This document shows, piece after piece, positions 1-64,000 of a DNA stretch of 64,000 nucleotides. Both the position numbers and the translations under genes were made by a program. The stretch lies in assembly GCA_016916535.1 (NCBI GenBank), contig CP070278.1, positions 1 to 64,000 on the forward strand, written 5' to 3'. Within the stretch, counting starts at the first letter, position 1, and every line of letters starts with the position of its first letter. The DNA is from Dysgonomonadaceae bacterium zrk40 (GTDB taxonomy: Bacteria; Bacteroidota; Bacteroidia; Bacteroidales; Dysgonomonadaceae). Below the pieces are notes generated by a model. That model searched no databases. It saw only the letters and a program-made list of their open reading frames with translations, and was not told where the DNA came from.

Positions 1-1045
1 CACGCGCGAGCATGCGGTTGACCGAGCGCAGGTTCAGGGGCTGCCGCCGCGTTTGGTGTCGCTCGATAACCTCGGCGATCACCTCGACGGATAGTTCCGA
101 AAGCCCGCGCTTTCTGCCCTCTCTTTGAGCAAAGCTGATCATGTCCGATGGCAGTACGGGTGAAAGGTTCACGATGTTCAGCCGGGTTTGCAGCGGTTCC
201 GGAATGCCGGCAAGACTGTTCGATGTCAGGATCCAGCCGATCCACGACATATCGAATCTGAGCTGATAAAAGGGGCACTCCCACCGCGCCGCCGTGGCCG
301 GTTCCAGCAATGAAAGCAATGCGTCGGGCAGGCTGCAGCGAGCCCCGTTTGTCGAGACTGCAACGCCCGCCTTCTCGATCTCATCGATAACGATAATCGG
401 ATTGGCGACCTTGTGCTGGATCACCGTCTGGATCGGTTTGCCGGGATGCGCCGAACCCCAACCGCGCTGGGAGCCCGCGACAGCAAAAGAGGCCTGTTCG
501 CCAGCCGCGTCAATTGTCCGCAGCGGAACCTGAAGCACTTCGCTTACCTTGCGGGCCCAGACCGACTTGCCAATGCCGGGCGGCCCGTTCAGCAGCAGAG
601 GCGGAAGGCGGAAGCCAGCCATGCCGGAGCGAACGGATAGCCGCATCGCCTGCCAGAACAGCTCTGTCGCGGGCGCCATCCATGGCATTTCCGCATGAAG
701 TGCTGCAGCAATCTCATCAGCGCGTACCTCGCTCTCGATTTCGATCACCTGCACGCCGGTATTCAGCATTTCGATCGCCTTGCGGTCCTCGGGCCGTAGA
801 TGCATGATCCCGGACACCTTTTCCCGTCCCTTGATGATCCGTACTGCCCACCGCCTGATCCGTGCCCGGTCGCGACTTGTCACAATGTCTCTCGAGCGAT
901 GCCAGTCGTCTTCGTCGGAAAGCTCTTCGACAGACTGCTTGTCCTCGCGCAGCTTGCGTAGGTGGTTTTCAAATCGGTATTCAAGATCGGCTTCGCTGTC
1001 GCCGACCGGAAACAGCCTTGCCTCGACAAAGGGGATACGCATCAT
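1..1045 (-). CDS. Lon-like AAA+ ATPase, C-terminus beyond the window
   Basis: The minus strand is open from ATG 1045 (a second ATG follows directly) to the window edge, giving 348 codons without a stop. Walker A reads GPPGIGKS at about residues 154-161 and Walker B reads VIDEIEKAG with D221/E222. A sensor-1-like ILTSN and the stretch IPEPLQTRLNIVNL follow, matching the order in the ATPase module of Lon. The first 145 residues are charged and unlike the Lon substrate domain, and any protease domain would lie off the edge. It is probably a chaperone-like or protease-associated ATPase; its partner is unknown. It starts 45 bp after the IS66 tnpB stop, where tnpC would normally be. Confidence 0.8.
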   Translation of the reverse strand, partial: MMRIPFVEARLFPVGDSEADLEYRFENHLRKLREDKQSVEELSDEDDWHRSRDIVTSRDRARIRRWAVRIIKGREKVSGIMHLRPEDRKAIEMLNTGVQVIEIESEVRADEIAAALHAEMPWMAPATELFWQAMRLSVRSGMAGFRLPPLLLNGPPGIGKSVWARKVSEVLQVPLRTIDAAGEQASFAVAGSQRGWGSAHPGKPIQTVIQHKVANPIIVIDEIEKAGVAVSTNGARCSLPDALLSLLEPATAARWECPFYQLRFDMSWIGWILTSNSLAGIPEPLQTRLNIVNLSPVLPSDMISFAQREGRKRGLSELSVEVIAEVIERHQTRRQPLNLRSVNRMLAR

Positions 1046-1090
1046 ACTACAATGTCCGGATACAGAAATAGAAGGGAAGAGGCCGCCCGA

Positions 1091-1441
1091 TCACGCGATC
1101 TTCGGATGGGTATAATGGGCGGTTGCGACCCGGCCCCAATCGAGGCCTTCAAATAGAGCCTCGAACTGCGCCTTGGTCAGTGTGACCGTGCCGCCCTGCA
1201 TTTTCGGCCAGACGAAACCGCGGCCCTCGATACGCTTGTAGATCAGCACGAGGCCCGTTCCGTCCCACATCAGCACCTTGGTCTTGTCGCTCCCCTTGGA
1301 GCGGAAGACGAAGAAGGCGCCGCAAAATGGATCGAGATCAAAGTTGCGCATCACATGGGCGGCGAGGCCATCCATCCCCTTGCGGAAGTCGACGGGATCG
1401 GTGGCGAGATAGATCTTGAAGGTGCTCGACGGAAAGATCAT
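1091..1441 (-). CDS. tnpB: IS66 family accessory protein TnpB
   Basis: This 116-residue protein has the usual length and look of IS66 TnpB (Orf2). The core DPVDFRKGMDGLAA, then FVFRSKGSDKTKVLMWDGTG and YKRIEGRGFVWP, are family hallmarks. TnpB is a small basic protein needed for IS66 transposition together with TnpA and the TnpC transposase. Its start overlaps the tnpA stop by 4 bp (ATGA), as is normal for coupled IS66 genes. The reading frame looks intact, but no tnpC follows, so the element is probably not autonomous. Confidence 0.93.
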   Translation of the reverse strand: MIFPSSTFKIYLATDPVDFRKGMDGLAAHVMRNFDLDPFCGAFFVFRSKGSDKTKVLMWDGTGLVLIYKRIEGRGFVWPKMQGGTVTLTKAQFEALFEGLDWGRVATAHYTHPKIA

Positions 1442-1830
1442 GAGAACTGCCCCGCGACGCGGATCAGTTTCGCCAGATCGGCTTCAGCGATACTCAGAGG
1501 GAATTCCAGGCAGACTCCGCCGACAAGCAGCCGTCCACTTGAGCCGCTCTCCCTACTGGGTTCAGCCAAGCGGGGTGGTTCGTGAGCCAGTTTGACTTCG
1601 GCAAAAGGCTTGGGCTTTTCACGCCCGTCATGGGTAGCCCGCGCTTCCGCCAGCTTGACCCATTTGCGGACCAGGAAATCTCGTGTGCCGAGTTCAGCGG
1701 CGATCAATTTGACCGGGCAGCCATCGTCCCGAACCCGACGGACCGCTTCACGCTTTATCGACTTCGGCCAGATCTTCCTGCCATCGGTCGAAAGCCCGAC
1801 CTTGAAGCCCCAGATGTCCACTGACGCCAT
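1438..1830 (-). CDS. tnpA: IS66 family accessory protein TnpA
   Basis: This 130-residue protein has an N-terminal helix-turn-helix region (KREAVRRVRDDGCPVKLIAA, then ELGTRDFLVRKWVK) and an IS66 Orf1-type C-terminus (VCLEFPLSIAEADLAKLIRV). It presumably binds the element ends. The ATG at 1830 is preceded by a GGAGGG ribosome site. The gene overlaps tnpB by 4 bp, and 81 bp upstream lies a GTAAGCG-type end sequence typical of IS66 termini. Confidence 0.88.
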   Translation of the reverse strand: MASVDIWGFKVGLSTDGRKIWPKSIKREAVRRVRDDGCPVKLIAAELGTRDFLVRKWVKLAEARATHDGREKPKPFAEVKLAHEPPRLAEPSRESGSSGRLLVGGVCLEFPLSIAEADLAKLIRVAGQFS

Positions 1831-2113
1831 TCTTCCCTCCTGATTTCAAAGGTGAAGAGAGGCCTATCATTGGGACTTTCGGTTCAGCTAGCCAAAAAAA
1901 AGGGTAGTTTGTTACGCTTACAGTATATTTCTATATTCGCATTTCTAAAGAAATGCGAACTGGACAAACTGTGCCGAATTTCAATGAACACAGTACTCGC
2001 GCTATATAAGCGCATCACCTATTGGAGGCGAGCGTTAGCGGACTCACGCTGAAAAAACTGCTTCCGAGCCGAAACCAATAACGGGGCGGTCCGCCGCTCG
2101 TAAATACTGGACA

Positions 2114-2152
2114 GGAAAGGAAAGGAAAGGAAAGGAAAGGAAAGGAAAGGAA
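2114..2152. repeat. (GGAAA)7.8 microsatellite
   Basis: Seven perfect tandem GGAAA units start at 2114, 2119, 2124, 2129, 2134, 2139 and 2144, followed by a partial GGAA. Pentanucleotide tracts of this length are prone to slipped-strand length change. It lies about 205 bp upstream of the ATG at 2357, so any effect would be on transcription rather than on a reading frame. Confidence 0.95.
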
Positions 2153-2321
2153 CACAGGCGAAACACATATGGCCAAGGCCAAAACAGAAAAGGCGTGATT
2201 GCTGTAACAACCACGCCCTTCCGAAAAGAAGCAGACGCTTCTTCGTAGAGACCACCTTAATAGCACGCTCGTGCCGGGGTGGGAAGGGTGTCGCTTCTCC
2301 TCAAAATCTGAATTGAACAGA

Positions 2322-2344
2322 CCCGAGAAGCCATGCTTCTCGGG
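2322..2344 (+). promoter_or_regulatory. Hairpin in the leader of the TnsA-like ORF
   Basis: CCCGAGAAG and CTTCTCGGG form a perfect 9-bp stem around the loop CCATG. The ribosome site AAGGAG (2346-2351) and ATG 2357 lie just downstream. A structure this close to the ribosome site could act on translation. There is no T-run, so it is not a classical terminator. Confidence 0.5.
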
Positions 2345-2356
2345 CAAGGAGAACCT

Positions 2357-2977
2357 ATGCCTATTCAACGGCAAGTAAACTTCGAAATCCCGTCCGAACA
2401 CCCTTACGCCAATCAACCTGAGCTTTGGGATTGCACCATCCAACCGCCGCCGCTTGCCGACCCCGATGATCCGCATCGGCTATCGCGCTCGCACCTGCAG
2501 AAGATCGAGCTCGGGAAATCCAGTGGCTCCTGTAAGGTTGCCTTTGTCACGCGGCTGCACTGGTCGACCGTCTTGCAGGAATTCTGGTGCGCTTCATATG
2601 AGGAGTCACAGGTTTATCTGAACCTTGCCGCCCATCCCGATACCGTCAACTTCAAGGAACAGCTGACCCGCATCGATTATGTCGATGATGCCGGCAAGGA
2701 CAGGCATACGCTCGGCGAGAAGCGGCGCGAGATCGACATCGGTGATTTTGTCGAGGCCTATGCTGTTCGCATGGACTGCGATGACGAGATGAATCCGTTC
2801 TTGGCGAAGAATTGGATCGTCGTTGATACCAATCTGGCATTACAGCGGCATGAAGTCGATCACTCGAGGAAGCGACGGCGGCCGAGAAAATGGAAATCCC
2901 AAAAATCGGGTGTTTATTCAGGGCTGCTCCTTCGGGAGCGGCCCTTTTTTTGTGCGTATTTCCGGCCGGAGGAATAG
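2357..2977 (+). CDS. Possible TnsA N-domain-like protein (uncertain)
   Basis: ATG 2357 follows AAGGAG at a 5-nt spacing, so it is preferred over the ATG at 2333 inside the hairpin loop. The 206-residue product contains YEESQVYLNLAAHPDTVNF, then KEQLTRIDYVDDAGKDRHTL, resembling the TnsA N-terminal (Tn7-type endonuclease) pattern of Glu-Ser, then DP-V--F-EQ, then I-Y-D--G--RH-T. I cannot confirm all catalytic residues. The last 40 residues are basic and low complexity, and the frame runs through a strong terminator at 2921-2951. The true end may therefore be earlier, with a frameshift. Family assignment is a guess from pattern. Confidence 0.4.
   Translation: MPIQRQVNFEIPSEHPYANQPELWDCTIQPPPLADPDDPHRLSRSHLQKIELGKSSGSCKVAFVTRLHWSTVLQEFWCASYEESQVYLNLAAHPDTVNFKEQLTRIDYVDDAGKDRHTLGEKRREIDIGDFVEAYAVRMDCDDEMNPFLAKNWIVVDTNLALQRHEVDHSRKRRRPRKWKSQKSGVYSGLLLRERPFFCAYFRPEE
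2921..2951 (+). terminator. Rho-independent terminator
   Basis: GGGCTGCTCC and GGAGCGGCCC form a 10-bp GC-rich stem (one G-T wobble) around TTCG, followed by seven T residues. This is a textbook intrinsic terminator on the plus strand. It sits inside the open frame of the preceding ORF, which suggests that ORF's 3' end is not genuine. Confidence 0.85.
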
Positions 2978-3389
2978 CCGTTCAATCCAGGACGGATTTC
3001 AGGCGTCGGAAGACGGAATTCGGGTGTCGGATTCAAAAAACCGACTTGTCGCAAGGTGATTTAAGTTATTGATTTTATTGATCCTGAAAATCGGATAGAA
3101 CGGCGTTTCCATGGCGGACGTCACCTTTCATTTCAGCACCTTGCTGTTATTCTTGGCGAACCTTGACTGAAGGTTCGATTTTTCGCCAAATAGTGTCAAA
3201 ACCATTGACATCTACATATGGTTGCGACACTTGATTGAGATAGAGTGATTTAGGCGATCCACCGCGCTGAGCGTCTTCCTGCTGCCCTATCGAACTTTCT
3301 TTAAAATCAATTCATCCGAGCATGACGCGTCAACATCGTGTGATCATCTGTTCATCGTGCTGACTTTTGCAACCTGGTGTCTCAATTAC
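2978..3389. other. Gene-free AT-rich stretch
   Basis: The stretch between the terminator and the next ORF is clearly more AT-rich than the window average. A TTGACA hexamer lies near 3206 and could serve a promoter for the ORFs that follow, but I see no well-spaced -10 box. Nothing else was recognised. Confidence 0.4.
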
Positions 3390-4130
3390 ATGCAGAATAT
3401 TGAAATCTCTTATGAAAAACGTCTTTCCCCTCCCGAAGGCGAGCCTTGGCTCGAAACACGGGGTGGCCTGAAATACTGGCTGGTAGATCGCCAGCCGACA
3501 ATCGGGCTGCAGATTTCGGTCCTCACCGAGGATCCAAGTATTTCGATGCACAGATATGGCGGTGGCGGGCGAGAGGACTATGGCAGCTTTCTGTTCCGCT
3601 ACAAGGGGTTTCAGATCGGCTTTATGCATCATGAGTTGGGAGAGGAGTGCTGGCCATTGCCGCCCAAAAGTCTCCCAGAAGATTCGGAAGAAGGCCGGCG
3701 AACCGGTACTTATATAATCAGGATCACAGCTGTCGGAACGCCGGTTTTCGATCCCTCCGCCTTTTATGTTCGCGATGAAAATCGCCGGCCGATCAAAGAC
3801 GGGGAAGGCCACTATATCCGCGACCGTGCCTATAAGCGTGGATCGGAATATGTCACCGGTCTCAGTTGGGAAGATTATCGCGCGGGAAAGCGCGATCGTT
3901 TCCGTTCGCGTCAGCAGCAGGAAGAAATGTTGTCGATCTGGCCGGATCTGTTCACCGGCATGTGGGGGCGACTCAAAGATCTGAAACCGGGTGCACGCAA
4001 AACTCTACCGAGTGGCAGAAAGATGCCAATTGCAGCGATGCGCTTTTCCGACGAGGTCATTCGGCAATTCGAAACGGGGGAGTTGATCGATGGCACATGT
4101 AAAGAATCAGCAGAAATTAATTTTCTATAA
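3390..4130 (+). CDS. Hypothetical protein
   Basis: I do not recognise this 246-residue product. It is acidic to neutral and soluble, with no signal peptide or membrane segment. It is rich in aromatic residues and has short motifs such as HRYGGGGREDYG and GFMHHELGEECWPLPPK. A GTG at 3357 would add 11 residues; ATG 3390 was chosen because the extra residues look non-coding, although no strong ribosome site is visible for either. It is followed 32 bp later by an AT-rich gene for a membrane-anchored protein, and the pair may be a unit. Codon use is less GC-biased than in the later clusters, which hints at transfer. Confidence 0.6.
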   Translation: MQNIEISYEKRLSPPEGEPWLETRGGLKYWLVDRQPTIGLQISVLTEDPSISMHRYGGGGREDYGSFLFRYKGFQIGFMHHELGEECWPLPPKSLPEDSEEGRRTGTYIIRITAVGTPVFDPSAFYVRDENRRPIKDGEGHYIRDRAYKRGSEYVTGLSWEDYRAGKRDRFRSRQQQEEMLSIWPDLFTGMWGRLKDLKPGARKTLPSGRKMPIAAMRFSDEVIRQFETGELIDGTCKESAEINFL

Positions 4131-4162
4131 ATCTCGGAAATAATATAAACGGTGGCAATAAA

Positions 4163-4726
4163 TTGAAACTGAAATTATTTTTTACTTTATTGATATTTTG
4201 TTTCGGTTATTTTACCTATCAACATTTACTTGAATTCCGGATTCAAAAAAATATTCCGGCGAGCGTCGAGGTTGAGAATATCGAGTATTTTCACCGAGAA
4301 ATTTTCAGGTGTACCGCTGCTGAAATCGATATATCTGACGATCACGAAGTCGACAGAAACTTAATTACATTGTCAGAGAACGCGTTAGAAACTCTTCGAA
4401 AGAAGGGGGAAGAGGAAAATATAGGGGTTTATGTATTCCCGGATGGGAAATTTGCTTACTTTTCCGATGCTTCTCTCATAGATGTTGCAGGTAGCATCGA
4501 AATATCGGGCGATAGAAGGCTCGGGGAGCATATATCAAATCAAATATTCTCTGGCAGATCGTGCTTTCCTGAGAGGGGAGACAAGAAAGAGTATTTGGGT
4601 TTTCGAATTAAATTCACCCAGGCTTTGACCGACAACACAGGCATTGTCATTATCGGCGAGGGATTTCTCGGCGGCGTTATGGTTCTGTTCCCTGATGACA
4701 GAAAATTGTTTTATTTTGGCCCATAG
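4163..4726 (+). CDS. Hypothetical membrane-anchored protein, AT-rich gene
   Basis: This 187-residue product starts at a TTG. Residues 3-19 (LKLFFTLLIFCFGYFTY) form a signal anchor, and the rest is an acidic, probably periplasmic domain. I do not recognise the family. The coding sequence is roughly 40% GC, far below the window, so it was probably acquired. The preceding ORF is 32 bp upstream in the same direction. A small anchored acidic protein beside an unrelated soluble ORF is compatible with an effector-immunity pair, but nothing in the sequence proves this. Confidence 0.55.
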   Translation: MKLKLFFTLLIFCFGYFTYQHLLEFRIQKNIPASVEVENIEYFHREIFRCTAAEIDISDDHEVDRNLITLSENALETLRKKGEEENIGVYVFPDGKFAYFSDASLIDVAGSIEISGDRRLGEHISNQIFSGRSCFPERGDKKEYLGFRIKFTQALTDNTGIVIIGEGFLGGVMVLFPDDRKLFYFGP

Positions 4727-4823
4727 TGGGTTGGCGAAACCTCGTGCCAACAACATATGAACTGACTGATCCGCCTACGGGAATGGCAAGCCTCCTCATT
4801 TTAACGGGGTTCAGTGGTAGAAA

Positions 4824-4922
4824 TCACGCGGCCATTTTCAGTTTCCGAGCGGGTGGGATGCCGCCAATGCCCATGTCGGGCCGTTCGTGGTTATATGTCC
4901 AAAGCCCGTTCTTCATGGTGAG
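4824..4922 (-). pseudogene. C-terminal remnant of an IS3-type transposase (OrfB)
   Basis: On the minus strand, ending at the TGA at 4826-4824, the frame reads WTYNHERPDMGIGGIPPA then RKLKMAA. This is the conserved C-terminus of IS3-family OrfB transposases (consensus YNHERPNM-LGG-TP---L--AA). Only about 30 codons remain. The sequence beyond the stop up to about 4770 resembles the element end. The rest of the transposase is absent, so this is debris from a lost insertion. Confidence 0.75.
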
Positions 4923-4929
4923 GATTGGA

Positions 4930-4974
4930 GCATTTCGCAGTCAGATGGAAACATCTGACGTTAAGCGAAAATGC
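4930..4974. repeat. Imperfect palindrome, intergenic repeat-like
   Basis: GTCAGATG and CATCTGAC form an 8-bp inner stem around GAAA. The flanking GCATTTCGC and GCGAAAATGC extend the symmetry. It directly abuts the transposase remnant. Palindromic intergenic mosaic repeats are common in Rhizobiales, and this looks like one, but I found no second copy in this window. Confidence 0.45.
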
Positions 4975-5235
4975 GTCAAAACAAATAGGTAGAGTGGTGC
5001 GCGTCTCCATGAAAGGCGGAACCGCGCTAGCGTCGCTCAAAGGATCCAGGCTCGCACCCGGGCCGATCAACCTGACATCGCCGACCGGGGCCTGACCGGC
5101 AATACCCGTCGAGATATCACATCTAGATGCGAGCTTTCAGGAGGTTATCCATTCGGACGCACAAAGACCGCTCGAACCGATTGAACTGACGCATCGCGCT
5201 TCCCGAAATTCAATTCCGATTCTCCGGCCGATGCG

Positions 5236-6036
5236 CTAGCCCACCCTCGTACGCCGGCTCGCTGCCCGTTCCAGATCGGCTCCCATGCGGGCGGATAGCC
5301 GCGTTGCAATACGCCTGACATTGGCGATGGTGCGTTCTCTGTCAATGAGCTCGTCGGCCCGAAGACTGACGGCAACCCCTGCGATCGGGAAGTTGCGTGA
5401 ATCGAGAACCGACGCACCAAAACAGATAATGCCTTCGGCGACTTGCTGGTTGTCGACGGAGTAGCCTCTTTCGCGCGTCTCGCGCAGTTCCGCGAGCAAC
5501 TGCTCCACGGTCTGGACGCTGGAGGACGTACGCGGCGGCGGCAGCCCGTCCGCATAGATCCTCTTGACTTCGAAATCGCTCATATGGCTCAGGAAGGCCT
5601 TTCCGGTCGCGGTAAAGGCCGCCGGAAGCCGCATACCGGCGCGGAAATCGACAAGCGAATGGCTGATGTCCGAATTGCGCGCCGCGATGTAGACCACTTC
5701 GTTGCCTTCGAGAACGGTAAGCGTAATCGTTGCACCCGGAAGCTCGGTTTCCCTGTCCCAGATCGAGGCGAACTCGGTGGCCACGTCGGACTGCTCCATA
5801 AAGGCGTTCGACCAGCGCATCAGATGGGGACCGAGCTGATAGGTCTGGTCAGGGCGGCGGATCAGCAGTCCCAGTTCCACAAGCGTGCGGCACAGCATGT
5901 GAACCGAGCTTTTAGCGATTCCAAGCTCGCGCGCGAGATCTGACAGGTTGGGATGGCTTCGGTTTCTCGCCACCAGATCGAGTATGCGCGTCGCCCGCTC
6001 CACGGCGGGCACCAGTTTTGTCTGTTCTTGATCCAT
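5236..6036 (-). CDS. IclR family transcriptional regulator (BlcR-like by context)
   Basis: The 266-residue protein has the IclR layout. An N-terminal winged helix-turn-helix (ATRILDLVARNRSHPNLSDL, then ARELGIAKSSVHMLCRTL) precedes an effector-binding domain with AGMRLPAAFTATGKAFL and the C-terminal GYSVDNQQVAEGIICFGA. ATG 6036 was chosen over a TTG at 6042. It is transcribed away from the catabolic operon starting at 6224, and the shared 187-bp region has two inverted repeats. In Agrobacterium the IclR-type BlcR controls lactonase, Fe-ADH and SSADH genes. All three enzyme types occur downstream here, so a similar lactone or hydroxy-acid inducer is inferred. Confidence 0.9.
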   Translation of the reverse strand: MDQEQTKLVPAVERATRILDLVARNRSHPNLSDLARELGIAKSSVHMLCRTLVELGLLIRRPDQTYQLGPHLMRWSNAFMEQSDVATEFASIWDRETELPGATITLTVLEGNEVVYIAARNSDISHSLVDFRAGMRLPAAFTATGKAFLSHMSDFEVKRIYADGLPPPRTSSSVQTVEQLLAELRETRERGYSVDNQQVAEGIICFGASVLDSRNFPIAGVAVSLRADELIDRERTIANVRRIATRLSARMGADLERAASRRTRVG

Positions 6037-6070
6037 CGCCAATCAAATGCCGTTTCGCTCCAAATCATTC

Positions 6071-6099
6071 TTGACAACCATCAGAACAGATCATTATTG
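6071..6099 (+). promoter_or_regulatory. Candidate sigma70 promoter of the lactone/rhodopsin operon
   Basis: TTGACA at 6071-6076 and TTATTG at 6094-6099 are separated by 17 bp and point toward the SCP2-like gene. The -10 box lies inside the first inverted repeat, so a bound regulator would block it. Confidence 0.55.
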
Positions 6100-6103
6100 T
6101 TCT
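6083..6103. promoter_or_regulatory. Inverted repeat 1, candidate IclR operator
   Basis: AGAACA (6083-6088) and TGTTCT (6098-6103) form a perfect 6-bp inverted repeat with a 9-bp spacer. It overlaps the proposed -10 box in the divergent regulator-operon gap. Confidence 0.6.
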
Positions 6104-6114
6104 GTCTACTGAAA

Positions 6115-6136
6115 ACAGTTCACTATATCGAACTGT
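6115..6136. promoter_or_regulatory. Inverted repeat 2, candidate IclR operator
   Basis: ACAGTTC (6115-6121) and GAACTGT (6130-6136) form a perfect 7-bp inverted repeat with an 8-bp spacer. It lies 11 bp after repeat 1, so two dimers, or one tetramer of the IclR protein, could span both. Confidence 0.6.
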
Positions 6137-6223
6137 GGGCATGATTATGGACTGATTTCATAATCGTGATCGGGTCGGGATACGACCCACGGGGCAGGCT
6201 ATGTTGCTTTTGGGAGGGGGCGC

Positions 6224-6613
6224 ATGGTGATGAGCAAGAGAGACTGGGCCATCCGTTTCGCGGAAGCGTCCGACGGCGATCGGACGATCGGCGCGATGGC
6301 GCGCTATTTCACCTGTACTTACCTTTGGGACATGGGCACCGCGAAGATCATCATTCGGATGATCGACGGCAAGGTCAGCGAGATCAATATCGACCCCGCG
6401 CCGATGGATGCCTATGACTTTGCCTTGCGGGCCGGTCCTGCTACGTGGCGCGAATTTGCCAAGCCGATACCGGAACCGATGTATCACGGCATCTGGTCGG
6501 CAAGCTTCCGGCGGGACCTGAAGCTTGAGGGCAATCTTCTCGTCCTCATGCAGAACCTGCGCAATTTTACCGTTCAGTTTGAACTGCTTCGCAAAGTCGG
6601 CGTGCCGGTCTGA
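6224..6613 (+). CDS. SCP2 sterol-binding-like small protein
   Basis: The 129-residue product reads like a single SCP2 (sterol carrier) domain. It has alternating beta strands (AKIIIRMIDGKVSEINID), a central tryptophan segment, a GIWSASFRRDLKLEGNLLVL segment and a C-terminal helix. Such domains bind hydrophobic ligands or serve as accessory domains of acyl-handling enzymes. GGAGG about 8 nt before ATG 6224 supports this start. It is the first gene of the operon, 55 bp before an alpha/beta hydrolase, which suggests it presents or sequesters a hydrophobic ester or lactone. The family call is from pattern only. Confidence 0.6.
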   Translation: MVMSKRDWAIRFAEASDGDRTIGAMARYFTCTYLWDMGTAKIIIRMIDGKVSEINIDPAPMDAYDFALRAGPATWREFAKPIPEPMYHGIWSASFRRDLKLEGNLLVLMQNLRNFTVQFELLRKVGVPV

Positions 6614-6668
6614 GCCGGCGCGCCCTGTTGTTGCGCCCGGTGCGCTTTCGAAACATACGGAGCCCTTT

Positions 6669-7517
6669 ATGGCCAAGCATTCGCCTGTCATCGGACGTTA
6701 TGTCACGATTGATGTCGACGGCTACGAGTACAAGGTCTTTTACCTGCGCAACGGCGAGGGCGTGCCGCTTGTCTGCCAGCATACGGCCGGCTGCCACAAT
6801 CACCAATGGCGCGATCTTCTGGAAGATAGCGAAATTACGGCCGACTACGATGTGATTGCCTATGATCTTGCCCGTCACGGCAAGTCCGACCCGCCGCTCA
6901 ACAAGGAGTGGTGGACGGAAGAATATCGGCTGACGACCGAGCACTATATGAACTTCATTACCGCGTTTTGCGATGCGCTCGATCTGGAAAATCCGATCTT
7001 CATGGGCTCTTCCTTCGGCGGCAATATCGCCTTGCAGCTCGCGCTCCATCACCCGGACCGTTTCCGCGCGGTCATCCCGGTCGAGGCCGCAGAGCATGCG
7101 CCCGGCTTCTTTCTCGACTGGTGGCGCCATCCGCATGCCAACGCTGCCCAGGTCTGCGCCTCCGGCGTATGGGACCTGATGGCGCCGCAAAGCCCGGACA
7201 AGGACCGCTGGCTCACCTGGCACTACTACACGCAAGGGTCCGAGGTTTTCAAAGGCGACCTCTACTTCTACTCCGTCGACCATGACCTCCGGACCAAACT
7301 TGGCGGTATCGATACCCGTCAGTGCCCGGTGATCATGATGACCGGCACCTATGACTATCTCACACCGCCTGATGCGACGGAGAACACCGCGCGGCAGATC
7401 CCGGGCGGCATCTATATCGAGATGGAGGATATCGGGCATTTCCCGATGTCGGAAAACTACCCGCTTTTCGCCGTGTATTTGAAGGAAGCGCTGCGGCTCA
7501 TCGAGGAACGCACATGA
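6669..7517 (+). CDS. Alpha/beta hydrolase
   Basis: This 282-residue cytoplasmic hydrolase starts at ATG 6669; the open frame upstream overlaps the previous gene. The nucleophile elbow is GSSFGG with Ser115. A late TGTYDYLTPP supplies the likely acid and IGHFPM the catalytic histidine. An oxyanion-hole segment (CQHTAGCHNHQW) sits near residue 40. The family cleaves esters, lactones or C-C bonds. With a lactonase next door it probably opens or de-esterifies the imported substrate; the substrate itself cannot be read from sequence. Confidence 0.85.
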   Translation: MAKHSPVIGRYVTIDVDGYEYKVFYLRNGEGVPLVCQHTAGCHNHQWRDLLEDSEITADYDVIAYDLARHGKSDPPLNKEWWTEEYRLTTEHYMNFITAFCDALDLENPIFMGSSFGGNIALQLALHHPDRFRAVIPVEAAEHAPGFFLDWWRHPHANAAQVCASGVWDLMAPQSPDKDRWLTWHYYTQGSEVFKGDLYFYSVDHDLRTKLGGIDTRQCPVIMMTGTYDYLTPPDATENTARQIPGGIYIEMEDIGHFPMSENYPLFAVYLKEALRLIEERT

Positions 7518-7572
7518 AGCGCGCATCACCGGGACACAGCAGCCAGCAGAAAATCGCGTCGGGGAAATTCGT

Positions 7573-8511
7573 ATGAAAATCATTGAATTTGACGAAAAGG
7601 GACAGCGCCGGGAAACCCGGCCGGAAACGCTTTCGGGAAGCGGAACGGCCAGCAGTCTCGCACCGCGTCCGGGCATCCGGTCGCCTGCCGCCGATCGTTC
7701 GCGGCGCAGAAGCGGCAGTTCCTCGGGTATCGAGCTTCATATGTTCCAGACAGGGATTCTGAAGACCAAGCTCAAGTTCATCAAGATGAACCAGGGGGAG
7801 AGCGATTTCGACATTCCCGTTCCGTGGTTCCTGATCAAGCATCCGGCAGGCAATATCGTCATCGACGGCGGCAATGCGATCGAGGCCGCGATCGACAAGC
7901 GGGCGCATTGGGGCGCGGTTGTCGACGCCTATGATCCGGTCATGGAGGTTTCGGAGAACTGCGCCGATCAGTGCCGCTCGGTCGGCGTCGACCCCGGCTC
8001 GGTCCGCTACGTGCTGCAATCCCATCTCCATCTCGACCACACCGGGGCAATCGGTCACTTTCCGAACGCGCAGATCATCTGCCAGCGCGCGGAATATGAC
8101 TATGCGTTCAACCCGCACTGGTTCGCTCGCGGCGCCTATATCCGCGCCGACTTCGACAGGCCCGGCCTCAACTGGAAGCTCCTCGGCGGGGAATACACCG
8201 ACAATTACGATCTGTTCGGCGACGGCGCCGTCCGCATGATCTTCACGCCGGGTCATGCGCCGGGGCATCAGTCCTTTCTGATCACCTTGCCGAAAACCGG
8301 GCCGGTGCTGCTGACCATCGATGCTGCCTACACGCTCGACCACTGGGAAAACAAGGCATTGCCCGGCCTTGTCCATTCGTCTGCCGATGCCGCGAATTCC
8401 GTGGCGAAGCTGCGCCGGATCGCGAGCGACACGAATGCGATGGTGGTTACGGGACACGATCCCGACAACTGGCAGACCTTTTTGAAGGCGCCGCACGACT
8501 TTTATGACTGA
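7573..8511 (+). CDS. Metallo-beta-lactamase-fold lactonase (BlcC/AHL-lactonase type)
   Basis: Metal ligands of the lactonase family are visible: H151-L-H153-L-D155-H156, H228 in TPGHAPGH, D250 in TIDAAYT and H295 in VTGHDPDNW. That is the dinuclear site of the AttM/BlcC/AiiA group, which hydrolyses gamma-butyrolactone or acyl-homoserine lactones to hydroxy acids. The 312-residue protein is about 50 residues longer than BlcC. An unusual N-terminus begins KIIEFDEKGQR and is followed by a Ser/Arg/Pro-rich linker, and a near-copy of that peptide ends the ABC ATPase downstream. An internal ATG at 7741 would give a normal-length protein, but GGGGA before ATG 7573 supports the long form. Confidence 0.85.
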   Translation: MKIIEFDEKGQRRETRPETLSGSGTASSLAPRPGIRSPAADRSRRRSGSSSGIELHMFQTGILKTKLKFIKMNQGESDFDIPVPWFLIKHPAGNIVIDGGNAIEAAIDKRAHWGAVVDAYDPVMEVSENCADQCRSVGVDPGSVRYVLQSHLHLDHTGAIGHFPNAQIICQRAEYDYAFNPHWFARGAYIRADFDRPGLNWKLLGGEYTDNYDLFGDGAVRMIFTPGHAPGHQSFLITLPKTGPVLLTIDAAYTLDHWENKALPGLVHSSADAANSVAKLRRIASDTNAMVVTGHDPDNWQTFLKAPHDFYD

Positions 8512-8637
8512 GCGGACTTCGGGCCGGGCCCGGTGGGAGTGACTGCAAGGCCGCGGCCGGCGGCCAGTAAGGAAGAGCCGGCCTGTTTCCGTTGAACTGC
8601 CGCACAGGTGGTCTGTGCTTTCGAAGAGGAGGAACCG

Positions 8638-9807
8638 ATGACTTTTTTGAGAACCCTGGCAATTGCCGTTGGCATGGCCGCGTCCTGTGCGGCTTTTGCA
8701 CATGCCGACGGCGTCGATTCTATCAATCCGGATGTCGCCAAACGCCTTTACAATCCCGACATGCTGGACCCGGCGCAGCCGGTGGCCGCAAGCCCGTTGC
8801 AGGATTTCAAGGCGAAGAACCCGCCGCCGTGGAAAATCGGCTATGCGTCGTCTTATGCCGGCAACACGTGGCGTGCCGGGGCGATGGACGAACTCCAGAA
8901 CGAGATCATTCCGAAATGGAAGGAACTCGGCCTGATCAGCGACGTTGTGATCACGCAGTCCAACCTGAGTGACTCGACGCAGATCCAGCAGATGCGCCAG
9001 CTTGTCGACCAGGGCGTCGACGCCATTTTCGTGTGCTGCTCCAATCCCACCGCGCTCAACCAGACCGTACAATATGCCTATGACAAGGGTGTGCCGGTGT
9101 TCTCGATGACGGGCTATCTGACAGCCCCTTCGGCAATGAATTCCTCGGTCAACTACCAGGTTGCGGGCTTCGAGATCGGCAAGCGCCTGGCAGAGGAACT
9201 GGGCGGAGAGGGCAATGTCCTGATCGTCGAAGGCATCCCCGGCACGTCCGGTTCCGACAGTCAGGATCGCGGCGTGAAAGCGGGGCTTGCCACCGCGCCG
9301 GGCATCAAGATCGTCGGCTCGGTCGCAGGCATGTGGACCGACCAGATCGCACAGGGAGAAGTGCAGAAATGGCTGGCCACTCATCCGGGCAAGCTTGATG
9401 CCATCGCCGTCCAGTCCGCGGCTGAAATGGGTGTTCTGCGGGCGCTCAAACAGTCCGGTCGCACCGGCGTCAAGGTCACCGTCGGCGGCGAACTGGGCGC
9501 GCTTTGCACCTGGCGCAAGAATCCGGACCTGATTGACGCCGCCGTTCAGACCTGGCCGCCGGGCGATGATGTCCAGCTGATCTGGGATGTCATGATGCGC
9601 ACGCTGCAGGGGCAGGGACCGAAGATCCAGTCCGTTCTCGTCGATCCTGTCGTGCTGACCTATGAGGACGTCGCGAAAATCCTTCCGGAGGATTGCGACG
9701 AGAACAGCCAGGCCTGGCTCAATGTCGGCAAGGACAACTGGGGCTCGCAGGCCTATCTGAACGACTTCTTCATGAAGCCCGCCGATCCGACAGCATACAA
9801 GCCCTGA
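8638..9807 (+). CDS. ABC transporter sugar-type periplasmic binding protein
   Basis: The 389-residue protein begins with a Sec signal peptide (TFLRTLAIAVGMAASCAAFA, cut near AHA) after an AGGAGG ribosome site. The mature part has the type I periplasmic-binding fold of RbsB-like proteins: SYAGNTWRAGAMDELQNEI, then LVDQGVDAIFVCCSNPTALN, then EGIPGTSGSDSQDRGVKAG. It is longer than RbsB (about 300), with an extra N-terminal segment and tail. As part of a CUT2-type importer with the next three genes, it determines substrate. Context (lactonase, hydrolase, ADH, ALDH) suggests a ligand that is not a simple hexose. Confidence 0.88.
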   Translation: MTFLRTLAIAVGMAASCAAFAHADGVDSINPDVAKRLYNPDMLDPAQPVAASPLQDFKAKNPPPWKIGYASSYAGNTWRAGAMDELQNEIIPKWKELGLISDVVITQSNLSDSTQIQQMRQLVDQGVDAIFVCCSNPTALNQTVQYAYDKGVPVFSMTGYLTAPSAMNSSVNYQVAGFEIGKRLAEELGGEGNVLIVEGIPGTSGSDSQDRGVKAGLATAPGIKIVGSVAGMWTDQIAQGEVQKWLATHPGKLDAIAVQSAAEMGVLRALKQSGRTGVKVTVGGELGALCTWRKNPDLIDAAVQTWPPGDDVQLIWDVMMRTLQGQGPKIQSVLVDPVVLTYEDVAKILPEDCDENSQAWLNVGKDNWGSQAYLNDFFMKPADPTAYKP

Positions 9808-9813
9808 TGCAGA

Positions 9814-9839
9814 AGGCCGCCGGCCACTGTCGGCGGCCT
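9814..9839 (+). promoter_or_regulatory. Intercistronic hairpin after the binding-protein gene
   Basis: AGGCCGCCG and CGGCGGCCT form a perfect 9-bp stem with an 8-nt loop and no T-run. Such hairpins after binding-protein genes usually protect the upstream mRNA and lower expression of the ATPase and permeases. Confidence 0.6.
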
Positions 9840-9874
9840 CAAGCGTCTTGAGATTTCACCGGGATACGATCGCC

Positions 9875-11665
9875 ATGCTGCGCCCAGAAGCCGAGATATC
9901 ACCAACATCCCACGGTCAGGAAACGATCGCGGTGCGCAACGTGAAGAAGTTTTTTGGACCGACCCGTGCCCTGAACGGCGCGAGCTTTTCGGCGCGGGCA
10001 GGCGAGATTCACGCCATCGTCGGCGGCAATGGTTGCGGCAAGAGCACCATGGCGAAAGTGGTGTCGGGCGTGCTTCCCTTTGACAGCGGCTCGGTCTCGA
10101 TTCTCGGCGAAACCCCGACGACGCCGGCGGAAAGCCGGGCGCTCGGCATCTCGACCGTCTATCAGGAGGTGCTGGTCGCCGATGAGAGCACGGTCGTCGA
10201 CAATATATTCATGGGCGCGGACGCGCTCTTTTCCAAGGTTCTCTCCCAGGAGCGCAAGGTTGCCCGCGCTGCCGAGCTGATGCTCGACCTTTCCGGAGAG
10301 CCCGTCGATCCCTTCGCCATTGCGGGAACGCTGCCGCTTGGCCTGAAACAGTGGATCACGATTGCCCGTGCGCTGGTCAGCGAACCGAAAGTCCTGATCC
10401 TGGACGAGAGCTCCGCGGCGCTCGACTTCGACAGTACCGAGCGGCTTTTCGCCAAGATGCGGGCGCTGCGCGATGCCGGCGCGACGGTTCTGATCGTCAC
10501 TCACCGCATTGCCGAACTGATCCGCATTTCCGATCGTGCGACGGTGTTGCGCGATGGCTGCGATGTCGGCGTGCTGGAAAAGCATGAGATCACCGAAAAG
10601 AACCTCCTGGCGCTGATGACCGGCGATGAGACCGCCGGCAGCGGCCATCATCAGGAGGCGCCGCGACCGCGGGACGACCGGCTTGCCCTTTTAGCCGAGC
10701 GCATCACGCTTTGGGACGGGACGGCGCCGTTCGATTTCCATCTGCGGCGCGGAGAAATCGTCGGCATCGCCGGCCTCGACGGCCAGGGGCAGGACGATTT
10801 CGTCCGCGCGTTGGCCGGAGTCGAGCCGCCGCGCAGCGGGCTTGTCCAGGTCGCCGACCGCGACGGCAGGCTTCAGGCGGTTTTCGGACTTGCCGACGCG
10901 GTCAAGGGGCGGGTCGCCTATGTATCGGGCGACCGCAAGCGCGAAGGCATCTTCGCCTCGCTCTCGATCTTCGAAAACATGGTGATGCCACTCTACCGGG
11001 AAAAGAAGCGCGGCGGATTTCTGGGCATCATCGACAGGCAGACGCTCTCGGCGGTTTTCAAGCGTGAGGCCGAAAACCTGTTGATCAAGTTTGGCGCGCG
11101 CGAGGATCGCATAACCTCCCTTTCCGGCGGCAATCAGCAGAAAGTGCTGATCGGACGGGGGTTTGCCATGCGGCCCGATATCATCGTGCTCAACGATCCC
11201 GCGCGCGGGATCGATGTCGGCGCCAAGAACGAACTCTACAAACATCTCAGAGCCTTCGCGGAGGACGGAAAATCGGTCGTCTACATGTCTTCGGAGCTGG
11301 AGGAATTCGTAGGCTTTGCCACCCGCGTGATCGTGTTCCGCGACGGCCGCCCCTTTGATGCCTTTGACGGGCGGACGCTCGAGCCGCAAAAGGTGCTTGA
11401 GGCGATGTTCGGCCAGACCGACGGAAGCGGACTGGCCATGCCCGAGGGGCAGAAACCCGAAGGGTCAGACCGGCCATCGCCGGCGCTCCAGCCGACGGCG
11501 GAAGCGCGCGGCCATGCCGCCGTCGAAACAGCGCTTGTCCCGGCGGCCGCTGATGACGCCGCGCACGAAGCCGCCGATCGCCCGCCGCCCGCACCGTTTC
11601 GCAAACCCATCCGGATCATCGAATTCGATGCCGAGAGCGGCCAAGCCAGAAGCCTTGGCCGATGA
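9875..11665 (+). CDS. Tandem-domain ABC ATPase, sugar (CUT2) type, with C-terminal tail
   Basis: From ATG 9875 the protein is 596 residues; a TTG at 9848 would add 9. Domain 1 has Walker A GGNGCGKST, Walker B VLILDES and a degenerate signature (LPLGLKQWITIARA). Domain 2 has a degenerate Walker A (GLDGQGQDD), a canonical signature LSGGNQQKV and IIVLNDPARGIDVG. Alternating degenerate sites are typical of RbsA-like proteins. Unusual is a Pro/Ala-rich tail of about 85 residues ending in IRIIEFDAESGQARSLGR, nearly the same peptide that starts the lactonase. The stop overlaps the first permease start (ATGA). Confidence 0.92.
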   Translation: MLRPEAEISPTSHGQETIAVRNVKKFFGPTRALNGASFSARAGEIHAIVGGNGCGKSTMAKVVSGVLPFDSGSVSILGETPTTPAESRALGISTVYQEVLVADESTVVDNIFMGADALFSKVLSQERKVARAAELMLDLSGEPVDPFAIAGTLPLGLKQWITIARALVSEPKVLILDESSAALDFDSTERLFAKMRALRDAGATVLIVTHRIAELIRISDRATVLRDGCDVGVLEKHEITEKNLLALMTGDETAGSGHHQEAPRPRDDRLALLAERITLWDGTAPFDFHLRRGEIVGIAGLDGQGQDDFVRALAGVEPPRSGLVQVADRDGRLQAVFGLADAVKGRVAYVSGDRKREGIFASLSIFENMVMPLYREKKRGGFLGIIDRQTLSAVFKREAENLLIKFGAREDRITSLSGGNQQKVLIGRGFAMRPDIIVLNDPARGIDVGAKNELYKHLRAFAEDGKSVVYMSSELEEFVGFATRVIVFRDGRPFDAFDGRTLEPQKVLEAMFGQTDGSGLAMPEGQKPEGSDRPSPALQPTAEARGHAAVETALVPAAADDAAHEAADRPPPAPFRKPIRIIEFDAESGQARSLGR

Positions 11666-13092
11666 ACAACGCGCTCACCAATACCAGGACGGAAACCGTA
11701 TCCGATCGCGCTGTCGCCGGGCAGGCGCAGGGCGGGCGTGCAAATCCGTTTCTTCTGGTTCCGATCACCATGTTCTTCGCGCTGCTCGGTCTTGCGGTGT
11801 TGCGCGCGCCGAACCTGATGAGCAGCAATGGCATCGGCAGCGCCATCATTGTGGCCACGCCGCTGATACTGGCGACCTACGCGCTGATGGCCTCGGTGAT
11901 CTCCGGTCGGGGCACTGTCGATCTGTCGATCGGCCCGCTGATCGGCTTCATCAATGTCACGCTCATCCAGCTTCATGGCGCAGGCGTTATCGGCAGTCCG
12001 ATCACGATCTTCGTCTACGCCATTCTGACCGGCGCGCTTTACCAGTTCATTTTCGCGCTTATCGTAATCTACGTCCGGGTCCAGCCGATCATCGTTTCCC
12101 TGTCCGGCTATCTGGCGCTTTCCGGCATCAATCTCGTGATCTTGCCGCGCCCGGGCGGCATGGCGCCGCAATTCATGGCCGACTGGGGGCTTGGCACCAC
12201 GATCTTCTCCCCCGTCCTCGCCATTCTTGTGCTTGCCACCATTGCCTGGGGCCTGTTCTCGCGCACCGCCTTCTTCACGCACCTGCGGCTGATGGGCTCG
12301 GACGAACGCGCCGCCTATACCAGCGGCGTGCCAATCACCGTCGTGCGGATCGGCGCCCATCTGATTTCGGGCGCTTTCGCGGGATTGGCAGCGATAGCGT
12401 TCACGGCGCTGATTTCCTCCGGCGATCCCTCTCAGGGCACCACCTACACGCTGATCGCCGTCACGGCGCTGGTCCTTGGCGGGGCATCGCTTGCCGGCGG
12501 ACGGGCCAGCGCTTTCGGCTCTTTCCTTGGCGCGGCGAACCTCTACTTGATCACCTTCGTTCTCGCGACCTTCAATTTCGGCGCGGTGCAGAGCTTCGTC
12601 ACCAATCTCGCCTATGGTTCGATCCTGGTGATCTCGCTGCTGCTCACACTGATCATCCCCTTCATTCAGCGCCATATCCATAATTTCTCGCCGCTTCTTT
12701 ATTTTGTGGCACTCAGTGTCGTGGCGCTTGGCGTCATACTGCATGCGACGAATGACGGCCCCGTTCGCGATCCCGCTGAGGTCGAAGCATCGGTTGCCGG
12801 TCCTCTTGCGCCGATCGCGCCGGAGGCGCTCTACGTTGCGCCGCTTGAGGTTGCCCGACCGGATACGCAGACAATCGCGCTTCGCAATCAGGCCGCGCCG
12901 TTCGTGCTCGCCGCCCTGCTGTTCGCCGTCATCGCCTTCTTCGTCCGCACGGCCTTCAACCAGTCCGACCGCCGCAGGATTGCGCCTGTCGCCGCAGTGG
13001 TGATCGCGTTGATGGTTCTGCTCGGCGCATGGCTGATGCGTGAAGGGGTTGCGGCGGGCCGCGCCGGTGTCGAGGTGGAGGAACCGCGATGA
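11662..13092 (+). CDS. ABC transporter permease 1, enlarged RbsC type
   Basis: The first 340 residues are an RbsC-like permease. Its cytoplasmic coupling region reads RLMGSDERAAYTSGVPITVV, and the late glycine-rich stretch LVLGGASLAGGRASAFGSF is typical of the family. The usual length is 320-340. Here 476 residues include a C-terminal extension with a further TM (PLLYFVALSVVALGVIL), a periplasmic-looking loop, and two more TMs (FVLAALLFAVIAFFV and VVIALMVLLGAWLM). It is coupled by 4-bp overlaps on both sides. The extension suggests extra contacts in the membrane assembly encoded downstream. Confidence 0.88.
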   Translation: MNNALTNTRTETVSDRAVAGQAQGGRANPFLLVPITMFFALLGLAVLRAPNLMSSNGIGSAIIVATPLILATYALMASVISGRGTVDLSIGPLIGFINVTLIQLHGAGVIGSPITIFVYAILTGALYQFIFALIVIYVRVQPIIVSLSGYLALSGINLVILPRPGGMAPQFMADWGLGTTIFSPVLAILVLATIAWGLFSRTAFFTHLRLMGSDERAAYTSGVPITVVRIGAHLISGAFAGLAAIAFTALISSGDPSQGTTYTLIAVTALVLGGASLAGGRASAFGSFLGAANLYLITFVLATFNFGAVQSFVTNLAYGSILVISLLLTLIIPFIQRHIHNFSPLLYFVALSVVALGVILHATNDGPVRDPAEVEASVAGPLAPIAPEALYVAPLEVARPDTQTIALRNQAAPFVLAALLFAVIAFFVRTAFNQSDRRRIAPVAAVVIALMVLLGAWLMREGVAAGRAGVEVEEPR

Positions 13093-14462
13093 GCATGACC
13101 GGTTCGACGCCCCGGCTGGGTCTTCCGGCCACCATTCTTGGCCTTGCAATCGGTCTCGTCCTGACTGTTGTCGGCGTCGTCTTCGGCTTCATGCAGGGGC
13201 TTTCGGTGCAGATGATCATTCTGGCCGCCATCGCCACCATGGCAGCCTTTACCTGGGGCTGGCGGTTTGTTCTCGGCCAGTTCGAACGCGAAAAGACGGG
13301 CGAAACGGAGGGCCAGCCGTCCGAATTGCGGCAGGTCTGGCAGCAGTTTCGGCCGGCCGTCTACGGCTTTCTGGTCATCTGCGGGATTTTCCTGGCGCTG
13401 TCGCTGACCATCGAGACGTTTTTCAATATCTGGAACGTCATATCGCTGCTCATTCTTCTGACGATCGTGGTGCTGACGCGCACGCTGGGCCGCTTCTTTC
13501 AGGAAAACCGATCGGCATTCATCGGCATCATGGTGCTCTCCGGCCTGTTCTCGATCGGCGCAATGAACATCGAGGGGTTTGCCTCGGGCAGCAATATCAG
13601 GTCGATGCTGCTGTTTGCTTCGTTCCTCGGCATCGCCTCGGTGGGCCAGACGCTGGTGGCATTGCTCGGCGGGCTCGATCTGTCCATTCCGTTCATCATC
13701 GGCGCTGCCAATGTCGGATTGATGTATCTGATCGCGCTCGGCCTGCCGCCATGGCTTGCGATGCTGATCGTGCTCGCCGCTGGCATTCTGCTCGGCTTGA
13801 TCAATGGTTTCCTCAGCTTCCGTCTTCAGGGCCAGGCGCTGATCGTCACGCTTGGCACGGGATTTGCCATCTCCGGCGGCGTGCAGATACTGACCTCGAT
13901 CGGCACGGCCTATGGCGGCAATGTGTTCGGCACGGTGCCTGACTGGCTCTCCAATCTGGCGGCGATGAACGGCACGACCTTCGGCCTGCCTTTCCCGCCG
14001 GTCATCGCCATCTGGGCCGTGGTCGCCGTGATTCTGATCGCGGGCATGCGCTACACCGTCTATGGCCGTTTTCTCTATGCGCTGGGCGTCAACCGCACAT
14101 CGGCCAAACGCGTGATGATCTCCGAACCGGTCTACTGGGTGATGATGTACGCGCTTTCCGGCTTCTTCGCAGCGCTGACCGGCTGTCTGCTGCTCGGCTG
14201 GTCGGGTGGCGGCTTCATCAGCGTGGGCGATCAATATCTGTTCCTGACCCTTGCCGCGGTCGTGGTCGGCGGAACCTCGCTGATCGGCGGGCAGGGTGGC
14301 TACGGCTTCACCGTGATCGGCGTATTGGTGCTGCAGGTGCTGTCCTCTTTCCTCGTGGGCATTGGCCTCGATTTCGAATGGCAACAATTCATTTTCGGTC
14401 TGCTGATCCTGCCGATGGTGGCGCTCTACGCGCGCTCGCCGCACATCAGGACGCAGATCTAG
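13089..14462 (+). CDS. ABC transporter permease 2, enlarged RbsC type
   Basis: This 457-residue protein has an N-terminal addition of about 125 residues with three or four TM segments (ILGLAIGLVLTVVGVVFGFM, VQMIILAAIATMAAFTWGW, then a pair), followed by an RbsC core. The core includes GNVFGTVPDWLSNLAAMNG, YALGVNRTSAKRVMI and VVVGGTSLIGGQGGYGFTV. It pairs with permease 1 as a heterodimeric channel. The start overlaps the previous stop. A 49-bp gap separates it from the rhodopsin-like gene, which has its own ribosome site. Confidence 0.88.
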   Translation: MSMTGSTPRLGLPATILGLAIGLVLTVVGVVFGFMQGLSVQMIILAAIATMAAFTWGWRFVLGQFEREKTGETEGQPSELRQVWQQFRPAVYGFLVICGIFLALSLTIETFFNIWNVISLLILLTIVVLTRTLGRFFQENRSAFIGIMVLSGLFSIGAMNIEGFASGSNIRSMLLFASFLGIASVGQTLVALLGGLDLSIPFIIGAANVGLMYLIALGLPPWLAMLIVLAAGILLGLINGFLSFRLQGQALIVTLGTGFAISGGVQILTSIGTAYGGNVFGTVPDWLSNLAAMNGTTFGLPFPPVIAIWAVVAVILIAGMRYTVYGRFLYALGVNRTSAKRVMISEPVYWVMMYALSGFFAALTGCLLLGWSGGGFISVGDQYLFLTLAAVVVGGTSLIGGQGGYGFTVIGVLVLQVLSSFLVGIGLDFEWQQFIFGLLILPMVALYARSPHIRTQI

Positions 14463-14511
14463 GGAGGCTTGATGATGAACAGAACCAGGTTTCGTGATGG
14501 GAGAGGGTAAG

Positions 14512-15213
14512 ATGGCAGTTTTCGAAACGGCGGATCTGACGGCGGCGAGCTATTCGACCGCGCTGTTGGGTCTGGTCGCCACCGCGGCGCTGTTGCTGCT
14601 GGGCACGGGCTGGGTCAGGCCTGCCTGGAAACTGCCGGTTGCCTTGTGCGCGCTTGCCGCGCTGGTGGGCACACTCGCCGTCTTCCAGGCGCGCGAGGCC
14701 TGGTCCGTCGCCCAGTCCGTTCCGGTGGTCTACCACTATGTCGGCTGGGCGATCTCGATGCCGCTGCAAGTGCTGGCTCTCTATTTCTTCGCCGGCCGCA
14801 CCGCCAAGCTGGGCATGGGCCTGTTCTGGCGACTTGTCGTCGTGTCCGTGCTGATGGTGTTCGTGCGCTATCTTGGGGAAGCCGGGCTGATGCATGCCAC
14901 GCTCGCCTTTCTCATCGGGCTCGTGTTCTGGCTGTATATTCTGGGCGAGTTGTTTTTCGGCCGCATGGACGAGGCGGTTCGCGATTCTCGGAAGCCGGCC
15001 GTGCAGCGCGGCTATTTCTGGCTCAGGCTGATCGTGACGGTGGGTTGGGCAATCTATCCGCTCGGCAATTTCATCACGTCCTTTGGCGGCTACATCGACA
15101 CCGGAGCGCTTTCGGTGGCCTACAACATTGCCGATTTCCTAAACCGGATGGCGTTTGGCGTCGCCGTCCTCGCTGTCGCGATGATGGATGCTGGAGAGAC
15201 CGCTGATGACTGA
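14512..15213 (+). CDS. Proteorhodopsin homologue lacking the retinal-binding lysine
   Basis: ATG 14512 follows GGGAGAGGG. The 233 residues have seven TM segments and align along their length with proteorhodopsin. Examples are YLGEAGLM (helix D), WLYILGELFFG (helix E), VGWAIYPLGNF (helix F) and YNIADFLNRMAFG (helix G; proteorhodopsin YNLADFVNKILFG). The Schiff-base lysine is Arg212 (codon 15145-15147). The proton-acceptor Asp is Gly78, the donor Glu is Ala89, and the helix C Arg is His75; the counter-ion Asp208 remains. It therefore cannot bind retinal covalently or pump protons in the known way, but the fold and gene look intact. Lysine-less opsin relatives are known in fungi. Its place between ABC permeases and a flotillin suggests a scaffold, sensor or transporter-subunit role. 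Confidence 0.92.
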   Translation: MAVFETADLTAASYSTALLGLVATAALLLLGTGWVRPAWKLPVALCALAALVGTLAVFQAREAWSVAQSVPVVYHYVGWAISMPLQVLALYFFAGRTAKLGMGLFWRLVVVSVLMVFVRYLGEAGLMHATLAFLIGLVFWLYILGELFFGRMDEAVRDSRKPAVQRGYFWLRLIVTVGWAIYPLGNFITSFGGYIDTGALSVAYNIADFLNRMAFGVAVLAVAMMDAGETADD

Positions 15214-15274
15214 TTTCTTCGATGCCGACCGCAACCGCTCAATCCTGTTAACCTGTGAAGGGATGTTCCAATGA
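15206..15274 (+). CDS. Possible 22-residue mini-ORF bridging rhodopsin-like and flotillin genes
   Basis: ATG 15206 overlaps the end of the rhodopsin-like gene, with GGAGAGA about 7 nt upstream. The TGA at 15272-15274 overlaps the flotillin ATG (15271) as ATGA. The peptide is MTDFFDADRNRSILLTCEGM followed by FQ. It is best seen as a translational-coupling leader; the peptide itself may have no function. The flotillin gene also has a purine-rich GTGAAGGG site of its own. Confidence 0.35.
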   Translation: MTDFFDADRNRSILLTCEGMFQ

Positions 15275-17010
15275 AGGGCGCAGACATTATTGCAATCATC
15301 ATCCTGGCGGCGATCGTCATCGCGGTCTGCGCCTATCTTCTGCACTGGCTCTATCGCCGGTCGACCAAGGACATCTCGTTCGTGCGCACCGGCTTCGGCG
15401 GCGAGAAGGTGGTGATGGGCGGCGGCGCGCTGGTCCTGCCGATCCTTCACGATCTCACCGAGGTCAATATGAACACGCTGCGTCTGGAAATCATCCGGGC
15501 GCGTGAGAAGTCCTTGATTACGAAGGACCGGATGCGGGTCGAGCTGACAGTGGAATTCTATGTCCGCGTTCACCCCGATAACGACGCGGTGGCAACAGCC
15601 GCGCGCTCTCTCGGAAACCGCACCATGCACGCAGAAGAGCTGAAGGATCTCATTCAGGGTCGCTTCATCGATGCGATGGGCGGAGCGGCTGCGAAGATGA
15701 CGCTGGAGCACATCCACGAAAACCGCATGGACTTCGTCAAGGAAGTTCGCCGGGAAGTGGCCGAAAGCCTTGCGCTTGACGGCCTGGAGCTGGAATCGGT
15801 TTCGCTGACCTCGCTCGACCAGACCGATATTTCGCTGTTCGACCCGTCGAACACCTTTGATGCGGAAGGCCTGACGATCCTGACCGAGCAGATCGAAAGC
15901 CGCAAGAAGAAGCGCAATGACATCGAGAAGGACACGATGATCGCGGTGCGACTGAAGAACCTTGAGGCGGAGAAGCGCTCTCTCGAGATCCAGCGCGACA
16001 CCGAATATGCGCGTCTCAGTCATGAAATGGAGGTCGCCGTCCAGCGGGCCCAACGCAAGACCGAGATCGCCAGCGAGAACGCAGCGCGCGAGCGTGAGAT
16101 CGAGGCCGTCAAGATCAAGGAACGCGAAGCTGTCGAGCGCGCGCGCATTGCCATGGAGCAGGAGCTCGAGCGCATCGAAATCAAGCGCAAGGAAACGCTC
16201 CAGCTAGAAGACCAGATGCGTGAAATCGCCGTTTCCGCGAAATCGAAAGAACGCTCGGAAGCGCAGGCCGAGGCAGAGGCCGCCCGCGCCAGGATGATCG
16301 AGGCGCAGGAACGCGTCCAGACCATCCGCGACACCGAAATCGCCAACCGCCAGAAGTCGATCGAGCTGATCGAAGCGCAAAAACGCGCGGAATCGGAGGG
16401 TACGCGTCTGCGCATTCTCGCCGAGGCGGAAAAGGAGGCGGCCAAGGATCGCGCCGAAGCGGAGCGCATCACGGTGGCTGCCATGGCGGAACGCTATGCG
16501 GTCGAGGCCGAGGGCAAGCAGAAGCTCAACGAAGCCGAGAATCTCAGAACCGATGCCAGCCGCCGCAGCAGCCTGCACAAGTCGCTGGTCGAGAACCTGC
16601 CCGCAATCATTCGCGAAAGCGTAAAGCCGATGGAGAAGATCGAGGGCATCAAGATCCTTCATGTCGACGGATTGCCCGGCTTTTCCGGCGGCGACGCGGG
16701 CGGCGGCCGCTCCGCTGCGGCCGGCGGCGAAGGCGGCGGCAGGGATGGCGACGGGGCAGGGCAGCCGCGCGACGGCAATCTCGCTGATCAGGTCGTCTCC
16801 TCGGCGTTGCGCTATCGCTCGCAGGCGCCGTTTGTCGACCAGCTTCTGAACGAGATCGGCCTCAGCGGTGATGCGGTCCATCGCACCCTCGCGCTGCAGG
16901 ATCTTTCCAAGATGGTCTACACGACGCCGGAACAGCAGGAGGCCGATGCCAGCAGAAAATTGCCGGGCGGCGGCGCCAAAGCACCGTCCAATCCTGCCGA
17001 CAGGCACTGA
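15271..17010 (+). CDS. Flotillin-like SPFH-domain protein (YqiK type)
   Basis: The 579-residue protein has one N-terminal TM helix (residues 5-27). An SPFH/band-7 domain covers roughly 35-215, containing EKSLITKDRMRVELTVEFYV. A long charged coiled coil (about 220-450) is rich in EAE/RAE repeats, and the C-terminus has NLPAIIRESVKPMEKIEGIK, then a Gly-rich linker and an extra helical tail. This is the layout of YqiK and flotillins, which form oligomers that organise membrane microdomains. Its neighbours are all membrane proteins, so it probably gathers the ABC permeases, rhodopsin-like protein and symporter. No NfeD partner is present. Confidence 0.92.
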   Translation: MKGADIIAIIILAAIVIAVCAYLLHWLYRRSTKDISFVRTGFGGEKVVMGGGALVLPILHDLTEVNMNTLRLEIIRAREKSLITKDRMRVELTVEFYVRVHPDNDAVATAARSLGNRTMHAEELKDLIQGRFIDAMGGAAAKMTLEHIHENRMDFVKEVRREVAESLALDGLELESVSLTSLDQTDISLFDPSNTFDAEGLTILTEQIESRKKKRNDIEKDTMIAVRLKNLEAEKRSLEIQRDTEYARLSHEMEVAVQRAQRKTEIASENAAREREIEAVKIKEREAVERARIAMEQELERIEIKRKETLQLEDQMREIAVSAKSKERSEAQAEAEAARARMIEAQERVQTIRDTEIANRQKSIELIEAQKRAESEGTRLRILAEAEKEAAKDRAEAERITVAAMAERYAVEAEGKQKLNEAENLRTDASRRSSLHKSLVENLPAIIRESVKPMEKIEGIKILHVDGLPGFSGGDAGGGRSAAAGGEGGGRDGDGAGQPRDGNLADQVVSSALRYRSQAPFVDQLLNEIGLSGDAVHRTLALQDLSKMVYTTPEQQEADASRKLPGGGAKAPSNPADRH

Positions 17011-17037
17011 CCAAGGCTGCAGAACCGGAGTTTTTAA

Positions 17038-17463
17038 ATGTCGGGACATGCGAAGGTTGAGCGAAATCTTCTGGTCTTTGCCGCATGGGCGACGTCGGGC
17101 TTTTCCGCTCTTGCGTTTTTTCTGGAGGGTCTTGCACGCGATTCCTACCTCCTGTCGCTGGCGGGCGTCGCCCTGGTCGTCGTCACCTTCGCGATCCATA
17201 TCGTCATCAACGCGGTGAGCGATTGTGGCTTTTCCGCCGGCGAGGCTACGCTCGGCATCGGCGCCTTCGGCGTGCTTGCGCTCGTCTTCATCGCGGCATG
17301 GCTTGATGGCGGTCTGACAGCTGTCGATTACTGGTCAGGGCTCACGCTTTTCGGCGTGCTCGTCTGCGGCTTTCTCCTCTATCTATCAACGCGGCACGGG
17401 CTGAGGGGGGCTTTCTCGCGCTTCCACTTCAAACCGGCGGAAAGCGGGAATGAGCCTCGATGA
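17038..17463 (+). CDS. Small integral membrane protein, unknown family
   Basis: The 141-residue product has four predicted TM segments: LVFAAWATSGFSALAFFL, YLLSLAGVALVVVTFAIHIV, LGIGAFGVLALVFIAAWL and GLTLFGVLVCGFLLYL. I do not recognise a domain. It lacks the OB-fold domain of NfeD, the usual flotillin partner, but occupies the same place. It lies 27 bp after the flotillin gene and overlaps the symporter start by 4 bp, so it is probably made together with both as an accessory subunit. Confidence 0.75.
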   Translation: MSGHAKVERNLLVFAAWATSGFSALAFFLEGLARDSYLLSLAGVALVVVTFAIHIVINAVSDCGFSAGEATLGIGAFGVLALVFIAAWLDGGLTAVDYWSGLTLFGVLVCGFLLYLSTRHGLRGAFSRFHFKPAESGNEPR

Positions 17464-19409
17464 GCAGCATTTCCGAATCCGTCTGGTTTCCGCTTTGCAG
17501 CCTTCTCTATATCGCCGTGATGCTGCACTGGGTACGCGTCTCCGCGCGCATGAATGCCGGGGACGGGGGCTTCTTCTCCGCCGCCCACTCCCTGGCGCCC
17601 TGGCTCTCGGCGCTGGTGATTGCCGGCGCCAGCCTTGCCGCATGGTTCGTGCTCGGCGCGGGCGGCGCCATCAGTGACGACGGGTTCTCGATGCCGGTCT
17701 ATCTCGTCGGCGGCGTGCTGGTCGCGCTCCCCGGCATCGTGTTCTTCAAACGGGTGTGGTTTGCCGCGGAACGATTGCGGGTATCGTCTCAGGCCGAGAT
17801 CTTCCGGGCCTATTTTCAAAGTCCGTTTCTCGTTGCCGTCGTCGCTCTGGTGGCGGTTCTGTTCGCCATCGGATTTTCCGGCCTGCAGATCAGGGCTTTT
17901 GCCAGTATCGCGTCGGTTTTGAGCGGCGGCGCGCTGTCGCCGCTCGTGGCCAGCACCGTTTTCGGCTTCGTTCTGTTTGCAGGGGTCGGCATCGGCGGCA
18001 TGCGCGCGCTCGGCTATTTCGGCTTCATTCAGGCGGCGCTGGTTTTTTGCGCCATTGTTGCGCTGGCGGGTTTTGCGCTTTCGTGGAGCGGCGGCTTTGC
18101 TGCGCTCAATGCCAATCTCTATCAACTTGCGATGTCGCCGGAGAATGCCCGGTTTTTCAGCGTCGACGGCATTATTCGTTTTACCGGCGGGCTTGGCCGC
18201 GGCGGTGACGCGGCAACGTCGCACACAGCCATCGCCAATCTCAGCCTCGCTTTCGCGCTGATGGGGTTTCAGGCCAGCCCGTTGGTGCTCAAGGTGGTGC
18301 TTTCGACGCGCTCGCCGAACGGTTTTGCCGCCGGGCAGACCTGGGTCACAGCCGGTTTCTTCGGTGCATTGATCATTTTCGCGATCGCGATCGCCGGCCT
18401 GGCCGGCCTGCTCGATCCCGCTCTCAGGCTGGTGCCGCTGCTGGACGCTATGCAGGTTTCTTCGCCCTGGTTTGCGGCCTGGATCTTCATCGGCATCGGC
18501 GCCGGCGTCCAGCTCTTGGCCGGCCTCTCCCTGTTTGTGGCCGGCGAGACACTGGTGCGCCATCTCTACAAGCCGTATTTCAATGCGGCGCTCGGTCAGC
18601 GGGCGACAATCACGCTCACCCGCGTGGTGATCGCCGTACTCACCGTGGCGGCCCTGGTGATGCAGAATCTGACCCCGGTTACCGTGTCGGCGCTCGCTGG
18701 CCTGGCCTTGCCCGCTGCGTTTCAGCTCTGGGTTCCGATGCTCGGCGTGACATGGCTTGGCTGGATCACGCGTCCCGCTGCCGTTATCGGCGTCGGGTTC
18801 GGTCTTGCCGGCGTCGTGCTGACGGAGCCGCTCGGCTATCAGCTACTCTCGTTCCTGGGGCTGGAGCTGCCCTGGGGGCGCTGGCCGTGGACGATCCATT
18901 CCGCCGTCTGGGGCATGGCCGCCAATGTTACCGCAGTCCTGATCATTTCGGCGATCACAAACCGCAATGCGCTTTGCGAGGAGGCCCGCGAGGTCCGCAA
19001 ACTCTATGCAACGCTTCTGGCGTCGGGCGGCGAGGCCCGCCGGTTTCGTGCTTTTGCCTGGTCGGCTGTCCTTGCCTGGTTTTTCCTTGCCGTCGGGCCG
19101 GGGCTGATCTTCGGCAACACCGCCTTCACCGGCGGGGACTCTGCTGCCCCGGTCTGGCTTCTCGGCATGCCTTCGCTTTGGGCCTGGGCGCTCGCCGCCT
19201 GGATACTCGGCGTCGGGCTCGCCTGGTTCCTCAGCTATAAAATGGAGATGGCAAGCCCGGTTACCGTCGAAATACCGCCCTATGAACCGCCGCCGCGCCT
19301 TCGGCCGGATCAAAGCCGGGCCGAGCGGGAGCGGCTCGGTATCCTGGTCATAACCGGAGCCGTCAGCTTCGCTCTGGTTGTCCTTATTGCATTCAGTTTC
19401 GGCGGTTGA
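17460..19409 (+). CDS. SSS-like (sodium:solute symporter) transporter
   Basis: The 649-residue membrane protein has 13-15 TM segments with an SSS/LeuT-fold look. These include an N-terminal helix followed by ARMNAGDGGFFSAAHSLAPW, then FKRVWFAAERLRVSSQAEIF (like the R--g--TipEf region), FALMGFQASPLVLKVVLSTR and a late LVRHLYKPYFN loop. It is longer than PutP/ActP (about 500-550) with two added C-terminal helices. It probably couples sodium or protons to uptake of a small carboxylate or polyol. It is translationally coupled to the small membrane protein and lies 21 bp before the Fe-ADH gene. Confidence 0.75.
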   Translation: MSSISESVWFPLCSLLYIAVMLHWVRVSARMNAGDGGFFSAAHSLAPWLSALVIAGASLAAWFVLGAGGAISDDGFSMPVYLVGGVLVALPGIVFFKRVWFAAERLRVSSQAEIFRAYFQSPFLVAVVALVAVLFAIGFSGLQIRAFASIASVLSGGALSPLVASTVFGFVLFAGVGIGGMRALGYFGFIQAALVFCAIVALAGFALSWSGGFAALNANLYQLAMSPENARFFSVDGIIRFTGGLGRGGDAATSHTAIANLSLAFALMGFQASPLVLKVVLSTRSPNGFAAGQTWVTAGFFGALIIFAIAIAGLAGLLDPALRLVPLLDAMQVSSPWFAAWIFIGIGAGVQLLAGLSLFVAGETLVRHLYKPYFNAALGQRATITLTRVVIAVLTVAALVMQNLTPVTVSALAGLALPAAFQLWVPMLGVTWLGWITRPAAVIGVGFGLAGVVLTEPLGYQLLSFLGLELPWGRWPWTIHSAVWGMAANVTAVLIISAITNRNALCEEAREVRKLYATLLASGGEARRFRAFAWSAVLAWFFLAVGPGLIFGNTAFTGGDSAAPVWLLGMPSLWAWALAAWILGVGLAWFLSYKMEMASPVTVEIPPYEPPPRLRPDQSRAERERLGILVITGAVSFALVVLIAFSFGG

Positions 19410-19430
19410 GGCCGGTTTTGGAGATAAACG

Positions 19431-20588
19431 ATGGATAGATTTGTATTCAACACGGCCAAGTCGATCAGGTTCGGCACTGGCACTTTTGATGAACTGGCCG
19501 AACTGGTCGGCGCGCAGGTCGGCGACCGCATCATGCTCGTGACCGATCCCGGAATGATGGCAACGGGCATGGTGGAGAGAGCGCTGAAGCAGTTTCGCGA
19601 CGGCGGCATCACGGTCGAACTGTTCAAGGACGTTGAAGCCGATCCGCCGGAACATGTGGTGCTCGGGGCGGTCGCGGCCGCCCGTTCGGCAGGCGTTGAG
19701 GGCATCGTCGGGCTTGGCGGAGGATCGTCGCTCGATGTTGCCAAGCTTGTCGCGCTGCTGGCGCCGGGAACCGAAACGCTCGCGGATGTATACGGCGTCG
19801 GCAAGGCGCGCGGTCCGCGCCTGCCGCTGATACTCGTGCCGACAACCGCCGGTACCGGTTCGGAGGTCACGCCGATTTCCATCGTCACGACCGGCGCCAG
19901 CGAGAAGATGGGCGTCGTCTCGCCGGTGCTCCTTCCCGATGTCGCGCTCCTTGATCCGGCGCTGACCTATGGCCTGCCGCCGCACATCACGGCTGCGACG
20001 GGGATCGATGCGATGGTTCATGCCATCGAGGCCTTCGCCTCGGCCAGCCCCAACAACAACCCGCTGTCGCGCATGCTGGCGACGCAGGCGCTGACGTTGA
20101 TGGGGCGTTCGCTTCTGAAAGCGGTCCACGACGGCAAGGATGTCGAAGCAAGGTCCGATATGCTCTTGGGGTCGATGCTTGCCGGGCAGGCCTTTGCCAA
20201 TTCGCCAGTCGCCGCCGTTCACGCGCTCGCCTATCCGCTTGGGGGGCACTTTCACATTCCCCACGGACTCTCCAATGCACTGGTTCTGCCGCATGTTCTG
20301 CGTTTCAACATCGTGACCACGCCCGGCCCCTATGCCACGCTTGCACCTTTCGTGTTTCCCGAACTGTCGGCATTTGAGGGACAAGAACGGGCGGCGGCCT
20401 TCTGCGAGAAGCTTGCGGACCTTTCGCGCGCCTGCGGCCTGCCGCAGAATTTGAGGGCAATGGAGATTCCGCGGGACATCCTGCCGAAGCTCGCCTCCGA
20501 CGCGATGAACCAGACCCGACTTCTCGTCAACAATCCGCGACCCCTGTCGGAAGCCGATGCGCTTTCGATATACCGCGCGGCTTTCTGA
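19431..20588 (+). CDS. Iron-containing alcohol dehydrogenase (BlcB/GHB-dehydrogenase type)
   Basis: The 385-residue cytoplasmic enzyme is a group III (iron) alcohol dehydrogenase. It has a GVEGIVGLGGGSSLDVAK nucleotide site, LILVPTTAGTGSEVTP, and metal ligands in GIDAMVHAIEAF and HALAYPLGGHFHIPHG. Group III enzymes oxidise omega-hydroxy acids such as 4-hydroxybutyrate to the semialdehyde. A lactonase lies upstream and a semialdehyde dehydrogenase 24 bp downstream, so hydroxy acid to semialdehyde is the most likely step. The ATG at 19431 is preceded by GGAGATAAACG. Confidence 0.9.
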   Translation: MDRFVFNTAKSIRFGTGTFDELAELVGAQVGDRIMLVTDPGMMATGMVERALKQFRDGGITVELFKDVEADPPEHVVLGAVAAARSAGVEGIVGLGGGSSLDVAKLVALLAPGTETLADVYGVGKARGPRLPLILVPTTAGTGSEVTPISIVTTGASEKMGVVSPVLLPDVALLDPALTYGLPPHITAATGIDAMVHAIEAFASASPNNNPLSRMLATQALTLMGRSLLKAVHDGKDVEARSDMLLGSMLAGQAFANSPVAAVHALAYPLGGHFHIPHGLSNALVLPHVLRFNIVTTPGPYATLAPFVFPELSAFEGQERAAAFCEKLADLSRACGLPQNLRAMEIPRDILPKLASDAMNQTRLLVNNPRPLSEADALSIYRAAF

Positions 20589-20612
20589 TAATTCACAAGG
20601 AAAGGAACGGCC

Positions 20613-22067
20613 GTGTCACTTCAACTCCAGGATCCGAGCCTGCTCGAACATCGCGCCTTTCTCGCCGGCACGTGGGTGGAGGCCGAGAAGTCCTTTCCCG
20701 TCACGAATCCGGCAACCGGGGAACGCATTGCCATGGTGGCCGATATTCCGGCTGCCGATGTCGGCAAGGCGATTGACCGCGCTTACGAGGCACAGAAGCG
20801 CTGGCGGCGACTGACCGCCAAGGATCGATCGCAGATCCTGCTTCGGTGGAACAGCCTGCTGCTGGAAAACCAGGAGGATCTGGCGAAAATCCTGACCGCC
20901 GAAATGGGCAAGCCGCTTGCCGAGGCCAGGGGTGAGATTGCCTACGGCGCCTCCTTCATCCAATGGTTCGCCGAAGAGGGACGGCGCATCTATGGCGATG
21001 TCATTCCCGGCCATCAGCCCGACAAGCGGATCATCACCATCAAGCAGCCGATAGGCGTTGTCGGATCAATCACGCCATGGAATTTTCCCAATGCGATGAT
21101 CGCCCGCAAGGTCGGCCCGGCACTTGCCGCCGGCTGCAGCTTTGTCGGTCGCCCGGCCGAAAAGACCCCGCTTTCGGCGCTTGCCATGGCGGTGCTTGGA
21201 GAAAGAGCTGGGATTCCCGAGGGCGTGCTGTCCATTCTGCCGGGCACCGACTCCAAGGGCATGGGCATGGAATTGTGCACCAATCCCAAGGTGCGCAAGC
21301 TCACCTTCACCGGCTCCACTGAAGTGGGTCGCATCCTGATGCGTCAATGCGCCCACGATGTGAAGAAGCTTTCGCTGGAACTCGGCGGCAATGCGCCTTT
21401 CCTGGTCTTCAACGATGCCGATCTCGACAAGGCTGTCGAGGGCGCGATAATCGCCAAATTCCGCAATGCCGGGCAGACCTGTGTCTGCGCAAACCGAATC
21501 TACGCCCAAAGCGAAATCGCCGATGCCTTTACCGAAAAGCTGGCCCGGGCAATTACGGGACTGAAGGTCGGAGACGGCATGGCCGAAGGGGTCGCGATCG
21601 GCCCGCTCATCGATGACGCGGCGCTTGCGAAAGTCGAGGATCATGTGGCCGACGCCGTTTCGAAGGGTGCGACCGTGATCGAGGGCGGCAGCCGGTCCGA
21701 TCTGGGCGGCACGTACTACCGGCCCACGGTTCTGGGCGGCGTCAAACCCGGCATGAAAATCCTGGCTGAGGAAACCTTCGGGCCGGTCGCGCCGGTGATC
21801 AGCTTCAAAACCGTGGATGAAGGTATCAGGCTCGCCAATGATACCGAGTTCGGCCTTGCCGCCTATTTTTACGCGCGCGACATTTCGACGGTCTGGAAGG
21901 TGGCCGAGGAGATCGAGAGCGGCATGCTCGGCATCAATACGGGTTTGATCTCGACCGCCGAAGCGCCCTTTGGCGGCGTCAAATCCTCCGGCCTCGGGCG
22001 GGAAGGTTCCAAGTACGGGATCGAGGAATTCCTGGAGATCAAATATCTCTGCATGGCTCTGGACTGA
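20613..22067 (+). CDS. Succinate-semialdehyde-type aldehyde dehydrogenase (GabD/BlcA-like)
   Basis: A GTG start at 20613 after AGGAAAGGA gives 484 residues, the normal GabD length. The sequence shows GVVGSITPWNFPNAMIARK, TFTGSTEVGRIL, the general base in LSLELGGNAPF and catalytic Cys290 in GQTCVCANR. It should oxidise the semialdehyde from the preceding ADH to a dicarboxylate with NAD(P). The near-universal coenzyme lysine of the KPA motif is replaced: VGRPAEKTP has Arg180. This may change cofactor choice or affinity. It is the last gene of the operon, with a hairpin 13 bp downstream. Confidence 0.93.
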   Translation: MSLQLQDPSLLEHRAFLAGTWVEAEKSFPVTNPATGERIAMVADIPAADVGKAIDRAYEAQKRWRRLTAKDRSQILLRWNSLLLENQEDLAKILTAEMGKPLAEARGEIAYGASFIQWFAEEGRRIYGDVIPGHQPDKRIITIKQPIGVVGSITPWNFPNAMIARKVGPALAAGCSFVGRPAEKTPLSALAMAVLGERAGIPEGVLSILPGTDSKGMGMELCTNPKVRKLTFTGSTEVGRILMRQCAHDVKKLSLELGGNAPFLVFNDADLDKAVEGAIIAKFRNAGQTCVCANRIYAQSEIADAFTEKLARAITGLKVGDGMAEGVAIGPLIDDAALAKVEDHVADAVSKGATVIEGGSRSDLGGTYYRPTVLGGVKPGMKILAEETFGPVAPVISFKTVDEGIRLANDTEFGLAAYFYARDISTVWKVAEEIESGMLGINTGLISTAEAPFGGVKSSGLGREGSKYGIEEFLEIKYLCMALD

Positions 22068-22489
22068 TGCGTTTCATGGCTCGCAGCTCTCGTCGGCCCG
22101 AAGCTGCGAGTCTTGGCGGCAGGTTGGCCTCCGGGCGCGCTCCATTTCACGATCTGTCGCCGGGTCCGAAGAGAGACGGAACAGACGTCAAGGACGCGGT
22201 ATGCCCGCCTAAGCGTCGACGAGAAGCTGTTCGAACCGGTGTCTGATATCCATGGCGCATCGCCGCCGCTTTGCCTGCAAAAGACCGCGTCAGCCGCCCG
22301 GCGGCCAGCGCCCGCCTGCCGCCGTCGCTGAAGACGGTCTCGCATCAGGCCGCCAGCTTCTCCGGCGCCTGCCTATTGGCGCTTGCCTTGAGTCATCGGC
22401 TTGTCCTGCGTTCGCCCCCCGAAGGGTGATGGCGTGACTGGCCGAACCGCAGTCAATGCAGCCTTGCCCGGCCAGGCGTATGCGGCAGT
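22068..22489. other. Gene-free stretch between convergent operons
   Basis: Apart from the hairpin at 22080-22110 nothing was recognised. Short open frames here have no start context or family resemblance. The stretch separates the end of the plus-strand rhodopsin operon from the end of the minus-strand hydantoinase operon. Confidence 0.5.
22080..22110 (+). terminator. Terminator-like hairpin at the end of the lactone/rhodopsin operon
   Basis: CTCGCAGCT (22080-22088) and AGCTGCGAG (22102-22110) form a perfect 9-bp stem with a 13-nt loop, followed only by TCTTGG. The T-run is weak, so termination may be incomplete or factor dependent. Confidence 0.5.
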
Positions 22490-22915
22490 TCAGCCGAGCG
22501 AGATGGTGATTTCCTCGACTTCGGCTTTGGAGGCGCCGCGATAGGCGGTGACTTCGATCTCGACCTTGAAGTCCGGCGCGCCAAGCGGCGAGCAGGTGAC
22601 GGTGCGCTGCGGATCGATGTCGCGGAAGCGCTCGCCGACATATTCCATCACCGCCTTGGCATCCTCGACGTAAGGAATGAAGATCTTCGACTGAACGACG
22701 TCGGCAAGGCAGGAATCGACGGACTTCAGCGCGCCCTCGATATTGTCGAAGCACTGGCGGGCCTGCTCCACCGGATCGGTCGACATTTCGCGGGTCTTGT
22801 AGTTGCGGCCGGCGGTGTTGGAAACGAAGATCCAGTCGTCGACGCAGACGATGCGCGAATAGCTTTCCTTGGTTTCGAAGATGGAGCCGGATTTGACTTT
22901 GGTGATCTTGACCAT
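22490..22915 (-). CDS. RidA/YjgF-family protein
   Basis: ATG 22915 follows AGGAAA and gives 141 residues. RidA-family features are visible: YSRIVCVDDWIFVSNTAGR, DPVEQARQCFDNIEGALKS, SKIFIPYVEDAKAVMEYVG and PQRTVTCSPLGAPDFKVEIE. The catalytic arginine of true RidA is usually in (E)RVAVPALP-like or T-RS-V segments; here TVTC replaces it, so this is probably a RidA-like subgroup. Such proteins hydrolyse reactive enamines or imines. As the last gene after HyuAB and an amine oxidoreductase, it fits detoxifying imine products of that pathway. Confidence 0.85.
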   Translation of the reverse strand: MVKITKVKSGSIFETKESYSRIVCVDDWIFVSNTAGRNYKTREMSTDPVEQARQCFDNIEGALKSVDSCLADVVQSKIFIPYVEDAKAVMEYVGERFRDIDPQRTVTCSPLGAPDFKVEIEVTAYRGASKAEVEEITISLG

Positions 22916-23020
22916 GGTTTTTCCTGTTCTGTTGGGGGTTGATAGAGACAAAGGAAGTCTGCCTGCAGGCGTTGCCGCCTGCGACGAGGATGGAAATCGG
23001 ATGAGAGGTCGGACGGGCGG

Positions 23021-24637
23021 TTACTGCTTGTAAAAGCGCTCCGCCGTTTCCGCGCTGATGCGCCCTTCGGCGAGGTCACGCCGGACGGCGGCCGGGTCGC
23101 GGGCTGCCGGATCACCGTAACCACCGCCGCCGGGCGTGGTGATCGAGACGATCTGGCCGGGCTTCAGGTCGACCATGCCCGAGAAATCATTGCGGCCGTC
23201 GCCGAAGTCGAGCACGGTGCCTCGGGCGGAAGTGCCGCCATCAAGCCCCCAGGGCTCGGAGGCCACGCGGGACCCCTCGACGGTGAACCGGCAGGCCTTT
23301 TCCGCGCGGTAGACCCGGCGCACGCCCATGCCGCCGCGAAAGGTGCCGGCACCGGCGGAATCGTCCACCAGTTCGTAGCGCAGCAGCGTCAGCGGATATT
23401 CGAGTTCCAGCGATTCCACCGGCAGGTTCGAGGTGTTGGTGAGGCTGACATGGATGCCCGAGAGCCCATCCGAGGTTGGCCGCGCGCCGCCGCCGCCGCC
23501 GATGGTTTCGAGATAGACCCAGATCGAGCCGTCTTCATGGGTGCCGTTGAAGATCGCACCGGTGCAGCAGCCATTGCCGGCCGCCATGACCTTGCCGGGA
23601 AGCGCCTTTGCGAGCGCGCCATAGACGAGGTCGCAAACCCGTTGCGCGGCGGCGATGCGGCCATCGACGGCCGCCGGATGCTCGCAGTTGAGGATCGAAC
23701 CCTTCGGCGCCGTCACCGTCAGCGGGCGGGCAAGACCGGCATTGGGCAGGATCGTCGGATCGACGACCGATTTCACCGCGAAATAGCTCGCCGCCAGCAG
23801 CGAGGTATAGATCAGGTTCAGCCCGGCGCGAAGCTGCGGCGGGCCGTCGAAGGCAAGCGTCATTTCCTCGCCGGCAATCGTGATCTCGACGGAAAGCTCG
23901 ATCCGGTCGCCGCGCTGGTTTGAATCGAACTGGTCGGAGAAGCTGTAGGTGCCGTCCGGAATGGCGGCGATGCCGGCGCGCATCTTGCGCTCGGCATAAT
24001 CCTGCAGCGCCTCGCCGGCGGCCAGAACCTTCTCGGTCGTGTATTTGACGCAGAGATCCTGCATGCGCTGGACGGCGAGCCGGTTGGCGGACATCTGGGC
24101 GCGCAGGTCGGAGAGCCGCTCGCGCGGGACCTGGCAGTTGAGCAGGAACATCTCCTGCAGGTCCTGGTTCAGCACGCCTTCGCGATAAAGCCGGACCGGC
24201 GGGATGCGAAGCCCCTCCTGATAGATGTGCTCGTGGCCGCGATCGGCGAAATCCGAATGGTGGGCGGTGTTGACCGCCCAGGCCACCAGCGTGCCCTCGA
24301 CGAAGATCGGCTCGGCGAGCACGATATCCGGCAGGTGGGTCGCCCCGCCGGCATAGGCGTCATTGGCCATGAAAACATCGCCCGGCTTGATGTCGTCCAG
24401 CTCGAAGCGGCCATAGATCGCGCCGATGACGCCGAGGAAGGAGCCGAGATGCATCGGGATATGTTCGGCCTGGCAGAGCGTGTTGCCGTGGCGGTCGAAC
24501 AGCGCGGTCGAGCAGTCGCGGCGTTCCTTGATGTTGGTGGAATAGGAGGCGCGCACCAGCGCCTCGCCCATCTCCTCGACGATGGACTGCAGCGCCGAGC
24601 CGATGACTTCTACCGTGATGGGATCAATCGTGGTCAT
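23021..24637 (-). CDS. hyuB: Hydantoinase B/oxoprolinase family protein
   Basis: The 538 residues match HyuB. The sequence opens with MTTIDPITVEVIGSALQSIV and EEMGEALVRASYSTNIKERR, then QAEHIPMHLGSF, GDVFMANDAYAGGATHLPDI, and the late GGGGGARPTSDG and TPGGGGYGDP. HyuB works with HyuA in ATP-dependent opening of cyclic amides such as N-methylhydantoin, 5-oxoproline or related imides. It begins 3 bp after the hyuA stop, so the two subunits are coupled. Confidence 0.93.
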   Translation of the reverse strand: MTTIDPITVEVIGSALQSIVEEMGEALVRASYSTNIKERRDCSTALFDRHGNTLCQAEHIPMHLGSFLGVIGAIYGRFELDDIKPGDVFMANDAYAGGATHLPDIVLAEPIFVEGTLVAWAVNTAHHSDFADRGHEHIYQEGLRIPPVRLYREGVLNQDLQEMFLLNCQVPRERLSDLRAQMSANRLAVQRMQDLCVKYTTEKVLAAGEALQDYAERKMRAGIAAIPDGTYSFSDQFDSNQRGDRIELSVEITIAGEEMTLAFDGPPQLRAGLNLIYTSLLAASYFAVKSVVDPTILPNAGLARPLTVTAPKGSILNCEHPAAVDGRIAAAQRVCDLVYGALAKALPGKVMAAGNGCCTGAIFNGTHEDGSIWVYLETIGGGGGARPTSDGLSGIHVSLTNTSNLPVESLELEYPLTLLRYELVDDSAGAGTFRGGMGVRRVYRAEKACRFTVEGSRVASEPWGLDGGTSARGTVLDFGDGRNDFSGMVDLKPGQIVSITTPGGGGYGDPAARDPAAVRRDLAEGRISAETAERFYKQ

Positions 24638-24640
24638 CGT

Positions 24641-26689
24641 TCAAACCTCCAGGATGAGATTGAGGTACGGATCAACCGTGCCGGTCATTTCCGGCAGCAG
24701 CACGGTGGTTGTGTCCATCTGTTCGACAATCGCCGGGCCGGTGATGACATTGCCGGCCTTCAGCAGGCTGCGTTCATAGACCGGGCAGGTGACGAACCCA
24801 CCGGCCTCCGACATCCAGACCTCACGTTCGCCGATCTTGGCGCCCGAGGCATCGGGGCCGTGATTGTCCTGTTTCTGGAATTCGGCCTTGTCGACGATCC
24901 CGGCGGCCTCGACGCGCAGGGTGACGAGCTGGATCGGTTCCCCTTCGGCGATGAAACCGAAGCGCTGGCGGTGCGCCGCCTCGAAGCCCTTTTCGAGCGC
25001 TGTGAAGGTTTCCGCCGTGATCGGTCCGGCCGGAACCGTGACCGAGAGCTCGTAATTCTGCCCGGCGTAACGCATGTCGACCGTACGGGTGATGACGCGG
25101 CGATCTTCAGCAATGTTTTCTGCCGCGAACCAGACATCGGCCTGTTCGGCAAGCGTGGCGAAACCTTCTTCCAGCGCGGGTCGGGCGGCGTCCGAAAGTT
25201 CCATCAGCCGCGACAGGGCGAAATCGGAGCGCAGGTCGGTGAGGAGAAGGCCAAGCGCGCAGAGCGTTCCGGGCGTCAGCGGCACGATCACCGTTTTCAT
25301 GTCCAGTTCGCGCGCAAGGCGGGCGGCATGGAGCGGACCCGCCCCGCCGAAGGCCATCAGCGCATAATCGCGCGGATCATGGCCGCGCTGGACCGAGATC
25401 ACCCGGATCGCCTTCGCCATATTGGCGGTGACGACCGAGATGATGCCCTGCGCGGTTTCCATCACGCCGACGCCGAGCCTGTCGGCCAACCGCTGGATCG
25501 AGGCGAGCGCCAGATCGTGCCGCACCTTCATGCGGCCGCCGAGAATTTCGACCGGGTTCAGGGTCTGCAGCACGATATTGGCGTCGGTGACCGTCGGCTC
25601 CTCATTGCCGAGCCCGTAGCAGACCGGTCCCGGATGGGCGCCGGCAGAACGCGGGCCGACCTTCAGGAGGCCGCCGGTATCGACATGGGCGATGGAGCCG
25701 CCGCCGGCGCCGACCGTGTGAATATCAAGCATCGGCGCCTTGATCGGATAGCCATGCACATCGGCCTCGCCGGTCAGCTGGCAGACGCCGTTCTGCAGCA
25801 GCGCCACATCGGAAGAGGTGCCGCCGACGTCAAAGGTGATGATGTTGTCGAAACCGGCCATCTTGCCGATCGCCTGCGCGCCGACAACGCCGGTCGAGGG
25901 ACCGGACAGAACGGTGCGTACCGGCAGGTTGCTCGCCTGATCGAACCCGATCACGCCGCCATTCGACTGGGTCAGCTGCGGGGCGACCTTGAGGCCGATG
26001 TCGGACAGCCTATCCTTCAGCCGGCGGATATAGCGCTGCATCACCGGACCGAGATAGGCGTTGACCACCGTGGTCGACAGCCGCTCATATTCGCGGAATT
26101 CGGGCGCGACGGCGTGGGAGGCGGAAACGAAGACATCCGGCAGTTCTTCCACCGCGATCGCGAGCGCCCGCTCCTCATGCGCGGTATTGAGGAAGCCATA
26201 GAGGAAGCAGATCGCCAGCGCCTTAATATCCTCGGAGGCCAGGGCGCGGAGCGCCTCGCGCAGTGCGTCTTCATCCAGCGGAACGGCGACGCTGCCATCG
26301 GCTTTCAGCCGCTCCGGCACTTCCCGGCGCAGGTCGCGGGTGACGAGCTGTTCCGGCTTTTCGGCGAACATGTCATAGAGGTTCGGACGCTTCTGGCGAC
26401 CGATCTCGAGCAGGTCGCGAAAACCGTCGGAGACGACGAGGCCGGTCTTGACGCCGCGCAGCTCGATCAGCGCATTGGTCGCCACGGTCGTACCGTGGCC
26501 GAGGAAGGCGAGATCGGCGGCAGACGCGCCGACCTTTTGAAGCCCCTCGACCACGCCTTGCGAGATCGCGCGCGACGGATCGTCCGGGGTGGAGGAAACC
26601 TTCCAGATCTCGATTGCTCCGGTCTCATCATTGAAGAGGCAGACGTCGGTGAATGTTCCGCCGGAATCGACGCCGATTCTCCAGGCCAT
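24641..26689 (-). CDS. hyuA: Hydantoinase A/oxoprolinase family protein
   Basis: ATG 26689 opens directly into the ATPase-fold start AWRIGVDSGGTFTDVCLFND; an upstream extension to 26797 looks spurious. The 682-residue protein has GHGTTVATNALIELRG, TFDVGGTSSDVALL and VGAGGGSIAHVDTGG, the phosphate-binding motifs of HyuA. It supplies ATP-dependent activation of a cyclic amide and partners HyuB. Clustering with a FAD amine oxidoreductase and a TRAP importer suggests a cyclic amide derived from a small amine or N-methyl amino acid. Confidence 0.93.
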   Translation of the reverse strand: MAWRIGVDSGGTFTDVCLFNDETGAIEIWKVSSTPDDPSRAISQGVVEGLQKVGASAADLAFLGHGTTVATNALIELRGVKTGLVVSDGFRDLLEIGRQKRPNLYDMFAEKPEQLVTRDLRREVPERLKADGSVAVPLDEDALREALRALASEDIKALAICFLYGFLNTAHEERALAIAVEELPDVFVSASHAVAPEFREYERLSTTVVNAYLGPVMQRYIRRLKDRLSDIGLKVAPQLTQSNGGVIGFDQASNLPVRTVLSGPSTGVVGAQAIGKMAGFDNIITFDVGGTSSDVALLQNGVCQLTGEADVHGYPIKAPMLDIHTVGAGGGSIAHVDTGGLLKVGPRSAGAHPGPVCYGLGNEEPTVTDANIVLQTLNPVEILGGRMKVRHDLALASIQRLADRLGVGVMETAQGIISVVTANMAKAIRVISVQRGHDPRDYALMAFGGAGPLHAARLARELDMKTVIVPLTPGTLCALGLLLTDLRSDFALSRLMELSDAARPALEEGFATLAEQADVWFAAENIAEDRRVITRTVDMRYAGQNYELSVTVPAGPITAETFTALEKGFEAAHRQRFGFIAEGEPIQLVTLRVEAAGIVDKAEFQKQDNHGPDASGAKIGEREVWMSEAGGFVTCPVYERSLLKAGNVITGPAIVEQMDTTTVLLPEMTGTVDPYLNLILEV

Positions 26690-26726
26690 GTCATGTTCCC
26701 TTTGGTTATTGCCGTCGCGCCGCTCT

Positions 26727-28043
26727 TCAGGCGGCCTTGGCAGTCTTCGAAAAGCGTTCATACCGGAAAGGCGCCGGATCAACGCAGGTTTTTTCATTGC
26801 GGACGATCTCGGCCATCAGCCGGCCGGCGCCCGGCCCGCTGCCGAAGCCATGGCCGGAAAAGCCCGAGGACAGATAGAGCCCCGGCACGGCCGCAATCGG
26901 GCCGATCACCGGGATCGCGTCCGGCGTCGCATCGATCATGCCGGCCCAGCTGTGGGTCAGGCGGGCATCGGCGAAGGCCGGAAAGGCGCGCGTGAGGTTG
27001 CGGACCGCATTGCGGTTGAACGGCGCATGCGGCACGGGATCGAGCGTCCGGATCGCCTCGAAGGGCGTGGCCTGATCGAGCGACCAGCGGCGCGGCATCT
27101 TCAACTCGCTGACCGTCTGGCCGTTGACGCGCAGCTTCAGTTCCCGCCAGCTTGTCACGAGCGTCGGCAGGAAATCGAAGAACAGGCGGAAGCTGTCCGG
27201 CGTGATCGGCGCGACATTGGCATTGCGCTGGGCAATGGTGTAGCCGCCGTCGAGACGCTTGCGGAAGGAGAAATCGCCCCCGCCGACCGGCATTTCCGGC
27301 ACGGCGCCGTCGCTTTCGATCCGCGCCGCCGTGCCCAGAAGCTTCAGCTGCGGAAAATCGAGCCCGAGATTGCCAAGGAACAGCCGCGACCATGCGCCCG
27401 CCGCGACGACCACGCTTGCTGTCGCGATCGTGCCCTTCTCCGTCACCACCCCGCCGATGCGCCCGCCGGCCGTCTCGATCCCGCGCACGGCGCAGTTTTC
27501 GGTGATCGTCGCGCCGAGACGCACGGCGGCGGATGCCATTTGCGGCACGGCCCGTTCCGGTTCGGCGCGGCCGTCATTGGCGGTATGAAGCCCCAGCGTA
27601 TATTGCGCGGCAATGCCCGGCAGGAGTTTCTGCAGCCCGGCGGATTCAAGAAGCGTCGAGGGCATGCCGGCCTCGCGGCCATATTTCTCCCAGGCGGTGA
27701 ACTCGGCAATCTCCGCCCTGGTGCGGCAGACATAAGTGATGCCGGTCTCGCGGAAGCCGGTTTCGATGCCGAAGCGACGATCGATGTCGCGCCAGAGGTT
27801 GAGGCTTTCGATCGTCAGCGGCAATTCGGCGGGGTCTCGCCCCATCTGCCGCACCCAGCCCCAGTTGCGCGAACTCTGCTCGGCGGCAACCGCGCCTTTT
27901 TCGCAGAGGGCGACGTTGACGCCGGCCTCGGCCAGGAACAAGGCGGTCGTGACGCCGGCAATGCCGCCACCGATGACGACGACATCGGCGCGCTCGGGCA
28001 GGGGGGCCAGAAAGCCCGGACGTTGCAAATTCGGAACCGGCAT
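26727..28043 (-). CDS. FAD-dependent amine/D-amino-acid oxidoreductase (DAO family)
   Basis: The N-terminal dinucleotide motif is ADVVVIGGGIAGVTTALFLA, and a DadA/sarcosine-oxidase-like core of 438 residues follows. It includes SSRNWGWVRQMGRDP (a Q-S-S-R-N-G-like flavin contact), TASVVVAAGAWSRLF and the C-terminal LYLSSGFSGHGFGSGPGAG. The enzyme oxidises the C-N bond of a secondary amine or D-amino acid. It lies 37 bp upstream of hyuA, in the direction of transcription, so it probably acts on the ring-opened product or a parallel amine substrate. Confidence 0.9.
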   Translation of the reverse strand: MPVPNLQRPGFLAPLPERADVVVIGGGIAGVTTALFLAEAGVNVALCEKGAVAAEQSSRNWGWVRQMGRDPAELPLTIESLNLWRDIDRRFGIETGFRETGITYVCRTRAEIAEFTAWEKYGREAGMPSTLLESAGLQKLLPGIAAQYTLGLHTANDGRAEPERAVPQMASAAVRLGATITENCAVRGIETAGGRIGGVVTEKGTIATASVVVAAGAWSRLFLGNLGLDFPQLKLLGTAARIESDGAVPEMPVGGGDFSFRKRLDGGYTIAQRNANVAPITPDSFRLFFDFLPTLVTSWRELKLRVNGQTVSELKMPRRWSLDQATPFEAIRTLDPVPHAPFNRNAVRNLTRAFPAFADARLTHSWAGMIDATPDAIPVIGPIAAVPGLYLSSGFSGHGFGSGPGAGRLMAEIVRNEKTCVDPAPFRYERFSKTAKAA

Positions 28044-28053
28044 GGCGCTCTCC

Positions 28054-28770
28054 TCAGAGCATGTCTTCGAGACGGCAGTTGACCAGCATTTCCGCCATCG
28101 CCGCGTTGTTGGGAAGTTCGATTGCGGTGCGCACCAGCTCGGCCATGGTCTCCGGCTGAATCATGTCCTCAGGCTTGACCTTGCTGGTGTAGGAGCTCAT
28201 TTCGGTGCGCACGAAGCTCGGGCAGATCGCGGTGGCGCGCACGCCCTTTTCCCAGGCGACGTGACGCGTCGTGTGGGTGAGGCCCATCACCGCGAACTTG
28301 GTCATGTTATAGCCGACAAAGCCGTTGCGCACCCGCTTGCCGGACATCGAGACAATGTTGACGATCCGGCCGCGGCCGGTTTCCTCCAGATGCGGCAGGC
28401 ACAGTCGCGTCAGCCGGAGCGGCGCCTTGACGTTGACGGCCCAAAGCCGGTCCAGCGCCTCCTCATTGTCGTCGGTGAGCAGCACCTGTTCGCCGCTGCC
28501 GGCATTGTTGACGAGGCCGTCGATCCGCCCGAAATGCGCCGCCGTTTCGTCGACCCACGCTTTCGCCGTCTCGGGCTCATAGGCATCGAAACGGTTATGG
28601 AGCAGCCTATCGCCGGGCGGGCCGAACTCGGCCTCGAGCCTGGCGGTATCGCGCGCACCGAGCGAAAGCCGGTAGTCGTGCTGAAGAAGATCCCTGACGA
28701 TCGCCGCGCCGATGCCGCGATTGGCGCCGGACACCATGATGACCGGGGCGCTCTGTGGTGTAGTGTGCAT
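28054..28770 (-). CDS. Short-chain dehydrogenase/reductase
   Basis: This is a classical SDR of 238 residues: cofactor motif SGANRGIGAAIV, structural LVNNAG, catalytic serine region VNIVSMSGKR and the active-site pair in YNMTK. The residues after the second strand (GARDTARL) favour NADP. It is the first gene of the minus-strand operon, 10 bp before the FAD enzyme, and faces the TRAP operon across a 303-bp regulatory gap. Confidence 0.9.
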   Translation of the reverse strand: MHTTPQSAPVIMVSGANRGIGAAIVRDLLQHDYRLSLGARDTARLEAEFGPPGDRLLHNRFDAYEPETAKAWVDETAAHFGRIDGLVNNAGSGEQVLLTDDNEEALDRLWAVNVKAPLRLTRLCLPHLEETGRGRIVNIVSMSGKRVRNGFVGYNMTKFAVMGLTHTTRHVAWEKGVRATAICPSFVRTEMSSYTSKVKPEDMIQPETMAELVRTAIELPNNAAMAEMLVNCRLEDML

Positions 28771-28899
28771 TTATCAAATTCTCTTGCAACGTTATCTGAA
28801 AGTCGCACGCAGTTTTATGCGCTTATGTGCATCTTTATGAACGATATATTGCGGAATGGCAACTGACAATCGCCTTTCGGGACGAAAACGTGTTTAAAA

Positions 28900-28915
28900 A
28901 CGCAAGAGATTGCGT
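28900..28915. promoter_or_regulatory. Palindromic operator candidate
   Basis: ACGCAA and TTGCGT form a perfect 6-bp inverted repeat around GAGA, 49 bp upstream of the proposed -35 box of the TRAP operon. Confidence 0.5.
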
Positions 28916-28964
28916 GGTTTCTCCTGATTTTTGGCAAAAAACGTGATCCTTTTTGCGTTTTTTA

Positions 28965-28993
28965 TTGACAGTTTTTGACGGGACTGCTTACTT
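28965..28993 (+). promoter_or_regulatory. Sigma70-type promoter of the TRAP operon
   Basis: TTGACA (28965-28970) is followed after exactly 17 bp by TTACTT (28988-28993), about 80 bp before the binding-protein ATG. Confidence 0.6.
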
Positions 28994-29073
28994 TGACAAA
29001 TCCGAAGAACGAAAACGTCTCGGTGCCCGACCGAACAGCGGGCGGGCGCACAGCCTTTCGAAAGGGGAACCGA

Positions 29074-30090
29074 ATGACCATTACTAGACGTGCGCTGATG
29101 CGCAATGCTGCCCTGGCCGGCGCGATCGGCGCCCTTGGCAACCGTGCCTTTGCCGCCTCCACCGTTCGTTGGGACATGGCGGACGAGTACAATGCCGACG
29201 CGCTCTCGGGCAAGGCATCGAAATACTTCCTGACGGAGTTGCAGAAGAAGGTCGGCGACCAGATCGCCATTACCTATCAGGGCGGCGGCGCGCTCGGCTA
29301 CAAGTCGGCGGACCAGTTCGACGCCGTTCAGGACGGCGCGGTGCAGACCGCGGTGACCTTGATGACCCAGCTCGGCGGCATCGATCCGCTGTTTAACCTG
29401 TCCTCCCTGCCTTTCATCGCCAAAACCCCGAGGGAAGCCTATCTTCTCTGGCAGGCGGCGCGTCCGGAATACGAAAAGATCTTCGCCGACAACAACATGG
29501 TTCTGCTCTGGGCCATGCCGAACCCGCCATCCGGCATCTTCGCCGACCGGGCGATCACCTCGATGGACGCGCTCAACGGCCTGCGCATCCGCACCTATGA
29601 CGTCAACGGCACGCAGACACTGATGAAGGCCGGGGCGGCGCCGCTGCAGATCGCATGGTCCGATCTGATCCCCCAGCTTTCGACCGGCGCGATCGACGCG
29701 GTGCTCACCTCCGCCGATGGCGGCGTGCAGCTTTCGCTCTGGGATTATCTCAGCGACTTCACCGAGATGAACTACGCCATGGGCCTGTTCATGTGCCATG
29801 TGAACAAGGACGCATTCGACGCCCTGCCAAAGGACGTCCAGGACGCCATGCTCGGCCTGACCGAAAGCTCAGACGCCTACAACTGGCAGATCATGACCGA
29901 CAGCATCGAGGCCTCCTACAAGATCCTGCGCGACCACGGCATGACCGTCACCACCGCGGCCGATGTGCCGGACGACGTTTTCGCAACGCTGAACGCCGCC
30001 GGCGCTGCCGTGCGCGAGGACTGGGTGGCGAAAACCGGAACGCGCGGCGCTGACGTGCTGGCGAAGTTTGATGCGCTGAAGGCCGGCTGA
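29074..30090 (+). CDS. dctP: TRAP transporter substrate-binding protein (DctP family)
   Basis: ATG 29074 follows AAAGGGGAACC. The 338-residue precursor has an export signal with paired arginines (TITRRALMRNAALAGAIGAL) cut near AFAA. The mature domain shows the DctP ligand-arginine region NGLRIRTYDVNGT, then MKAGAAPLQIAWSDLIPQLS and GAIDAVLTSADG. It captures a small organic acid or amide in the periplasm for the DctQM permease. An intercistronic hairpin follows. Confidence 0.92.
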   Translation: MTITRRALMRNAALAGAIGALGNRAFAASTVRWDMADEYNADALSGKASKYFLTELQKKVGDQIAITYQGGGALGYKSADQFDAVQDGAVQTAVTLMTQLGGIDPLFNLSSLPFIAKTPREAYLLWQAARPEYEKIFADNNMVLLWAMPNPPSGIFADRAITSMDALNGLRIRTYDVNGTQTLMKAGAAPLQIAWSDLIPQLSTGAIDAVLTSADGGVQLSLWDYLSDFTEMNYAMGLFMCHVNKDAFDALPKDVQDAMLGLTESSDAYNWQIMTDSIEASYKILRDHGMTVTTAADVPDDVFATLNAAGAAVREDWVAKTGTRGADVLAKFDALKAG

Positions 30091-30102
30091 TATCTCTCCT
30101 CC

Positions 30103-30135
30103 TGCGGCTCGTCATCCCGATGATGGCGGGCCGCA
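30103..30135 (+). promoter_or_regulatory. Intercistronic hairpin between dctP and dctQ
   Basis: TGCGGC/GCCGCA form the outer stem and TCATC/GATGA the inner stem. There is no T-run. It probably tunes the ratio of binding protein to permease. Confidence 0.45.
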
Positions 30136-30201
30136 TGAATCACTTCATTCAGCGGACATGCAGCGCGGAGCCTTCCGCTGCCTTCCGTACGGGAGATGAC
30201 C

Positions 30202-30768
30202 ATGGCGCTTGAAGAACCGCATTCACATCACCGCTCCGAGGCGACGGACGACCCGAAATGGCTGCGGCTGATCGCCCATGCCTCGACCATCCTCAATCGC
30301 ACTGCGGCCTTCGTCGCGGCCTGCATCCTGGTCCTGATGACAGCCTTCACGCTTCTGGAAATCTGCCTGCGCGTTTTCTCGAAGTCCACCTTCATGGCGG
30401 ATTCGCTGGTCGGCAACGGCGTTGCTGCCGTCGCCTTCCTGTCGGCTGCCTGGGCGCTGGAGGAAGGCTTCATGATCCGCGTCAAGGTTCTGACCGATCG
30501 GGCCGGGCCGAAACTGGCCTGGATGTGCGAGTTCGGCACGCTCGTCGCGGTCGAGGCGCTGATGGTTTTCCTGGCCTGGTACCAGTGGAAGTCCGTGTTC
30601 AAGAACTGGAGCCGGGGCACCGTTTCCGAGACCTATCTCCCCATCCCCATGTGGATCCCCGAGAGCTTTTTCCTGATCGGCCTTTCGCTGATGGCCTTTC
30701 AGGTTTGCGTGCGGATCCTCCGGCTTCTGGCCGTCGGACACTCCTACGAGCGCGCGTTGACACTTTAG
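30202..30768 (+). CDS. dctQ: TRAP transporter small permease (DctQ family)
   Basis: ATG 30202 was chosen because GGGAG lies 7 nt upstream; an ATG at 30196 is too close. The 188-residue protein has four TM helices with the DctQ pattern: TAAFVAACILVLMTAFTLLE, VGNGVAAVAFLSAAWALEEG, CEFGTLVAVEALMVFLAWYQ and PESFFLIGLSLMAFQVCVRI. It stabilises and completes the DctM transporter. The next gene starts 16 bp after its stop. Confidence 0.88.
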   Translation: MALEEPHSHHRSEATDDPKWLRLIAHASTILNRTAAFVAACILVLMTAFTLLEICLRVFSKSTFMADSLVGNGVAAVAFLSAAWALEEGFMIRVKVLTDRAGPKLAWMCEFGTLVAVEALMVFLAWYQWKSVFKNWSRGTVSETYLPIPMWIPESFFLIGLSLMAFQVCVRILRLLAVGHSYERALTL

Positions 30769-30784
30769 CTGAGGAACGCAAGCC

Positions 30785-32089
30785 ATGTCCGTTTCAATGT
30801 CCGCCCTGACGCTGCTGCTGCTGCTCGTGATCTTCCTCGGCGCCGGTACATGGATCTTTGCCGGCCTTATGCTGGTCGGCGCCGGCGCCATGTATTTCGC
30901 GCTTGATTTCAGCTGGGTCCGGATCGGCTCGATCGCCACCAAGGTCATATCGTCTTCCGCCGTGTCGTGGGAGCTTGCCGCCATTCCGATCTTCATCTGG
31001 ATGGGCGACATCATCTTCCGCACGGATATCTCGAACCGTCTGTTCCGCGGCCTCTCGCCGCTGGTCTCGCGCGTTCCCGGCGGCCTGCTGCACACAAATG
31101 TCATCGGCTGCACCATCTTCGCCGCGATCTCGGGTTCCTCGACGGCGACCACCGCCACGGTCGGCAAGATCACCATTCCCGAACTTAAGGCCCGTGGCTA
31201 TGACGTCTCGCTCGCCTCCGGCTCGCTGGCCGGCGCCGGCAGTTTCGGCCTGCTCATTCCGCCTTCCATTGCCATGATCGTCTACGGCGTTCTGGCGCAG
31301 GTCTCGATCGCCAAGCTTTTCGCCGCGGGGCTTCTGCCCGGCCTGATGATGGCGGCGCTCTATTCCGGTTATATCGGGATTGTCTCGCTTATCCGTCCCT
31401 CGGTTGCGCCGCCGCATGGCGAGCCTGTCTCGTGGCGCGTGATCTGGAGAGGCGTTCTCGATCTCGTGCCGATCCTGGTGCTGATGACGATCGTGCTCGG
31501 CGCCATCTATACCGGCATCGCCACGCCCTCCGAAGCGGCCGCGGTCGGGGTTTTCGGCGCGATCATCATCACGCTCGTCACCGGGCAGTTCGCATGGCAG
31601 CTGATGATTGACAGCCTGAAAAGCACGATCCGGGTCTCCTCGATGATCCTGATGCTGATCGCCGCCTCCGCCTTCCTGTCGTCGGCTATCGCCTATATGC
31701 ATCTGCCCTCGATGATCACGGAAAGCATCGCCGCGATGAACCTGTCGCCCTATGGCGTCCTGCTGATCCTCGCGGTTCTCTACATCGTGCTCGGCATGTT
31801 CCTCGACGGCACCTCGATGACCGTCATGACCGTCCCGATCGCCGTTCCGTTGATCGTGCATGCCGGGTTCGATCCGCTCTGGTTCGGCGTCTACCTCGTC
31901 ATCATGATCGAGATGAGCGCGCTCACGCCGCCGGTCGGCCTGAACCTTTTCATCCTGCAGGCCCTCACCGGCGAGACCATCGGCAAGACCGTGCGCGCCG
32001 CCTTGCCGTTCTTCCTGCTGTTGTGTATCGGTACCGCTCTGCTTGCGATATTCCCGCAGATTGTGCTTTGGTTGCCCAACGCCCTGTGA
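30785..32089 (+). CDS. dctM: TRAP transporter large permease (DctM family)
   Basis: The 434-residue protein has about 12 TM helices and DctM signatures: GCTIFAAISGSSTATTATVG, PELKARGYDVSLASGSLAGA, LLIPPSIAMIVYGVL, YIVLGMFLDGTSMTVMTVPI and ALTPPVGLNLF. It uses an ion gradient to import the DctP-bound solute. The gene follows dctQ closely and is followed by the DeoR regulator. Confidence 0.94.
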   Translation: MSVSMSALTLLLLLVIFLGAGTWIFAGLMLVGAGAMYFALDFSWVRIGSIATKVISSSAVSWELAAIPIFIWMGDIIFRTDISNRLFRGLSPLVSRVPGGLLHTNVIGCTIFAAISGSSTATTATVGKITIPELKARGYDVSLASGSLAGAGSFGLLIPPSIAMIVYGVLAQVSIAKLFAAGLLPGLMMAALYSGYIGIVSLIRPSVAPPHGEPVSWRVIWRGVLDLVPILVLMTIVLGAIYTGIATPSEAAAVGVFGAIIITLVTGQFAWQLMIDSLKSTIRVSSMILMLIAASAFLSSAIAYMHLPSMITESIAAMNLSPYGVLLILAVLYIVLGMFLDGTSMTVMTVPIAVPLIVHAGFDPLWFGVYLVIMIEMSALTPPVGLNLFILQALTGETIGKTVRAALPFFLLLCIGTALLAIFPQIVLWLPNAL

Positions 32090-32136
32090 CGCCGCCTGTG
32101 CGGAACCTCGAAGATCCCTGACCTGAAGGCTGGAAC

Positions 32137-32940
32137 TTGGACGACGACAACAACACGGAAGAGCTTCTGCCGGCCGAGCGCCGCCAGCAACTGGTGGACT
32201 GGTTCAAGAGCAACCAGGCCGGCACCAGCCAGGATCTGGCACGCATGTTCGGCATCTCGGTTTCAACGATCCGGCGCGACCTCGACCTGCTGGCGTCCGA
32301 GGGCCTCGTCAAGCGCACCCATGGCGGCGCCGTCAGCATCCGCTCGCGCGCGACCTACGAGCCGTCGACGGATCTGGCGCGCCGCACGGCGCTTGAGGAG
32401 AAACAGGGAATCGTGCGCGAGGCCATGCGCTTCATCGAACCCGACCAAGCGCTGCTGATCGACACCGGCGCGGTCATCTGTCACCTGCTGGCGGAAGAGA
32501 TCGCCGGCCTCGATATTCCGCTGACCATCATCACCAACGACCTCCATGTCGCCAAGGTTCTGACCTACAAGCAGAACATCAAGCTGATTGTACCCGGCGG
32601 GGCGTGCCGGTTCGGTTCGTTCAGCCTTCTCGGCGAGCCGGGCCTGAGCTTTCTCGCCGACATCCGCTGCGACCTGTTCTTCATGTCGGCTGCCGCGATC
32701 GACGAGCAATGCCTCTCGGAAACGCTCCTGGAACTCGTCCAGATGAAGCGGGCGATGATTGCCGCAGCAAACAAGGTCATCCTCATGGCTGAATCCAGCC
32801 GCTTCATGGAACGCGCCCTTCACAAGACCGCCCCGATCGACGCGATCGACACCATCATCACCGATGAAGGCCTCAGCCGCGAGCAGATCGACAAGTTCCC
32901 CTCTCCGGGACCGCAGTTCATAACGGCGCTGATGTCGTAA
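32137..32940 (+). CDS. DeoR family transcriptional regulator
   Basis: A TTG start at 32137 gives 267 residues; no in-frame ATG exists before the DNA-binding region. The N-terminal winged helix reads LLPAERRQQLVDWFKSN, then TSQDLARMFGISVSTIRRDL and VKRTHGGAV, the classic DeoR signature. The C-terminal sugar-isomerase-like sensor has DTGAVICHLLAEEI and KVILMAESSRF. It lies 47 bp after dctM and probably represses the divergent TRAP/hyu promoters. Confidence 0.9.
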   Translation: MDDDNNTEELLPAERRQQLVDWFKSNQAGTSQDLARMFGISVSTIRRDLDLLASEGLVKRTHGGAVSIRSRATYEPSTDLARRTALEEKQGIVREAMRFIEPDQALLIDTGAVICHLLAEEIAGLDIPLTIITNDLHVAKVLTYKQNIKLIVPGGACRFGSFSLLGEPGLSFLADIRCDLFFMSAAAIDEQCLSETLLELVQMKRAMIAAANKVILMAESSRFMERALHKTAPIDAIDTIITDEGLSREQIDKFPSPGPQFITALMS

Positions 32941-33111
32941 CAGACACTGCTGAACCGGTGTCTGCCCGGGACCGTCGCATCCGGGAGGCCGGCTAGCGCA
33001 TTGGCATCCATCCATCCGGATTTCCGCAGCATTGGCCCCATCCTGTCGCGCGCCTCCTGAAAAACCTCCGCGGTTCGGCAAAAAGCGTTCGCCCTTGCCT
33101 ATCGTTTTGTT

Positions 33112-33132
33112 CTAAATAATAATAAACCAATT
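33112..33132. promoter_or_regulatory. AT-rich motif copy 1, candidate GntR operator
   Basis: CTAAATAATAATAAACCAAT lies just before the ribosome site of the first sugar-catabolism gene. It shares CTAAAT and an A/T core with two copies near the GntR gene. A loose promoter (TTGCCT 33095-33100, TAATAA 33117-33122) overlaps it. Confidence 0.5.
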
Positions 33133-33147
33133 CATCGGGAGGAAGGC

Positions 33148-34254
33148 ATGTCAAAAACACCGATCCTGCAATTCGGCACGAGCCGTTTCCTGCAGGCGCA
33201 TCTGGACTTGTTCGTGTCCGAGGCAGCGGCGCGCGACGCGGCGCTGGGCGGCATCACGGTGGTCCAGACGAGCGGCCACGGCGGACGGACGAAGCGACTC
33301 TCTGCGCTCGCCCGCGGATACGATGTCCGCCTGCGCGGCTTGCGCAAAGGTGAAAGGATCGACGAGACCGTTCACGTGACAAGCATCGGACGCGGGCTGG
33401 AACTGTCCGATGATCTTGCGCAGGTGCGGCGCATCATCGCCGAAGAAGCCGAGATCATTGTCTCGAACACAGCCGATGCGGGGTTTCTGCCGCAGCCGGC
33501 CGACCGGTCGGCGCGCTTCGATCCGGCCATGTCCTACCCGGCCAAGCTGGCGTACCTTCTGCGATCCCGCTTCGAGGCCGGCGGCGCCGCGCCGCAGGTC
33601 ATGCCGACCGAACTCGTCCAGAACAACGGCGATGTGCTGCGCGGGCTGGTGCTCGACGCCGCCGCGCGCATGGATGCGCCCTATCGGGCCTGGCTGGCCG
33701 AAGAGGTGCTCTGGGTCAACTCGCTGGTCGACCGCATCGTGTCCGAACCGCTTGAACCCGCCGGCGCCGTCGCCGAACCCTATGCGCTCTGGGCGATCGA
33801 GCACCGACCCGGCCTGCGCCTGCCCTGCCGGCATCCCGATATTGACGTTGTGACCGATCTCGGCCCGATCGAGCGGCGCAAGCTCTTCGTCCTCAACCTC
33901 GGCCATACATGGATGGTGTCCGACTGGCTGGCGCGTGGACGTGCCGGCGCGACCTTCGTTCGCGATATCCTCGCGGACCGGGACCGGTCGGACCGCCTGC
34001 GCGGGCTCTATGCCGAAGAGGTGCTGCCGGGTTTTGTCGCCGCCGGCGAAGACGACGGGATCGAGGACTATATTGCAGTGACGCTCGAGCGCTTCGCCAA
34101 TCCGTTTCTCGACCATCGACTGGAGGATATCGCTGCAAACCACAGCGAAAAGCTCCGGCGCCGGATCGGCGCTTTTCTCGAATGGGCCCGGCGGCATGGC
34201 GACGGGGGTGAAAAGCCATTGCTGGAGGAGGCCTTGAAGGAGGAGGACGCATGA
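33148..34254 (+). CDS. Mannitol-dehydrogenase-family oxidoreductase (tagaturonate/mannonate reductase-like)
   Basis: The 368-residue protein begins PILQFGTSRFLQAHLDLFVS, the Rossmann start of the polyol-specific long-chain dehydrogenases (UxaB, UxuB, mannitol dehydrogenase). Later it has EIIVSNTADAGF, MPTELVQNNGDVLRGLVLDA and WVNSLVDRIV. The family reduces a keto-sugar acid to a sugar acid or oxidises a polyol with NAD. At 368 residues it is shorter than UxaB (about 480), with the shortest part in the C-terminal domain. It overlaps the next gene by 4 bp and is preceded by a GGGAGGAAGG ribosome site. Confidence 0.8.
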   Translation: MSKTPILQFGTSRFLQAHLDLFVSEAAARDAALGGITVVQTSGHGGRTKRLSALARGYDVRLRGLRKGERIDETVHVTSIGRGLELSDDLAQVRRIIAEEAEIIVSNTADAGFLPQPADRSARFDPAMSYPAKLAYLLRSRFEAGGAAPQVMPTELVQNNGDVLRGLVLDAAARMDAPYRAWLAEEVLWVNSLVDRIVSEPLEPAGAVAEPYALWAIEHRPGLRLPCRHPDIDVVTDLGPIERRKLFVLNLGHTWMVSDWLARGRAGATFVRDILADRDRSDRLRGLYAEEVLPGFVAAGEDDGIEDYIAVTLERFANPFLDHRLEDIAANHSEKLRRRIGAFLEWARRHGDGGEKPLLEEALKEEDA

Positions 34255-35213
34255 AGACGAACCGGATCGGCCGAACTGCGGTGGCGGTGACCGACGTTTC
34301 CTTCGGCTGTTCCAGCATCGGCAATCTCTACCGGGAGATTACCGACGGCGATGCCGAGGCGGTGCTCGAGACCGCCTGGAAGGGCGGTATCCGCTATTTC
34401 GATACCGCGCCGCATTACGGGCGAGGGCTTTCGGAAATACGGCTCGGGCGTTTTCTCGAAGGGCGGGCCGGATATGTGGTGTCGACCAAGGTGGGGCGCG
34501 TTCTCTCCCCGGCGGCGGAACCGATCGCGGAAGCGGACGGTTTCGTCAAACCGGCGCAAAACGATGTGCGTTACGACTATTCCGGCGACGGCATCGAGGA
34601 GAGCCTTGAGCAGAGCTTCGAGCGGCTTGGCCTCACCCATATCGATATCGTTTATGTGCATGATATCGGCGAGTATACGCACGGTTTCGGCAATGCGGCG
34701 CATATGGAGGATTTTCTTGGCTCCGGCTACGACCGTCTTGTCCGGCTGAAGGAGGCCGGCAGGATCGGGGCCTTCGGACTGGGCGTGAACGAATGCCGGG
34801 CGTGTCTCGACGTGATGGACCATGGGCCGGTCGATGTCATCCTCCTGGCGGGCCGGTTGACGCTGCTCGACCGTTCGGCCGAGGCGGAACTCGTTCCCCG
34901 CTGCCGCAAGGCGGAAACCAGCCTCGTGCTCGGCGGCGTCTTCAACTCGGGCATTCTTGCGACCGGTGCGGTCGACGGCGCAACCTACGACTACGAACCC
35001 GCGCCGAAGGCGGTGCTGGACAGGGTGGCGGCGCTGCAGGCGGAGGCGGAACGGGCCGGGCTGTCGCTGCCGACCGCCGCGCTGCAGTTCGCCAAGCGAC
35101 ACCCCGCATCGGCCTCGGTTCTGATCGGCACGGCCAGGCCCGCCACGCTTGCGAAAAACCTCGAGGCGTTGCAGGCGGGGATATCCGCACGGGCCGAGCG
35201 TTTTCTAGGCTAG
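34251..35213 (+). CDS. Aldo/keto reductase (aldose 1-dehydrogenase type)
   Basis: The 320-residue TIM-barrel enzyme shows the AKR tetrad in context: Asp and Tyr in FDTAPHYGRGLSEIRLGRFL, Lys in VSTKVGRVLSP and His in DIVYVHDIGEY. The FDTAP-YG-G-SE-RLG pattern fits the D-threo-aldose/L-fucose 1-dehydrogenase branch, which makes a sugar lactone with NAD(P). Its end overlaps the convergent GntR gene by 9 bp. It is coupled to the preceding dehydrogenase by ATGA. Confidence 0.88.
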   Translation: MKTNRIGRTAVAVTDVSFGCSSIGNLYREITDGDAEAVLETAWKGGIRYFDTAPHYGRGLSEIRLGRFLEGRAGYVVSTKVGRVLSPAAEPIAEADGFVKPAQNDVRYDYSGDGIEESLEQSFERLGLTHIDIVYVHDIGEYTHGFGNAAHMEDFLGSGYDRLVRLKEAGRIGAFGLGVNECRACLDVMDHGPVDVILLAGRLTLLDRSAEAELVPRCRKAETSLVLGGVFNSGILATGAVDGATYDYEPAPKAVLDRVAALQAEAERAGLSLPTAALQFAKRHPASASVLIGTARPATLAKNLEALQAGISARAERFLG

Positions 35214-36107
35214 TTCGTGGTAGCGGAGCGACGAGAGAAGCGTCGTCTTGGAGGTGCGCAGATGGCGTGAGGCCGCGTCGCGCGCGGCGGCGGCATCGCG
35301 TCTTTCCAGGGCGTCGATGATCGCCAGGTGCTCCTCTATCGCGGCGGCGTTGCGCATCTTCTCGTCGGTCTTGTCCCACATGTAGTGATAGTGGAAGATC
35401 AGCGAGATGACCTTCTGGAATTCCTCGACGAAACGGTTCTTCACGACCGAATTGAGCGCGGCGTGGAAGGCTTCGTCGAGCTTGGAGAACTCGTGATAAT
35501 CCGTCTCGATGCTTTGCCGAAGCGCGATGTGGAGCCTCCGCAGTTCGGAAAGCCTGGCCCAGACGGGATGATCGACGGGCGCTTCGGCGGCCTGGTTCAC
35601 CGCGTTTAGCTCCAGGACGAACCGGAAATCCGACAGCTCCACCGCGAAGTCCATCGTGAAGCCGCGCAGCATCCAGCCGCCTTTCTGGCGGCGGGCGACA
35701 AGGCCGAACCGGCTGAGGCCGGCGAGGAATTCCTTGATCTCATGCTGGGGGACGCCGAACGTCCGGGAAAGATCGGCCACGGACAAGGGCGTGTCTGCCG
35801 GGACATCGAAGCGCAGGATCCAGTCGAGAAAACGCTGTTCGAGATCGTCGCTCGGCGTGTCCGGCTGTTCGATCCTGATGCGATCGGCGTCGACCGGTTT
35901 GCGCAGCATCCGCTTTTCCCGTCCCTCCCACGAGATCAGTCCGCGCTCCTGCATCCGGCCCAGGCATCGTCGCACCACCGTGCGACTGACGTCGGCGACG
36001 TCGCTCAGCATGGTTTCGGCCGGGATAGCCGTGCCGACCGGCCATGTCTCGCAATAATCGAGCAGCCGGTTATATGCATTTCTGTAGCGGGTGTCGCTTC
36101 TTGCCAT
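35205..36107 (-). CDS. GntR family regulator, FadR/FCD type
   Basis: The 300-residue protein has a winged helix near the N-terminus (AYNRLLDYCETWPVGTAIPA, ETMLSDVADVSRTVVRRCLG, RMQERGLISWEG). It also has an FCD ligand domain with FRFVLELNAVNQ, EFSKLDEAFHAALNS and HYHYMWD, the last supplying metal-binding histidines. An additional winged-helix-like stretch around residues 95-145 (SVADLSRTFGVPQHEIKEFL) makes it longer than FadR. It faces the ABC operon, and its probable operators are the AT-rich motifs at 36151, 36201 and 33112. Confidence 0.88.
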   Translation of the reverse strand: MARSDTRYRNAYNRLLDYCETWPVGTAIPAETMLSDVADVSRTVVRRCLGRMQERGLISWEGREKRMLRKPVDADRIRIEQPDTPSDDLEQRFLDWILRFDVPADTPLSVADLSRTFGVPQHEIKEFLAGLSRFGLVARRQKGGWMLRGFTMDFAVELSDFRFVLELNAVNQAAEAPVDHPVWARLSELRRLHIALRQSIETDYHEFSKLDEAFHAALNSVVKNRFVEEFQKVISLIFHYHYMWDKTDEKMRNAAAIEEHLAIIDALERRDAAAARDAASRHLRTSKTTLLSSLRYHELA

Positions 36108-36150
36108 TGCCTCATCCTCGCGAATCGCGCCGACGGTTCAGAATACCATC

Positions 36151-36171
36151 GTACTAAATTATAAAAAACAA
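36151..36171. promoter_or_regulatory. AT-rich motif copy 2, candidate GntR operator
   Basis: GTACTAAATTATAAAAAACA lies directly upstream of the -35 box of the ABC operon and 44 bp from the regulator's start. Confidence 0.55.
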
Positions 36172-36200
36172 TTGACGCGCATCAAACGCACGGTTATTCG
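36172..36200 (+). promoter_or_regulatory. Promoter of the Frc-like ABC operon
   Basis: TTGACG (36172-36177) and TATTCG (36195-36200) are 17 bp apart. Motif copies 2 and 3 flank the pair on both sides, a layout suited to repression by looping or occlusion. Confidence 0.55.
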
Positions 36201-36219
36201 GTACTAAATAATTACGTAC
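36201..36219. promoter_or_regulatory. AT-rich motif copy 3, candidate GntR operator
   Basis: GTACTAAATAATTACGTAC is a near-palindrome (GTAC ends, AAT-A-ATT centre) immediately after the -10 box, about where transcription would start. Confidence 0.6.
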
Positions 36220-36239
36220 AGAACGAGGGAGGAGACCTC

Positions 36240-37271
36240 ATGTTCGATGCGAGCAGGCCGATGCAGCGGCGCGGCTGGGGCGGCGTGTCCTTCGGGCAGG
36301 CCCAGTTTCACCGGCTTTCTGCGCTTATGACGCTCGTATTGCTGATCATCGGGTTCGGCCTCGCCAACCAGGCCTTCTTTTCGGTCAATAACGGCCTGAC
36401 CGTATTGCTGCAGACATCGGTTATCGGTCTTCTCGGAATCGGTATGACGATGGTTATCATCACCGGCGGCATCGATCTCTCCGTTGGCTCCGTTCTTGCC
36501 CTTTCCGGGGTCATCACCGCCATGTCCGTCAAGGCGGGATTGCCGGTCGCCCCGGCCATGCTGGTGGGCGTGACGGCCGGCGCACTCTGCGGCGCCTTCA
36601 ACGGGTTCGTCATCACCAGACTGCGCATCCCGCCCTTCGTCGCAACGCTTGGGATGATGCTGATCGCGCGGGGGCTGGCGCTCCAGCTGACGGGCGCGCG
36701 CCCCATCTCCCAGCTCGGCGAGGCTTTCGGAGTGCTCGGCAACGGCGCGCTGTTCCGCATCGTCGAGATGCAGCCGAACGGCTTTCCCAAAGTGATCTTT
36801 CCCGGCATTCCCTATCCGGCGATCCTCATGTTTGCGATGGCGATCGCAGCCGCATACCTGCTGAACCGCCGACAGATCGGCCGCCACATCTATGCAACCG
36901 GGTCTAACGAGGAGGCCGCGCGGCTTTCGGGCGTGAGGACGAACCACACCAAGCTTTTCGCCTATACCATGTCCGGCGCTTTGGCCGGGGTCGCCGGCAA
37001 TGTGTTGATGTCGCGGCTCGTCACCGCCCAGCCCAGCGAAGGCGTGATGTACGAGCTCGACGCGATCGCCGCCGCCGTCATTGGCGGCGCATCGCTGTCC
37101 GGCGGCGTCGGCACGATCTCCGGCACCATGATCGGCGCCTTCATCATCGGCATCCTGCGCAACGGGCTCAACATGGCGGGCGTCTCCGCCTTCATCCAGC
37201 AGATCGTGATCGGCTTCGTCGTCATAAGCGCGGTCTGGATCGACCACGTGCGCAGCCGCAGGAGCGGCTAA
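36240..37271 (+). CDS. Sugar ABC transporter permease (RbsC/FrcC type)
   Basis: The 343-residue membrane protein has 8-10 TM helices and CUT2 permease signatures: GIGMTMVIITGGIDLSVGSV, NGFVITRLRIPPFVATLGMM, YATGSNEEAARLSGVRT and IAAAVIGGASLSGGVGTISG. It forms the channel for the binding protein encoded 41 bp downstream. The GGGAGGAGACC ribosome site precedes ATG 36240. Gene order permease, binding protein, ATPase differs from the more common order with the binding protein first. Confidence 0.93.
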   Translation: MFDASRPMQRRGWGGVSFGQAQFHRLSALMTLVLLIIGFGLANQAFFSVNNGLTVLLQTSVIGLLGIGMTMVIITGGIDLSVGSVLALSGVITAMSVKAGLPVAPAMLVGVTAGALCGAFNGFVITRLRIPPFVATLGMMLIARGLALQLTGARPISQLGEAFGVLGNGALFRIVEMQPNGFPKVIFPGIPYPAILMFAMAIAAAYLLNRRQIGRHIYATGSNEEAARLSGVRTNHTKLFAYTMSGALAGVAGNVLMSRLVTAQPSEGVMYELDAIAAAVIGGASLSGGVGTISGTMIGAFIIGILRNGLNMAGVSAFIQQIVIGFVVISAVWIDHVRSRRSG

Positions 37272-37312
37272 GCCAAAAAAGTTTTTCTGCATCTCAAAAG
37301 AGGAGGAATGAG

Positions 37313-38251
37313 ATGAAAAGCCTGAAATATCTTATCGCGGCATCCGCGTTCGCACTGACCGCGGGAATGGCGCATGCCGGCGAAATCGCCGTCATCGTGA
37401 AAACCACGAATTCCAACTTCTGGCAGAACGTCAACAAGGGCGCCCAGGCGGCAATGGAGAACCAGTCGGGGCACACGATGAGCTTCGACGGGCCGGCGGC
37501 CGAAAGCGACATCGCCGCCGAGGTGAACCTGGTTGAAAATGCCATCAATCGCGGCGTCGCCGGCATCGTGCTGGCGCCGTCCGACCCGGAAGCGCTGGGC
37601 CCTGTGGTCACGCGTGCCTATCAGAGCGGCATTCCGGTCGTCATCATCGATAGCGCTTTGGCCGACCAGTACAAGGACAGCTACCAGGCCTTTCTTTCGA
37701 CCGACAATTGCGCGGCCGGCGAGCAGGTCGCAAAGCGGATGATCGAGGAGGCCGGGACGACGGGCAAGGTTGCCGTCATGTCCTATGTCGCGGGCGTCGG
37801 CTCGGAAATCGGCCGCGTCGGCTGCTTTCAGGACTATATCGGCGAAAATTCCGAGATCGAGATTGTCGGTCCCTATTATTCTGAAAGCCAGATGGCCAAG
37901 GCGCTGAACCAGACCACCGACATTCTGGCCGCCAATCCCGATCTCGTCGGCATTTTCGGCGCCAACGAGCCGACGGCTGTCGGCATGGGTCGGGCCATCG
38001 TCCAGGCCGGCAAGGCCGGCGATCTCGTGGCGCTCGGCTTCGATGGCAATGCCGACCTGCAGGAGTTCGTGCGTGACGGCGTGCTGGAGGCCATTGCGGT
38101 GCAGGGTTCCTTCGCCATGGGCGAAAAGGGCGTGAACACGGTCATCGACCTGCTCAACGGCCAAAAGGTCGAAGACTTCATCAATACCGGCGTCGTCATG
38201 GTCGACAAGGACAATATCGACTCCGACGAAGCCCAGAACGTGCTCTACTGA
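37313..38251 (+). CDS. Sugar ABC transporter periplasmic binding protein (RbsB/FrcB type)
   Basis: This 312-residue precursor has a signal peptide (SLKYLIAASAFALTAGMA, cut after AHA) and an RbsB-like fold: IAVIVKTTNSNFWQNVNKG, NAINRGVAGIVLAPSDP, GIPVVIIDSAL, GCFQDYIGENSEIEIVG, FGANEPTAVGMGRAIV and VALGFDGNADLQEFV. It binds a monosaccharide or sugar acid. GAGGAGG precedes the ATG, and a strong hairpin follows the stop. Confidence 0.93.
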   Translation: MKSLKYLIAASAFALTAGMAHAGEIAVIVKTTNSNFWQNVNKGAQAAMENQSGHTMSFDGPAAESDIAAEVNLVENAINRGVAGIVLAPSDPEALGPVVTRAYQSGIPVVIIDSALADQYKDSYQAFLSTDNCAAGEQVAKRMIEEAGTTGKVAVMSYVAGVGSEIGRVGCFQDYIGENSEIEIVGPYYSESQMAKALNQTTDILAANPDLVGIFGANEPTAVGMGRAIVQAGKAGDLVALGFDGNADLQEFVRDGVLEAIAVQGSFAMGEKGVNTVIDLLNGQKVEDFINTGVVMVDKDNIDSDEAQNVLY

Positions 38252-38257
38252 GCCTTT

Positions 38258-38290
38258 TGCCGGAGGCTGGCATAAGGCCTCCGGCATCTT
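38258..38290 (+). terminator. Hairpin after the binding-protein gene, partial terminator
   Basis: TGCCGGAGGC (38258-38267) and GCCTCCGGCA (38277-38286) form a perfect 10-bp stem followed by TCTTTT. It should reduce read-through into the ATPase gene and protect the binding-protein mRNA. Confidence 0.65.
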
Positions 38291-38316
38291 TTCCCGTCTC
38301 AGTGAAAGGTCAAGCC

Positions 38317-39093
38317 ATGTCCCGAACACCGCTTGTCGACATGATCGGCATCGAAAAACACTTTGGCGGCGTGCGCGCGGTGGACCATGTGTCGATCGAT
38401 CTCTATCCCGGCGAGGTGGTCGGTCTGCTCGGCCACAACGGCGCCGGCAAGTCCTGCCTGATGAAAATTCTCGCCGGCGCGATGGTCCCGAACGAGGGGG
38501 AAATCCGGGTGGATGGCGAGACGGTGCATTTTACCGAGCCGAACGACGCCCGCGCCGCCGGCATCGAGACCATCTATCAGACGCTTGCGCTGTCGGACCA
38601 TCTCGACGCCCCTGCGAACCTGTTTCTCGGCCGCGAACTGAAGACCCGGTTCGGCAATCTGGATGACGCCCGCATGCTGCGCGAGGCGCGGGAGGTGCTC
38701 GCCCGGCTGAACCCGAATTTCAAAAATCTGCGCGATCCGGTCTCGAGCCTCTCCGGCGGGCAGCGGCAGGTGATCGCGATCGCGCGTGCCATCTATTTCG
38801 ATACCAAGATACTGATCATGGACGAGCCGACGGCAGCGCTCGGGCCTTCCGAAACCGCAATGGTGGCCGACCTTATCCTGAAGTTGCGCGATGAGGGCAT
38901 CGGCATCTTTCTCGTCAGCCACGATATGCATGACGTGTTCGACCTGTGCGACCGCGTGGTGGTGATGAACAAGGGCCGGGTTGTCGGCGCGCATCCCATC
39001 AACGAAGTGACCAAGGATGACGTGCTCAGCCTGATCATCAAGGGCGAACTGCCGGCCGACTGGTCCGCCAAAAACCTGGAGCCGACAGACTAA
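38317..39093 (+). CDS. Sugar ABC transporter ATPase, single domain (FrcA type)
   Basis: From ATG 38317 the protein is 258 residues with one complete ABC domain: Walker A GHNGAGKS, a Q-loop at [11 protein letters not shown], signature [15 protein letters not shown], Walker [13 protein letters not shown] and switch LVSHDMHD. RbsA-type ATPases have two such domains; a single one is typical of the rhizobial FrcA and related systems, where it acts as a homodimer. The stop overlaps the next start (TAATG). Confidence 0.92.
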
Positions 39094-40100
39094 TGGATGC
39101 GAAAACGGGTATGATGGAGAGCATCGTCTGCGTCGAACCCGGCCGGATGGCGCTCGAGCGCAGGCCGCGCCCCCTGGAAGCGCCGGAGGACTGGGTTCTC
39201 GTCGACATCGCGACGATCGGAATCTGCGGGACGGATTACCACATTTTCGAGGGCAAGCACCCGTTTCTGGAGTATCCGCGCGTCATCGGTCATGAACTGT
39301 CCGGCCATATCGCCAGCGGCCCGGATGCCGGCAAGCTGGTCGTCATCAACCCCTATGTTTCCTGCGGCGCGTGCCGGGCCTGCCGGCGCGGCAAACCGAA
39401 CTGCTGCAGCGCGGTTTCGGTGCTCGGCGTCCACCGCGACGGCGGCATGTGCGCACGCATCGCCGTGCCGGACGAAAATGTCTATCCGGCCGATGGCCTG
39501 ACGCCGCAACAGGCTGCCATGGTGGAGTTTCTGGCCATCGGCGCGCATGCGGTAGCCCGCTCCGGTACGGGGGAGGGGGACGTCGTGCTCGTGACCGGGG
39601 CCGGCCCGATCGGCATCGGCACGGCGCTGTTTGCCCGGCTGGCCGGCGCCGATGTTCACCTGATGGACCTGAGCCGGACCCGGCTTGATCTCGCGCACGA
39701 CCTATTCGGCTTCGAAAAACGACACCAGCCCAACGATGACATTCTGTCGGGCGCGCTTTCCGAAGGGTTCGACGTGGTTTTCGACGCGACCGGAAATGCC
39801 AGGGCGATCGAGGCAGGCTTTCCGCTGCTTGCCCATGGCGGCAGCACCGTGCTGGTCAGCGTGGTGAAGGACGACATCACCTTCTCGGATTCAGAATTCC
39901 ACAAGCGCGAAGCCCGCATCATCGGCTCGCGCAACGCGCTGAAATCCGATTTCGAGCGCGTGATGGCCGCGATACGCGCAGGCGACATTCCGACCGATGC
40001 GATTGCATCGGAAGTGATCGCGATGACCGATCTGCCCCGGCGTTTTTCGAAGCTGGTGGACGCGCGGGATCATCTCGTGAAAGTGCTCGTCCAGCCATAA
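39093..40100 (+). CDS. Zinc-containing alcohol/polyol dehydrogenase (MDR superfamily)
   Basis: The 335-residue enzyme has the catalytic zinc region GICGTDYHIFEGKHPFLEYP with GHELSGHI, and a four-cysteine structural zinc loop (SCGACRACRRGKPNCCSA). The Rossmann motif is VTGAGPIGIGTAL. The region after it (MDLSRTRLDLA) has Asp, favouring NAD. It resembles L-galactonate/L-threonine-type dehydrogenases and probably oxidises a sugar acid or polyol imported by the upstream ABC system. It is the last gene of the operon, ending before a hairpin shared with the convergent cytochrome gene. Confidence 0.88.
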   Translation: MDAKTGMMESIVCVEPGRMALERRPRPLEAPEDWVLVDIATIGICGTDYHIFEGKHPFLEYPRVIGHELSGHIASGPDAGKLVVINPYVSCGACRACRRGKPNCCSAVSVLGVHRDGGMCARIAVPDENVYPADGLTPQQAAMVEFLAIGAHAVARSGTGEGDVVLVTGAGPIGIGTALFARLAGADVHLMDLSRTRLDLAHDLFGFEKRHQPNDDILSGALSEGFDVVFDATGNARAIEAGFPLLAHGGSTVLVSVVKDDITFSDSEFHKREARIIGSRNALKSDFERVMAAIRAGDIPTDAIASEVIAMTDLPRRFSKLVDARDHLVKVLVQP

Positions 40101-40164
40101 TCGCTATCTCCCCCACAGCAGCAACTATCCGTGCGCAGACGCATCGGCAGACGGGCAAGGGAAG

Positions 40165-40187
40165 CCGCCGCTTCATCAAAGCGGCGG
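40165..40187. terminator. Bidirectional hairpin between convergent operons
   Basis: CCGCCGCTT (40165-40173) and AAGCGGCGG (40179-40187) form a 9-bp stem with a CATCA loop, 64 bp after the zinc dehydrogenase stop and 10 bp beyond the cytochrome gene stop. Confidence 0.55.
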
Positions 40188-40197
40188 GCACTTGGTC

Positions 40198-41526
40198 TTA
40201 CTGGCGCACGGCCTTGACGTCGTCCTCGGTCACGGCCGGAGCGGAGTTGCCCCAGGCGCTGCGCAGGAAGGTTGCCAGCGTCGCGATATCGGCATCCGAC
40301 AGCCGGTCACCGAAGGCCGGCATTTCCAGCCGTTCCGGTCGCCCGGCAGTCGAGGGCAGCGCGGCGCCGTGGAGAATGACCTCGGTCAGACCCTTGGTCG
40401 TCGACGCCGTCACCAGCGAATTGCCCTTCAGCGCCGGGAACACGCCGGGCGCGCCGCGGCCGTCCGGCATGTGACAGGCATTGCAGTTGTTGAGATAGAG
40501 CAGCTCGCCGTCCGAAAGGTTTTCGGCCGATTTCAGCTTCGCCGTCGTCGGATCGTCGGCGGCATCGAGCCGGTCCGTCGTCCGCTCATCTGGCACGGGC
40601 TGCGGGTCGGGCGTGACATCCGAGATCGCGCGGAGATAGCCGACCATCGCATCGGCATCCTCATCCTTCATGTATTGAAGGGATTCGCCGACCACGAGCT
40701 GCATCTCGCCGACCACGGCCGAATGGGCATTGCGGCCGGTGGTGAGATAGCCCTTCAGGTCCGCGTCGGTCCAGGTCTGCAGCGCGGATTCCGCTGTGCG
40801 CAGGTCGGGCGCGGTCCAGCCGTCGATCTCGCCGCCCGTCAGGAAGGCGGGGTTGTCGGCATTGGTGCCGTCCTGCGCCATGATCATGTTGCGCGGGCTG
40901 TGGCAGGCCGCGCAGTGACCAAGCGCCTGCACCAGATAGGCCCCGCGCTCAAGCTGGTCGCTTTCGCGAGCCGCGTCATCCGACCGGAAGCCGGGCTTGC
41001 CGAGCGCCGCCCAGTTCCACAGACGAATGCCCCAGCGCTGGTTGAACGGGAAGTCGAGCGCGGTCTCCTTAACCGGATTGTCGACCGCCGCGACATCGTT
41101 GTGGATGTAGCTCCAGATCGCCCGGATATCCTCCTCCTTCATATGCCGGTAGTTCTCGTAGGGCATGGCCGGATAGAGGTGCACGCCGCCGGGCGCGATG
41201 CCGTCGACGAGCGCGGCATGGAACTGGTCGTAGGTCCAGCCGCCGATGCCGGTTTCCTCATCGGGGGTGATGTTGCTCGACCAGATCGTGCCCATCGGGC
41301 TTTCGATCGGTCGACCGCCGGCAAAGGGTTCGCCGCCCTCTGCCGTGTGACAGGCCTGACAGTCGGCCATCTGGGTGACGTACTGGCCCTCGCCGGGCGC
41401 CGGCTCCGAGTCGGCCGCCAGTTTGGCATCCGGCTTGGTGAGGGACGGCGGCACAAAGATGATCGCGGCGAGCGCCACGACGCCGATAACGATCAGCGCA
41501 AGGATGATGCGAAAAAAGGTTTTCAT
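40198..41526 (-). CDS. Triheme cytochrome c subunit of a membrane-bound dehydrogenase
   Basis: ATG 41526 after GAGGAG is preferred to a GTG at 41535. The 442-residue protein has an N-terminal TM anchor (TFFRIILALIVIGVVALAAI) and three CxxCH heme sites: DCQACH, HCAACH and NCNACH. Three cytochrome c domains on one anchored chain are typical of the cytochrome subunit of gluconate, sorbitol or alcohol dehydrogenases. It passes electrons from the flavoprotein to quinone or oxidase. It follows the GMC gene by 12 bp. Confidence 0.93.
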   Translation of the reverse strand: MKTFFRIILALIVIGVVALAAIIFVPPSLTKPDAKLAADSEPAPGEGQYVTQMADCQACHTAEGGEPFAGGRPIESPMGTIWSSNITPDEETGIGGWTYDQFHAALVDGIAPGGVHLYPAMPYENYRHMKEEDIRAIWSYIHNDVAAVDNPVKETALDFPFNQRWGIRLWNWAALGKPGFRSDDAARESDQLERGAYLVQALGHCAACHSPRNMIMAQDGTNADNPAFLTGGEIDGWTAPDLRTAESALQTWTDADLKGYLTTGRNAHSAVVGEMQLVVGESLQYMKDEDADAMVGYLRAISDVTPDPQPVPDERTTDRLDAADDPTTAKLKSAENLSDGELLYLNNCNACHMPDGRGAPGVFPALKGNSLVTASTTKGLTEVILHGAALPSTAGRPERLEMPAFGDRLSDADIATLATFLRSAWGNSAPAVTEDDVKAVRQ

Positions 41527-41538
41527 GAACCGCACTCC

Positions 41539-43311
41539 TCACATCAATGGCCGGGGGTTGGGCAGGTAGTCCTTGCGCAATGCCTCCAGCGCCCAGTAGG
41601 CGAGGCCGCCGACCGCGCCGGTAGGGTTATACTGGATGTTCTGCGGGAAGGCAGAAGCGCCCATGACCCAGACATTGTGACAGTCCCAGCTCTGGAGATA
41701 GCGGTTGATCGCCGAGGTCTTCGGGTCGGTGCCCATGATCGCGCCGCCAACATTGTGGGTCGACTGGTAGGGGCGCACGTCATATTGCGCGCCATCGCCC
41801 TTGTAGCCCGAGGCCATGGCATCCGGGTTCAAAGTCTCGGCGATCTCCTCGATCCTGGCCTTCATGAACTGGGTCATCCTGATGTCGTTGTCCTTCCAGT
41901 CGAAGGTCATGCGCATCAGAGGACGGCCGTGGCGGTCCTTGTAGGTCGGGTCGAGGTCGAGACAGGTGTCGCGATAGGCCATGTTCGAGCCATGCGAGCC
42001 GATCGAGAGACTATGGCCGTACCATTCACCGACGGCCTCCTTCCAGCCCGCGCCCCAGGCCGGCGTGCCCGGCGGCAGCGCCATCTGCTGGATCGGACGA
42101 CCGCCGGTATGACCGGCGGTGATGTAGCTGCCGCCGATGAAGCCTTCCTTGCCGAAATCGATCTGCGACATCGAGAAATCGTCGATCGACATGCCGCCGG
42201 CCCCGGTGCCCACGAACGGATTGAAAACCTTGTCCCTGAACCAGAGGCTTGTGCCGCCGGTCATCTGATAGGAATAGTTCCGTCCGACCACGCCCTCGCC
42301 GGTATCGGGATTGTAGGGCTCGCCGATCTCGGAGAGCAGCAGAAGATGGACATTGTGCAGCGAATAGGCGCAGACCAGCACGAGATCGGCCGGCTGGAAC
42401 ACTTCCTCGCCGGTCTTCTCGTCGAAATAGGTGACGCCCGTGGCGGTCTTGCCATCGGCGGCCTTTTCGATCTTCAGCACCTCCGAGCGGGTCATGTAGC
42501 TGAAATTCGGCTTGCGTTTCAGCGCATCGAGAATGCAGACCTGCGGCGATGACTTGGAATAATTGTTGCAGCCGAAACGCTCGCAGTAGCCGCAGTAATT
42601 GCACGGCCCAAGCTGCATGCCGTAATCATTGGTATACTGGATCGAGGCATTGGCCGCGGGACGCGGGAACGGATGGTAGCCCATCTTGCGGGCGGCCTCC
42701 GCGAACAGCTCCGAATCCCAGGTGTTCTTCAAGGGCGGCATCGGATACTCGGCCGAGCGCGGCGCCTCGAACGGGTTGCCGCCCTCCTGGATCTCGCCAT
42801 TGATATTGCCCGCCTTGCCGGCAATGCCGGCGACGCTTTCGAACTTGGTCATGTGCGGCTCCAGCTCCTCCGCCGTCACGCCCCAGTCCTGAAGCTGCAT
42901 GTTTTCCGGAATGATATCGGCGCCGAAGGTCTCCTCGACATAGGAGCGCAGCCGGTATTCGACCGCCTGCGGCCGCCAGTTCTGGCCGTTCCAGTGAACG
43001 CCGGCCCCGCCGACGCCGTCGCCCGGCAGGAACGAGCCGAGATGACGGTAGGGAAGCGCCGTCTCAGCCGTGTTGTGGCGCACGGTCAGCGTGGAGTTCA
43101 CCGGCTTTTGCATCAGGTCGTAGCGGACGGCGTATTTCAGTTCGTCGAAAATGTTGGGATACTGGAAATCGGGCACCGTGCTGCGGTCGTCGCCGCGTTC
43201 GAGCGCGAGGATTTCGAGCCCCTCATTCGCGAGCTCCATGCCCATGATCGCCCCGGTCCAGCCGAGCCCGATGATGACGACGTCTTTTTTGGGATCTGTT
43301 CTCGTTGCCAT
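41539..43311 (-). CDS. GMC-family FAD dehydrogenase, large subunit (gluconate 2-dehydrogenase type)
   Basis: The 590-residue flavoprotein starts with DVVIIGLGWTGAIMGMELAN (FAD-binding GxGxxG). A cysteine-rich segment (GPCNYCGYCERFGCNNYSKS) could hold an iron-sulphur cluster as in fungal-type relatives. It ends with the GMC histidine region QSTHNVGGAIMG and NPTGAVGGLAYWALEAL. It oxidises a sugar or sugar acid in the periplasm and passes electrons to the triheme cytochrome. It has no export signal of its own and is probably carried out by the Tat-signal partner encoded 3 bp upstream. Confidence 0.92.
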   Translation of the reverse strand: MATRTDPKKDVVIIGLGWTGAIMGMELANEGLEILALERGDDRSTVPDFQYPNIFDELKYAVRYDLMQKPVNSTLTVRHNTAETALPYRHLGSFLPGDGVGGAGVHWNGQNWRPQAVEYRLRSYVEETFGADIIPENMQLQDWGVTAEELEPHMTKFESVAGIAGKAGNINGEIQEGGNPFEAPRSAEYPMPPLKNTWDSELFAEAARKMGYHPFPRPAANASIQYTNDYGMQLGPCNYCGYCERFGCNNYSKSSPQVCILDALKRKPNFSYMTRSEVLKIEKAADGKTATGVTYFDEKTGEEVFQPADLVLVCAYSLHNVHLLLLSEIGEPYNPDTGEGVVGRNYSYQMTGGTSLWFRDKVFNPFVGTGAGGMSIDDFSMSQIDFGKEGFIGGSYITAGHTGGRPIQQMALPPGTPAWGAGWKEAVGEWYGHSLSIGSHGSNMAYRDTCLDLDPTYKDRHGRPLMRMTFDWKDNDIRMTQFMKARIEEIAETLNPDAMASGYKGDGAQYDVRPYQSTHNVGGAIMGTDPKTSAINRYLQSWDCHNVWVMGASAFPQNIQYNPTGAVGGLAYWALEALRKDYLPNPRPLM

Positions 43312-43314
43312 GAT

Positions 43315-44022
43315 CTACGCCCTGTCTCCGTTGATCGCCACGGGGCCGAGCGGATATCGCGCGTTCTCGCGGCCCGGCCAGGAGGTGAAGGCGCCGCGCG
43401 CGCCGGGAAAGCCGACATAGACCCAGGCCTGCATATCGTGATTGCCGCCATAGGACGGATCGGCGAAATAGCCCTCCTTGGTGTTGGCGAGCAGGAACTG
43501 GAAGAAATCGCGCAGCTCGGGGGCGAGCCCCACCTCCCCCTTCTGCAGCGATGTCAGCGCGGCATCCTGCTTTGCCGCTTCGAGATTTTCGAAACGGTCG
43601 CCATGCGTCTGGCTGCACCAGTCCTGAAAGACGGGAATCGCCTGGCGGTAGATTTCCGCCGGCGTCAGCGGGCTCTGGAAACCGAGCGTGGGATTGGCGG
43701 CGGGATCAAACGGCCCCTGCATGTACCAGGTGGCGGCCTTGCCGAAATTGCCTGCGAGCTGCCGGTCGATGAAGACCGGCACCCGACAGTCGATCGCTCC
43801 CGGGCCATTGCCGCCGGAGGGAATGAGGCGATCGCAGGCAGCCATCACGAACGCCCATTCGGCTTCGTTGAAATAGACCCGCTCATACTGATCGAGCGGC
43901 GGCGGGGCTTCCTTTTCGGGCGCTTGTGCCTTCACCGCACCGGCAAGCGAAGCAATCGCCACCCCCGCGGCGCTCCCCTTGAGGAACCCGCGCCGGGATG
44001 GACGTCCTGGCATATCTCTCAT
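43315..44022 (-). CDS. Gluconate 2-dehydrogenase subunit 3 family protein with Tat signal
   Basis: ATG 44022 follows GAGGGAGAC. The 235 residues begin with a twin-arginine signal (SRRGFLKGSAAGVAIASLAG) and continue with the small-subunit domain: YFNEAEWAFVMAACDRLIPS, GNGPGAIDCRVPVFIDRQLA and FLLANTKEGYFADPSYGGNH. The small subunit stabilises the GMC flavoprotein and provides its export ticket. It is the first gene of this three-gene operon. Confidence 0.92.
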   Translation of the reverse strand: MRDMPGRPSRRGFLKGSAAGVAIASLAGAVKAQAPEKEAPPPLDQYERVYFNEAEWAFVMAACDRLIPSGGNGPGAIDCRVPVFIDRQLAGNFGKAATWYMQGPFDPAANPTLGFQSPLTPAEIYRQAIPVFQDWCSQTHGDRFENLEAAKQDAALTSLQKGEVGLAPELRDFFQFLLANTKEGYFADPSYGGNHDMQAWVYVGFPGARGAFTSWPGRENARYPLGPVAINGDRA

Positions 44023-44300
44023 GATGTCTCCCTCTCGCCGGCTGGCACCGGCCTTTTCACCTCGCCGGCGCACGCTATCATTGATCTTGCAGGAAGCAGC
44101 GGCTTAATGACGTCCGGACCGGGTCGAGCCGGACCGGACACGCGCGTCTGTCTTGGACGACAGACGAACAACGCCAGACTCTTTCATTTTGTTCCGTGTC
44201 CGCCGCCAAAAAATCTTTCGGCAGTCGAAGGCGCGAAGAACAGCCGCAACAGGATCGAACCCCTGTTGCGGGCCTGCCGGGCATGATCCGGGCGGCGGGG

Positions 44301-46682
44301 TTACGCCGCCCGTTCAGTGGTCCGTTCTTCCTCCCACGCGCCACCCGGGTAATATCGCGTTGTGATCCGCCCGTCCTTCAAGGCTAACAGATGCAGCCAG
44401 CGATTGTCGAACAGCGCCTTGACTTCAGGGTGCGCCTCGAGGATGCGGCTGATCTCCCGCTCTGGAGCCTCGATCAGCACCGACAGCCTCAGCGGCGTGT
44501 GTTCCAGGCTTTCGCCATTGTGGAGGGTCTGCCACGGAAGACCGGGCCGCAGGCGGCCGCCATTGCCCTCAACAACGCCGATGCCGCCGACCACGTTATG
44601 GATGAGCTTGTTGCCGCCGCCGAAAACCTCCGGCGCAACGCTCGAGCCATAATATTGCAGGCTGATCCAGCTCGCGACGACGACAGGCGCGGTCAGGATC
44701 AGCTCCAGCGTCCTGAAGTCCTCGTCCGCCCGCCAGTCATAGCTGTGCAGAAAGGCCCGTCCGTCAAGGTTGGCCCCGGCCGTCACATGGCGCGGCGCGG
44801 CGATGAAGGCGGCACATCCGGCAAGGCCCCATTCGGGCCTGATCTCCGACCAGTCGGCGGCCCTTGCCGAAATCGACTTGGCGCTGGCGCCCGGCAGGCG
44901 GATGGCCCTTTCGGCGCGCGCCTGCGCGCACGCGCGCTGCAGCCATGTCCGAACAGATCCCATCTCGTCCTTTGCCGACGGACAATCTCCGTCGAACACC
45001 GTGATCTCGTCCGTCGTCGTATCATGCAAGGCGGCAACAAAATGGGTATCCTCCGGCAGGTCGATGCCATGTCCTGGCAGGCCGGCGCGGGTCTCGTCAT
45101 CGTTCAGCAGGCCGGCCAGCAGCCTTGCCGAGACTTCGCCCGAATAGCCGCCGCAGGCGCCGCAGTGATAGGCGCTCCTGTGCGGATTGTTCGTGACGTT
45201 GGCGCCATGGCCGACCAGCAGAACCGTTTGGGCGTGCCCGCGCGTCAGGCTCATCGCCTTCAAGACTGCGGCGGCCGTGGCGGCCTTCGCCTCCGCAGTG
45301 AGTTCAGGGTCCAGTTTCGGCGCGGAGTGGCAGCAAGCAGGCCCCCTGCCGCCAAGACCAAGCGTATCCTTCATCAGCTTGCCGGCATAGAACAGTCCGG
45401 CCGCCTCCACATAGGCAAAGGAGGAGACCGCCGCCTGCCGGAACCGACCGAGGGCCCGGATCGTCCGCGCCTTGATGCGGGTCTTGTTTTCGCTCTCGGC
45501 TGTGCCACGGCCGGTCGACTGCAGGGCGGGTTTCAGCAACACCGGCAGATGGTTTTCCACGATGTCCGAACCATGGTCCCGGTGGGCTACCGACAGACCG
45601 AAAAAGCCCGCGAAGCCCAGCGTTTCGATATCCGGGCTCTGGTTTTCCAGCGCTCGCCGGAAGATTTCCGAGCGCACGTCGATGCAGAACGCGGCCTGCA
45701 GGACCGGGCGGTTCCGGGCCTGCGGCTTTGCAGCGGCAAGATTGTTGGCAAGGGACCGAAGATAAGCCCTCTCCGAAGCGTCCTGCAGGATCTCGTCAAC
45801 CGCCTGTTCACGCGTGGGCGCAAGCGGCGCGGCATAAAGCGCAAGCGTCGCCCGCCACCGCTCCGTCAGCTCCGGATACCGGCCCAGCAGCGCGTCTTCC
45901 CAGATCAGCCGGATGGCCAGCAGGTCCCCCAGCGTCTCGTCGGATGTACCCTCCTGTTCGGCGCGCCACAGCAGCCAGCGCGCATGCTGCGCCCAGCCGC
46001 CGAGGTCCGTGATCAGCCGGTGGAAGAGAAACTCCGCCGCCTGCGGGCTGATCGCCAGCCGGCCGCACGCCTTGAGGATCGACTGTTCCGGCGTATCGGG
46101 CGCTGCGGACACATGCGCGCAGAAGCCTGACAGTCCGGCAATTTCCGGCGTCAGATCCCGGCTCGCCCAGGTCCGCCAGGCAGCGAATGCCCGCTGGTTA
46201 GGCGCAGGCGACCAGAGCGCCTGCCCGCGATCGAAATAGCCGGCGGCCCACAGTCCGATCGTCTTTTCGATGATCGCCGGCCAGTCGATGCCGGAAAGCT
46301 CGGCGGCCAGATCGGCAATCGTCGGCACGGGCCTCGGCAATGGCCGCTCCCGCATCGCCATTTCCTTCAGATGCGCGAGGTTGGCGGGTTTGTCTGCGGC
46401 CGGGTTCGCCTGAAGCGCCGCGACGAGGTCTTCATCGCGGATGCGGCCCGAGACGATGGAGGCCTGGTACACGCGCCTCGTCTGGGTGAGGCTCACGCCT
46501 GCGCAGCGCGAAAGACGTGTGGATGCCAATGCGAATTCCTGGCCGGCCTGGCCGAGGAGCGGGTTGACCGCAACGGTCGCTTCCAGCGGGAACGCCGGCG
46601 GCACGGCCCGGATCGCCCGCATGCCGGCATCGAGAATGTCCGTCGCCTCCAGCGGGGCGAGATAGCCTTGATCGATAAACAT
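44301..46682 (-). CDS. dabA: Inorganic carbon pump subunit DabA (DUF2309/UPF0753)
   Basis: ATG 46682 follows AGAGGAATT; the product is 793 residues. The beta-carbonic-anhydrase-like zinc site is visible as AAFCIDVRSEIFRR (Cys and Asp) and later GHGANVTNNPHRSAYHCGAC (His and Cys). The N-terminus LEATVAVNPLLGQAGQEF is typical of the family. DabA binds CO2 and, with the DabB proton channel, converts it vectorially to bicarbonate in the cytoplasm. The dabB stop lies 11 bp before its start. Confidence 0.92.
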   Translation of the reverse strand: MFIDQGYLAPLEATDILDAGMRAIRAVPPAFPLEATVAVNPLLGQAGQEFALASTRLSRCAGVSLTQTRRVYQASIVSGRIRDEDLVAALQANPAADKPANLAHLKEMAMRERPLPRPVPTIADLAAELSGIDWPAIIEKTIGLWAAGYFDRGQALWSPAPNQRAFAAWRTWASRDLTPEIAGLSGFCAHVSAAPDTPEQSILKACGRLAISPQAAEFLFHRLITDLGGWAQHARWLLWRAEQEGTSDETLGDLLAIRLIWEDALLGRYPELTERWRATLALYAAPLAPTREQAVDEILQDASERAYLRSLANNLAAAKPQARNRPVLQAAFCIDVRSEIFRRALENQSPDIETLGFAGFFGLSVAHRDHGSDIVENHLPVLLKPALQSTGRGTAESENKTRIKARTIRALGRFRQAAVSSFAYVEAAGLFYAGKLMKDTLGLGGRGPACCHSAPKLDPELTAEAKAATAAAVLKAMSLTRGHAQTVLLVGHGANVTNNPHRSAYHCGACGGYSGEVSARLLAGLLNDDETRAGLPGHGIDLPEDTHFVAALHDTTTDEITVFDGDCPSAKDEMGSVRTWLQRACAQARAERAIRLPGASAKSISARAADWSEIRPEWGLAGCAAFIAAPRHVTAGANLDGRAFLHSYDWRADEDFRTLELILTAPVVVASWISLQYYGSSVAPEVFGGGNKLIHNVVGGIGVVEGNGGRLRPGLPWQTLHNGESLEHTPLRLSVLIEAPEREISRILEAHPEVKALFDNRWLHLLALKDGRITTRYYPGGAWEEERTTERAA

Positions 46683-46693
46683 TGGAATTCCTC

Positions 46694-48259
46694 TCACTGT
46701 CTGGATTTTGCAAGCCGATAGCCGCCGATAAAGCGGTCAAGCAGCGCGTTCAGATAAAGGCCGTTCGCGATATGGACCCTGAGCCCTGCCATGGACGGGT
46801 GGTGCGCCCAGAGCGGGAACACCGCCTGGGCAAAGGCGACAAGGCCAAAGGACACGACCGCCAGCGTGATCAACGCCCATTCAAGCGGGCCCGCGACCGG
46901 CGCATGAGGCAGGCTTGCCCCCCACATCAGCTTCGCAACCTGCTGGAAGGTGAAATAGGCCAGCGCGACGAAGAGCGCCGAAAGCGATGTCCGCCATGTG
47001 AGGTCGGCGGGCGCGGCGTCGGCCAGCCCCTGGGCCACCAGATAGGCAACGCCGAAGATCAGCATCGCGCCGATGGCGAGCGCCTGCGGCGTTTTCGGAC
47101 CCGCCGCCAGCGAGAAGGCGACGGACACGAGGCCGTAGAGGACCAGCGCGATGGCGAAGGAGCGCAGGACGTTTGCAACGCTCGGAATGGCGATCGGACC
47201 CGGCCGACGGAGGTTCGCGACCGCAGCGACGGCCCCGCCCGACGACAGGAAGGCATGCGCCTTGTAGAGCGAGTGGGCGACAATATGCAGAAGCGCCAGC
47301 GGCCACAGGCCGAGACTGCATTGCAGCAGCATGAAGCCCATCTGCGAGATCGTCGACCAGGCGAGCGCCGTCTTGACCGCGCTCTGCGTCAGCATCACCA
47401 CTGCGCCGAAAAGCGCGGTCAGTCCACCGAGGGCAACAATCATGCCCATGGCGCCGGGGCTCGCCTGCACGAGATCGGCCGTGCGGATCAGCAAGAAGCC
47501 GCCGGCATTGATGATGCCGGCATGAAGCAGGGCGGAAACCGGCGTCGGCGCCTCCATGACCTCGGTCAGCCAGCCGTGCAGCGGGAAGGTTGCCGCCTTC
47601 AGCGCCGCCGCCAGCACGAGGCAGCCGACGGCCAGATGCTCGGCGAATGACAAGTGCGGTCCGATGGCCTGAAACAGTGCGCCGAGTTCGACCGTCCCCG
47701 TGCTGGAAAAAAACAGGGCGGCGGCGCAGAAAAGCGCCACATCGCCGGCGTGCCAGACGAGCGTGAATTTTGCGGCAGCCCGCCTGGCGGCGGGACGCTC
47801 CGGATAAAACAGCAGCAGCTTTTTCAGGCAGATGCCGATAGCGACGAAACCGAGGAAAAGCAGCGTCAGGCTTGCGGACTGGACGAGGAGCTGGACCGCC
47901 GCCAGGGCGGCCAGCATCAGCCCGTGAAACCGGCCCTCCCGCGCTTCGCCATCGAGGTAGCGGCGGGAATAGCGCATTACAACCCAGCCGATGAACGCCA
48001 CCAGGAGCGTCATCGTCACGCTGACGGGATCGAGCCGGACGGCAAGCATGAACGGACCTTCGAAAAGGCGCGCCGTGGAGGGACCGAAGACAAAAAGCTG
48101 CGCCAGACCGGCCAGGGCGAAACCAAAAGCGGCGAGCGCGCTTGCCTCGGCAATCATGGGATACCGTCCCGGGCGGCGGCCGGGACGGGCGATCGAGACG
48201 GCGGCGACAGCCAGCAACACGATTGGCGCCAGCAGGGGCAAGGGAACAAGAAGCGACAT
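46694..48259 (-). CDS. dabB: Proton-conducting NuoL-like subunit DabB
   Basis: The 521-residue membrane protein has 13-14 TM helices with the NuoL/Mrp core: FVAIGICLKKLLLFYPERP, ALKAATFPLHGWLTEVMEAP, TPVSALLHAGIINAGGFLLI and WSTISQMGFMLLQCSLG, plus AHSLYKAHAFLSSGG. Adjacent DabA and absence of other complex I genes identify it as DabB. It couples proton movement to CO2 hydration. It is the first gene of the operon, divergent from a LysR regulator. Confidence 0.92.
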   Translation of the reverse strand: MSLLVPLPLLAPIVLLAVAAVSIARPGRRPGRYPMIAEASALAAFGFALAGLAQLFVFGPSTARLFEGPFMLAVRLDPVSVTMTLLVAFIGWVVMRYSRRYLDGEAREGRFHGLMLAALAAVQLLVQSASLTLLFLGFVAIGICLKKLLLFYPERPAARRAAAKFTLVWHAGDVALFCAAALFFSSTGTVELGALFQAIGPHLSFAEHLAVGCLVLAAALKAATFPLHGWLTEVMEAPTPVSALLHAGIINAGGFLLIRTADLVQASPGAMGMIVALGGLTALFGAVVMLTQSAVKTALAWSTISQMGFMLLQCSLGLWPLALLHIVAHSLYKAHAFLSSGGAVAAVANLRRPGPIAIPSVANVLRSFAIALVLYGLVSVAFSLAAGPKTPQALAIGAMLIFGVAYLVAQGLADAAPADLTWRTSLSALFVALAYFTFQQVAKLMWGASLPHAPVAGPLEWALITLAVVSFGLVAFAQAVFPLWAHHPSMAGLRVHIANGLYLNALLDRFIGGYRLAKSRQ

Positions 48260-48366
48260 CGAAACCTCAGGGGCGATTGAACATGTCGCCGATATAGCGC
48301 CTCGCTTTCATTGAAAAAATTACATATATTCTTCAAAACCGTTCTGTTTTATGAAAGTGAAAGGCG

Positions 48367-49239
48367 TTGAACCTCCACCACCTGAAACTGTTCCGGGCTG
48401 TCGCCCGGGATGGCACGTTGACCGGGGCGGCAAGGGCCCTGAACCTTTCGCAATCGGCCCTGTCGTCCCAGATCAGAACGTTGGAAGCGGCTCTCGGCCA
48501 TGATCTTTTCGAACGGCGCGGCCGGGGGCTGGTGCTGACCGAGGCAGGCCGGATCGCGCTGGACCATGCCGAAGCGATCTTCCGGGCGGCCGAAGACCTG
48601 ACCGCCACGCTGAGGAATACGGGTAGGGCGCGCCGGGCCTTGCGCGTCGGTGCGCTGGCAACGCTTTCCCGAAACTTCCAGATCGGCTTCATCGAGCCTC
48701 TGATCGGCCGTTCCGATGTCGAGGTGGTGCTGCGCTCGGGCGCCCAGCCGGAGCTGTTGCGCGCGCTCGAGGCGCTGTCGATCGATGTCGTGCTCACCAA
48801 CCTCGTGCCGGCGCGTGATGCATCCAGCCCCTATCTGGCGCACGCCCTGTCGGCGCAGACGGTCAGCGTGATTGCGCCGCCGGGCGCAAGCGCGCTTCTG
48901 GGCCGACCCCTTCCCGAAATCCTGTCCTCGCAACCCCTGATTCTGCCGGCGCCGGAATCGGCGCTTCGGGCCTCCTTCGATGCGATGGTGGAACAACGCG
49001 GCATTGCCACAAGGATTGCCGCCGAGGCCGACGACATGGCCATGATCCGCCTGCTGGCGCGCGCCAATGCCGGGCTTGCCGTCATTCCGCCAATTGTCGT
49101 GAGGGACGAGCTGGCCTCCGGTCGTCTCATCGAACTGGGCAGGCTGGAGGACCTGCGCGAGGAATTCTTTGCGATCACCCTTCATCGCCGTTTCCCGAAC
49201 CCGCTGGTTGGCGAATTGATCAACGCCTTCAAGAGCTGA
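48367..49239 (+). CDS. LysR family regulator divergent from dabBA
   Basis: The 290-residue protein starts at TTG 48367 (NLHHLKLFRAVARDGTLTGA); the nearest ATG at 48351 is out of frame. The helix-turn-helix is AARALNLSQSALSSQIRTLE, then ALGHDLFERRGRGLVLTEAG. A LysR effector domain follows. It lies 107 bp from dabB in the opposite direction, the classic LysR arrangement, so it probably controls bicarbonate supply. Whether it senses CO2-related metabolites like CbbR or CmpR is not visible. Confidence 0.9.
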   Translation: MNLHHLKLFRAVARDGTLTGAARALNLSQSALSSQIRTLEAALGHDLFERRGRGLVLTEAGRIALDHAEAIFRAAEDLTATLRNTGRARRALRVGALATLSRNFQIGFIEPLIGRSDVEVVLRSGAQPELLRALEALSIDVVLTNLVPARDASSPYLAHALSAQTVSVIAPPGASALLGRPLPEILSSQPLILPAPESALRASFDAMVEQRGIATRIAAEADDMAMIRLLARANAGLAVIPPIVVRDELASGRLIELGRLEDLREEFFAITLHRRFPNPLVGELINAFKS

Positions 49240-49398
49240 AAAGCGCCGGCAATCGACCCCATGGCGCCGTCAGTGACCCGGCCCGCAAACCCGGAAAATG
49301 CGCGTTCCGGCCGCTTGCCCGTCGTCGCGCACGGAATTCCCTCCTCTTTTTCAAACGGTCCCCTCCCGCGCCGGCCGTTCCGACGCTATAGATTGCCC

Positions 49399-50205
49399 AT
49401 GCAACGCAACCGTTATCATCACCTTGAATGGCTTCACGGCATCGATTTTTTCGAGGCCGCCTTCAGCACGCAGACCTTTACCCGGCATGCGCATGAGGGC
49501 TTTGCGATCGGCGCGATTGCCGAGGGTGCCGGCGGCTATCTCTGTCGCGGCGAAAGCATGGTGCTGCCCGCCGGTTCGCTCTCGCTGATGAACCCGGAAG
49601 AGCCGCATACGGGCCACGCCGCCGCAGAATGCGTGCGCTACAACATGCTCTACGCGTCCGAGACGGCGGTGCGCGCGGTTCTGGGCGTGCGCAGCCTTCG
49701 CGGCTTTGCCGAGGTCGCGCCGCGCGATCGCGGGTTCCGGCTGTCGCAGGCTTTGGCCCGGCTCGCCGCATGCCTCAACAGTGCCCCAACGGCCGATCCT
49801 CGCCTGGCGGCGGAGGAGGCGGTCCATGCGGTTCTGGCCGAAGCCTTCGCGCATTACGGTCGTGCGGACCTGCGCCGGGCGGGAAACGAGCCCGCCGCAA
49901 TCCGCACGCTGCTTGGCTTGATTGCGGAGGGCGTCGCCGCCGGTAAGCCGCTGAACCTCACCGACATGGCGGCCGCCATCGGCCTGAACCCGTCCTATCT
50001 GATCCGCAGCACCGTCCACGCCACCGGTCTGACGCCACACGGCCATGTGTTGCGGGCCCGCCTTAGCCATGCCCGCCGCCTGCTGCTCGACGGCGCGCCC
50101 GCGGTTGACGCGGCGATTGCTGCGGGGTTTTGCGACCAGGCGCACCTGATCCGCCAATTCCGCCGCCATTACGGCGTGACGCCCGGCGCGCTCATCCGAC
50201 ACTGA
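49399..50205 (+). CDS. AraC family regulator with cupin sensor
   Basis: ATG 49399 gives 268 residues. The N-terminal AraC-type cupin reads FSTQTFTRHAHEGFAIGAIA and ESMVLPAGSLSLMNPEEPHT. The C-terminal double helix-turn-helix has LNLTDMAAAIGLNPSYLIRS, then GLTPHGHVLRARLSHARRLL and AAGFCDQAHLIRQFRRHYGV. The combination is common in amino-acid or LysE-export control. A DUF2000 gene follows 66 bp later and may be its target. A decayed copy of its first 20 codons lies at 61159. Confidence 0.9.
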   Translation: MQRNRYHHLEWLHGIDFFEAAFSTQTFTRHAHEGFAIGAIAEGAGGYLCRGESMVLPAGSLSLMNPEEPHTGHAAAECVRYNMLYASETAVRAVLGVRSLRGFAEVAPRDRGFRLSQALARLAACLNSAPTADPRLAAEEAVHAVLAEAFAHYGRADLRRAGNEPAAIRTLLGLIAEGVAAGKPLNLTDMAAAIGLNPSYLIRSTVHATGLTPHGHVLRARLSHARRLLLDGAPAVDAAIAAGFCDQAHLIRQFRRHYGVTPGALIRH

Positions 50206-50271
50206 AAGTCAATTTTATCCAAGACCGGACAGCATTCGGGATGACATGGCGTGGCGCGAAAGGAGACCGCC

Positions 50272-50673
50272 ATGTCACTCAAACCCGTGATCATTCTGGA
50301 TGAAGCGCTGCCGACCGGCCTCAAGGCAAATTTCTCGGCCGTTATGGCCATGAGCCTCGGGAAACTGCGTCCCGACCTCGTCGGCGCGGACACGCCCACA
50401 GGGGACGAGGTTTTTCTTGCCGGAATCACAACCGTCGCCTTGCCGGTTCTCGGCGCTCCGGCGGAGGACCTGCCGGTTCTCTTCGACAGGGCGGCCGATC
50501 TGCCGATACGGCTGGCCTATATGCGGGCTGCGTTCGAGGCGCGCGATTATGACGACTATACGGCCCGGATCGCCGCCGGACCGCTGGCCGGACACGCCCC
50601 GCAGGCTCTCCTGATCGCCGGATCGCGCAAGGCCGTGGACCGGATCTGCGGCCGCCTGCCGCTGCTGCGCTGA
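50272..50673 (+). CDS. DUF2000 family protein
   Basis: ATG 50272 follows AGGAGA; an upstream GTG at 50251 would include the ribosome site. The 133-residue protein has the DUF2000 pattern KPVIILDEALPTGLKANFSA and VMAMSLGKLRPDLVG. The fold is related to peptidyl-tRNA hydrolase II, but no activity is established for this branch. It is often next to AraC regulators of this type, as here. Confidence 0.75.
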   Translation: MSLKPVIILDEALPTGLKANFSAVMAMSLGKLRPDLVGADTPTGDEVFLAGITTVALPVLGAPAEDLPVLFDRAADLPIRLAYMRAAFEARDYDDYTARIAAGPLAGHAPQALLIAGSRKAVDRICGRLPLLR

Positions 50674-50800
50674 GGCGGCGCATCTGCGCTCTGCGGAAAC
50701 GGACGATCTTTGAGAAAATCGCGGCCTCCGAGCCGCGTTTTGCCACAAACCGGGCCTACCGGAGCTGGACCGCATTCATCGCGCCGTCCAAAATCAAATC

Positions 50801-51316
50801 ATGGAAAACCGCATGCGATCCAGTATCCTGTCGACCCTCTTTTTGTCCTTCCTTCTTCCCGTCAGCGCGCACGCAGCCTGCATCACGCCGGATGGCGCCG
50901 GCTTCGTCCTGCAGGGCGACGAGGCGACGAGCCGGGAACATGGGCTGACCTGGAAAAGATGCGCGATCGGCATGGAATGGGACGCCGGCGCACAGACCTG
51001 TTCCGGCGCGGCGCGCGATCTCGGGCTGAACGAGGCGATTGATTACGCAGGGACAAAAGGCGGCGGCTGGCGCGTTCCCACCGGGCAGGAACTGGAAACC
51101 CTTATCCTCGACACCTGCGAGGGTCCGAAGATCGACTCTGTCGCCTTTCCCAATATCGCCGCCACCGACTTCGGCGACGGCGCGTTGTTCTGGACATCCT
51201 CGGAAGCGATGCCGGACATGTTCTACTTCTTCGACTTCACCAACGGCTTTTTCGACATGCACAGCCAGGGCTTCCACCTGTCCGTCCTGCTCGTGAAAGA
51301 CAGTGCGCGGCGATGA
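50801..51316 (+). CDS. Secreted DUF1566-like protein
   Basis: A signal peptide (SILSTLFLSFLLPVSAHA) is followed by a Cys-containing domain: GLTWKRCAIGMEWDAGAQTC, then GGGWRVPTGQELETLILDTC and LFWTSSEAMPDM. The W-R-(L/V)-P-T--EL and FW-SS motifs are the DUF1566/Lcl C-terminal signature. Four cysteines in the mature protein suggest two disulphides. It is exported to the periplasm or cell surface; function is unknown. An in-frame ATG at 50813 is an equally possible start. Confidence 0.75.
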   Translation: MENRMRSSILSTLFLSFLLPVSAHAACITPDGAGFVLQGDEATSREHGLTWKRCAIGMEWDAGAQTCSGAARDLGLNEAIDYAGTKGGGWRVPTGQELETLILDTCEGPKIDSVAFPNIAATDFGDGALFWTSSEAMPDMFYFFDFTNGFFDMHSQGFHLSVLLVKDSARR

Positions 51317-51324
51317 CGACATGA

Positions 51325-51359
51325 GACAAGCCCGGGACAGCGAAGCGTCCGGGCTTGTC
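51325..51359. terminator. Bidirectional terminator between convergent genes
   Basis: GACAAGCCCGGGAC and GTCCGGGCTTGTC form a 12-13 bp stem with one bulge and an AGCGAAGC loop. It lies between the stops of the DUF1566-like gene and the hydrolase gene. Confidence 0.7.
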
Positions 51360-51391
51360 ACGATACGTATCGTCTCTCCTGGCCTCGACCC

Positions 51392-52564
51392 TTACCCGAA
51401 GCGCCGCGAGATCCAGTCGAAAGCGGCGGCCTGCCAGAGCGCGGCGGCACCCACCTGGCAATGCTCTCCGCCGCCCGATTCCTCGCTGAAGACGACGCTT
51501 TCGACTGACCGGGCGTTGACGAGGCTCTTTTCGAAATCGTCAACCTGCGAGACGGGAACGAAGTGGTCGATGGCACCGGCGAGGATCAGGACATCGCCCT
51601 TGATCTGCTGCGCGACACCTTCAAGCGTGAAGGGATGGGTGGCGTCGATGAAAGCCTCCGGGCTTTCCTTGCCGAACACCCATTGCCCGTTTTCCAGTGC
51701 CCAGGCCACACCCGGCAGTTTCGAATAGACCGGATGGTGGATCATCGGCCGGAATTTCTCGACGACGGCGCCGAAATCATACATCACGTCGAAGGCAATC
51801 ACGCCGTCGATCCGGTCGTCGAATGCCGCCGCCCGTGGCGCGAGATAGCCGCCAAGGCTGATGCCCGTCAGGATGACCCGGTCGAACTCCGGATGCTTCG
51901 CCAGAATGTCGTCGAGGATCGCGCCGGTCGGCTTTTCCCATTCGTGGGTGAAATACATCTGCTGCTCGCGCACCGGACCGGCCTGTCCGGGACCTTCATA
52001 AAGAAGCGTGCTGTAACCCCGTTCATTGGCGGCCTTGCCCATCATGAAATAAAGCTCTTCCAGCGTGCCGTCGAAACCGCCGACGATCACGATCAAGGGG
52101 CGATGTTCGCCGCCTTCGACCGGGAAAAAAATGCTTTTGAGCGCACCATTTTCATAATGCGTCTCATAGCGCTGATAGGCGATGGAATGGTCGGCAAGCC
52201 CGTGATCGAAACTTTCGATCTGGGCTTTCCAGGCAATGGCGCGCCGCGCATCGTCGCCGGGGAGAAAAAACTCCGAGGTTCTCCAGTAGGTGTGCGCGCG
52301 GAAACGGGCAAGGCCGCGGCTCGCGCAGTCGCTGCAATCGTTTGCCAGCGTCTCGTTGACGCGCGCAATCCGCGAAAACGCGTCATACCATGCATCGGCG
52401 TCGCCTGCGGGAACGGTCGATATGGCCTGCAGCACTTCGGCGATATCGGCGGCGCCCGCGCCGGCGTCGCTCAGCACGCGCAAGGCCTGGAAGTGATAGG
52501 TCTGGTCTTCGAAAAGATGACGAATGCCGACGGGCCCTGAAGACGTTTTGTTGAGATCTGACAT
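51392..52564 (-). CDS. Alpha/beta hydrolase, two-domain (prolyl-oligopeptidase-like C-domain)
   Basis: ATG 52564 is 7 nt from AAGGAGG; an ATG at 52570 is too close. The 390-residue protein has an all-helical N-terminal domain (about 1-150) and a hydrolase domain with RPLIVIVGGFDGTLEELYFM, the elbow ILTGISLGGYLAPRAA, acid region LILAGAIDHFVPVSQ and late His in SGGGEHCQVG. This architecture occurs in 2,6-dihydroxypseudooxynicotine-hydrolase and FrsA-like enzymes that cleave esters or C-C bonds. It is divergent from the AraC regulator 140 bp away. Confidence 0.85.
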   Translation of the reverse strand: MSDLNKTSSGPVGIRHLFEDQTYHFQALRVLSDAGAGAADIAEVLQAISTVPAGDADAWYDAFSRIARVNETLANDCSDCASRGLARFRAHTYWRTSEFFLPGDDARRAIAWKAQIESFDHGLADHSIAYQRYETHYENGALKSIFFPVEGGEHRPLIVIVGGFDGTLEELYFMMGKAANERGYSTLLYEGPGQAGPVREQQMYFTHEWEKPTGAILDDILAKHPEFDRVILTGISLGGYLAPRAAAFDDRIDGVIAFDVMYDFGAVVEKFRPMIHHPVYSKLPGVAWALENGQWVFGKESPEAFIDATHPFTLEGVAQQIKGDVLILAGAIDHFVPVSQVDDFEKSLVNARSVESVVFSEESGGGEHCQVGAAALWQAAAFDWISRRFG

Positions 52565-52704
52565 GGTCATGCCTCCTTATCGGTTTGAACGAGCTCCGCT
52601 ATCGCGCAGGTCGGACGGCATTTTTTGATATTTTCCGCCAATTCTTTGATATTTTCCGCCACTGTGCATAATCTGGCACCCTCGTCCCGCTGAAGGCTGC
52701 CGCC

Positions 52705-53757
52705 ATGCGCACATTCGAGGCCAAGACATCCATCGATCTGTTCGATCTGCTGATCGACCTTGCCCGCCAGCATGACCTTATATCGAAGCTTGAGGCCGCT
52801 GGATTTCGAAAGGCGTCGGCTGTGTTGAAGAAGGGGCATTCCGCCGGTTCTCACATGGGGGAAGAGGCTGTTCTTGAACTCGGCACGCTTCTGACCGATC
52901 GCTGGGGCGGGCCCGAGGTTGGCGCGGTCCTTGCTGTCAGGACGGACCTCACCCGGCTCGGCATTCTCGGCGAACTGATCCTGCAAAGCGAGACGCCGCA
53001 GGCCGTTTTCTACCAGATGGCCCGGTTCAACCGCCTCTTGAACCAGCGCTCCGCCTTTGAACTCACGACCACGCCCTATCGCCTGACGATGACGCACAGC
53101 CATGCCAGGGTCGGGCCGAGGTTCAGACGCGCCGCGCAATTCGGAACGATCTGGGCCCTCGCCAATGTGGCGCTCATTCCCGAACATGTTTTCGGGGCGG
53201 CCGTACGACCGGTCTCGGCGCATTTCGATTTTGCCGCGCCTGCCCATCTTGAGCCGCTTCATCGGGTGTTCGGTTCTCGCCTGCTCTTCGAACAGCCCGC
53301 CGCCGCCGTGTCCTTCGATCGCGCGCGCCTCAGGGATGTCCGTAAAGACACCTCGCTTCCCGTCTGGAAGGCGCTGGAAGACGCCGCTGAAAGGGGGCTG
53401 GATGATGTTCCGGCTCTGGACAGTGTCGCTGGCCGTGTGCGTCACCATCTCGGTGAGCATATGGCCGGCTCGATTGCATCGGAGAGCAGTGTGGCCGCTC
53501 GTCTGGGCATGTCCGTGCGCACCCTGCAGAGACGGCTTTCAGACGAGGGAACGTCCTTCAGGCGGGAAGTCGATGCGGTGCGCGCCGAAACCGCGCGCCG
53601 GCTTCTCGGCGATCGCAGGATTTCCCTTTCGGAAATCGCCTTTCGGCTCGGTTACGGCGAACTTTCGGCCTTCAACCACGCGGCGCTGCGCTGGTTCGGT
53701 CAATCCCCGGGCTCCTTGCGGAGTAAGAAGAAAACGGTTCCGGAAAGCGAGACGTGA
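52705..53757 (+). CDS. AraC family regulator (OruR/ArgR-like sensor domain)
   Basis: The 350-residue protein has a long N-terminal sensor (LGILGELILQSETPQAVFYQ, then MARFNRLLNQRSAFEL) typical of the Arabinose_bd group of AraC regulators. The C-terminal helix-turn-helix is SVAARLGMSVRTLQRRLSDE, GTSFRREVDAVRAETARRLL and SLSEIAFRLGYGELSAFNHA. The TLQRRL and SEIAFRLGY segments are diagnostic. It is transcribed away from the hydrolase gene, which is its most likely target. Confidence 0.9.
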   Translation: MRTFEAKTSIDLFDLLIDLARQHDLISKLEAAGFRKASAVLKKGHSAGSHMGEEAVLELGTLLTDRWGGPEVGAVLAVRTDLTRLGILGELILQSETPQAVFYQMARFNRLLNQRSAFELTTTPYRLTMTHSHARVGPRFRRAAQFGTIWALANVALIPEHVFGAAVRPVSAHFDFAAPAHLEPLHRVFGSRLLFEQPAAAVSFDRARLRDVRKDTSLPVWKALEDAAERGLDDVPALDSVAGRVRHHLGEHMAGSIASESSVAARLGMSVRTLQRRLSDEGTSFRREVDAVRAETARRLLGDRRISLSEIAFRLGYGELSAFNHAALRWFGQSPGSLRSKKKTVPESET

Positions 53758-53838
53758 GCCTTCCAGGTTTTTCAGGGCGAGGGCGCCATCCGGCATCCCC
53801 GCCCCGAACGGTTCCGACAACAGGACGCGGTCTATAGA

Positions 53839-54846
53839 TCAGCGATTGCCGTCGCGATTGCGCACCTCGCCGCCCGTTGCCTTCAGACGCGTCATATAGT
53901 CTTGCGCGTTCAGAAGCTGCGAGGGAAAATAAAGCCCGGCGGAAACCGGTTCGCCGGTCAGTCCGGTCAGCCGTTCGAGGAGCATGGCGACGCCCATGCC
54001 GGTGAGCGGCATCTGGCCTCCTGGATGCACCACGGCCTGACTGGTCTTCAGCGGTGCGCCGTCGCGGGATTTTCCGGTCAGTTCGACGATGATTTCCGTG
54101 GACAGCGGTTCGCCGCGCCGCCGTGAGGACGACTCCCCGATGCCCAGACGGAACGTGACATTCGGGGCCCGTGTCGCCTCGGCGAGGATGAGAACGTCAT
54201 TGGGCGAAAGCAGCTCGCCGGGCATTGCCGTGCCGTCAACCGCGGTCACCTCGGTCTGCACATCTTCCCCGCTGCGCCAGACCTGAGCGCCGTTTTCAAT
54301 CGACAGGGCGGCGGGCATCATCTTGGTCAGGCGTTCCATATCGGCATATGTTGCCGGGCCGCCGATGTCGTTCTCGTCGATAATGGCGCTGATGCGCACA
54401 TCGTCGATCGTGGCGAAGGCTTTTGCCGCTTCCAGAGCCGGGATCGTCGTGGCGCCCACGAGCCATTCGGCGCCGAGCACCACCGGCGCGGCGGATGCAT
54501 TCAGCATATAGGCCGCGACTTCCGGCGCAACCTCGTGAATGCCGGACGAAATGCTGAGATAGGGGATCCGCCGCGATTGCGCGAAGCGCAGGCTGCCGAG
54601 GTTATCCTCCTTGAAGAACAGCGCCAGCGCGGAAACCGGCTGGTCGCCCAGTCCGAGATCCGGTTTCGCCAGGTCGACGGCGACGCCGCGGGCATTGCCG
54701 ATTTCGGCCGCCGCTTCCTCGGCCCGGGCAAGGTTGCGTCCGCCGATCAGCAGCGGGACGTCCGGGAAGTGCTTGCGCAGATGCTGCGCGGTCTGGCGGC
54801 CGACAAAGCCGGCGCCGCCAACGAGAAGAATGGGGTCGGGTAGCAT
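53839..54846 (-). CDS. NAD(P)-binding protein, saccharopine dehydrogenase-like
   Basis: The 335-residue protein starts LPDPILLVGGAGFVGRQTAQ, a Rossmann GxxGxxG, followed by LLIGGRNLARAEEAAAEIG as in saccharopine-dehydrogenase-like reductases. A second domain (TTIPALEAAKAFATIDDVRI) follows. Such proteins reduce or epimerise a small metabolite, but the substrate here is unknown. It is divergent from the TetR regulator, and two operator-like repeats lie in the 185-bp gap, so it is the likely regulated gene. Confidence 0.78.
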   Translation of the reverse strand: MLPDPILLVGGAGFVGRQTAQHLRKHFPDVPLLIGGRNLARAEEAAAEIGNARGVAVDLAKPDLGLGDQPVSALALFFKEDNLGSLRFAQSRRIPYLSISSGIHEVAPEVAAYMLNASAAPVVLGAEWLVGATTIPALEAAKAFATIDDVRISAIIDENDIGGPATYADMERLTKMMPAALSIENGAQVWRSGEDVQTEVTAVDGTAMPGELLSPNDVLILAEATRAPNVTFRLGIGESSSRRRGEPLSTEIIVELTGKSRDGAPLKTSQAVVHPGGQMPLTGMGVAMLLERLTGLTGEPVSAGLYFPSQLLNAQDYMTRLKATGGEVRNRDGNR

Positions 54847-54949
54847 GGGATCTCCTATGTGTCGTGCAAGGGTATTTCGATGTGCCCCGGCATCTGCGCC
54901 GCTGACGTTTGGCCGTGCCGGACGGGATGGCCATCGTCGCGGCCATGTG

Positions 54950-54962
54950 TTACATTAAGTAA
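54950..54962. promoter_or_regulatory. TetR operator candidate 1
   Basis: TTACATTAAGTAA is a TTAC-N5-GTAA inverted repeat in the divergent promoter region. Confidence 0.6.
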
Positions 54963-54977
54963 TATACCAAAGGTAAG

Positions 54978-54990
54978 TTACTAATGGTAA
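54978..54990. promoter_or_regulatory. TetR operator candidate 2, next to a TATAAT box
   Basis: TTACTAATGGTAA repeats the TTAC-N5-GTAA pattern exactly 28 bp after the first copy. It is followed at once by a perfect TATAAT (54991-54996) pointing toward the TetR gene. Confidence 0.65.
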
Positions 54991-55031
54991 TATAATCGAA
55001 AACCTGAACCTTTCAACCTCACGGGCGTGAT

Positions 55032-55607
55032 ATGCCGAAAAAAATGCCGAAAGCGCAGCGGCGCGCGCAACTGCTGGAGACGGCGCGGGAAATGGTGCGC
55101 GAAAGCGGCACGGACGCGCTTTCGCTTGGGAGCCTTGCCGAGCGGGCGGGCGTCAGCAAGCCGATCACCTACAACCACTTCGGCACGCGCGCGGGGCTAT
55201 TGATTGCGCTTTACCGGGAGATCAACGAACAGCAGGTGCGCGCAACGCAGGAGGCGCTGGACAACGCGCCGCCGGCGCTTGCCGAGGTCGCTCGGCTGCT
55301 GGCTGAGGCCTATATGGACTGCCATGAGGAGGTCGGCCCCGAATTTCACGTGATTGGTGGGGCGCTGAAGGGCGATCCTGAAATGGAGACCTATGAGCGG
55401 GACATGCTGGATGAGCATATCGCCCATTATGCAAATGTCCTGAAACCATTCTCCAACCTGTCCGGACCTGCACTTCAGCGCAGCGCAATCGCCATTCTCG
55501 GCGCGGCCGACGCCCTGGCGGACGCGATGGCCCGCAGGCGGATCAGCAAAGAGGATGCCGTGGGCGATCTCGCTGCATTGATCATGTCAACGGTTGGCCG
55601 GAGCTGA
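55032..55607 (+). CDS. TetR family transcriptional regulator
   Basis: The 191-residue protein has the TetR helix-turn-helix: RRAQLLETAREMVRESGTDA, then LSLGSLAERAGVSKPITYNH and FGTRAGLLIALYREIN. The C-terminal ligand domain is variable and gives no clue. The ATG at 55032 has only a weak ribosome site (GGGCGTG), in line with low-level autorepressed expression. It probably represses itself and the divergent dehydrogenase-like gene. Confidence 0.9.
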   Translation: MPKKMPKAQRRAQLLETAREMVRESGTDALSLGSLAERAGVSKPITYNHFGTRAGLLIALYREINEQQVRATQEALDNAPPALAEVARLLAEAYMDCHEEVGPEFHVIGGALKGDPEMETYERDMLDEHIAHYANVLKPFSNLSGPALQRSAIAILGAADALADAMARRRISKEDAVGDLAALIMSTVGRS

Positions 55608-55937
55608 TCCCGTCCCGACGGAACACGGCGATCGTCGCCTGGTGCACATCAGACCGAGATCGAGCGCGGTTTTCCGGCTCCTCCGGTGATCGTATCCCGC
55701 GGCGTTCTGTCGCCGGTGGCGTCGGGTTATCAAGCGGGGGCCGGAACAAGAGCAGTTCAATATCCTGCGCCAAGACAGAACGAATAATAAACTCCTCTGT
55801 GCCTCGTCTTTGGCGCGACGTCTTCGGCCATTTGGTGTTGTGGATGTGTTTCCTTCAGTTGTCCCCAATGTAAGGATTGCGTGCAGGAATATAGACCATT
55901 GGCTCTTTCTTAGGCGTTTCATGCGGTCAAACGCATT
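55608..55937. other. Gene-free stretch before the Tn3 remnant
   Basis: No frame shows start context or family resemblance. The stretch separates the TetR gene from decayed transposase sequence and is probably non-coding mobile-element debris. Confidence 0.4.
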
Positions 55938-56250
55938 TTTCTGAAGCCTATCGTCTTTTCGGGAACGCCGGGCATTATTGCCGGCGGCGAACATGATTGA
56001 GCGCATCGGACTGGCAACGCGCGCAATCGCACGCCGACGCGCCGAGACTGCCTTGAGTACTGGCCTTTCTCCCGAAAAGCTTGAAGATCTGGATGGTTTG
56101 CTGTCCGTCGACCCTGCAATCCATCGAACGCGGATTCACCGGTTGCGTTGCGCTCCATAAGGTCGACGAGCCGACAACCTCGTTGGATTGACAGAACGGA
56201 TTACATTCCTGCGTAATCTGGAAATAGAGGCAGGGCATCAATGTGCCGAT
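55938..56250 (+). pseudogene. Tn3-family transposase remnant, frameshifted
   Basis: One frame reads LLPAANMIERIGLATRAIAR, then LDGLLSVDPAIHRTRIHRLR up to a stop at 56158-56160. A shifted frame then continues RRADNLVGLTERITFLRNLE. Together they match the N-terminal DUF4158-type region of Tn3-family transposases (LLPAADVIERIG, then LVGL-ERI-FLR-LGI). The frameshift, stop and missing remainder show that it is dead. It lies directly upstream of an aldehyde dehydrogenase gene. Confidence 0.72.
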
Positions 56251-56362
56251 GAACCGGTTGCTGGCTGCCTTGGTCCGGATGCGCGAGACGCAGCACTGAA
56301 CAAAATGGTGCGTCGGAAAAGCGACGCCCCGGACAGCCAGGCCAATCAAGGAGGAGACCAAG

Positions 56363-57808
56363 ATGACAGTTGCATTCGTTGTGAACAACTCAGACGCAGA
56401 AGCCTCGGACAAGGGCACTTTTGACCGTATAGACCCGGTAACCGGTGCGGTCGCGACCACTGCGGCGGCAGCCAAGGCGGCCGATGCCGCGATCGTGGCA
56501 AAGGCGGCAGGCGCGGCCTTTCCCGCATGGGCCGCCACCGGCCCGGGCGAGCGTCGCGCTCTGCTCAACAAGGCGGCTGACATCATGGAGGCCAAGTCCG
56601 ATGCGTTCATCGCCGCCATGATCGCGGAAACCGGCGCGACCGGCCCCTGGGCGGGCTTCAACGTCATGCTTGCGGCCGGCGGGATCCGCGAGGCGGCCGC
56701 CATGACCACACAGATCGGCGGCGAGGTCATCCCCTCGAACAAACCCGGCACGCTGGCCATGGGGATCGCCACGCCAAAGGGCGCTTGCCTTGGTATAGCG
56801 CCCTGGAACGCGCCCGTGATCCTTGGCGCCCGCGCGCTGGCCATGCCGCTGGCGTGCGGCAACACGGTGATCCTGAAAGGCTCTGAAGCCTGCCCCAAGA
56901 CGCATCGCATGATCGTCGATTGCTTTGTCGAGGCGGGCTTCCCGGAGGGGGTCGTCAACTACATTTCGAACGCGCCCAAGGACGCCGCCGACGTGGTCAA
57001 GGCGCTGATCGAAGCGCCTGAGGTCAAGCACGTGAACTTCACCGGCTCCTCCGCCGTGGGCCGAATTATCGGGCGGCTTGCCGGTGAAAACCTGAAACCG
57101 TCGCTGCTTGAACTGGGCGGCAAGGCCCCGTTGGTGGTTCTGTCCGACGCCGATATCGACGGCGCGGTGAATGCCGCGATCTTTGGCGCCTTCATGAACC
57201 AGGGCCAGATCTGCATGTCGACCGAACGGATCATCATCGATGAAGAGATCGCCGATGCCTTCGTGCAGAAGCTGGCCGACCGGGCGTCGAAACTGCCCTA
57301 CGGTGATCCGCGCGGGCAGGTCGTGCTGGGTTCGCTTGTGAATCCCGAGGTCGGCGAAAAGATGGACGCCCTGATCGCGGATGCAACGTCGAAGGGCGCG
57401 ACGGTCGTGGCGGGCGGTCAGCGCGATGGTGCGATCCATGCAGCAACCTTGCTGGACAGTGTGACCGCCGACATGCGCATCTACGGCGAGGAAAGCTTTG
57501 GCCCGGTCAAGTCGATCATCCGCGTCAAGGGCGACGCCGAGGCGATCCGCATAGCCAACGACACCGAATACGGCCTATCCGCAGCGGTCTTCAGCCAGAA
57601 CATCCAGCGCGCGCTGTCTGCGGCGAAGCAGATCAAGAGCGGTATCTGCCACATCAATGGCCCGACCGTTAGTGACGAGCCGCAGATGCCCTTCGGCGGG
57701 GTGAACGATTCCGGATACGGCCGTTTCGGCGGCAAGGCGGCGATTGCCGAGTTCACCGATCTGCGGTGGATCACGATCGAGGACCCGAACCAGCACTACC
57801 CTTTCTGA
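56363..57808 (+). CDS. Aldehyde dehydrogenase (salicylaldehyde/vanillin dehydrogenase-like)
   Basis: ATG 56363 follows AAGGAGGAGACC. The 481-residue enzyme has GACLGIAPWNAPVILGARAL, the coenzyme lysine in NTVILKGSEACPKTH, HVNFTGSSAVGRIIGRLAG, the base in LLELGGKAPLV and catalytic Cys284 in NQGQICMSTERI. The WNAPV and KGSE patterns are those of aromatic-aldehyde dehydrogenases (vanillin, salicylaldehyde, benzaldehyde). No pathway partner is adjacent; transposon remnants lie on both sides, so it looks like a stranded catabolic gene. A terminator-like hairpin follows. Confidence 0.9.
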   Translation: MTVAFVVNNSDAEASDKGTFDRIDPVTGAVATTAAAAKAADAAIVAKAAGAAFPAWAATGPGERRALLNKAADIMEAKSDAFIAAMIAETGATGPWAGFNVMLAAGGIREAAAMTTQIGGEVIPSNKPGTLAMGIATPKGACLGIAPWNAPVILGARALAMPLACGNTVILKGSEACPKTHRMIVDCFVEAGFPEGVVNYISNAPKDAADVVKALIEAPEVKHVNFTGSSAVGRIIGRLAGENLKPSLLELGGKAPLVVLSDADIDGAVNAAIFGAFMNQGQICMSTERIIIDEEIADAFVQKLADRASKLPYGDPRGQVVLGSLVNPEVGEKMDALIADATSKGATVVAGGQRDGAIHAATLLDSVTADMRIYGEESFGPVKSIIRVKGDAEAIRIANDTEYGLSAAVFSQNIQRALSAAKQIKSGICHINGPTVSDEPQMPFGGVNDSGYGRFGGKAAIAEFTDLRWITIEDPNQHYPF

Positions 57809-57825
57809 TTCGATGTGAGACCAGA

Positions 57826-57857
57826 CCCAGCGCGCTCGCCCGGCGCGCTGGGGCTTT
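57826..57857 (+). terminator. Terminator after the aldehyde dehydrogenase gene
   Basis: CCCAGCGCGC (57826-57835) and GCGCGCTGGG (57843-57852) form a perfect 10-bp stem with a 7-nt loop, followed by GCTTT. Confidence 0.65.
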
Positions 57858-57930
57858 AGGCTTGATGCAAACCCTTTCATGTGGGCAGACGGCCACGGTG
57901 CTCGGCGGTCAGTTCACGATACGGCGCTGA

Positions 57931-58255
57931 TTGACCCGCCAGCTCGCCACGGGCGATTTCCTCTCCCAGGAGCATAACCTGGTTCTGGTCGGCGGAACGG
58001 GAACAGGAAAGTCGCATTTGACGATCGCACTTGCCCGGGCCCTGATCCGCAACGGGGCGTTCAGCGCGAGACAGAAGCGCGCAATGGCAAACAAGGGCGG
58101 CTCGCCGACTTCATCGCCAGACGCGACTTCGTTAATCTGGATGAACTGGGTATCTCCCGTTTGCCCAGGCTGGTGGCCAGCGTCTCTTCCATCTGGTCAG
58201 CAGGCATTATGAGCGCAGCTCACTCACCGTGACCGCCAATCTTGCCGCCGCGAAC
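57931..58255 (+). pseudogene. IstB (IS21 helper ATPase) remnant
   Basis: The first frame shows HNLVLVGGTGTGKSHLTIAL and ARALIRNGAF, the Walker A region of IstB. After a deletion a second frame reads NGKQGRLADFIARRDFVNLD (IstB: GRLADFI-RRDFVILDELGYLPF). Downstream nucleotides still resemble IstB but contain frameshifts and stops. The IS21 transposase IstA is absent. The fragment is inactive. Confidence 0.8.
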
Positions 58256-58317
58256 GGCAGTTCAGAGCCCGAAGCGACAAATGCTTTGGGCAGTCTGCGT
58301 GACTGTTGCGGCGGCAT

Positions 58318-58995
58318 TCAATAGAGGAACGGGACGAATTTCGCGGTTTTTGCGGCGTATGTTTCGAAGTCTTTGCCGTAGCGCTTTGCCAGATAGGCAT
58401 CCAGCGCAGGAATGTGAAACCAGACAAAACTTGCGATGATAAAGATCGGAACCGGCCATGCGAAGAGGGATGCCGCGAGGATCGCCCATCCGCAAAACAG
58501 CACGCTGTCGCCGAAGTAGTTGATGTGCATGGAATACGCGAACAGACCTTCGGTGTAGCACTTGCCTTTGGACGTGGGTTTCTTTTTCCAGTGCCAGCGC
58601 TGAATTTCGGATCCGCTGTTCAGGAACGAGCCGATGATGACCATGGCTATGCCGACCCAGTCCAGCCAGCGAAACGGCGTTGCGGCGCCAGAAAGCGCGC
58701 CCGCTCCAAGCAGGAGAAAGCCGATTTCAAACACAGCCATAAAGAGGCTCAGCCCTAAAACCTCGGACATTTCCACACGGCGTTTGAGCAGGACAAACAG
58801 CGTCAGAACGTGCCGCAGAAAATAGAGGAGGGCACACCCTGCAAGCACTTTGGCCCTGAGGGGATCAGCCCAGTCAAAGCCGCCAAAGGCCAACCATATG
58901 CAAACGCCCACCGACCCGGCATGAAGCGCGAAAAATGCAAGCTTCGGTCCGAGACTCTGGTCGTGATTGCGGTCGACGCCACCGGATGTTGCCAT
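58318..58995 (-). CDS. DUF1295/isoprenylcysteine-methyltransferase-like membrane protein
   Basis: The 225-residue protein has six or seven TM segments. The C-terminal half shows KCYTEGLFAYSMHINYFGDS and YLAKRYGKDFETYAAKTAKF, the pattern of the DUF1295/steroid-reductase/ICMT superfamily (usually GLW-YSRHPNYFGE). The proline of the HPN motif is isoleucine here, otherwise the site is kept. Members reduce or methylate lipophilic substrates in the membrane. It lies 11 bp after a DUF2269-like gene and faces a TetR regulator. Confidence 0.75.
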   Translation of the reverse strand: MATSGGVDRNHDQSLGPKLAFFALHAGSVGVCIWLAFGGFDWADPLRAKVLAGCALLYFLRHVLTLFVLLKRRVEMSEVLGLSLFMAVFEIGFLLLGAGALSGAATPFRWLDWVGIAMVIIGSFLNSGSEIQRWHWKKKPTSKGKCYTEGLFAYSMHINYFGDSVLFCGWAILAASLFAWPVPIFIIASFVWFHIPALDAYLAKRYGKDFETYAAKTAKFVPFLY

Positions 58996-59006
58996 GGGAA
59001 AGCTCC

Positions 59007-59348
59007 TTAATAGGGTTTGAAGACCATAAGACTTAGCGTGGCCAGGGACATGAGCAGAGCGGCGACGCCGACGGGGGCTGCTTTTTTAAGAACACGATCG
59101 TACCGGAGGGGAAGGGCTGGTTCACCTGCGCGTTCCGTTGACATGGCGATCTCATAAAGTCGGTGTTCGAGACGCGCGCCGAAAACATAGGCTGCAATCA
59201 GAAGGATGCTCAACGCCACGGAAAGCCAAACCCACAATGCCTTGAAATCATATCCAGCCGCCCAGATCAGCGCGCCTCCCGTCAGCGGCAGAGCCAGCAG
59301 AGCCGGTCCCATGACGTAGCTGTTGACGGCGATGACGATGCTCAACAT
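59007..59348 (-). CDS. DUF2269-like membrane protein, possibly N-terminally shortened
   Basis: The 113-residue protein has three TM segments (MLSIVIAVNSYVMGPALLAL, ALWVWLSVALSILLIAAYVF and GVAALLMSLATLSLMVF). The loop pattern resembles DUF2269 proteins (about 150 residues, four TMs). The ATG at 59348 has no good ribosome site, and out-of-frame coding-like sequence continues upstream to an ATG near 59404. An N-terminal frameshift is therefore possible. It is the first gene of the minus-strand pair. Confidence 0.5.
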   Translation of the reverse strand: MLSIVIAVNSYVMGPALLALPLTGGALIWAAGYDFKALWVWLSVALSILLIAAYVFGARLEHRLYEIAMSTERAGEPALPLRYDRVLKKAAPVGVAALLMSLATLSLMVFKPY

Positions 59349-59410
59349 CGCACCGGCCTTGGCGGAGGGCGCCTGTCGCGCAGGGAGAGGAAGAGATCAG
59401 GCATTTTTTA

Positions 59411-59422
59411 GACCACTTGGAC
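59411..59422. promoter_or_regulatory. TetR operator candidate A
   Basis: GACCACTTGGAC, preceded by TTTTTTA and followed by TTTTTAAA, lies in the gap between the divergent genes. Confidence 0.6.
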
Positions 59423-59470
59423 TTTTTAAAGCCAATAGACAGGCCTCAGGTTTCATGTCAATGTTTTTTC

Positions 59471-59482
59471 GACCACATGGAC
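59471..59482. promoter_or_regulatory. TetR operator candidate B
   Basis: GACCACATGGAC, preceded by TTTTTTC and followed by CATAAAAA, repeats candidate A exactly 60 bp later and touches the TetR start. Confidence 0.62.
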
Positions 59483-59489
59483 CATAAAA

Positions 59490-60002
59490 ATGCCGAAGAT
59501 CGTCAACCACGACGCCCACAAGGATGAAATCGCACAGCGTGCGGCCGCCTATTTTTCAGAGCACGGCTACTCCGGAGTGGGCATGCGCGGCGTCGCGCAA
59601 TATTTGGGCATGTCAAAAAGCGCCCTCTATCACTATTTTCCGAGCAAAGAGGCACTGTTTCTGGCCTGCACCAAACAGGTGATCCGCCAGTTTCCTGAAC
59701 CGAGCGGCAATAGCGCACTGGGAGAAGCGGCTCAGCTTCAAGAGCTGATGGATTGCATGAAGCAGGACTTTGGCTCTGAGATGGCGCTTGTTCTTGACTA
59801 CCTGCGCGGCAAAAAGCCCGACGAGATCGCGGATGATCCGGCGATGCGGGAAACGGTGGCGTATTTTCTGGGTACGGTCACGCGTATCGTTGGAGAGGAG
59901 CGGGCACCTGAAACGCTGGCGCAGATCATCGGGACTCTGCTGCTGCACTACTTTTCTGGTGGAAACTGGAAAGCAGATTTTCACGGTTTGCGCATTGACT
60001 GA
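59490..60002 (+). CDS. TetR family transcriptional regulator
   Basis: The 170-residue protein has the TetR DNA-binding domain: HKDEIAQRAAAYFSEHGYSG, then VGMRGVAQYLGMSKSALYHY and FPSKEALFLACTKQV. Its operator candidates A and B flank the promoter region. Operator B ends 7 bp before the ATG and would occupy the ribosome-loading region in DNA, which suggests autorepression. It probably controls the divergent membrane-protein pair and the hydrolase 19 bp downstream. Confidence 0.9.
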   Translation: MPKIVNHDAHKDEIAQRAAAYFSEHGYSGVGMRGVAQYLGMSKSALYHYFPSKEALFLACTKQVIRQFPEPSGNSALGEAAQLQELMDCMKQDFGSEMALVLDYLRGKKPDEIADDPAMRETVAYFLGTVTRIVGEERAPETLAQIIGTLLLHYFSGGNWKADFHGLRID

Positions 60003-60021
60003 ACGATTTGGATTGACGACG

Positions 60022-61023
60022 ATGTTCCGCGCCTTTTGCGTTGCCGCCTTCGCCATGCTCTGCACCGGCTTTTTCCCTTCTGAAACGAGGGCCGCGCCAT
60101 ATCATGCCGGTCTCGTGCGAATCGAGGTTGAGGACGATCTCGAAATCGCCCCTGTCGTCATCTGGTATCCGACCGACATTTCTGAAGAAGTCTCCTGGCA
60201 GGCAGGGCCGTTTGAAATCACCGCCGGCCGGGACGTGGCGGTGGCGAAGGGGCGCTTTCCCGTCCTGCTCCTCTCGCATGGTCATCTGGGCGGTCCTATG
60301 AGCCATCGCGATTTCGCGGCCTCTCTTGCCCGGCAGGGCTATATCGTGGTCGCGCCGACGCATCTGGGCGATGCAGCAGGACACCCGATTGCCAGCCAGG
60401 ACCAAATACTGGCGCGCCGGCCGCAACAGGCCATCGCGGCGCTGGATGCAACTTTGCGGGATGATCGCTTCGCCTCTCATGCCGACCGTGCCCGGATCGG
60501 CATGATTGGCTATTCCGCCGGCGGCTACACCGCCCTCATGCTGGCAGGGGCTAAAGCCGATTTTGCGCTTGCGGCTTCCTACTGCCAGGCGCATGGCGAC
60601 GCTGACCCCGGCTCCTGCGGGCCGGAGCAAGACGTCTGGCCCCGGATATCAACGACGCTCGCCAGCTGGAAGCCGCCGATCAATCCCTACCCCATAAAGG
60701 CGGCCGTCCTGCTCGACCCGCTTGCGACGATGTTCGACGCCACAGGTCTCGCCGCCGTCAAAATCCCCGTTCTTCTCGTTCGCCCGGAGGATGAGGCCTA
60801 CATGAAGGCCGGCGCCAACGCGCTGGCGCTTGCCGGCAACCTGCCTGATCCGCCGCATGAGCTCGTGGTTCCCGGACGTCATTTCGTTTTCATCGATCCA
60901 TGTCCTGAAGAAATCGCGGCCGACGCCAGCCTGATCTGCAACGATGAACCCGGCGTCGATCGGGCGTCCATCCATCGTGAACTGGAGACCGAGATCACGG
61001 ATTTTCTGAAGCGGAATTTGTGA
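60022..61023 (+). CDS. Secreted alpha/beta hydrolase (PAF-acetylhydrolase/dienelactone-hydrolase-like)
   Basis: ATG 60022 begins a signal peptide (FRAFCVAAFAMLCTGFFPSE, then TRA). The 333-residue precursor has FPVLLLSHGHLGGPMSHRDF (oxyanion hole), AARQGYIVVAPTHLGDAAG-like strand, the nucleophile elbow RIGMIGYSAGGYTALMLAG, acid region IPVLLVRPEDEAYM and a late histidine in VPGRHFVFID. This is the layout of periplasmic dienelactone-hydrolase-like esterases. It is only 19 bp after the TetR stop, so the two are co-transcribed. Confidence 0.85.
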   Translation: MFRAFCVAAFAMLCTGFFPSETRAAPYHAGLVRIEVEDDLEIAPVVIWYPTDISEEVSWQAGPFEITAGRDVAVAKGRFPVLLLSHGHLGGPMSHRDFAASLARQGYIVVAPTHLGDAAGHPIASQDQILARRPQQAIAALDATLRDDRFASHADRARIGMIGYSAGGYTALMLAGAKADFALAASYCQAHGDADPGSCGPEQDVWPRISTTLASWKPPINPYPIKAAVLLDPLATMFDATGLAAVKIPVLLVRPEDEAYMKAGANALALAGNLPDPPHELVVPGRHFVFIDPCPEEIAADASLICNDEPGVDRASIHRELETEITDFLKRNL

Positions 61024-61501
61024 AGGGCTGACAACAAAACAGGCCAGAAAGTTTTTTTTGCCAAGTTCCATGCACCGAAAACGCGCATCGGTGCGGAAGC
61101 CCATCCTCTTGCGCAGTGAATTTCTTCACCGGCGGGCCGCGCCAGCGCTACATCGGGCCCGTGCAACGCAGCCGTTATCATCATCCTGAATGGCTTAGCG
61201 ACGACGTCGATTTTTCGAGACCGCCATGGGCCTTGAGGACGAAGCGGTCTGGCATCAAACGCCGGGTCGAAAACATTTACATAGCAATAAGATATATTTT
61301 CCGCTGCTTTCAGCATTTGACTTGCTTCAGGGATAACGGCGTTATGGGCGGGAGGAAAGCGGCCTTGCCCTCCGGGAGAAGGGCGGGTCGTTTGATAGGG
61401 AGGAGATCGTCCCGGTCTTGCGGGACCGACGGCGGCTGCCCGCGATCCGCGGACGGGCCCCTCCTTGCGGCGTGCAACATTCAAGGGGGGAGGTCTTGTC
61501 T
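61024..61501. other. Gene-free stretch with an AraC-gene fragment
   Basis: Besides the fragment at 61159-61230 no gene was seen. The last 20 bp hold the GGGGAGG ribosome site of the SDR gene. The stretch presumably carries the promoter for the SDR-LIV operon, but I see no clear -35/-10 pair. Confidence 0.5.
61159..61230 (+). pseudogene. 5' fragment of an AraC regulator paralogous to the one at 49399
   Basis: GTGCAACGCAGCCGTTATCA and the following bases match the start of the AraC gene at 49399 (ATGCAACGCAACCGTTATCA) with three mismatches over 34 bp. Weaker similarity continues over another 30 bp (peptide QRSRYHHPEWLSDDVDFSRP against QRNRYHHLEWLHGIDFFEA). After that the similarity stops. It is a truncated relic. 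Confidence 0.75.
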
Positions 61502-62314
61502 ATGCTTGAACGAATGTTCGATGTGCGCGGTCAGTCCGTGATCGTGACGGGCGGGGCCAGCGGCATCGGCCGCGCCTATGCCGAGATCATGGCCGCCCAG
61601 GGCGCGCGGGTCTGCATCCTCGATCTGGATCAGGCGGGCACCGAGAAGACCGTCAGCGAAATCAAGGCCACGGGCGGCGATGTCTGGGGCCTGAAGGTCG
61701 ATGTCGCCGACCGTCCCGGTCTGGCGGCGGCGTTCGACGCGGTGGCCGACAAACACGGCCGCATCGACACGGTCTACGCCAATGCCGGCATCGATCCGGG
61801 GCCCGGCTTCATGACGCCGACAGGCGAGCGCAATCCCGACGGCGCGATCGAGAACATCCCGGACGAGCAGTGGGACCGGGGCATCGAGATCAACCTCACC
61901 TCGGTCTACAGCACGGTCAAGAATGCCGTGCGCCACATGAAGCCGAACGGCGGCGGGCAGATCATCGTGACCTCCTCGATCGCCTCGGACATCAACGAAA
62001 GCATCGTCGGCACGTCCTACATGCCGGCCAAGGCCGCGGTGAACCATTTCGTCCGCCACATGGCGATGGAACTCGGGGCCTACGGCATCCGCGTCAACGC
62101 GATCCTGCCGGGCCCGTTCATCACCAATATCGCCGGCGGTCGCCTGCGCAACAAAGAGGATCGCGCGGCCTTCGAGGCGCAGTCCCTGATCGGACGGATC
62201 GGCGATGTCGAGGACATCAAGGGCCTGGCACTGCTGCTGGCCTCGCCGGCCGGATCCTACATGACGGGATCGCTGGTGGTCATCGATGGCGGATCGCTGA
62301 TCCGCATGACCTGA
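61502..62314 (+). CDS. Short-chain dehydrogenase/reductase
   Basis: ATG 61502 lies 9 nt from GGGGAGG. The 270-residue protein is a classical SDR: VTGGASGIGRAYAEIM, acidic ILDLDQAG after the second strand (NAD preference), YANAGIDPG in place of the usual NNAG, the serine region VTSSIASDINESIVG and the active-site pair in YMPAKAAV. It probably oxidises an alcohol in the pathway served by the LIV-type transporter that follows 71 bp later. Confidence 0.9.
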   Translation: MLERMFDVRGQSVIVTGGASGIGRAYAEIMAAQGARVCILDLDQAGTEKTVSEIKATGGDVWGLKVDVADRPGLAAAFDAVADKHGRIDTVYANAGIDPGPGFMTPTGERNPDGAIENIPDEQWDRGIEINLTSVYSTVKNAVRHMKPNGGGQIIVTSSIASDINESIVGTSYMPAKAAVNHFVRHMAMELGAYGIRVNAILPGPFITNIAGGRLRNKEDRAAFEAQSLIGRIGDVEDIKGLALLLASPAGSYMTGSLVVIDGGSLIRMT

Positions 62315-62385
62315 CAGGCAAATGGGCGTGCGGCCTGCCAGGGAGCGGCGGGCGATGCGCCAAAATATGGGAGAGGAGAACAGAA

Positions 62386-63675
62386 ATGGCTTACATCAAC
62401 AAACTGATCCGGCCCACCCGCCGCGGCGTGCTGCGCGGCATGGGCGCCGGCCTTGCGGCGAGCGTTCTGGGGTCGCCGGCGGTGCTGCGCGCCCAGACGG
62501 CGGGCAAGATCCGCATGGGTTATATCACGCCCGAAACCGGGCCGCTCGGCCTGTTCGGGGAAACCGACGGCTATACCGTCCAGAAAATCCGCGAGGCGCT
62601 CGGCGGCAGACTGCAATCGGCCAATGGCGACGTCTACGAGCTCGAAATTCTCGAGCGTGACAGCCAGTCGAACCCGAACAAGGCCGCCGAGATCGCCGGC
62701 GACCTGATCCTGAACGACGAAGTGCATCTTCTCGTGCCGGCATCGACGACCGATACCATCCTGCCGGCCATGGAGCAGGCCGAACTTTACGAGACGCCGT
62801 CGATCTCGGCGGGCGCGCCATGGCAGGCCGTGATCATGCCGCGCGGCGGCGGCGAATTCGACTGGACCTACCATTTCTTCTGGGGTCTGGACGAGGCGCT
62901 GAACACGTTTGTCGGCCTGTGGAACGGGCTGGAGACCAACCGCAAGGTCGGCATGCTGTTTCCGCAGAACATTGACGGCGAGACCTGGGGCAACGAGGAA
63001 TACGGCCTGCCCGTGCCGACCCGCGCCGCGGGCTACGAGGTCACCATCCCCGGCTATTTCCAGCCGCGCACCAATGATTTCTCGGCCCAGATCTCCACGT
63101 TCAAGCAGGCCGGCTGTGATATCATCGGCGGCATCACCTATCCGGACGATCTGAAGACCTTCGTGACCCAGTGCAACCAGCAGGGCTTCAAGCCGAAGGC
63201 GGTGACCGTAGCGGCGGCGCTGCTGTTCCCGGGCAGCGTCGAGGCAATGGGGCCGCTTGGCAACGGCATGACGACCGAGGTGTGGTGGACGCCGGCCTTC
63301 CCCTTCAAGTCTTCGATTACCGGGCAGACCAGCCGGGAGATCGCCGATCAGTGGGAAAGCGAGCAGAACCGCCAGTGGACGCAGCCGCTCGGCTATTCGC
63401 ACAGCGTTCTGGAAGTGGCGATCGACGTGCTCAAGCGTTCGGCCGATCCCCTGGATCGCGAGGCCAACCGCGAGGCGCTGGCGGCGACCGATCTCGACAC
63501 CGTGGTCGGCCATATCAACTTTTCGGGCCAGCCGCACAAGAATGTCTGCACCACGCCGATCTTCGGCGGCCAGTGGGTCAAGGGCGAGAAATGGCCTTAC
63601 GACCTCAAGATCGTGGACAACAGCGTCAACCAACTGTTCGAGCCGCAGCAGAAGATCGTGGCGCTGAACTGGTAG
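62386..63675 (+). CDS. LIV-type ABC transporter substrate-binding protein
   Basis: ATG 62386 follows GAGAGGAG. The 429-residue precursor has a twin-arginine-like signal (PTRRGVLRGMGAGLAASVLG, cut near LRAQ). The mature Peripla_BP_6 fold shows KIRMGYITPETGPLGLFGET, LILNDEVHLLVPASTTDTIL, KVGMLFPQNIDGETWGNEEY and TFKQAGCDIIGGITYPDD. This family binds amino acids, amides, urea or aromatic acids. It is followed 1 bp later by the ATPase gene. Confidence 0.9.
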   Translation: MAYINKLIRPTRRGVLRGMGAGLAASVLGSPAVLRAQTAGKIRMGYITPETGPLGLFGETDGYTVQKIREALGGRLQSANGDVYELEILERDSQSNPNKAAEIAGDLILNDEVHLLVPASTTDTILPAMEQAELYETPSISAGAPWQAVIMPRGGGEFDWTYHFFWGLDEALNTFVGLWNGLETNRKVGMLFPQNIDGETWGNEEYGLPVPTRAAGYEVTIPGYFQPRTNDFSAQISTFKQAGCDIIGGITYPDDLKTFVTQCNQQGFKPKAVTVAAALLFPGSVEAMGPLGNGMTTEVWWTPAFPFKSSITGQTSREIADQWESEQNRQWTQPLGYSHSVLEVAIDVLKRSADPLDREANREALAATDLDTVVGHINFSGQPHKNVCTTPIFGGQWVKGEKWPYDLKIVDNSVNQLFEPQQKIVALNW

Positions 63676-63676
63676 G

Positions 63677-64000
<324 letters not shown>

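Follow-up and report, generated by a model that had tools for sequence, protein, structure and literature searches.

A lysine-less FArhodopsin as a conserved member of an ABC importer and flotillin operon in Martelella lutilitoris and other bacteria

The window, a stretch of 64,000 nucleotides, carries at 14512..15213 (+) the gene of a FArhodopsin of the lysine-less branch. FArhodopsins are the named family of flotillin-paired rhodopsins (Haro-Moreno et al. 2023, PMC10308929), and the protein is not of a new kind. It has lost the retinal chemistry and kept the rhodopsin fold and its gene context; a rhodopsin-built protein without the retinal-holding residue is maintained by selection as a fixed part of an import cluster. 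With slightly more confidence than doubt, we read the opsin fold without retinal as a membrane subunit of an import module scaffolded by flotillin, in which it probably senses a ligand.

Properties of the rhodopsin-like protein

The product matched the Bac_rhodopsin HMM (PF01036) above its cut-off, with a seven-helix fold and an intact open reading frame, which bears out the fold proposed in an earlier, sequence-only reading of the window. The residues named in that reading (His75, Gly78, Ala89, Asp208 and Arg212) and the integrity of the gene were confirmed. Arg212 replaces the Schiff-base lysine of helix G, leaving no covalent retinal site, as had been stated, and setting the product apart from retinylidene proteins; the proton acceptor Asp is Gly78 and the donor Glu is Ala89, which separates it from the proton pumps. 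From these residues the protein is predicted not to bind retinal.

The protein groups with FArhodopsins inside the proteorhodopsin family, and the adjacent gene on the same strand encodes a flotillin. No NCBIfam model matched it at E 0.01. Marine FArhodopsins carry DTT, DTL or DNI together with the lysine and have a proteorhodopsin elsewhere in the genome; the window protein reads G-S-A at 78/82/89 with Arg212, and the genome that we presume to be its host gave one PF01036 match.

Operon genes in the window

The following genes surround the FArhodopsin:

5236..6036 (-), divergent IclR-family regulator
6224..6613 (+), SCP2 (sterol carrier) fold protein, 129 aa
6669..7517 (+), alpha/beta hydrolase, nearest to the curated model for 3-oxoadipate enol-lactonase, below its cut-off
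7741..8511 (+), AttM/BlcC-family lactonase (NF045700, 415 bits, cut-off 390)
8638..9807 (+), periplasmic substrate-binding protein (Peripla_BP_4)
9941..11665 (+), ABC ATPase of the sugar-ABC type, two ABC_tran stretches
11662..13092 (+), ABC permease 1 (BPD_transp_2)
13089..14462 (+), ABC permease 2 (BPD_transp_2), upstream of the FArhodopsin
14512..15213 (+), lysine-less FArhodopsin (PF01036), 233 aa, with H75, G78, S82, A89, R119, D208 and R212
15271..17010 (+), flotillin, 579 aa (Band_7 PF01145 and Flot PF15975), 57 nt downstream of the FArhodopsin
17038..17463 (+), 141 aa protein adjoining the flotillin, a membrane protein by its hydrophobic sequence
17460..19409 (+), divergent sodium:solute symporter relative, 649 aa
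19431..20588 (+), iron-containing alcohol dehydrogenase (Fe-ADH)
20613..22067 (+), succinate-semialdehyde dehydrogenase (SSADH; TIGR01780, 694.5 bits, cut-off 646.35)

The binding protein (Peripla_BP_4), the ATPase with its two ABC_tran stretches and the BPD_transp_2 permeases encoded at 8638-14462 form what we take to be a CUT2-type ABC importer. The ATPase start at 9941 follows the annotation of NZ_CP066788.1; the open frame reaches 9848. A promoter-like TTGACA-N18-TATTGT occupies 6071-6100, between the IclR-family gene and the SCP2 gene, in a region with 8 such sites against 3.6 expected by chance. The Pfam SCP2 model matched the SCP2-fold protein weakly (8/21 members, best E 0.011), and no solved chain was found for it by sequence. 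The 141 aa protein had no family in Pfam or NCBIfam, each at 0.01. The 649 aa protein gave a 30% tblastn match to a protein of a Kiloniellaceae locus (L069), which itself matches PF00474 at E 1.1e-26.

Origin of the DNA

Two 24-kb tests gave 100.0% identity between the window and plasmid plas-002 of Martelella lutilitoris ZRK001 (NZ_CP066788.1), the window starting at about base 101,980 of that record. The assembly that holds the window (GCA_016916535.1) combines a Bacteroidota-like chromosome with two M. lutilitoris plasmids. Its 3.06 Mb contig encodes SusC/SusD-like and other Bacteroidota-looking proteins (one 20-kb stretch, judged by eye), and its contigs of 166,348 bp and 246,192 bp were 100% identical to M. 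lutilitoris ZRK001 plasmids where tested. This mixed assembly is nonetheless rated 0.27% contaminated. The true host of the window DNA is M. lutilitoris, where it lies on a plasmid.

In a further genome (G1212) the FArhodopsin, permease 2, flotillin and symporter-like protein were all 100% identical and located at the coordinates of NZ_CP066788.1 itself. This genome, presumed to be that of the true host, replaces the mixed assembly in all host arguments. Because the assembly mixes two organisms, counts on it and its kin are uninformative about the FArhodopsin host; an own-genome argument built on them was dropped, as those counts describe the Bacteroidota-like chromosome. The case is a warning for any inference from a window to its host.

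Conservation of the gene setting

A collection of species genomes was scanned with an alignment of five FArhodopsins. At least 588 candidates were confirmed and 80 loci kept, from which more distant FArhodopsins may be absent. Of the 80, 25 encode FArhodopsins within an ABC-flotillin operon. The remaining 55 rhodopsins retain the lysine and a D-T-E motif and had no flotillin match in the locus, and the Flot domain was found in 0/34 of the genomes searched among them.

The 25 loci and four plasmid loci (one of them the window's own record) make up the 29 loci listed here, and across bacterial families their operon context was conserved. Permease 2 upstream and flotillin downstream of the FArhodopsin lay on the same strand in 29/29 loci each. 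Where the contig permitted, so did the binding protein (26/26), the ATPase (27/27) and permease 1 (28/28). The small protein of the 141 aa type was present in 25/29 loci and the symporter-like protein in 28/29, its gene at L069 lying upstream in opposite orientation. The SCP2-fold and hydrolase genes were detected at 26/29 loci, the remaining three having short upstream contigs. Annotation and neighbourhoods alike place the gene in an ABC/flotillin operon, as had been read from the window. Lower counts were obtained for the AttM-like lactonase (19/29), the Fe-ADH (16/29) and the SSADH (11/29). Since these three vary among loci, the import module is constant and the pathway variable; as the lactone genes are not universal, the cargo cannot be identical in all loci. 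Gene order is association, not contact.

In a sample of 394 genomes from the bacterial family of Metarhizobium album, PF01036 rhodopsins occurred in 31, and 27 of these 31 were FArhodopsins. The 26 that were read all had Arg or Leu at position 212 and all stood beside permease 2 and flotillin. In the reverse test, the symporter-like protein gave matches at E<1e-40 in 28 genomes, namely the 27 FArhodopsin genomes and one with the match at a contig end; 39 further genomes had weak matches alone. The weak matches mostly fall, by query residues ~58-154, on frames of 1,160-1,230 aa, which are perhaps symporter-domain sensor kinases.

Phylogeny and selection

A tree was computed from 53 rows, with L049 (runs of X), L123 and L126 left out; here and in the entropy comparison below, the marine FArhodopsin is represented by the mutant 9r23 (H84V/E120G). 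FArhodopsins formed one clade of 39 rows (support 100/97), in which 9r23 and L069 are the only lysine-bearing members. The lysine-less FArhodopsins were one clade inside it (support 100/100). The change from lysine to another residue occurred once on the tree, and residue identities at 212 changed five times; by this computation the lysine was lost once in FArhodopsins. The family tree and neighbourhood survey suggested with the sequence-only reading gave one clade and one conserved operon setting. L069, from Kiloniellaceae, encodes a lysine-bearing FArhodopsin in the same ABC-flotillin operon and was placed beside the lysine-less clade, at weak support (89/48). From this position, the importer setting is probably older than the loss of the lysine.

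For 17 FArhodopsin pairs, chosen by hand, dN/dS ranged from 0.049 to 0.245. By this computation the lysine-less FArhodopsins are under purifying selection, and the idea that selection keeps the fold was borne out. The loss of residues of the retinal chemistry might suggest a decaying or hitchhiking gene, but these dN/dS values, together with W34, R119 and W170, which are invariant in the lysine-less clade and restricted to it, make decay barely credible.

Second rhodopsins and retinal synthesis

The locus scan (25 genomes) and the family sample (27, with 6 shared) together gave 46 distinct FArhodopsin genomes. One of them, that of L069, keeps the lysine, and one (G1109) was unread at residue 212. 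Many of the 46 are drafts, and 25 of them comprise 8 isolates and 17 MAG; single absences are accordingly weak, the overall pattern is not. Isolates among the hosts include Metarhizobium album, Pararhizobium antarcticum, Roseovarius litoreus, Tistlia consotensis and Mesorhizobium.

With the PF01036 profile, no second rhodopsin was found in any of the 46 genomes, the presumed Martelella host included. This argues, for the present clade, against a helper role in a mixed oligomer with a proteorhodopsin pump, as favoured by the FArhodopsin authors and proposed similarly for the betaproteobacterial Rh-noK. The authors found a proteorhodopsin in every marine FArhodopsin genome and were unable to tell whether the freshwater, largely lysine-less hosts hold other rhodopsins (PMC10308929). 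Among the 46 genomes the helper role would fail unless second rhodopsins had been missed throughout, and we regard it as very improbable.

A Blh-type synthase (PF15461) was detected in 1/46 FArhodopsin genomes, as a partial match in Lichenifustis, versus 4/4 sampled genomes with other rhodopsins (the Lys motif was read in one of these controls, L123). Full-length CrtY showed the same distribution, 1/46 (Lichenifustis) versus 4/4, so that neither protein was found in 45/46 FArhodopsin genomes. As the lycopene cyclase family PF05834 passed its cut-off in 49/50 genomes and 9/14 control genomes, CrtY was counted only at ~300 bits, a level reached in 5 genomes, the next best match scoring 51.4 bits (up to 30 candidates scored per genome). 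RPE65 gave one partial match (host of L061) in the 25 of the 46 genomes searched, and BCD was found in 3/6 Pelagibacter control genomes. The L069 host keeps the lysine, yet neither BCD nor a second rhodopsin was found in it; it may therefore scavenge retinal, or its protein may also be retinal-free.

The Lichenifustis host of L055 (G882) was the sole one of the 46 with full-length CrtY, accompanied by the partial Blh at a contig end, and a second rhodopsin could be hidden there by the assembly.

Retinal pocket and charge pattern

The residue counts cover 46 different lysine-less proteins, among them that of the window, with wild-type PsFAR (9r21) for comparison. Position 119 was Arg in 46/46 of them, versus Gly in 57/58 and Ala in 1/58 lysine-bearing rows, a set that includes the mutant PsFAR row. 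Wild-type PsFAR has Glu120 in this column, and its depositors mutated the very residue aligned with Arg119 (E120G in the title of PDB 9r23). The column aligns gap-free to bacteriorhodopsin (BR) Gly122, which we take to face the beta-ionone ring, so that Arg119 would occupy the part of the retinal site that takes the ring. BR numbering follows a bacteriorhodopsin sequence verified at 11 landmark residues, and the retinal-pocket positions are presumed ones. W34 and W170 occurred in 46/46 and, like R119, were restricted to the lysine-less clade. The aromatic cage W79, W179, Y182 and P183, with Y204, was also invariant (46/46); these aromatic residues could be structural rather than ligand-related. 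Position 78 was G/A in 45/46 and position 89 was A/T/S in 46/46.

The mean entropy of the presumed pocket columns was 0.69, against a protein average of 1.26 and 0.40 for the proteorhodopsin pocket; the columns are more conserved than the rest of the protein but less so than in proteorhodopsins. These values bear on the main rival explanation, a pure scaffold, in which an oligomeric opsin body aids the flotillin microdomain or holds the ABC transporter and the pocket, filled by side chains, binds nothing. Consistent with it are the adjacent flotillin in all 29 loci, the occurrence in all 46 proteins of Arg119 at a pocket position that is typically glycine, the conservation below that of proteorhodopsins and the stability of the proteorhodopsin apoprotein without retinal (PMC11322631). 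However, five residues (W79, W179, Y182, P183 and Y204) have stayed invariant despite the lost retinal chemistry, and the pocket exceeds the protein average in conservation. We consider a pure scaffold doubtful, though a serious competitor.

The preserved cage might also serve a light sensor with non-covalent retinal or another chromophore, and lysine-free bacteriorhodopsin retains function, though less efficiently, when given aminated retinal compounds (cited in PMC4915679). With an Arg in the ring site throughout and with neither Blh-type synthase nor CrtY found in 45/46 genomes, such a sensor seems quite unlikely.

Charges at 75, 78, 208 and 212 balance in 43 of the 45 readable lysine-less sequences (residue 75 of L049 was unread), L056 and L058 being the exceptions. 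Sequences with Arg75 have Leu or Gln at 212, and those with Arg212 have His, Pro or Gln at 75; L057 has Arg at both positions and keeps Asp78. As the sequences share ancestry, this balance is a pattern and not a test. Charges kept around D208, and the symporter-like and ABC neighbours, would fit a conduit that leaks or transports protons, ions or substrate beside the importer, but almost every protein has lost the two carboxylates of the proton path, and we judge a conduit unlikely.

Relation to known systems

The sequence-only reading had regarded the ABC/flotillin operon as a new functional setting, a claim that is not supported, since the FArhodopsin family had already been named (PMC10308929). 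The freshwater FArhodopsins of that study are, like the window protein, proteorhodopsin relatives beside flotillin; the lysine position is occupied by Gln, Thr, Leu or Arg. Their clusters share with the window operon a sterol-carrier protein, a sodium symporter, an inner membrane translocator, which we infer to correspond to the ABC permeases, and Fe-dependent alcohol dehydrogenases. The likeness is drawn from the published descriptions; the freshwater set consists of metagenome contigs (PMC10308929), the present one of genomes and plasmids.

Of lysine-less relatives only those of fungi had been named in the sequence-only reading; others occur in haloarchaea (PMC4915679) and betaproteobacteria (PMC10308929). 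The haloarchaeal opsin-related proteins (ORPs) likewise have Arg or Leu/other hydrophobic residues instead of the lysine, and the eight ORP species without canonical opsins also lack crtY and brp. In these ORPs the aromatic cage has largely gone, and chemotaxis transducers lie next to many of them (PMC4915679); the window clade has an invariant cage and adjoins importer and flotillin, and the 30 features annotated around the window gene include no chemotaxis transducer. Rh-noK is also a bacterial rhodopsin without the lysine, but is related to xanthorhodopsin and stands in tandem with a functional rhodopsin (as told in PMC10308929); for the window clade no second one was found.

A flotillin-associated rhodopsin structure has been solved for PsFAR (PDB 9r21; mutant H84V/E120G, 9r23). 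In PsFAR the Schiff-base region still has its Lys, Asp and Arg; the window protein, at 33% identity, has Arg119 where PsFAR has Glu. Green/blue proteorhodopsins (7b03, 4jq6) share the fold, W79/W179/Y182/P183 and the helix-G Asp with the window protein; unlike them, it is without the lysine, acceptor and donor.

As far as the open-access literature without bioRxiv shows, and relative to the excerpts of PMC10308929, the sole-rhodopsin result, the lack of Blh/CrtY matches in 45/46 listed genomes, the counted ABC core with its reverse test and the invariant Arg119 are new. Some of the present sequences may already be among the supplementary tables of PMC10308929. In the open-access literature no paper on rhodopsin with flotillin in Rhizobiales was found, a wider search listed one paper (PMC10308909), and the name PsFAR was absent from the open-access papers among the matches listed.

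Possible function

The import module that we favour would comprise the binding protein, the ATPase, two permeases, the FArhodopsin, the flotillin, the small protein, the symporter-like protein, the SCP2-fold carrier and the hydrolase. Judging from the sequence, the former retinal pocket may accommodate a small amphipathic compound; Arg119 and/or Arg212/Arg75 would probably bind its acid or lactone head, and the seven-helix protein would report pocket occupancy to the transport complex in the flotillin domain, or stabilise that complex. A precedent for such a pocket is retinal-free proteorhodopsin, which holds decanoate with the carboxylate on the lysine (PMC11322631).

The Agrobacterium blcABC (attKLM) operon degrades gamma-butyrolactone to 4-hydroxybutyrate and succinic semialdehyde (PMC5924552). 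It shares the BlcC/AttM lactonase with the window operon, where the lactonase gene is accompanied by Fe-ADH and SSADH genes; in the excerpts of PMC5924552 neither an opsin nor a flotillin is mentioned for it. In the window, AttM and SSADH scored above their cut-offs and the Fe-ADH scored 252.5 bits with the 4-hydroxybutyrate dehydrogenase model (cut-off 500) and higher with the ErcA model, also below its cut-off; the activities are predicted. Because AttM, Fe-ADH and SSADH lie in the operon and blcABC degrades gamma-butyrolactone, a lactone or 4-hydroxy acid is the likeliest, though not proven, cargo in Martelella, and would enter a blcABC-like AttM - Fe-ADH - SSADH route.

More tentatively, the opsin fold could be a chemoreceptor subunit that gates or recruits the ABC importer in a flotillin microdomain; its cage, with Arg119 towards the ring and with Arg212 or Arg75 near the Schiff-base position, would bind an amphipathic acid or lactone. 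Possible ligands in Martelella and kin would be gamma-butyrolactone, 4-hydroxybutyrate or acyl-homoserine lactones, molecules of the kind on which AttM-type enzymes act. If true, bacteria would have in such an opsin a counterpart of chemical-sensing GPCRs, derived from a light pump. A light-independent function becomes testable by gene deletion in cultured bacteria, and the clade supplies specific targets to test, namely residue 119 and the gene set of ABC importer, flotillin and SCP2.

Observations on neighbouring genes

Just past the FArhodopsin operon lies a hydantoinase/oxoprolinase A-B pair (23021-26689, -); a 5-oxoproline gene (PxpA) is present in the marine FAR clusters (PMC10308929), and a link between the two may or may not exist. 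Behind the operon of L069, at 16576-20385, three frames look by eye like the xanthine/CO dehydrogenase type. In Shinella (L036, 9559-11766) the ABC ATPase frame has 735 aa, versus 605 in the window and 612 in L069, and its extra C-terminal stretch resembles, by eye, a PEBP/YbhB domain. On the window's plasmid, a DUF2309 protein adjoins a proton-conducting transporter subunit (44301-48259, -), a pair which we take to be a DabA-DabB system for inorganic-carbon uptake.
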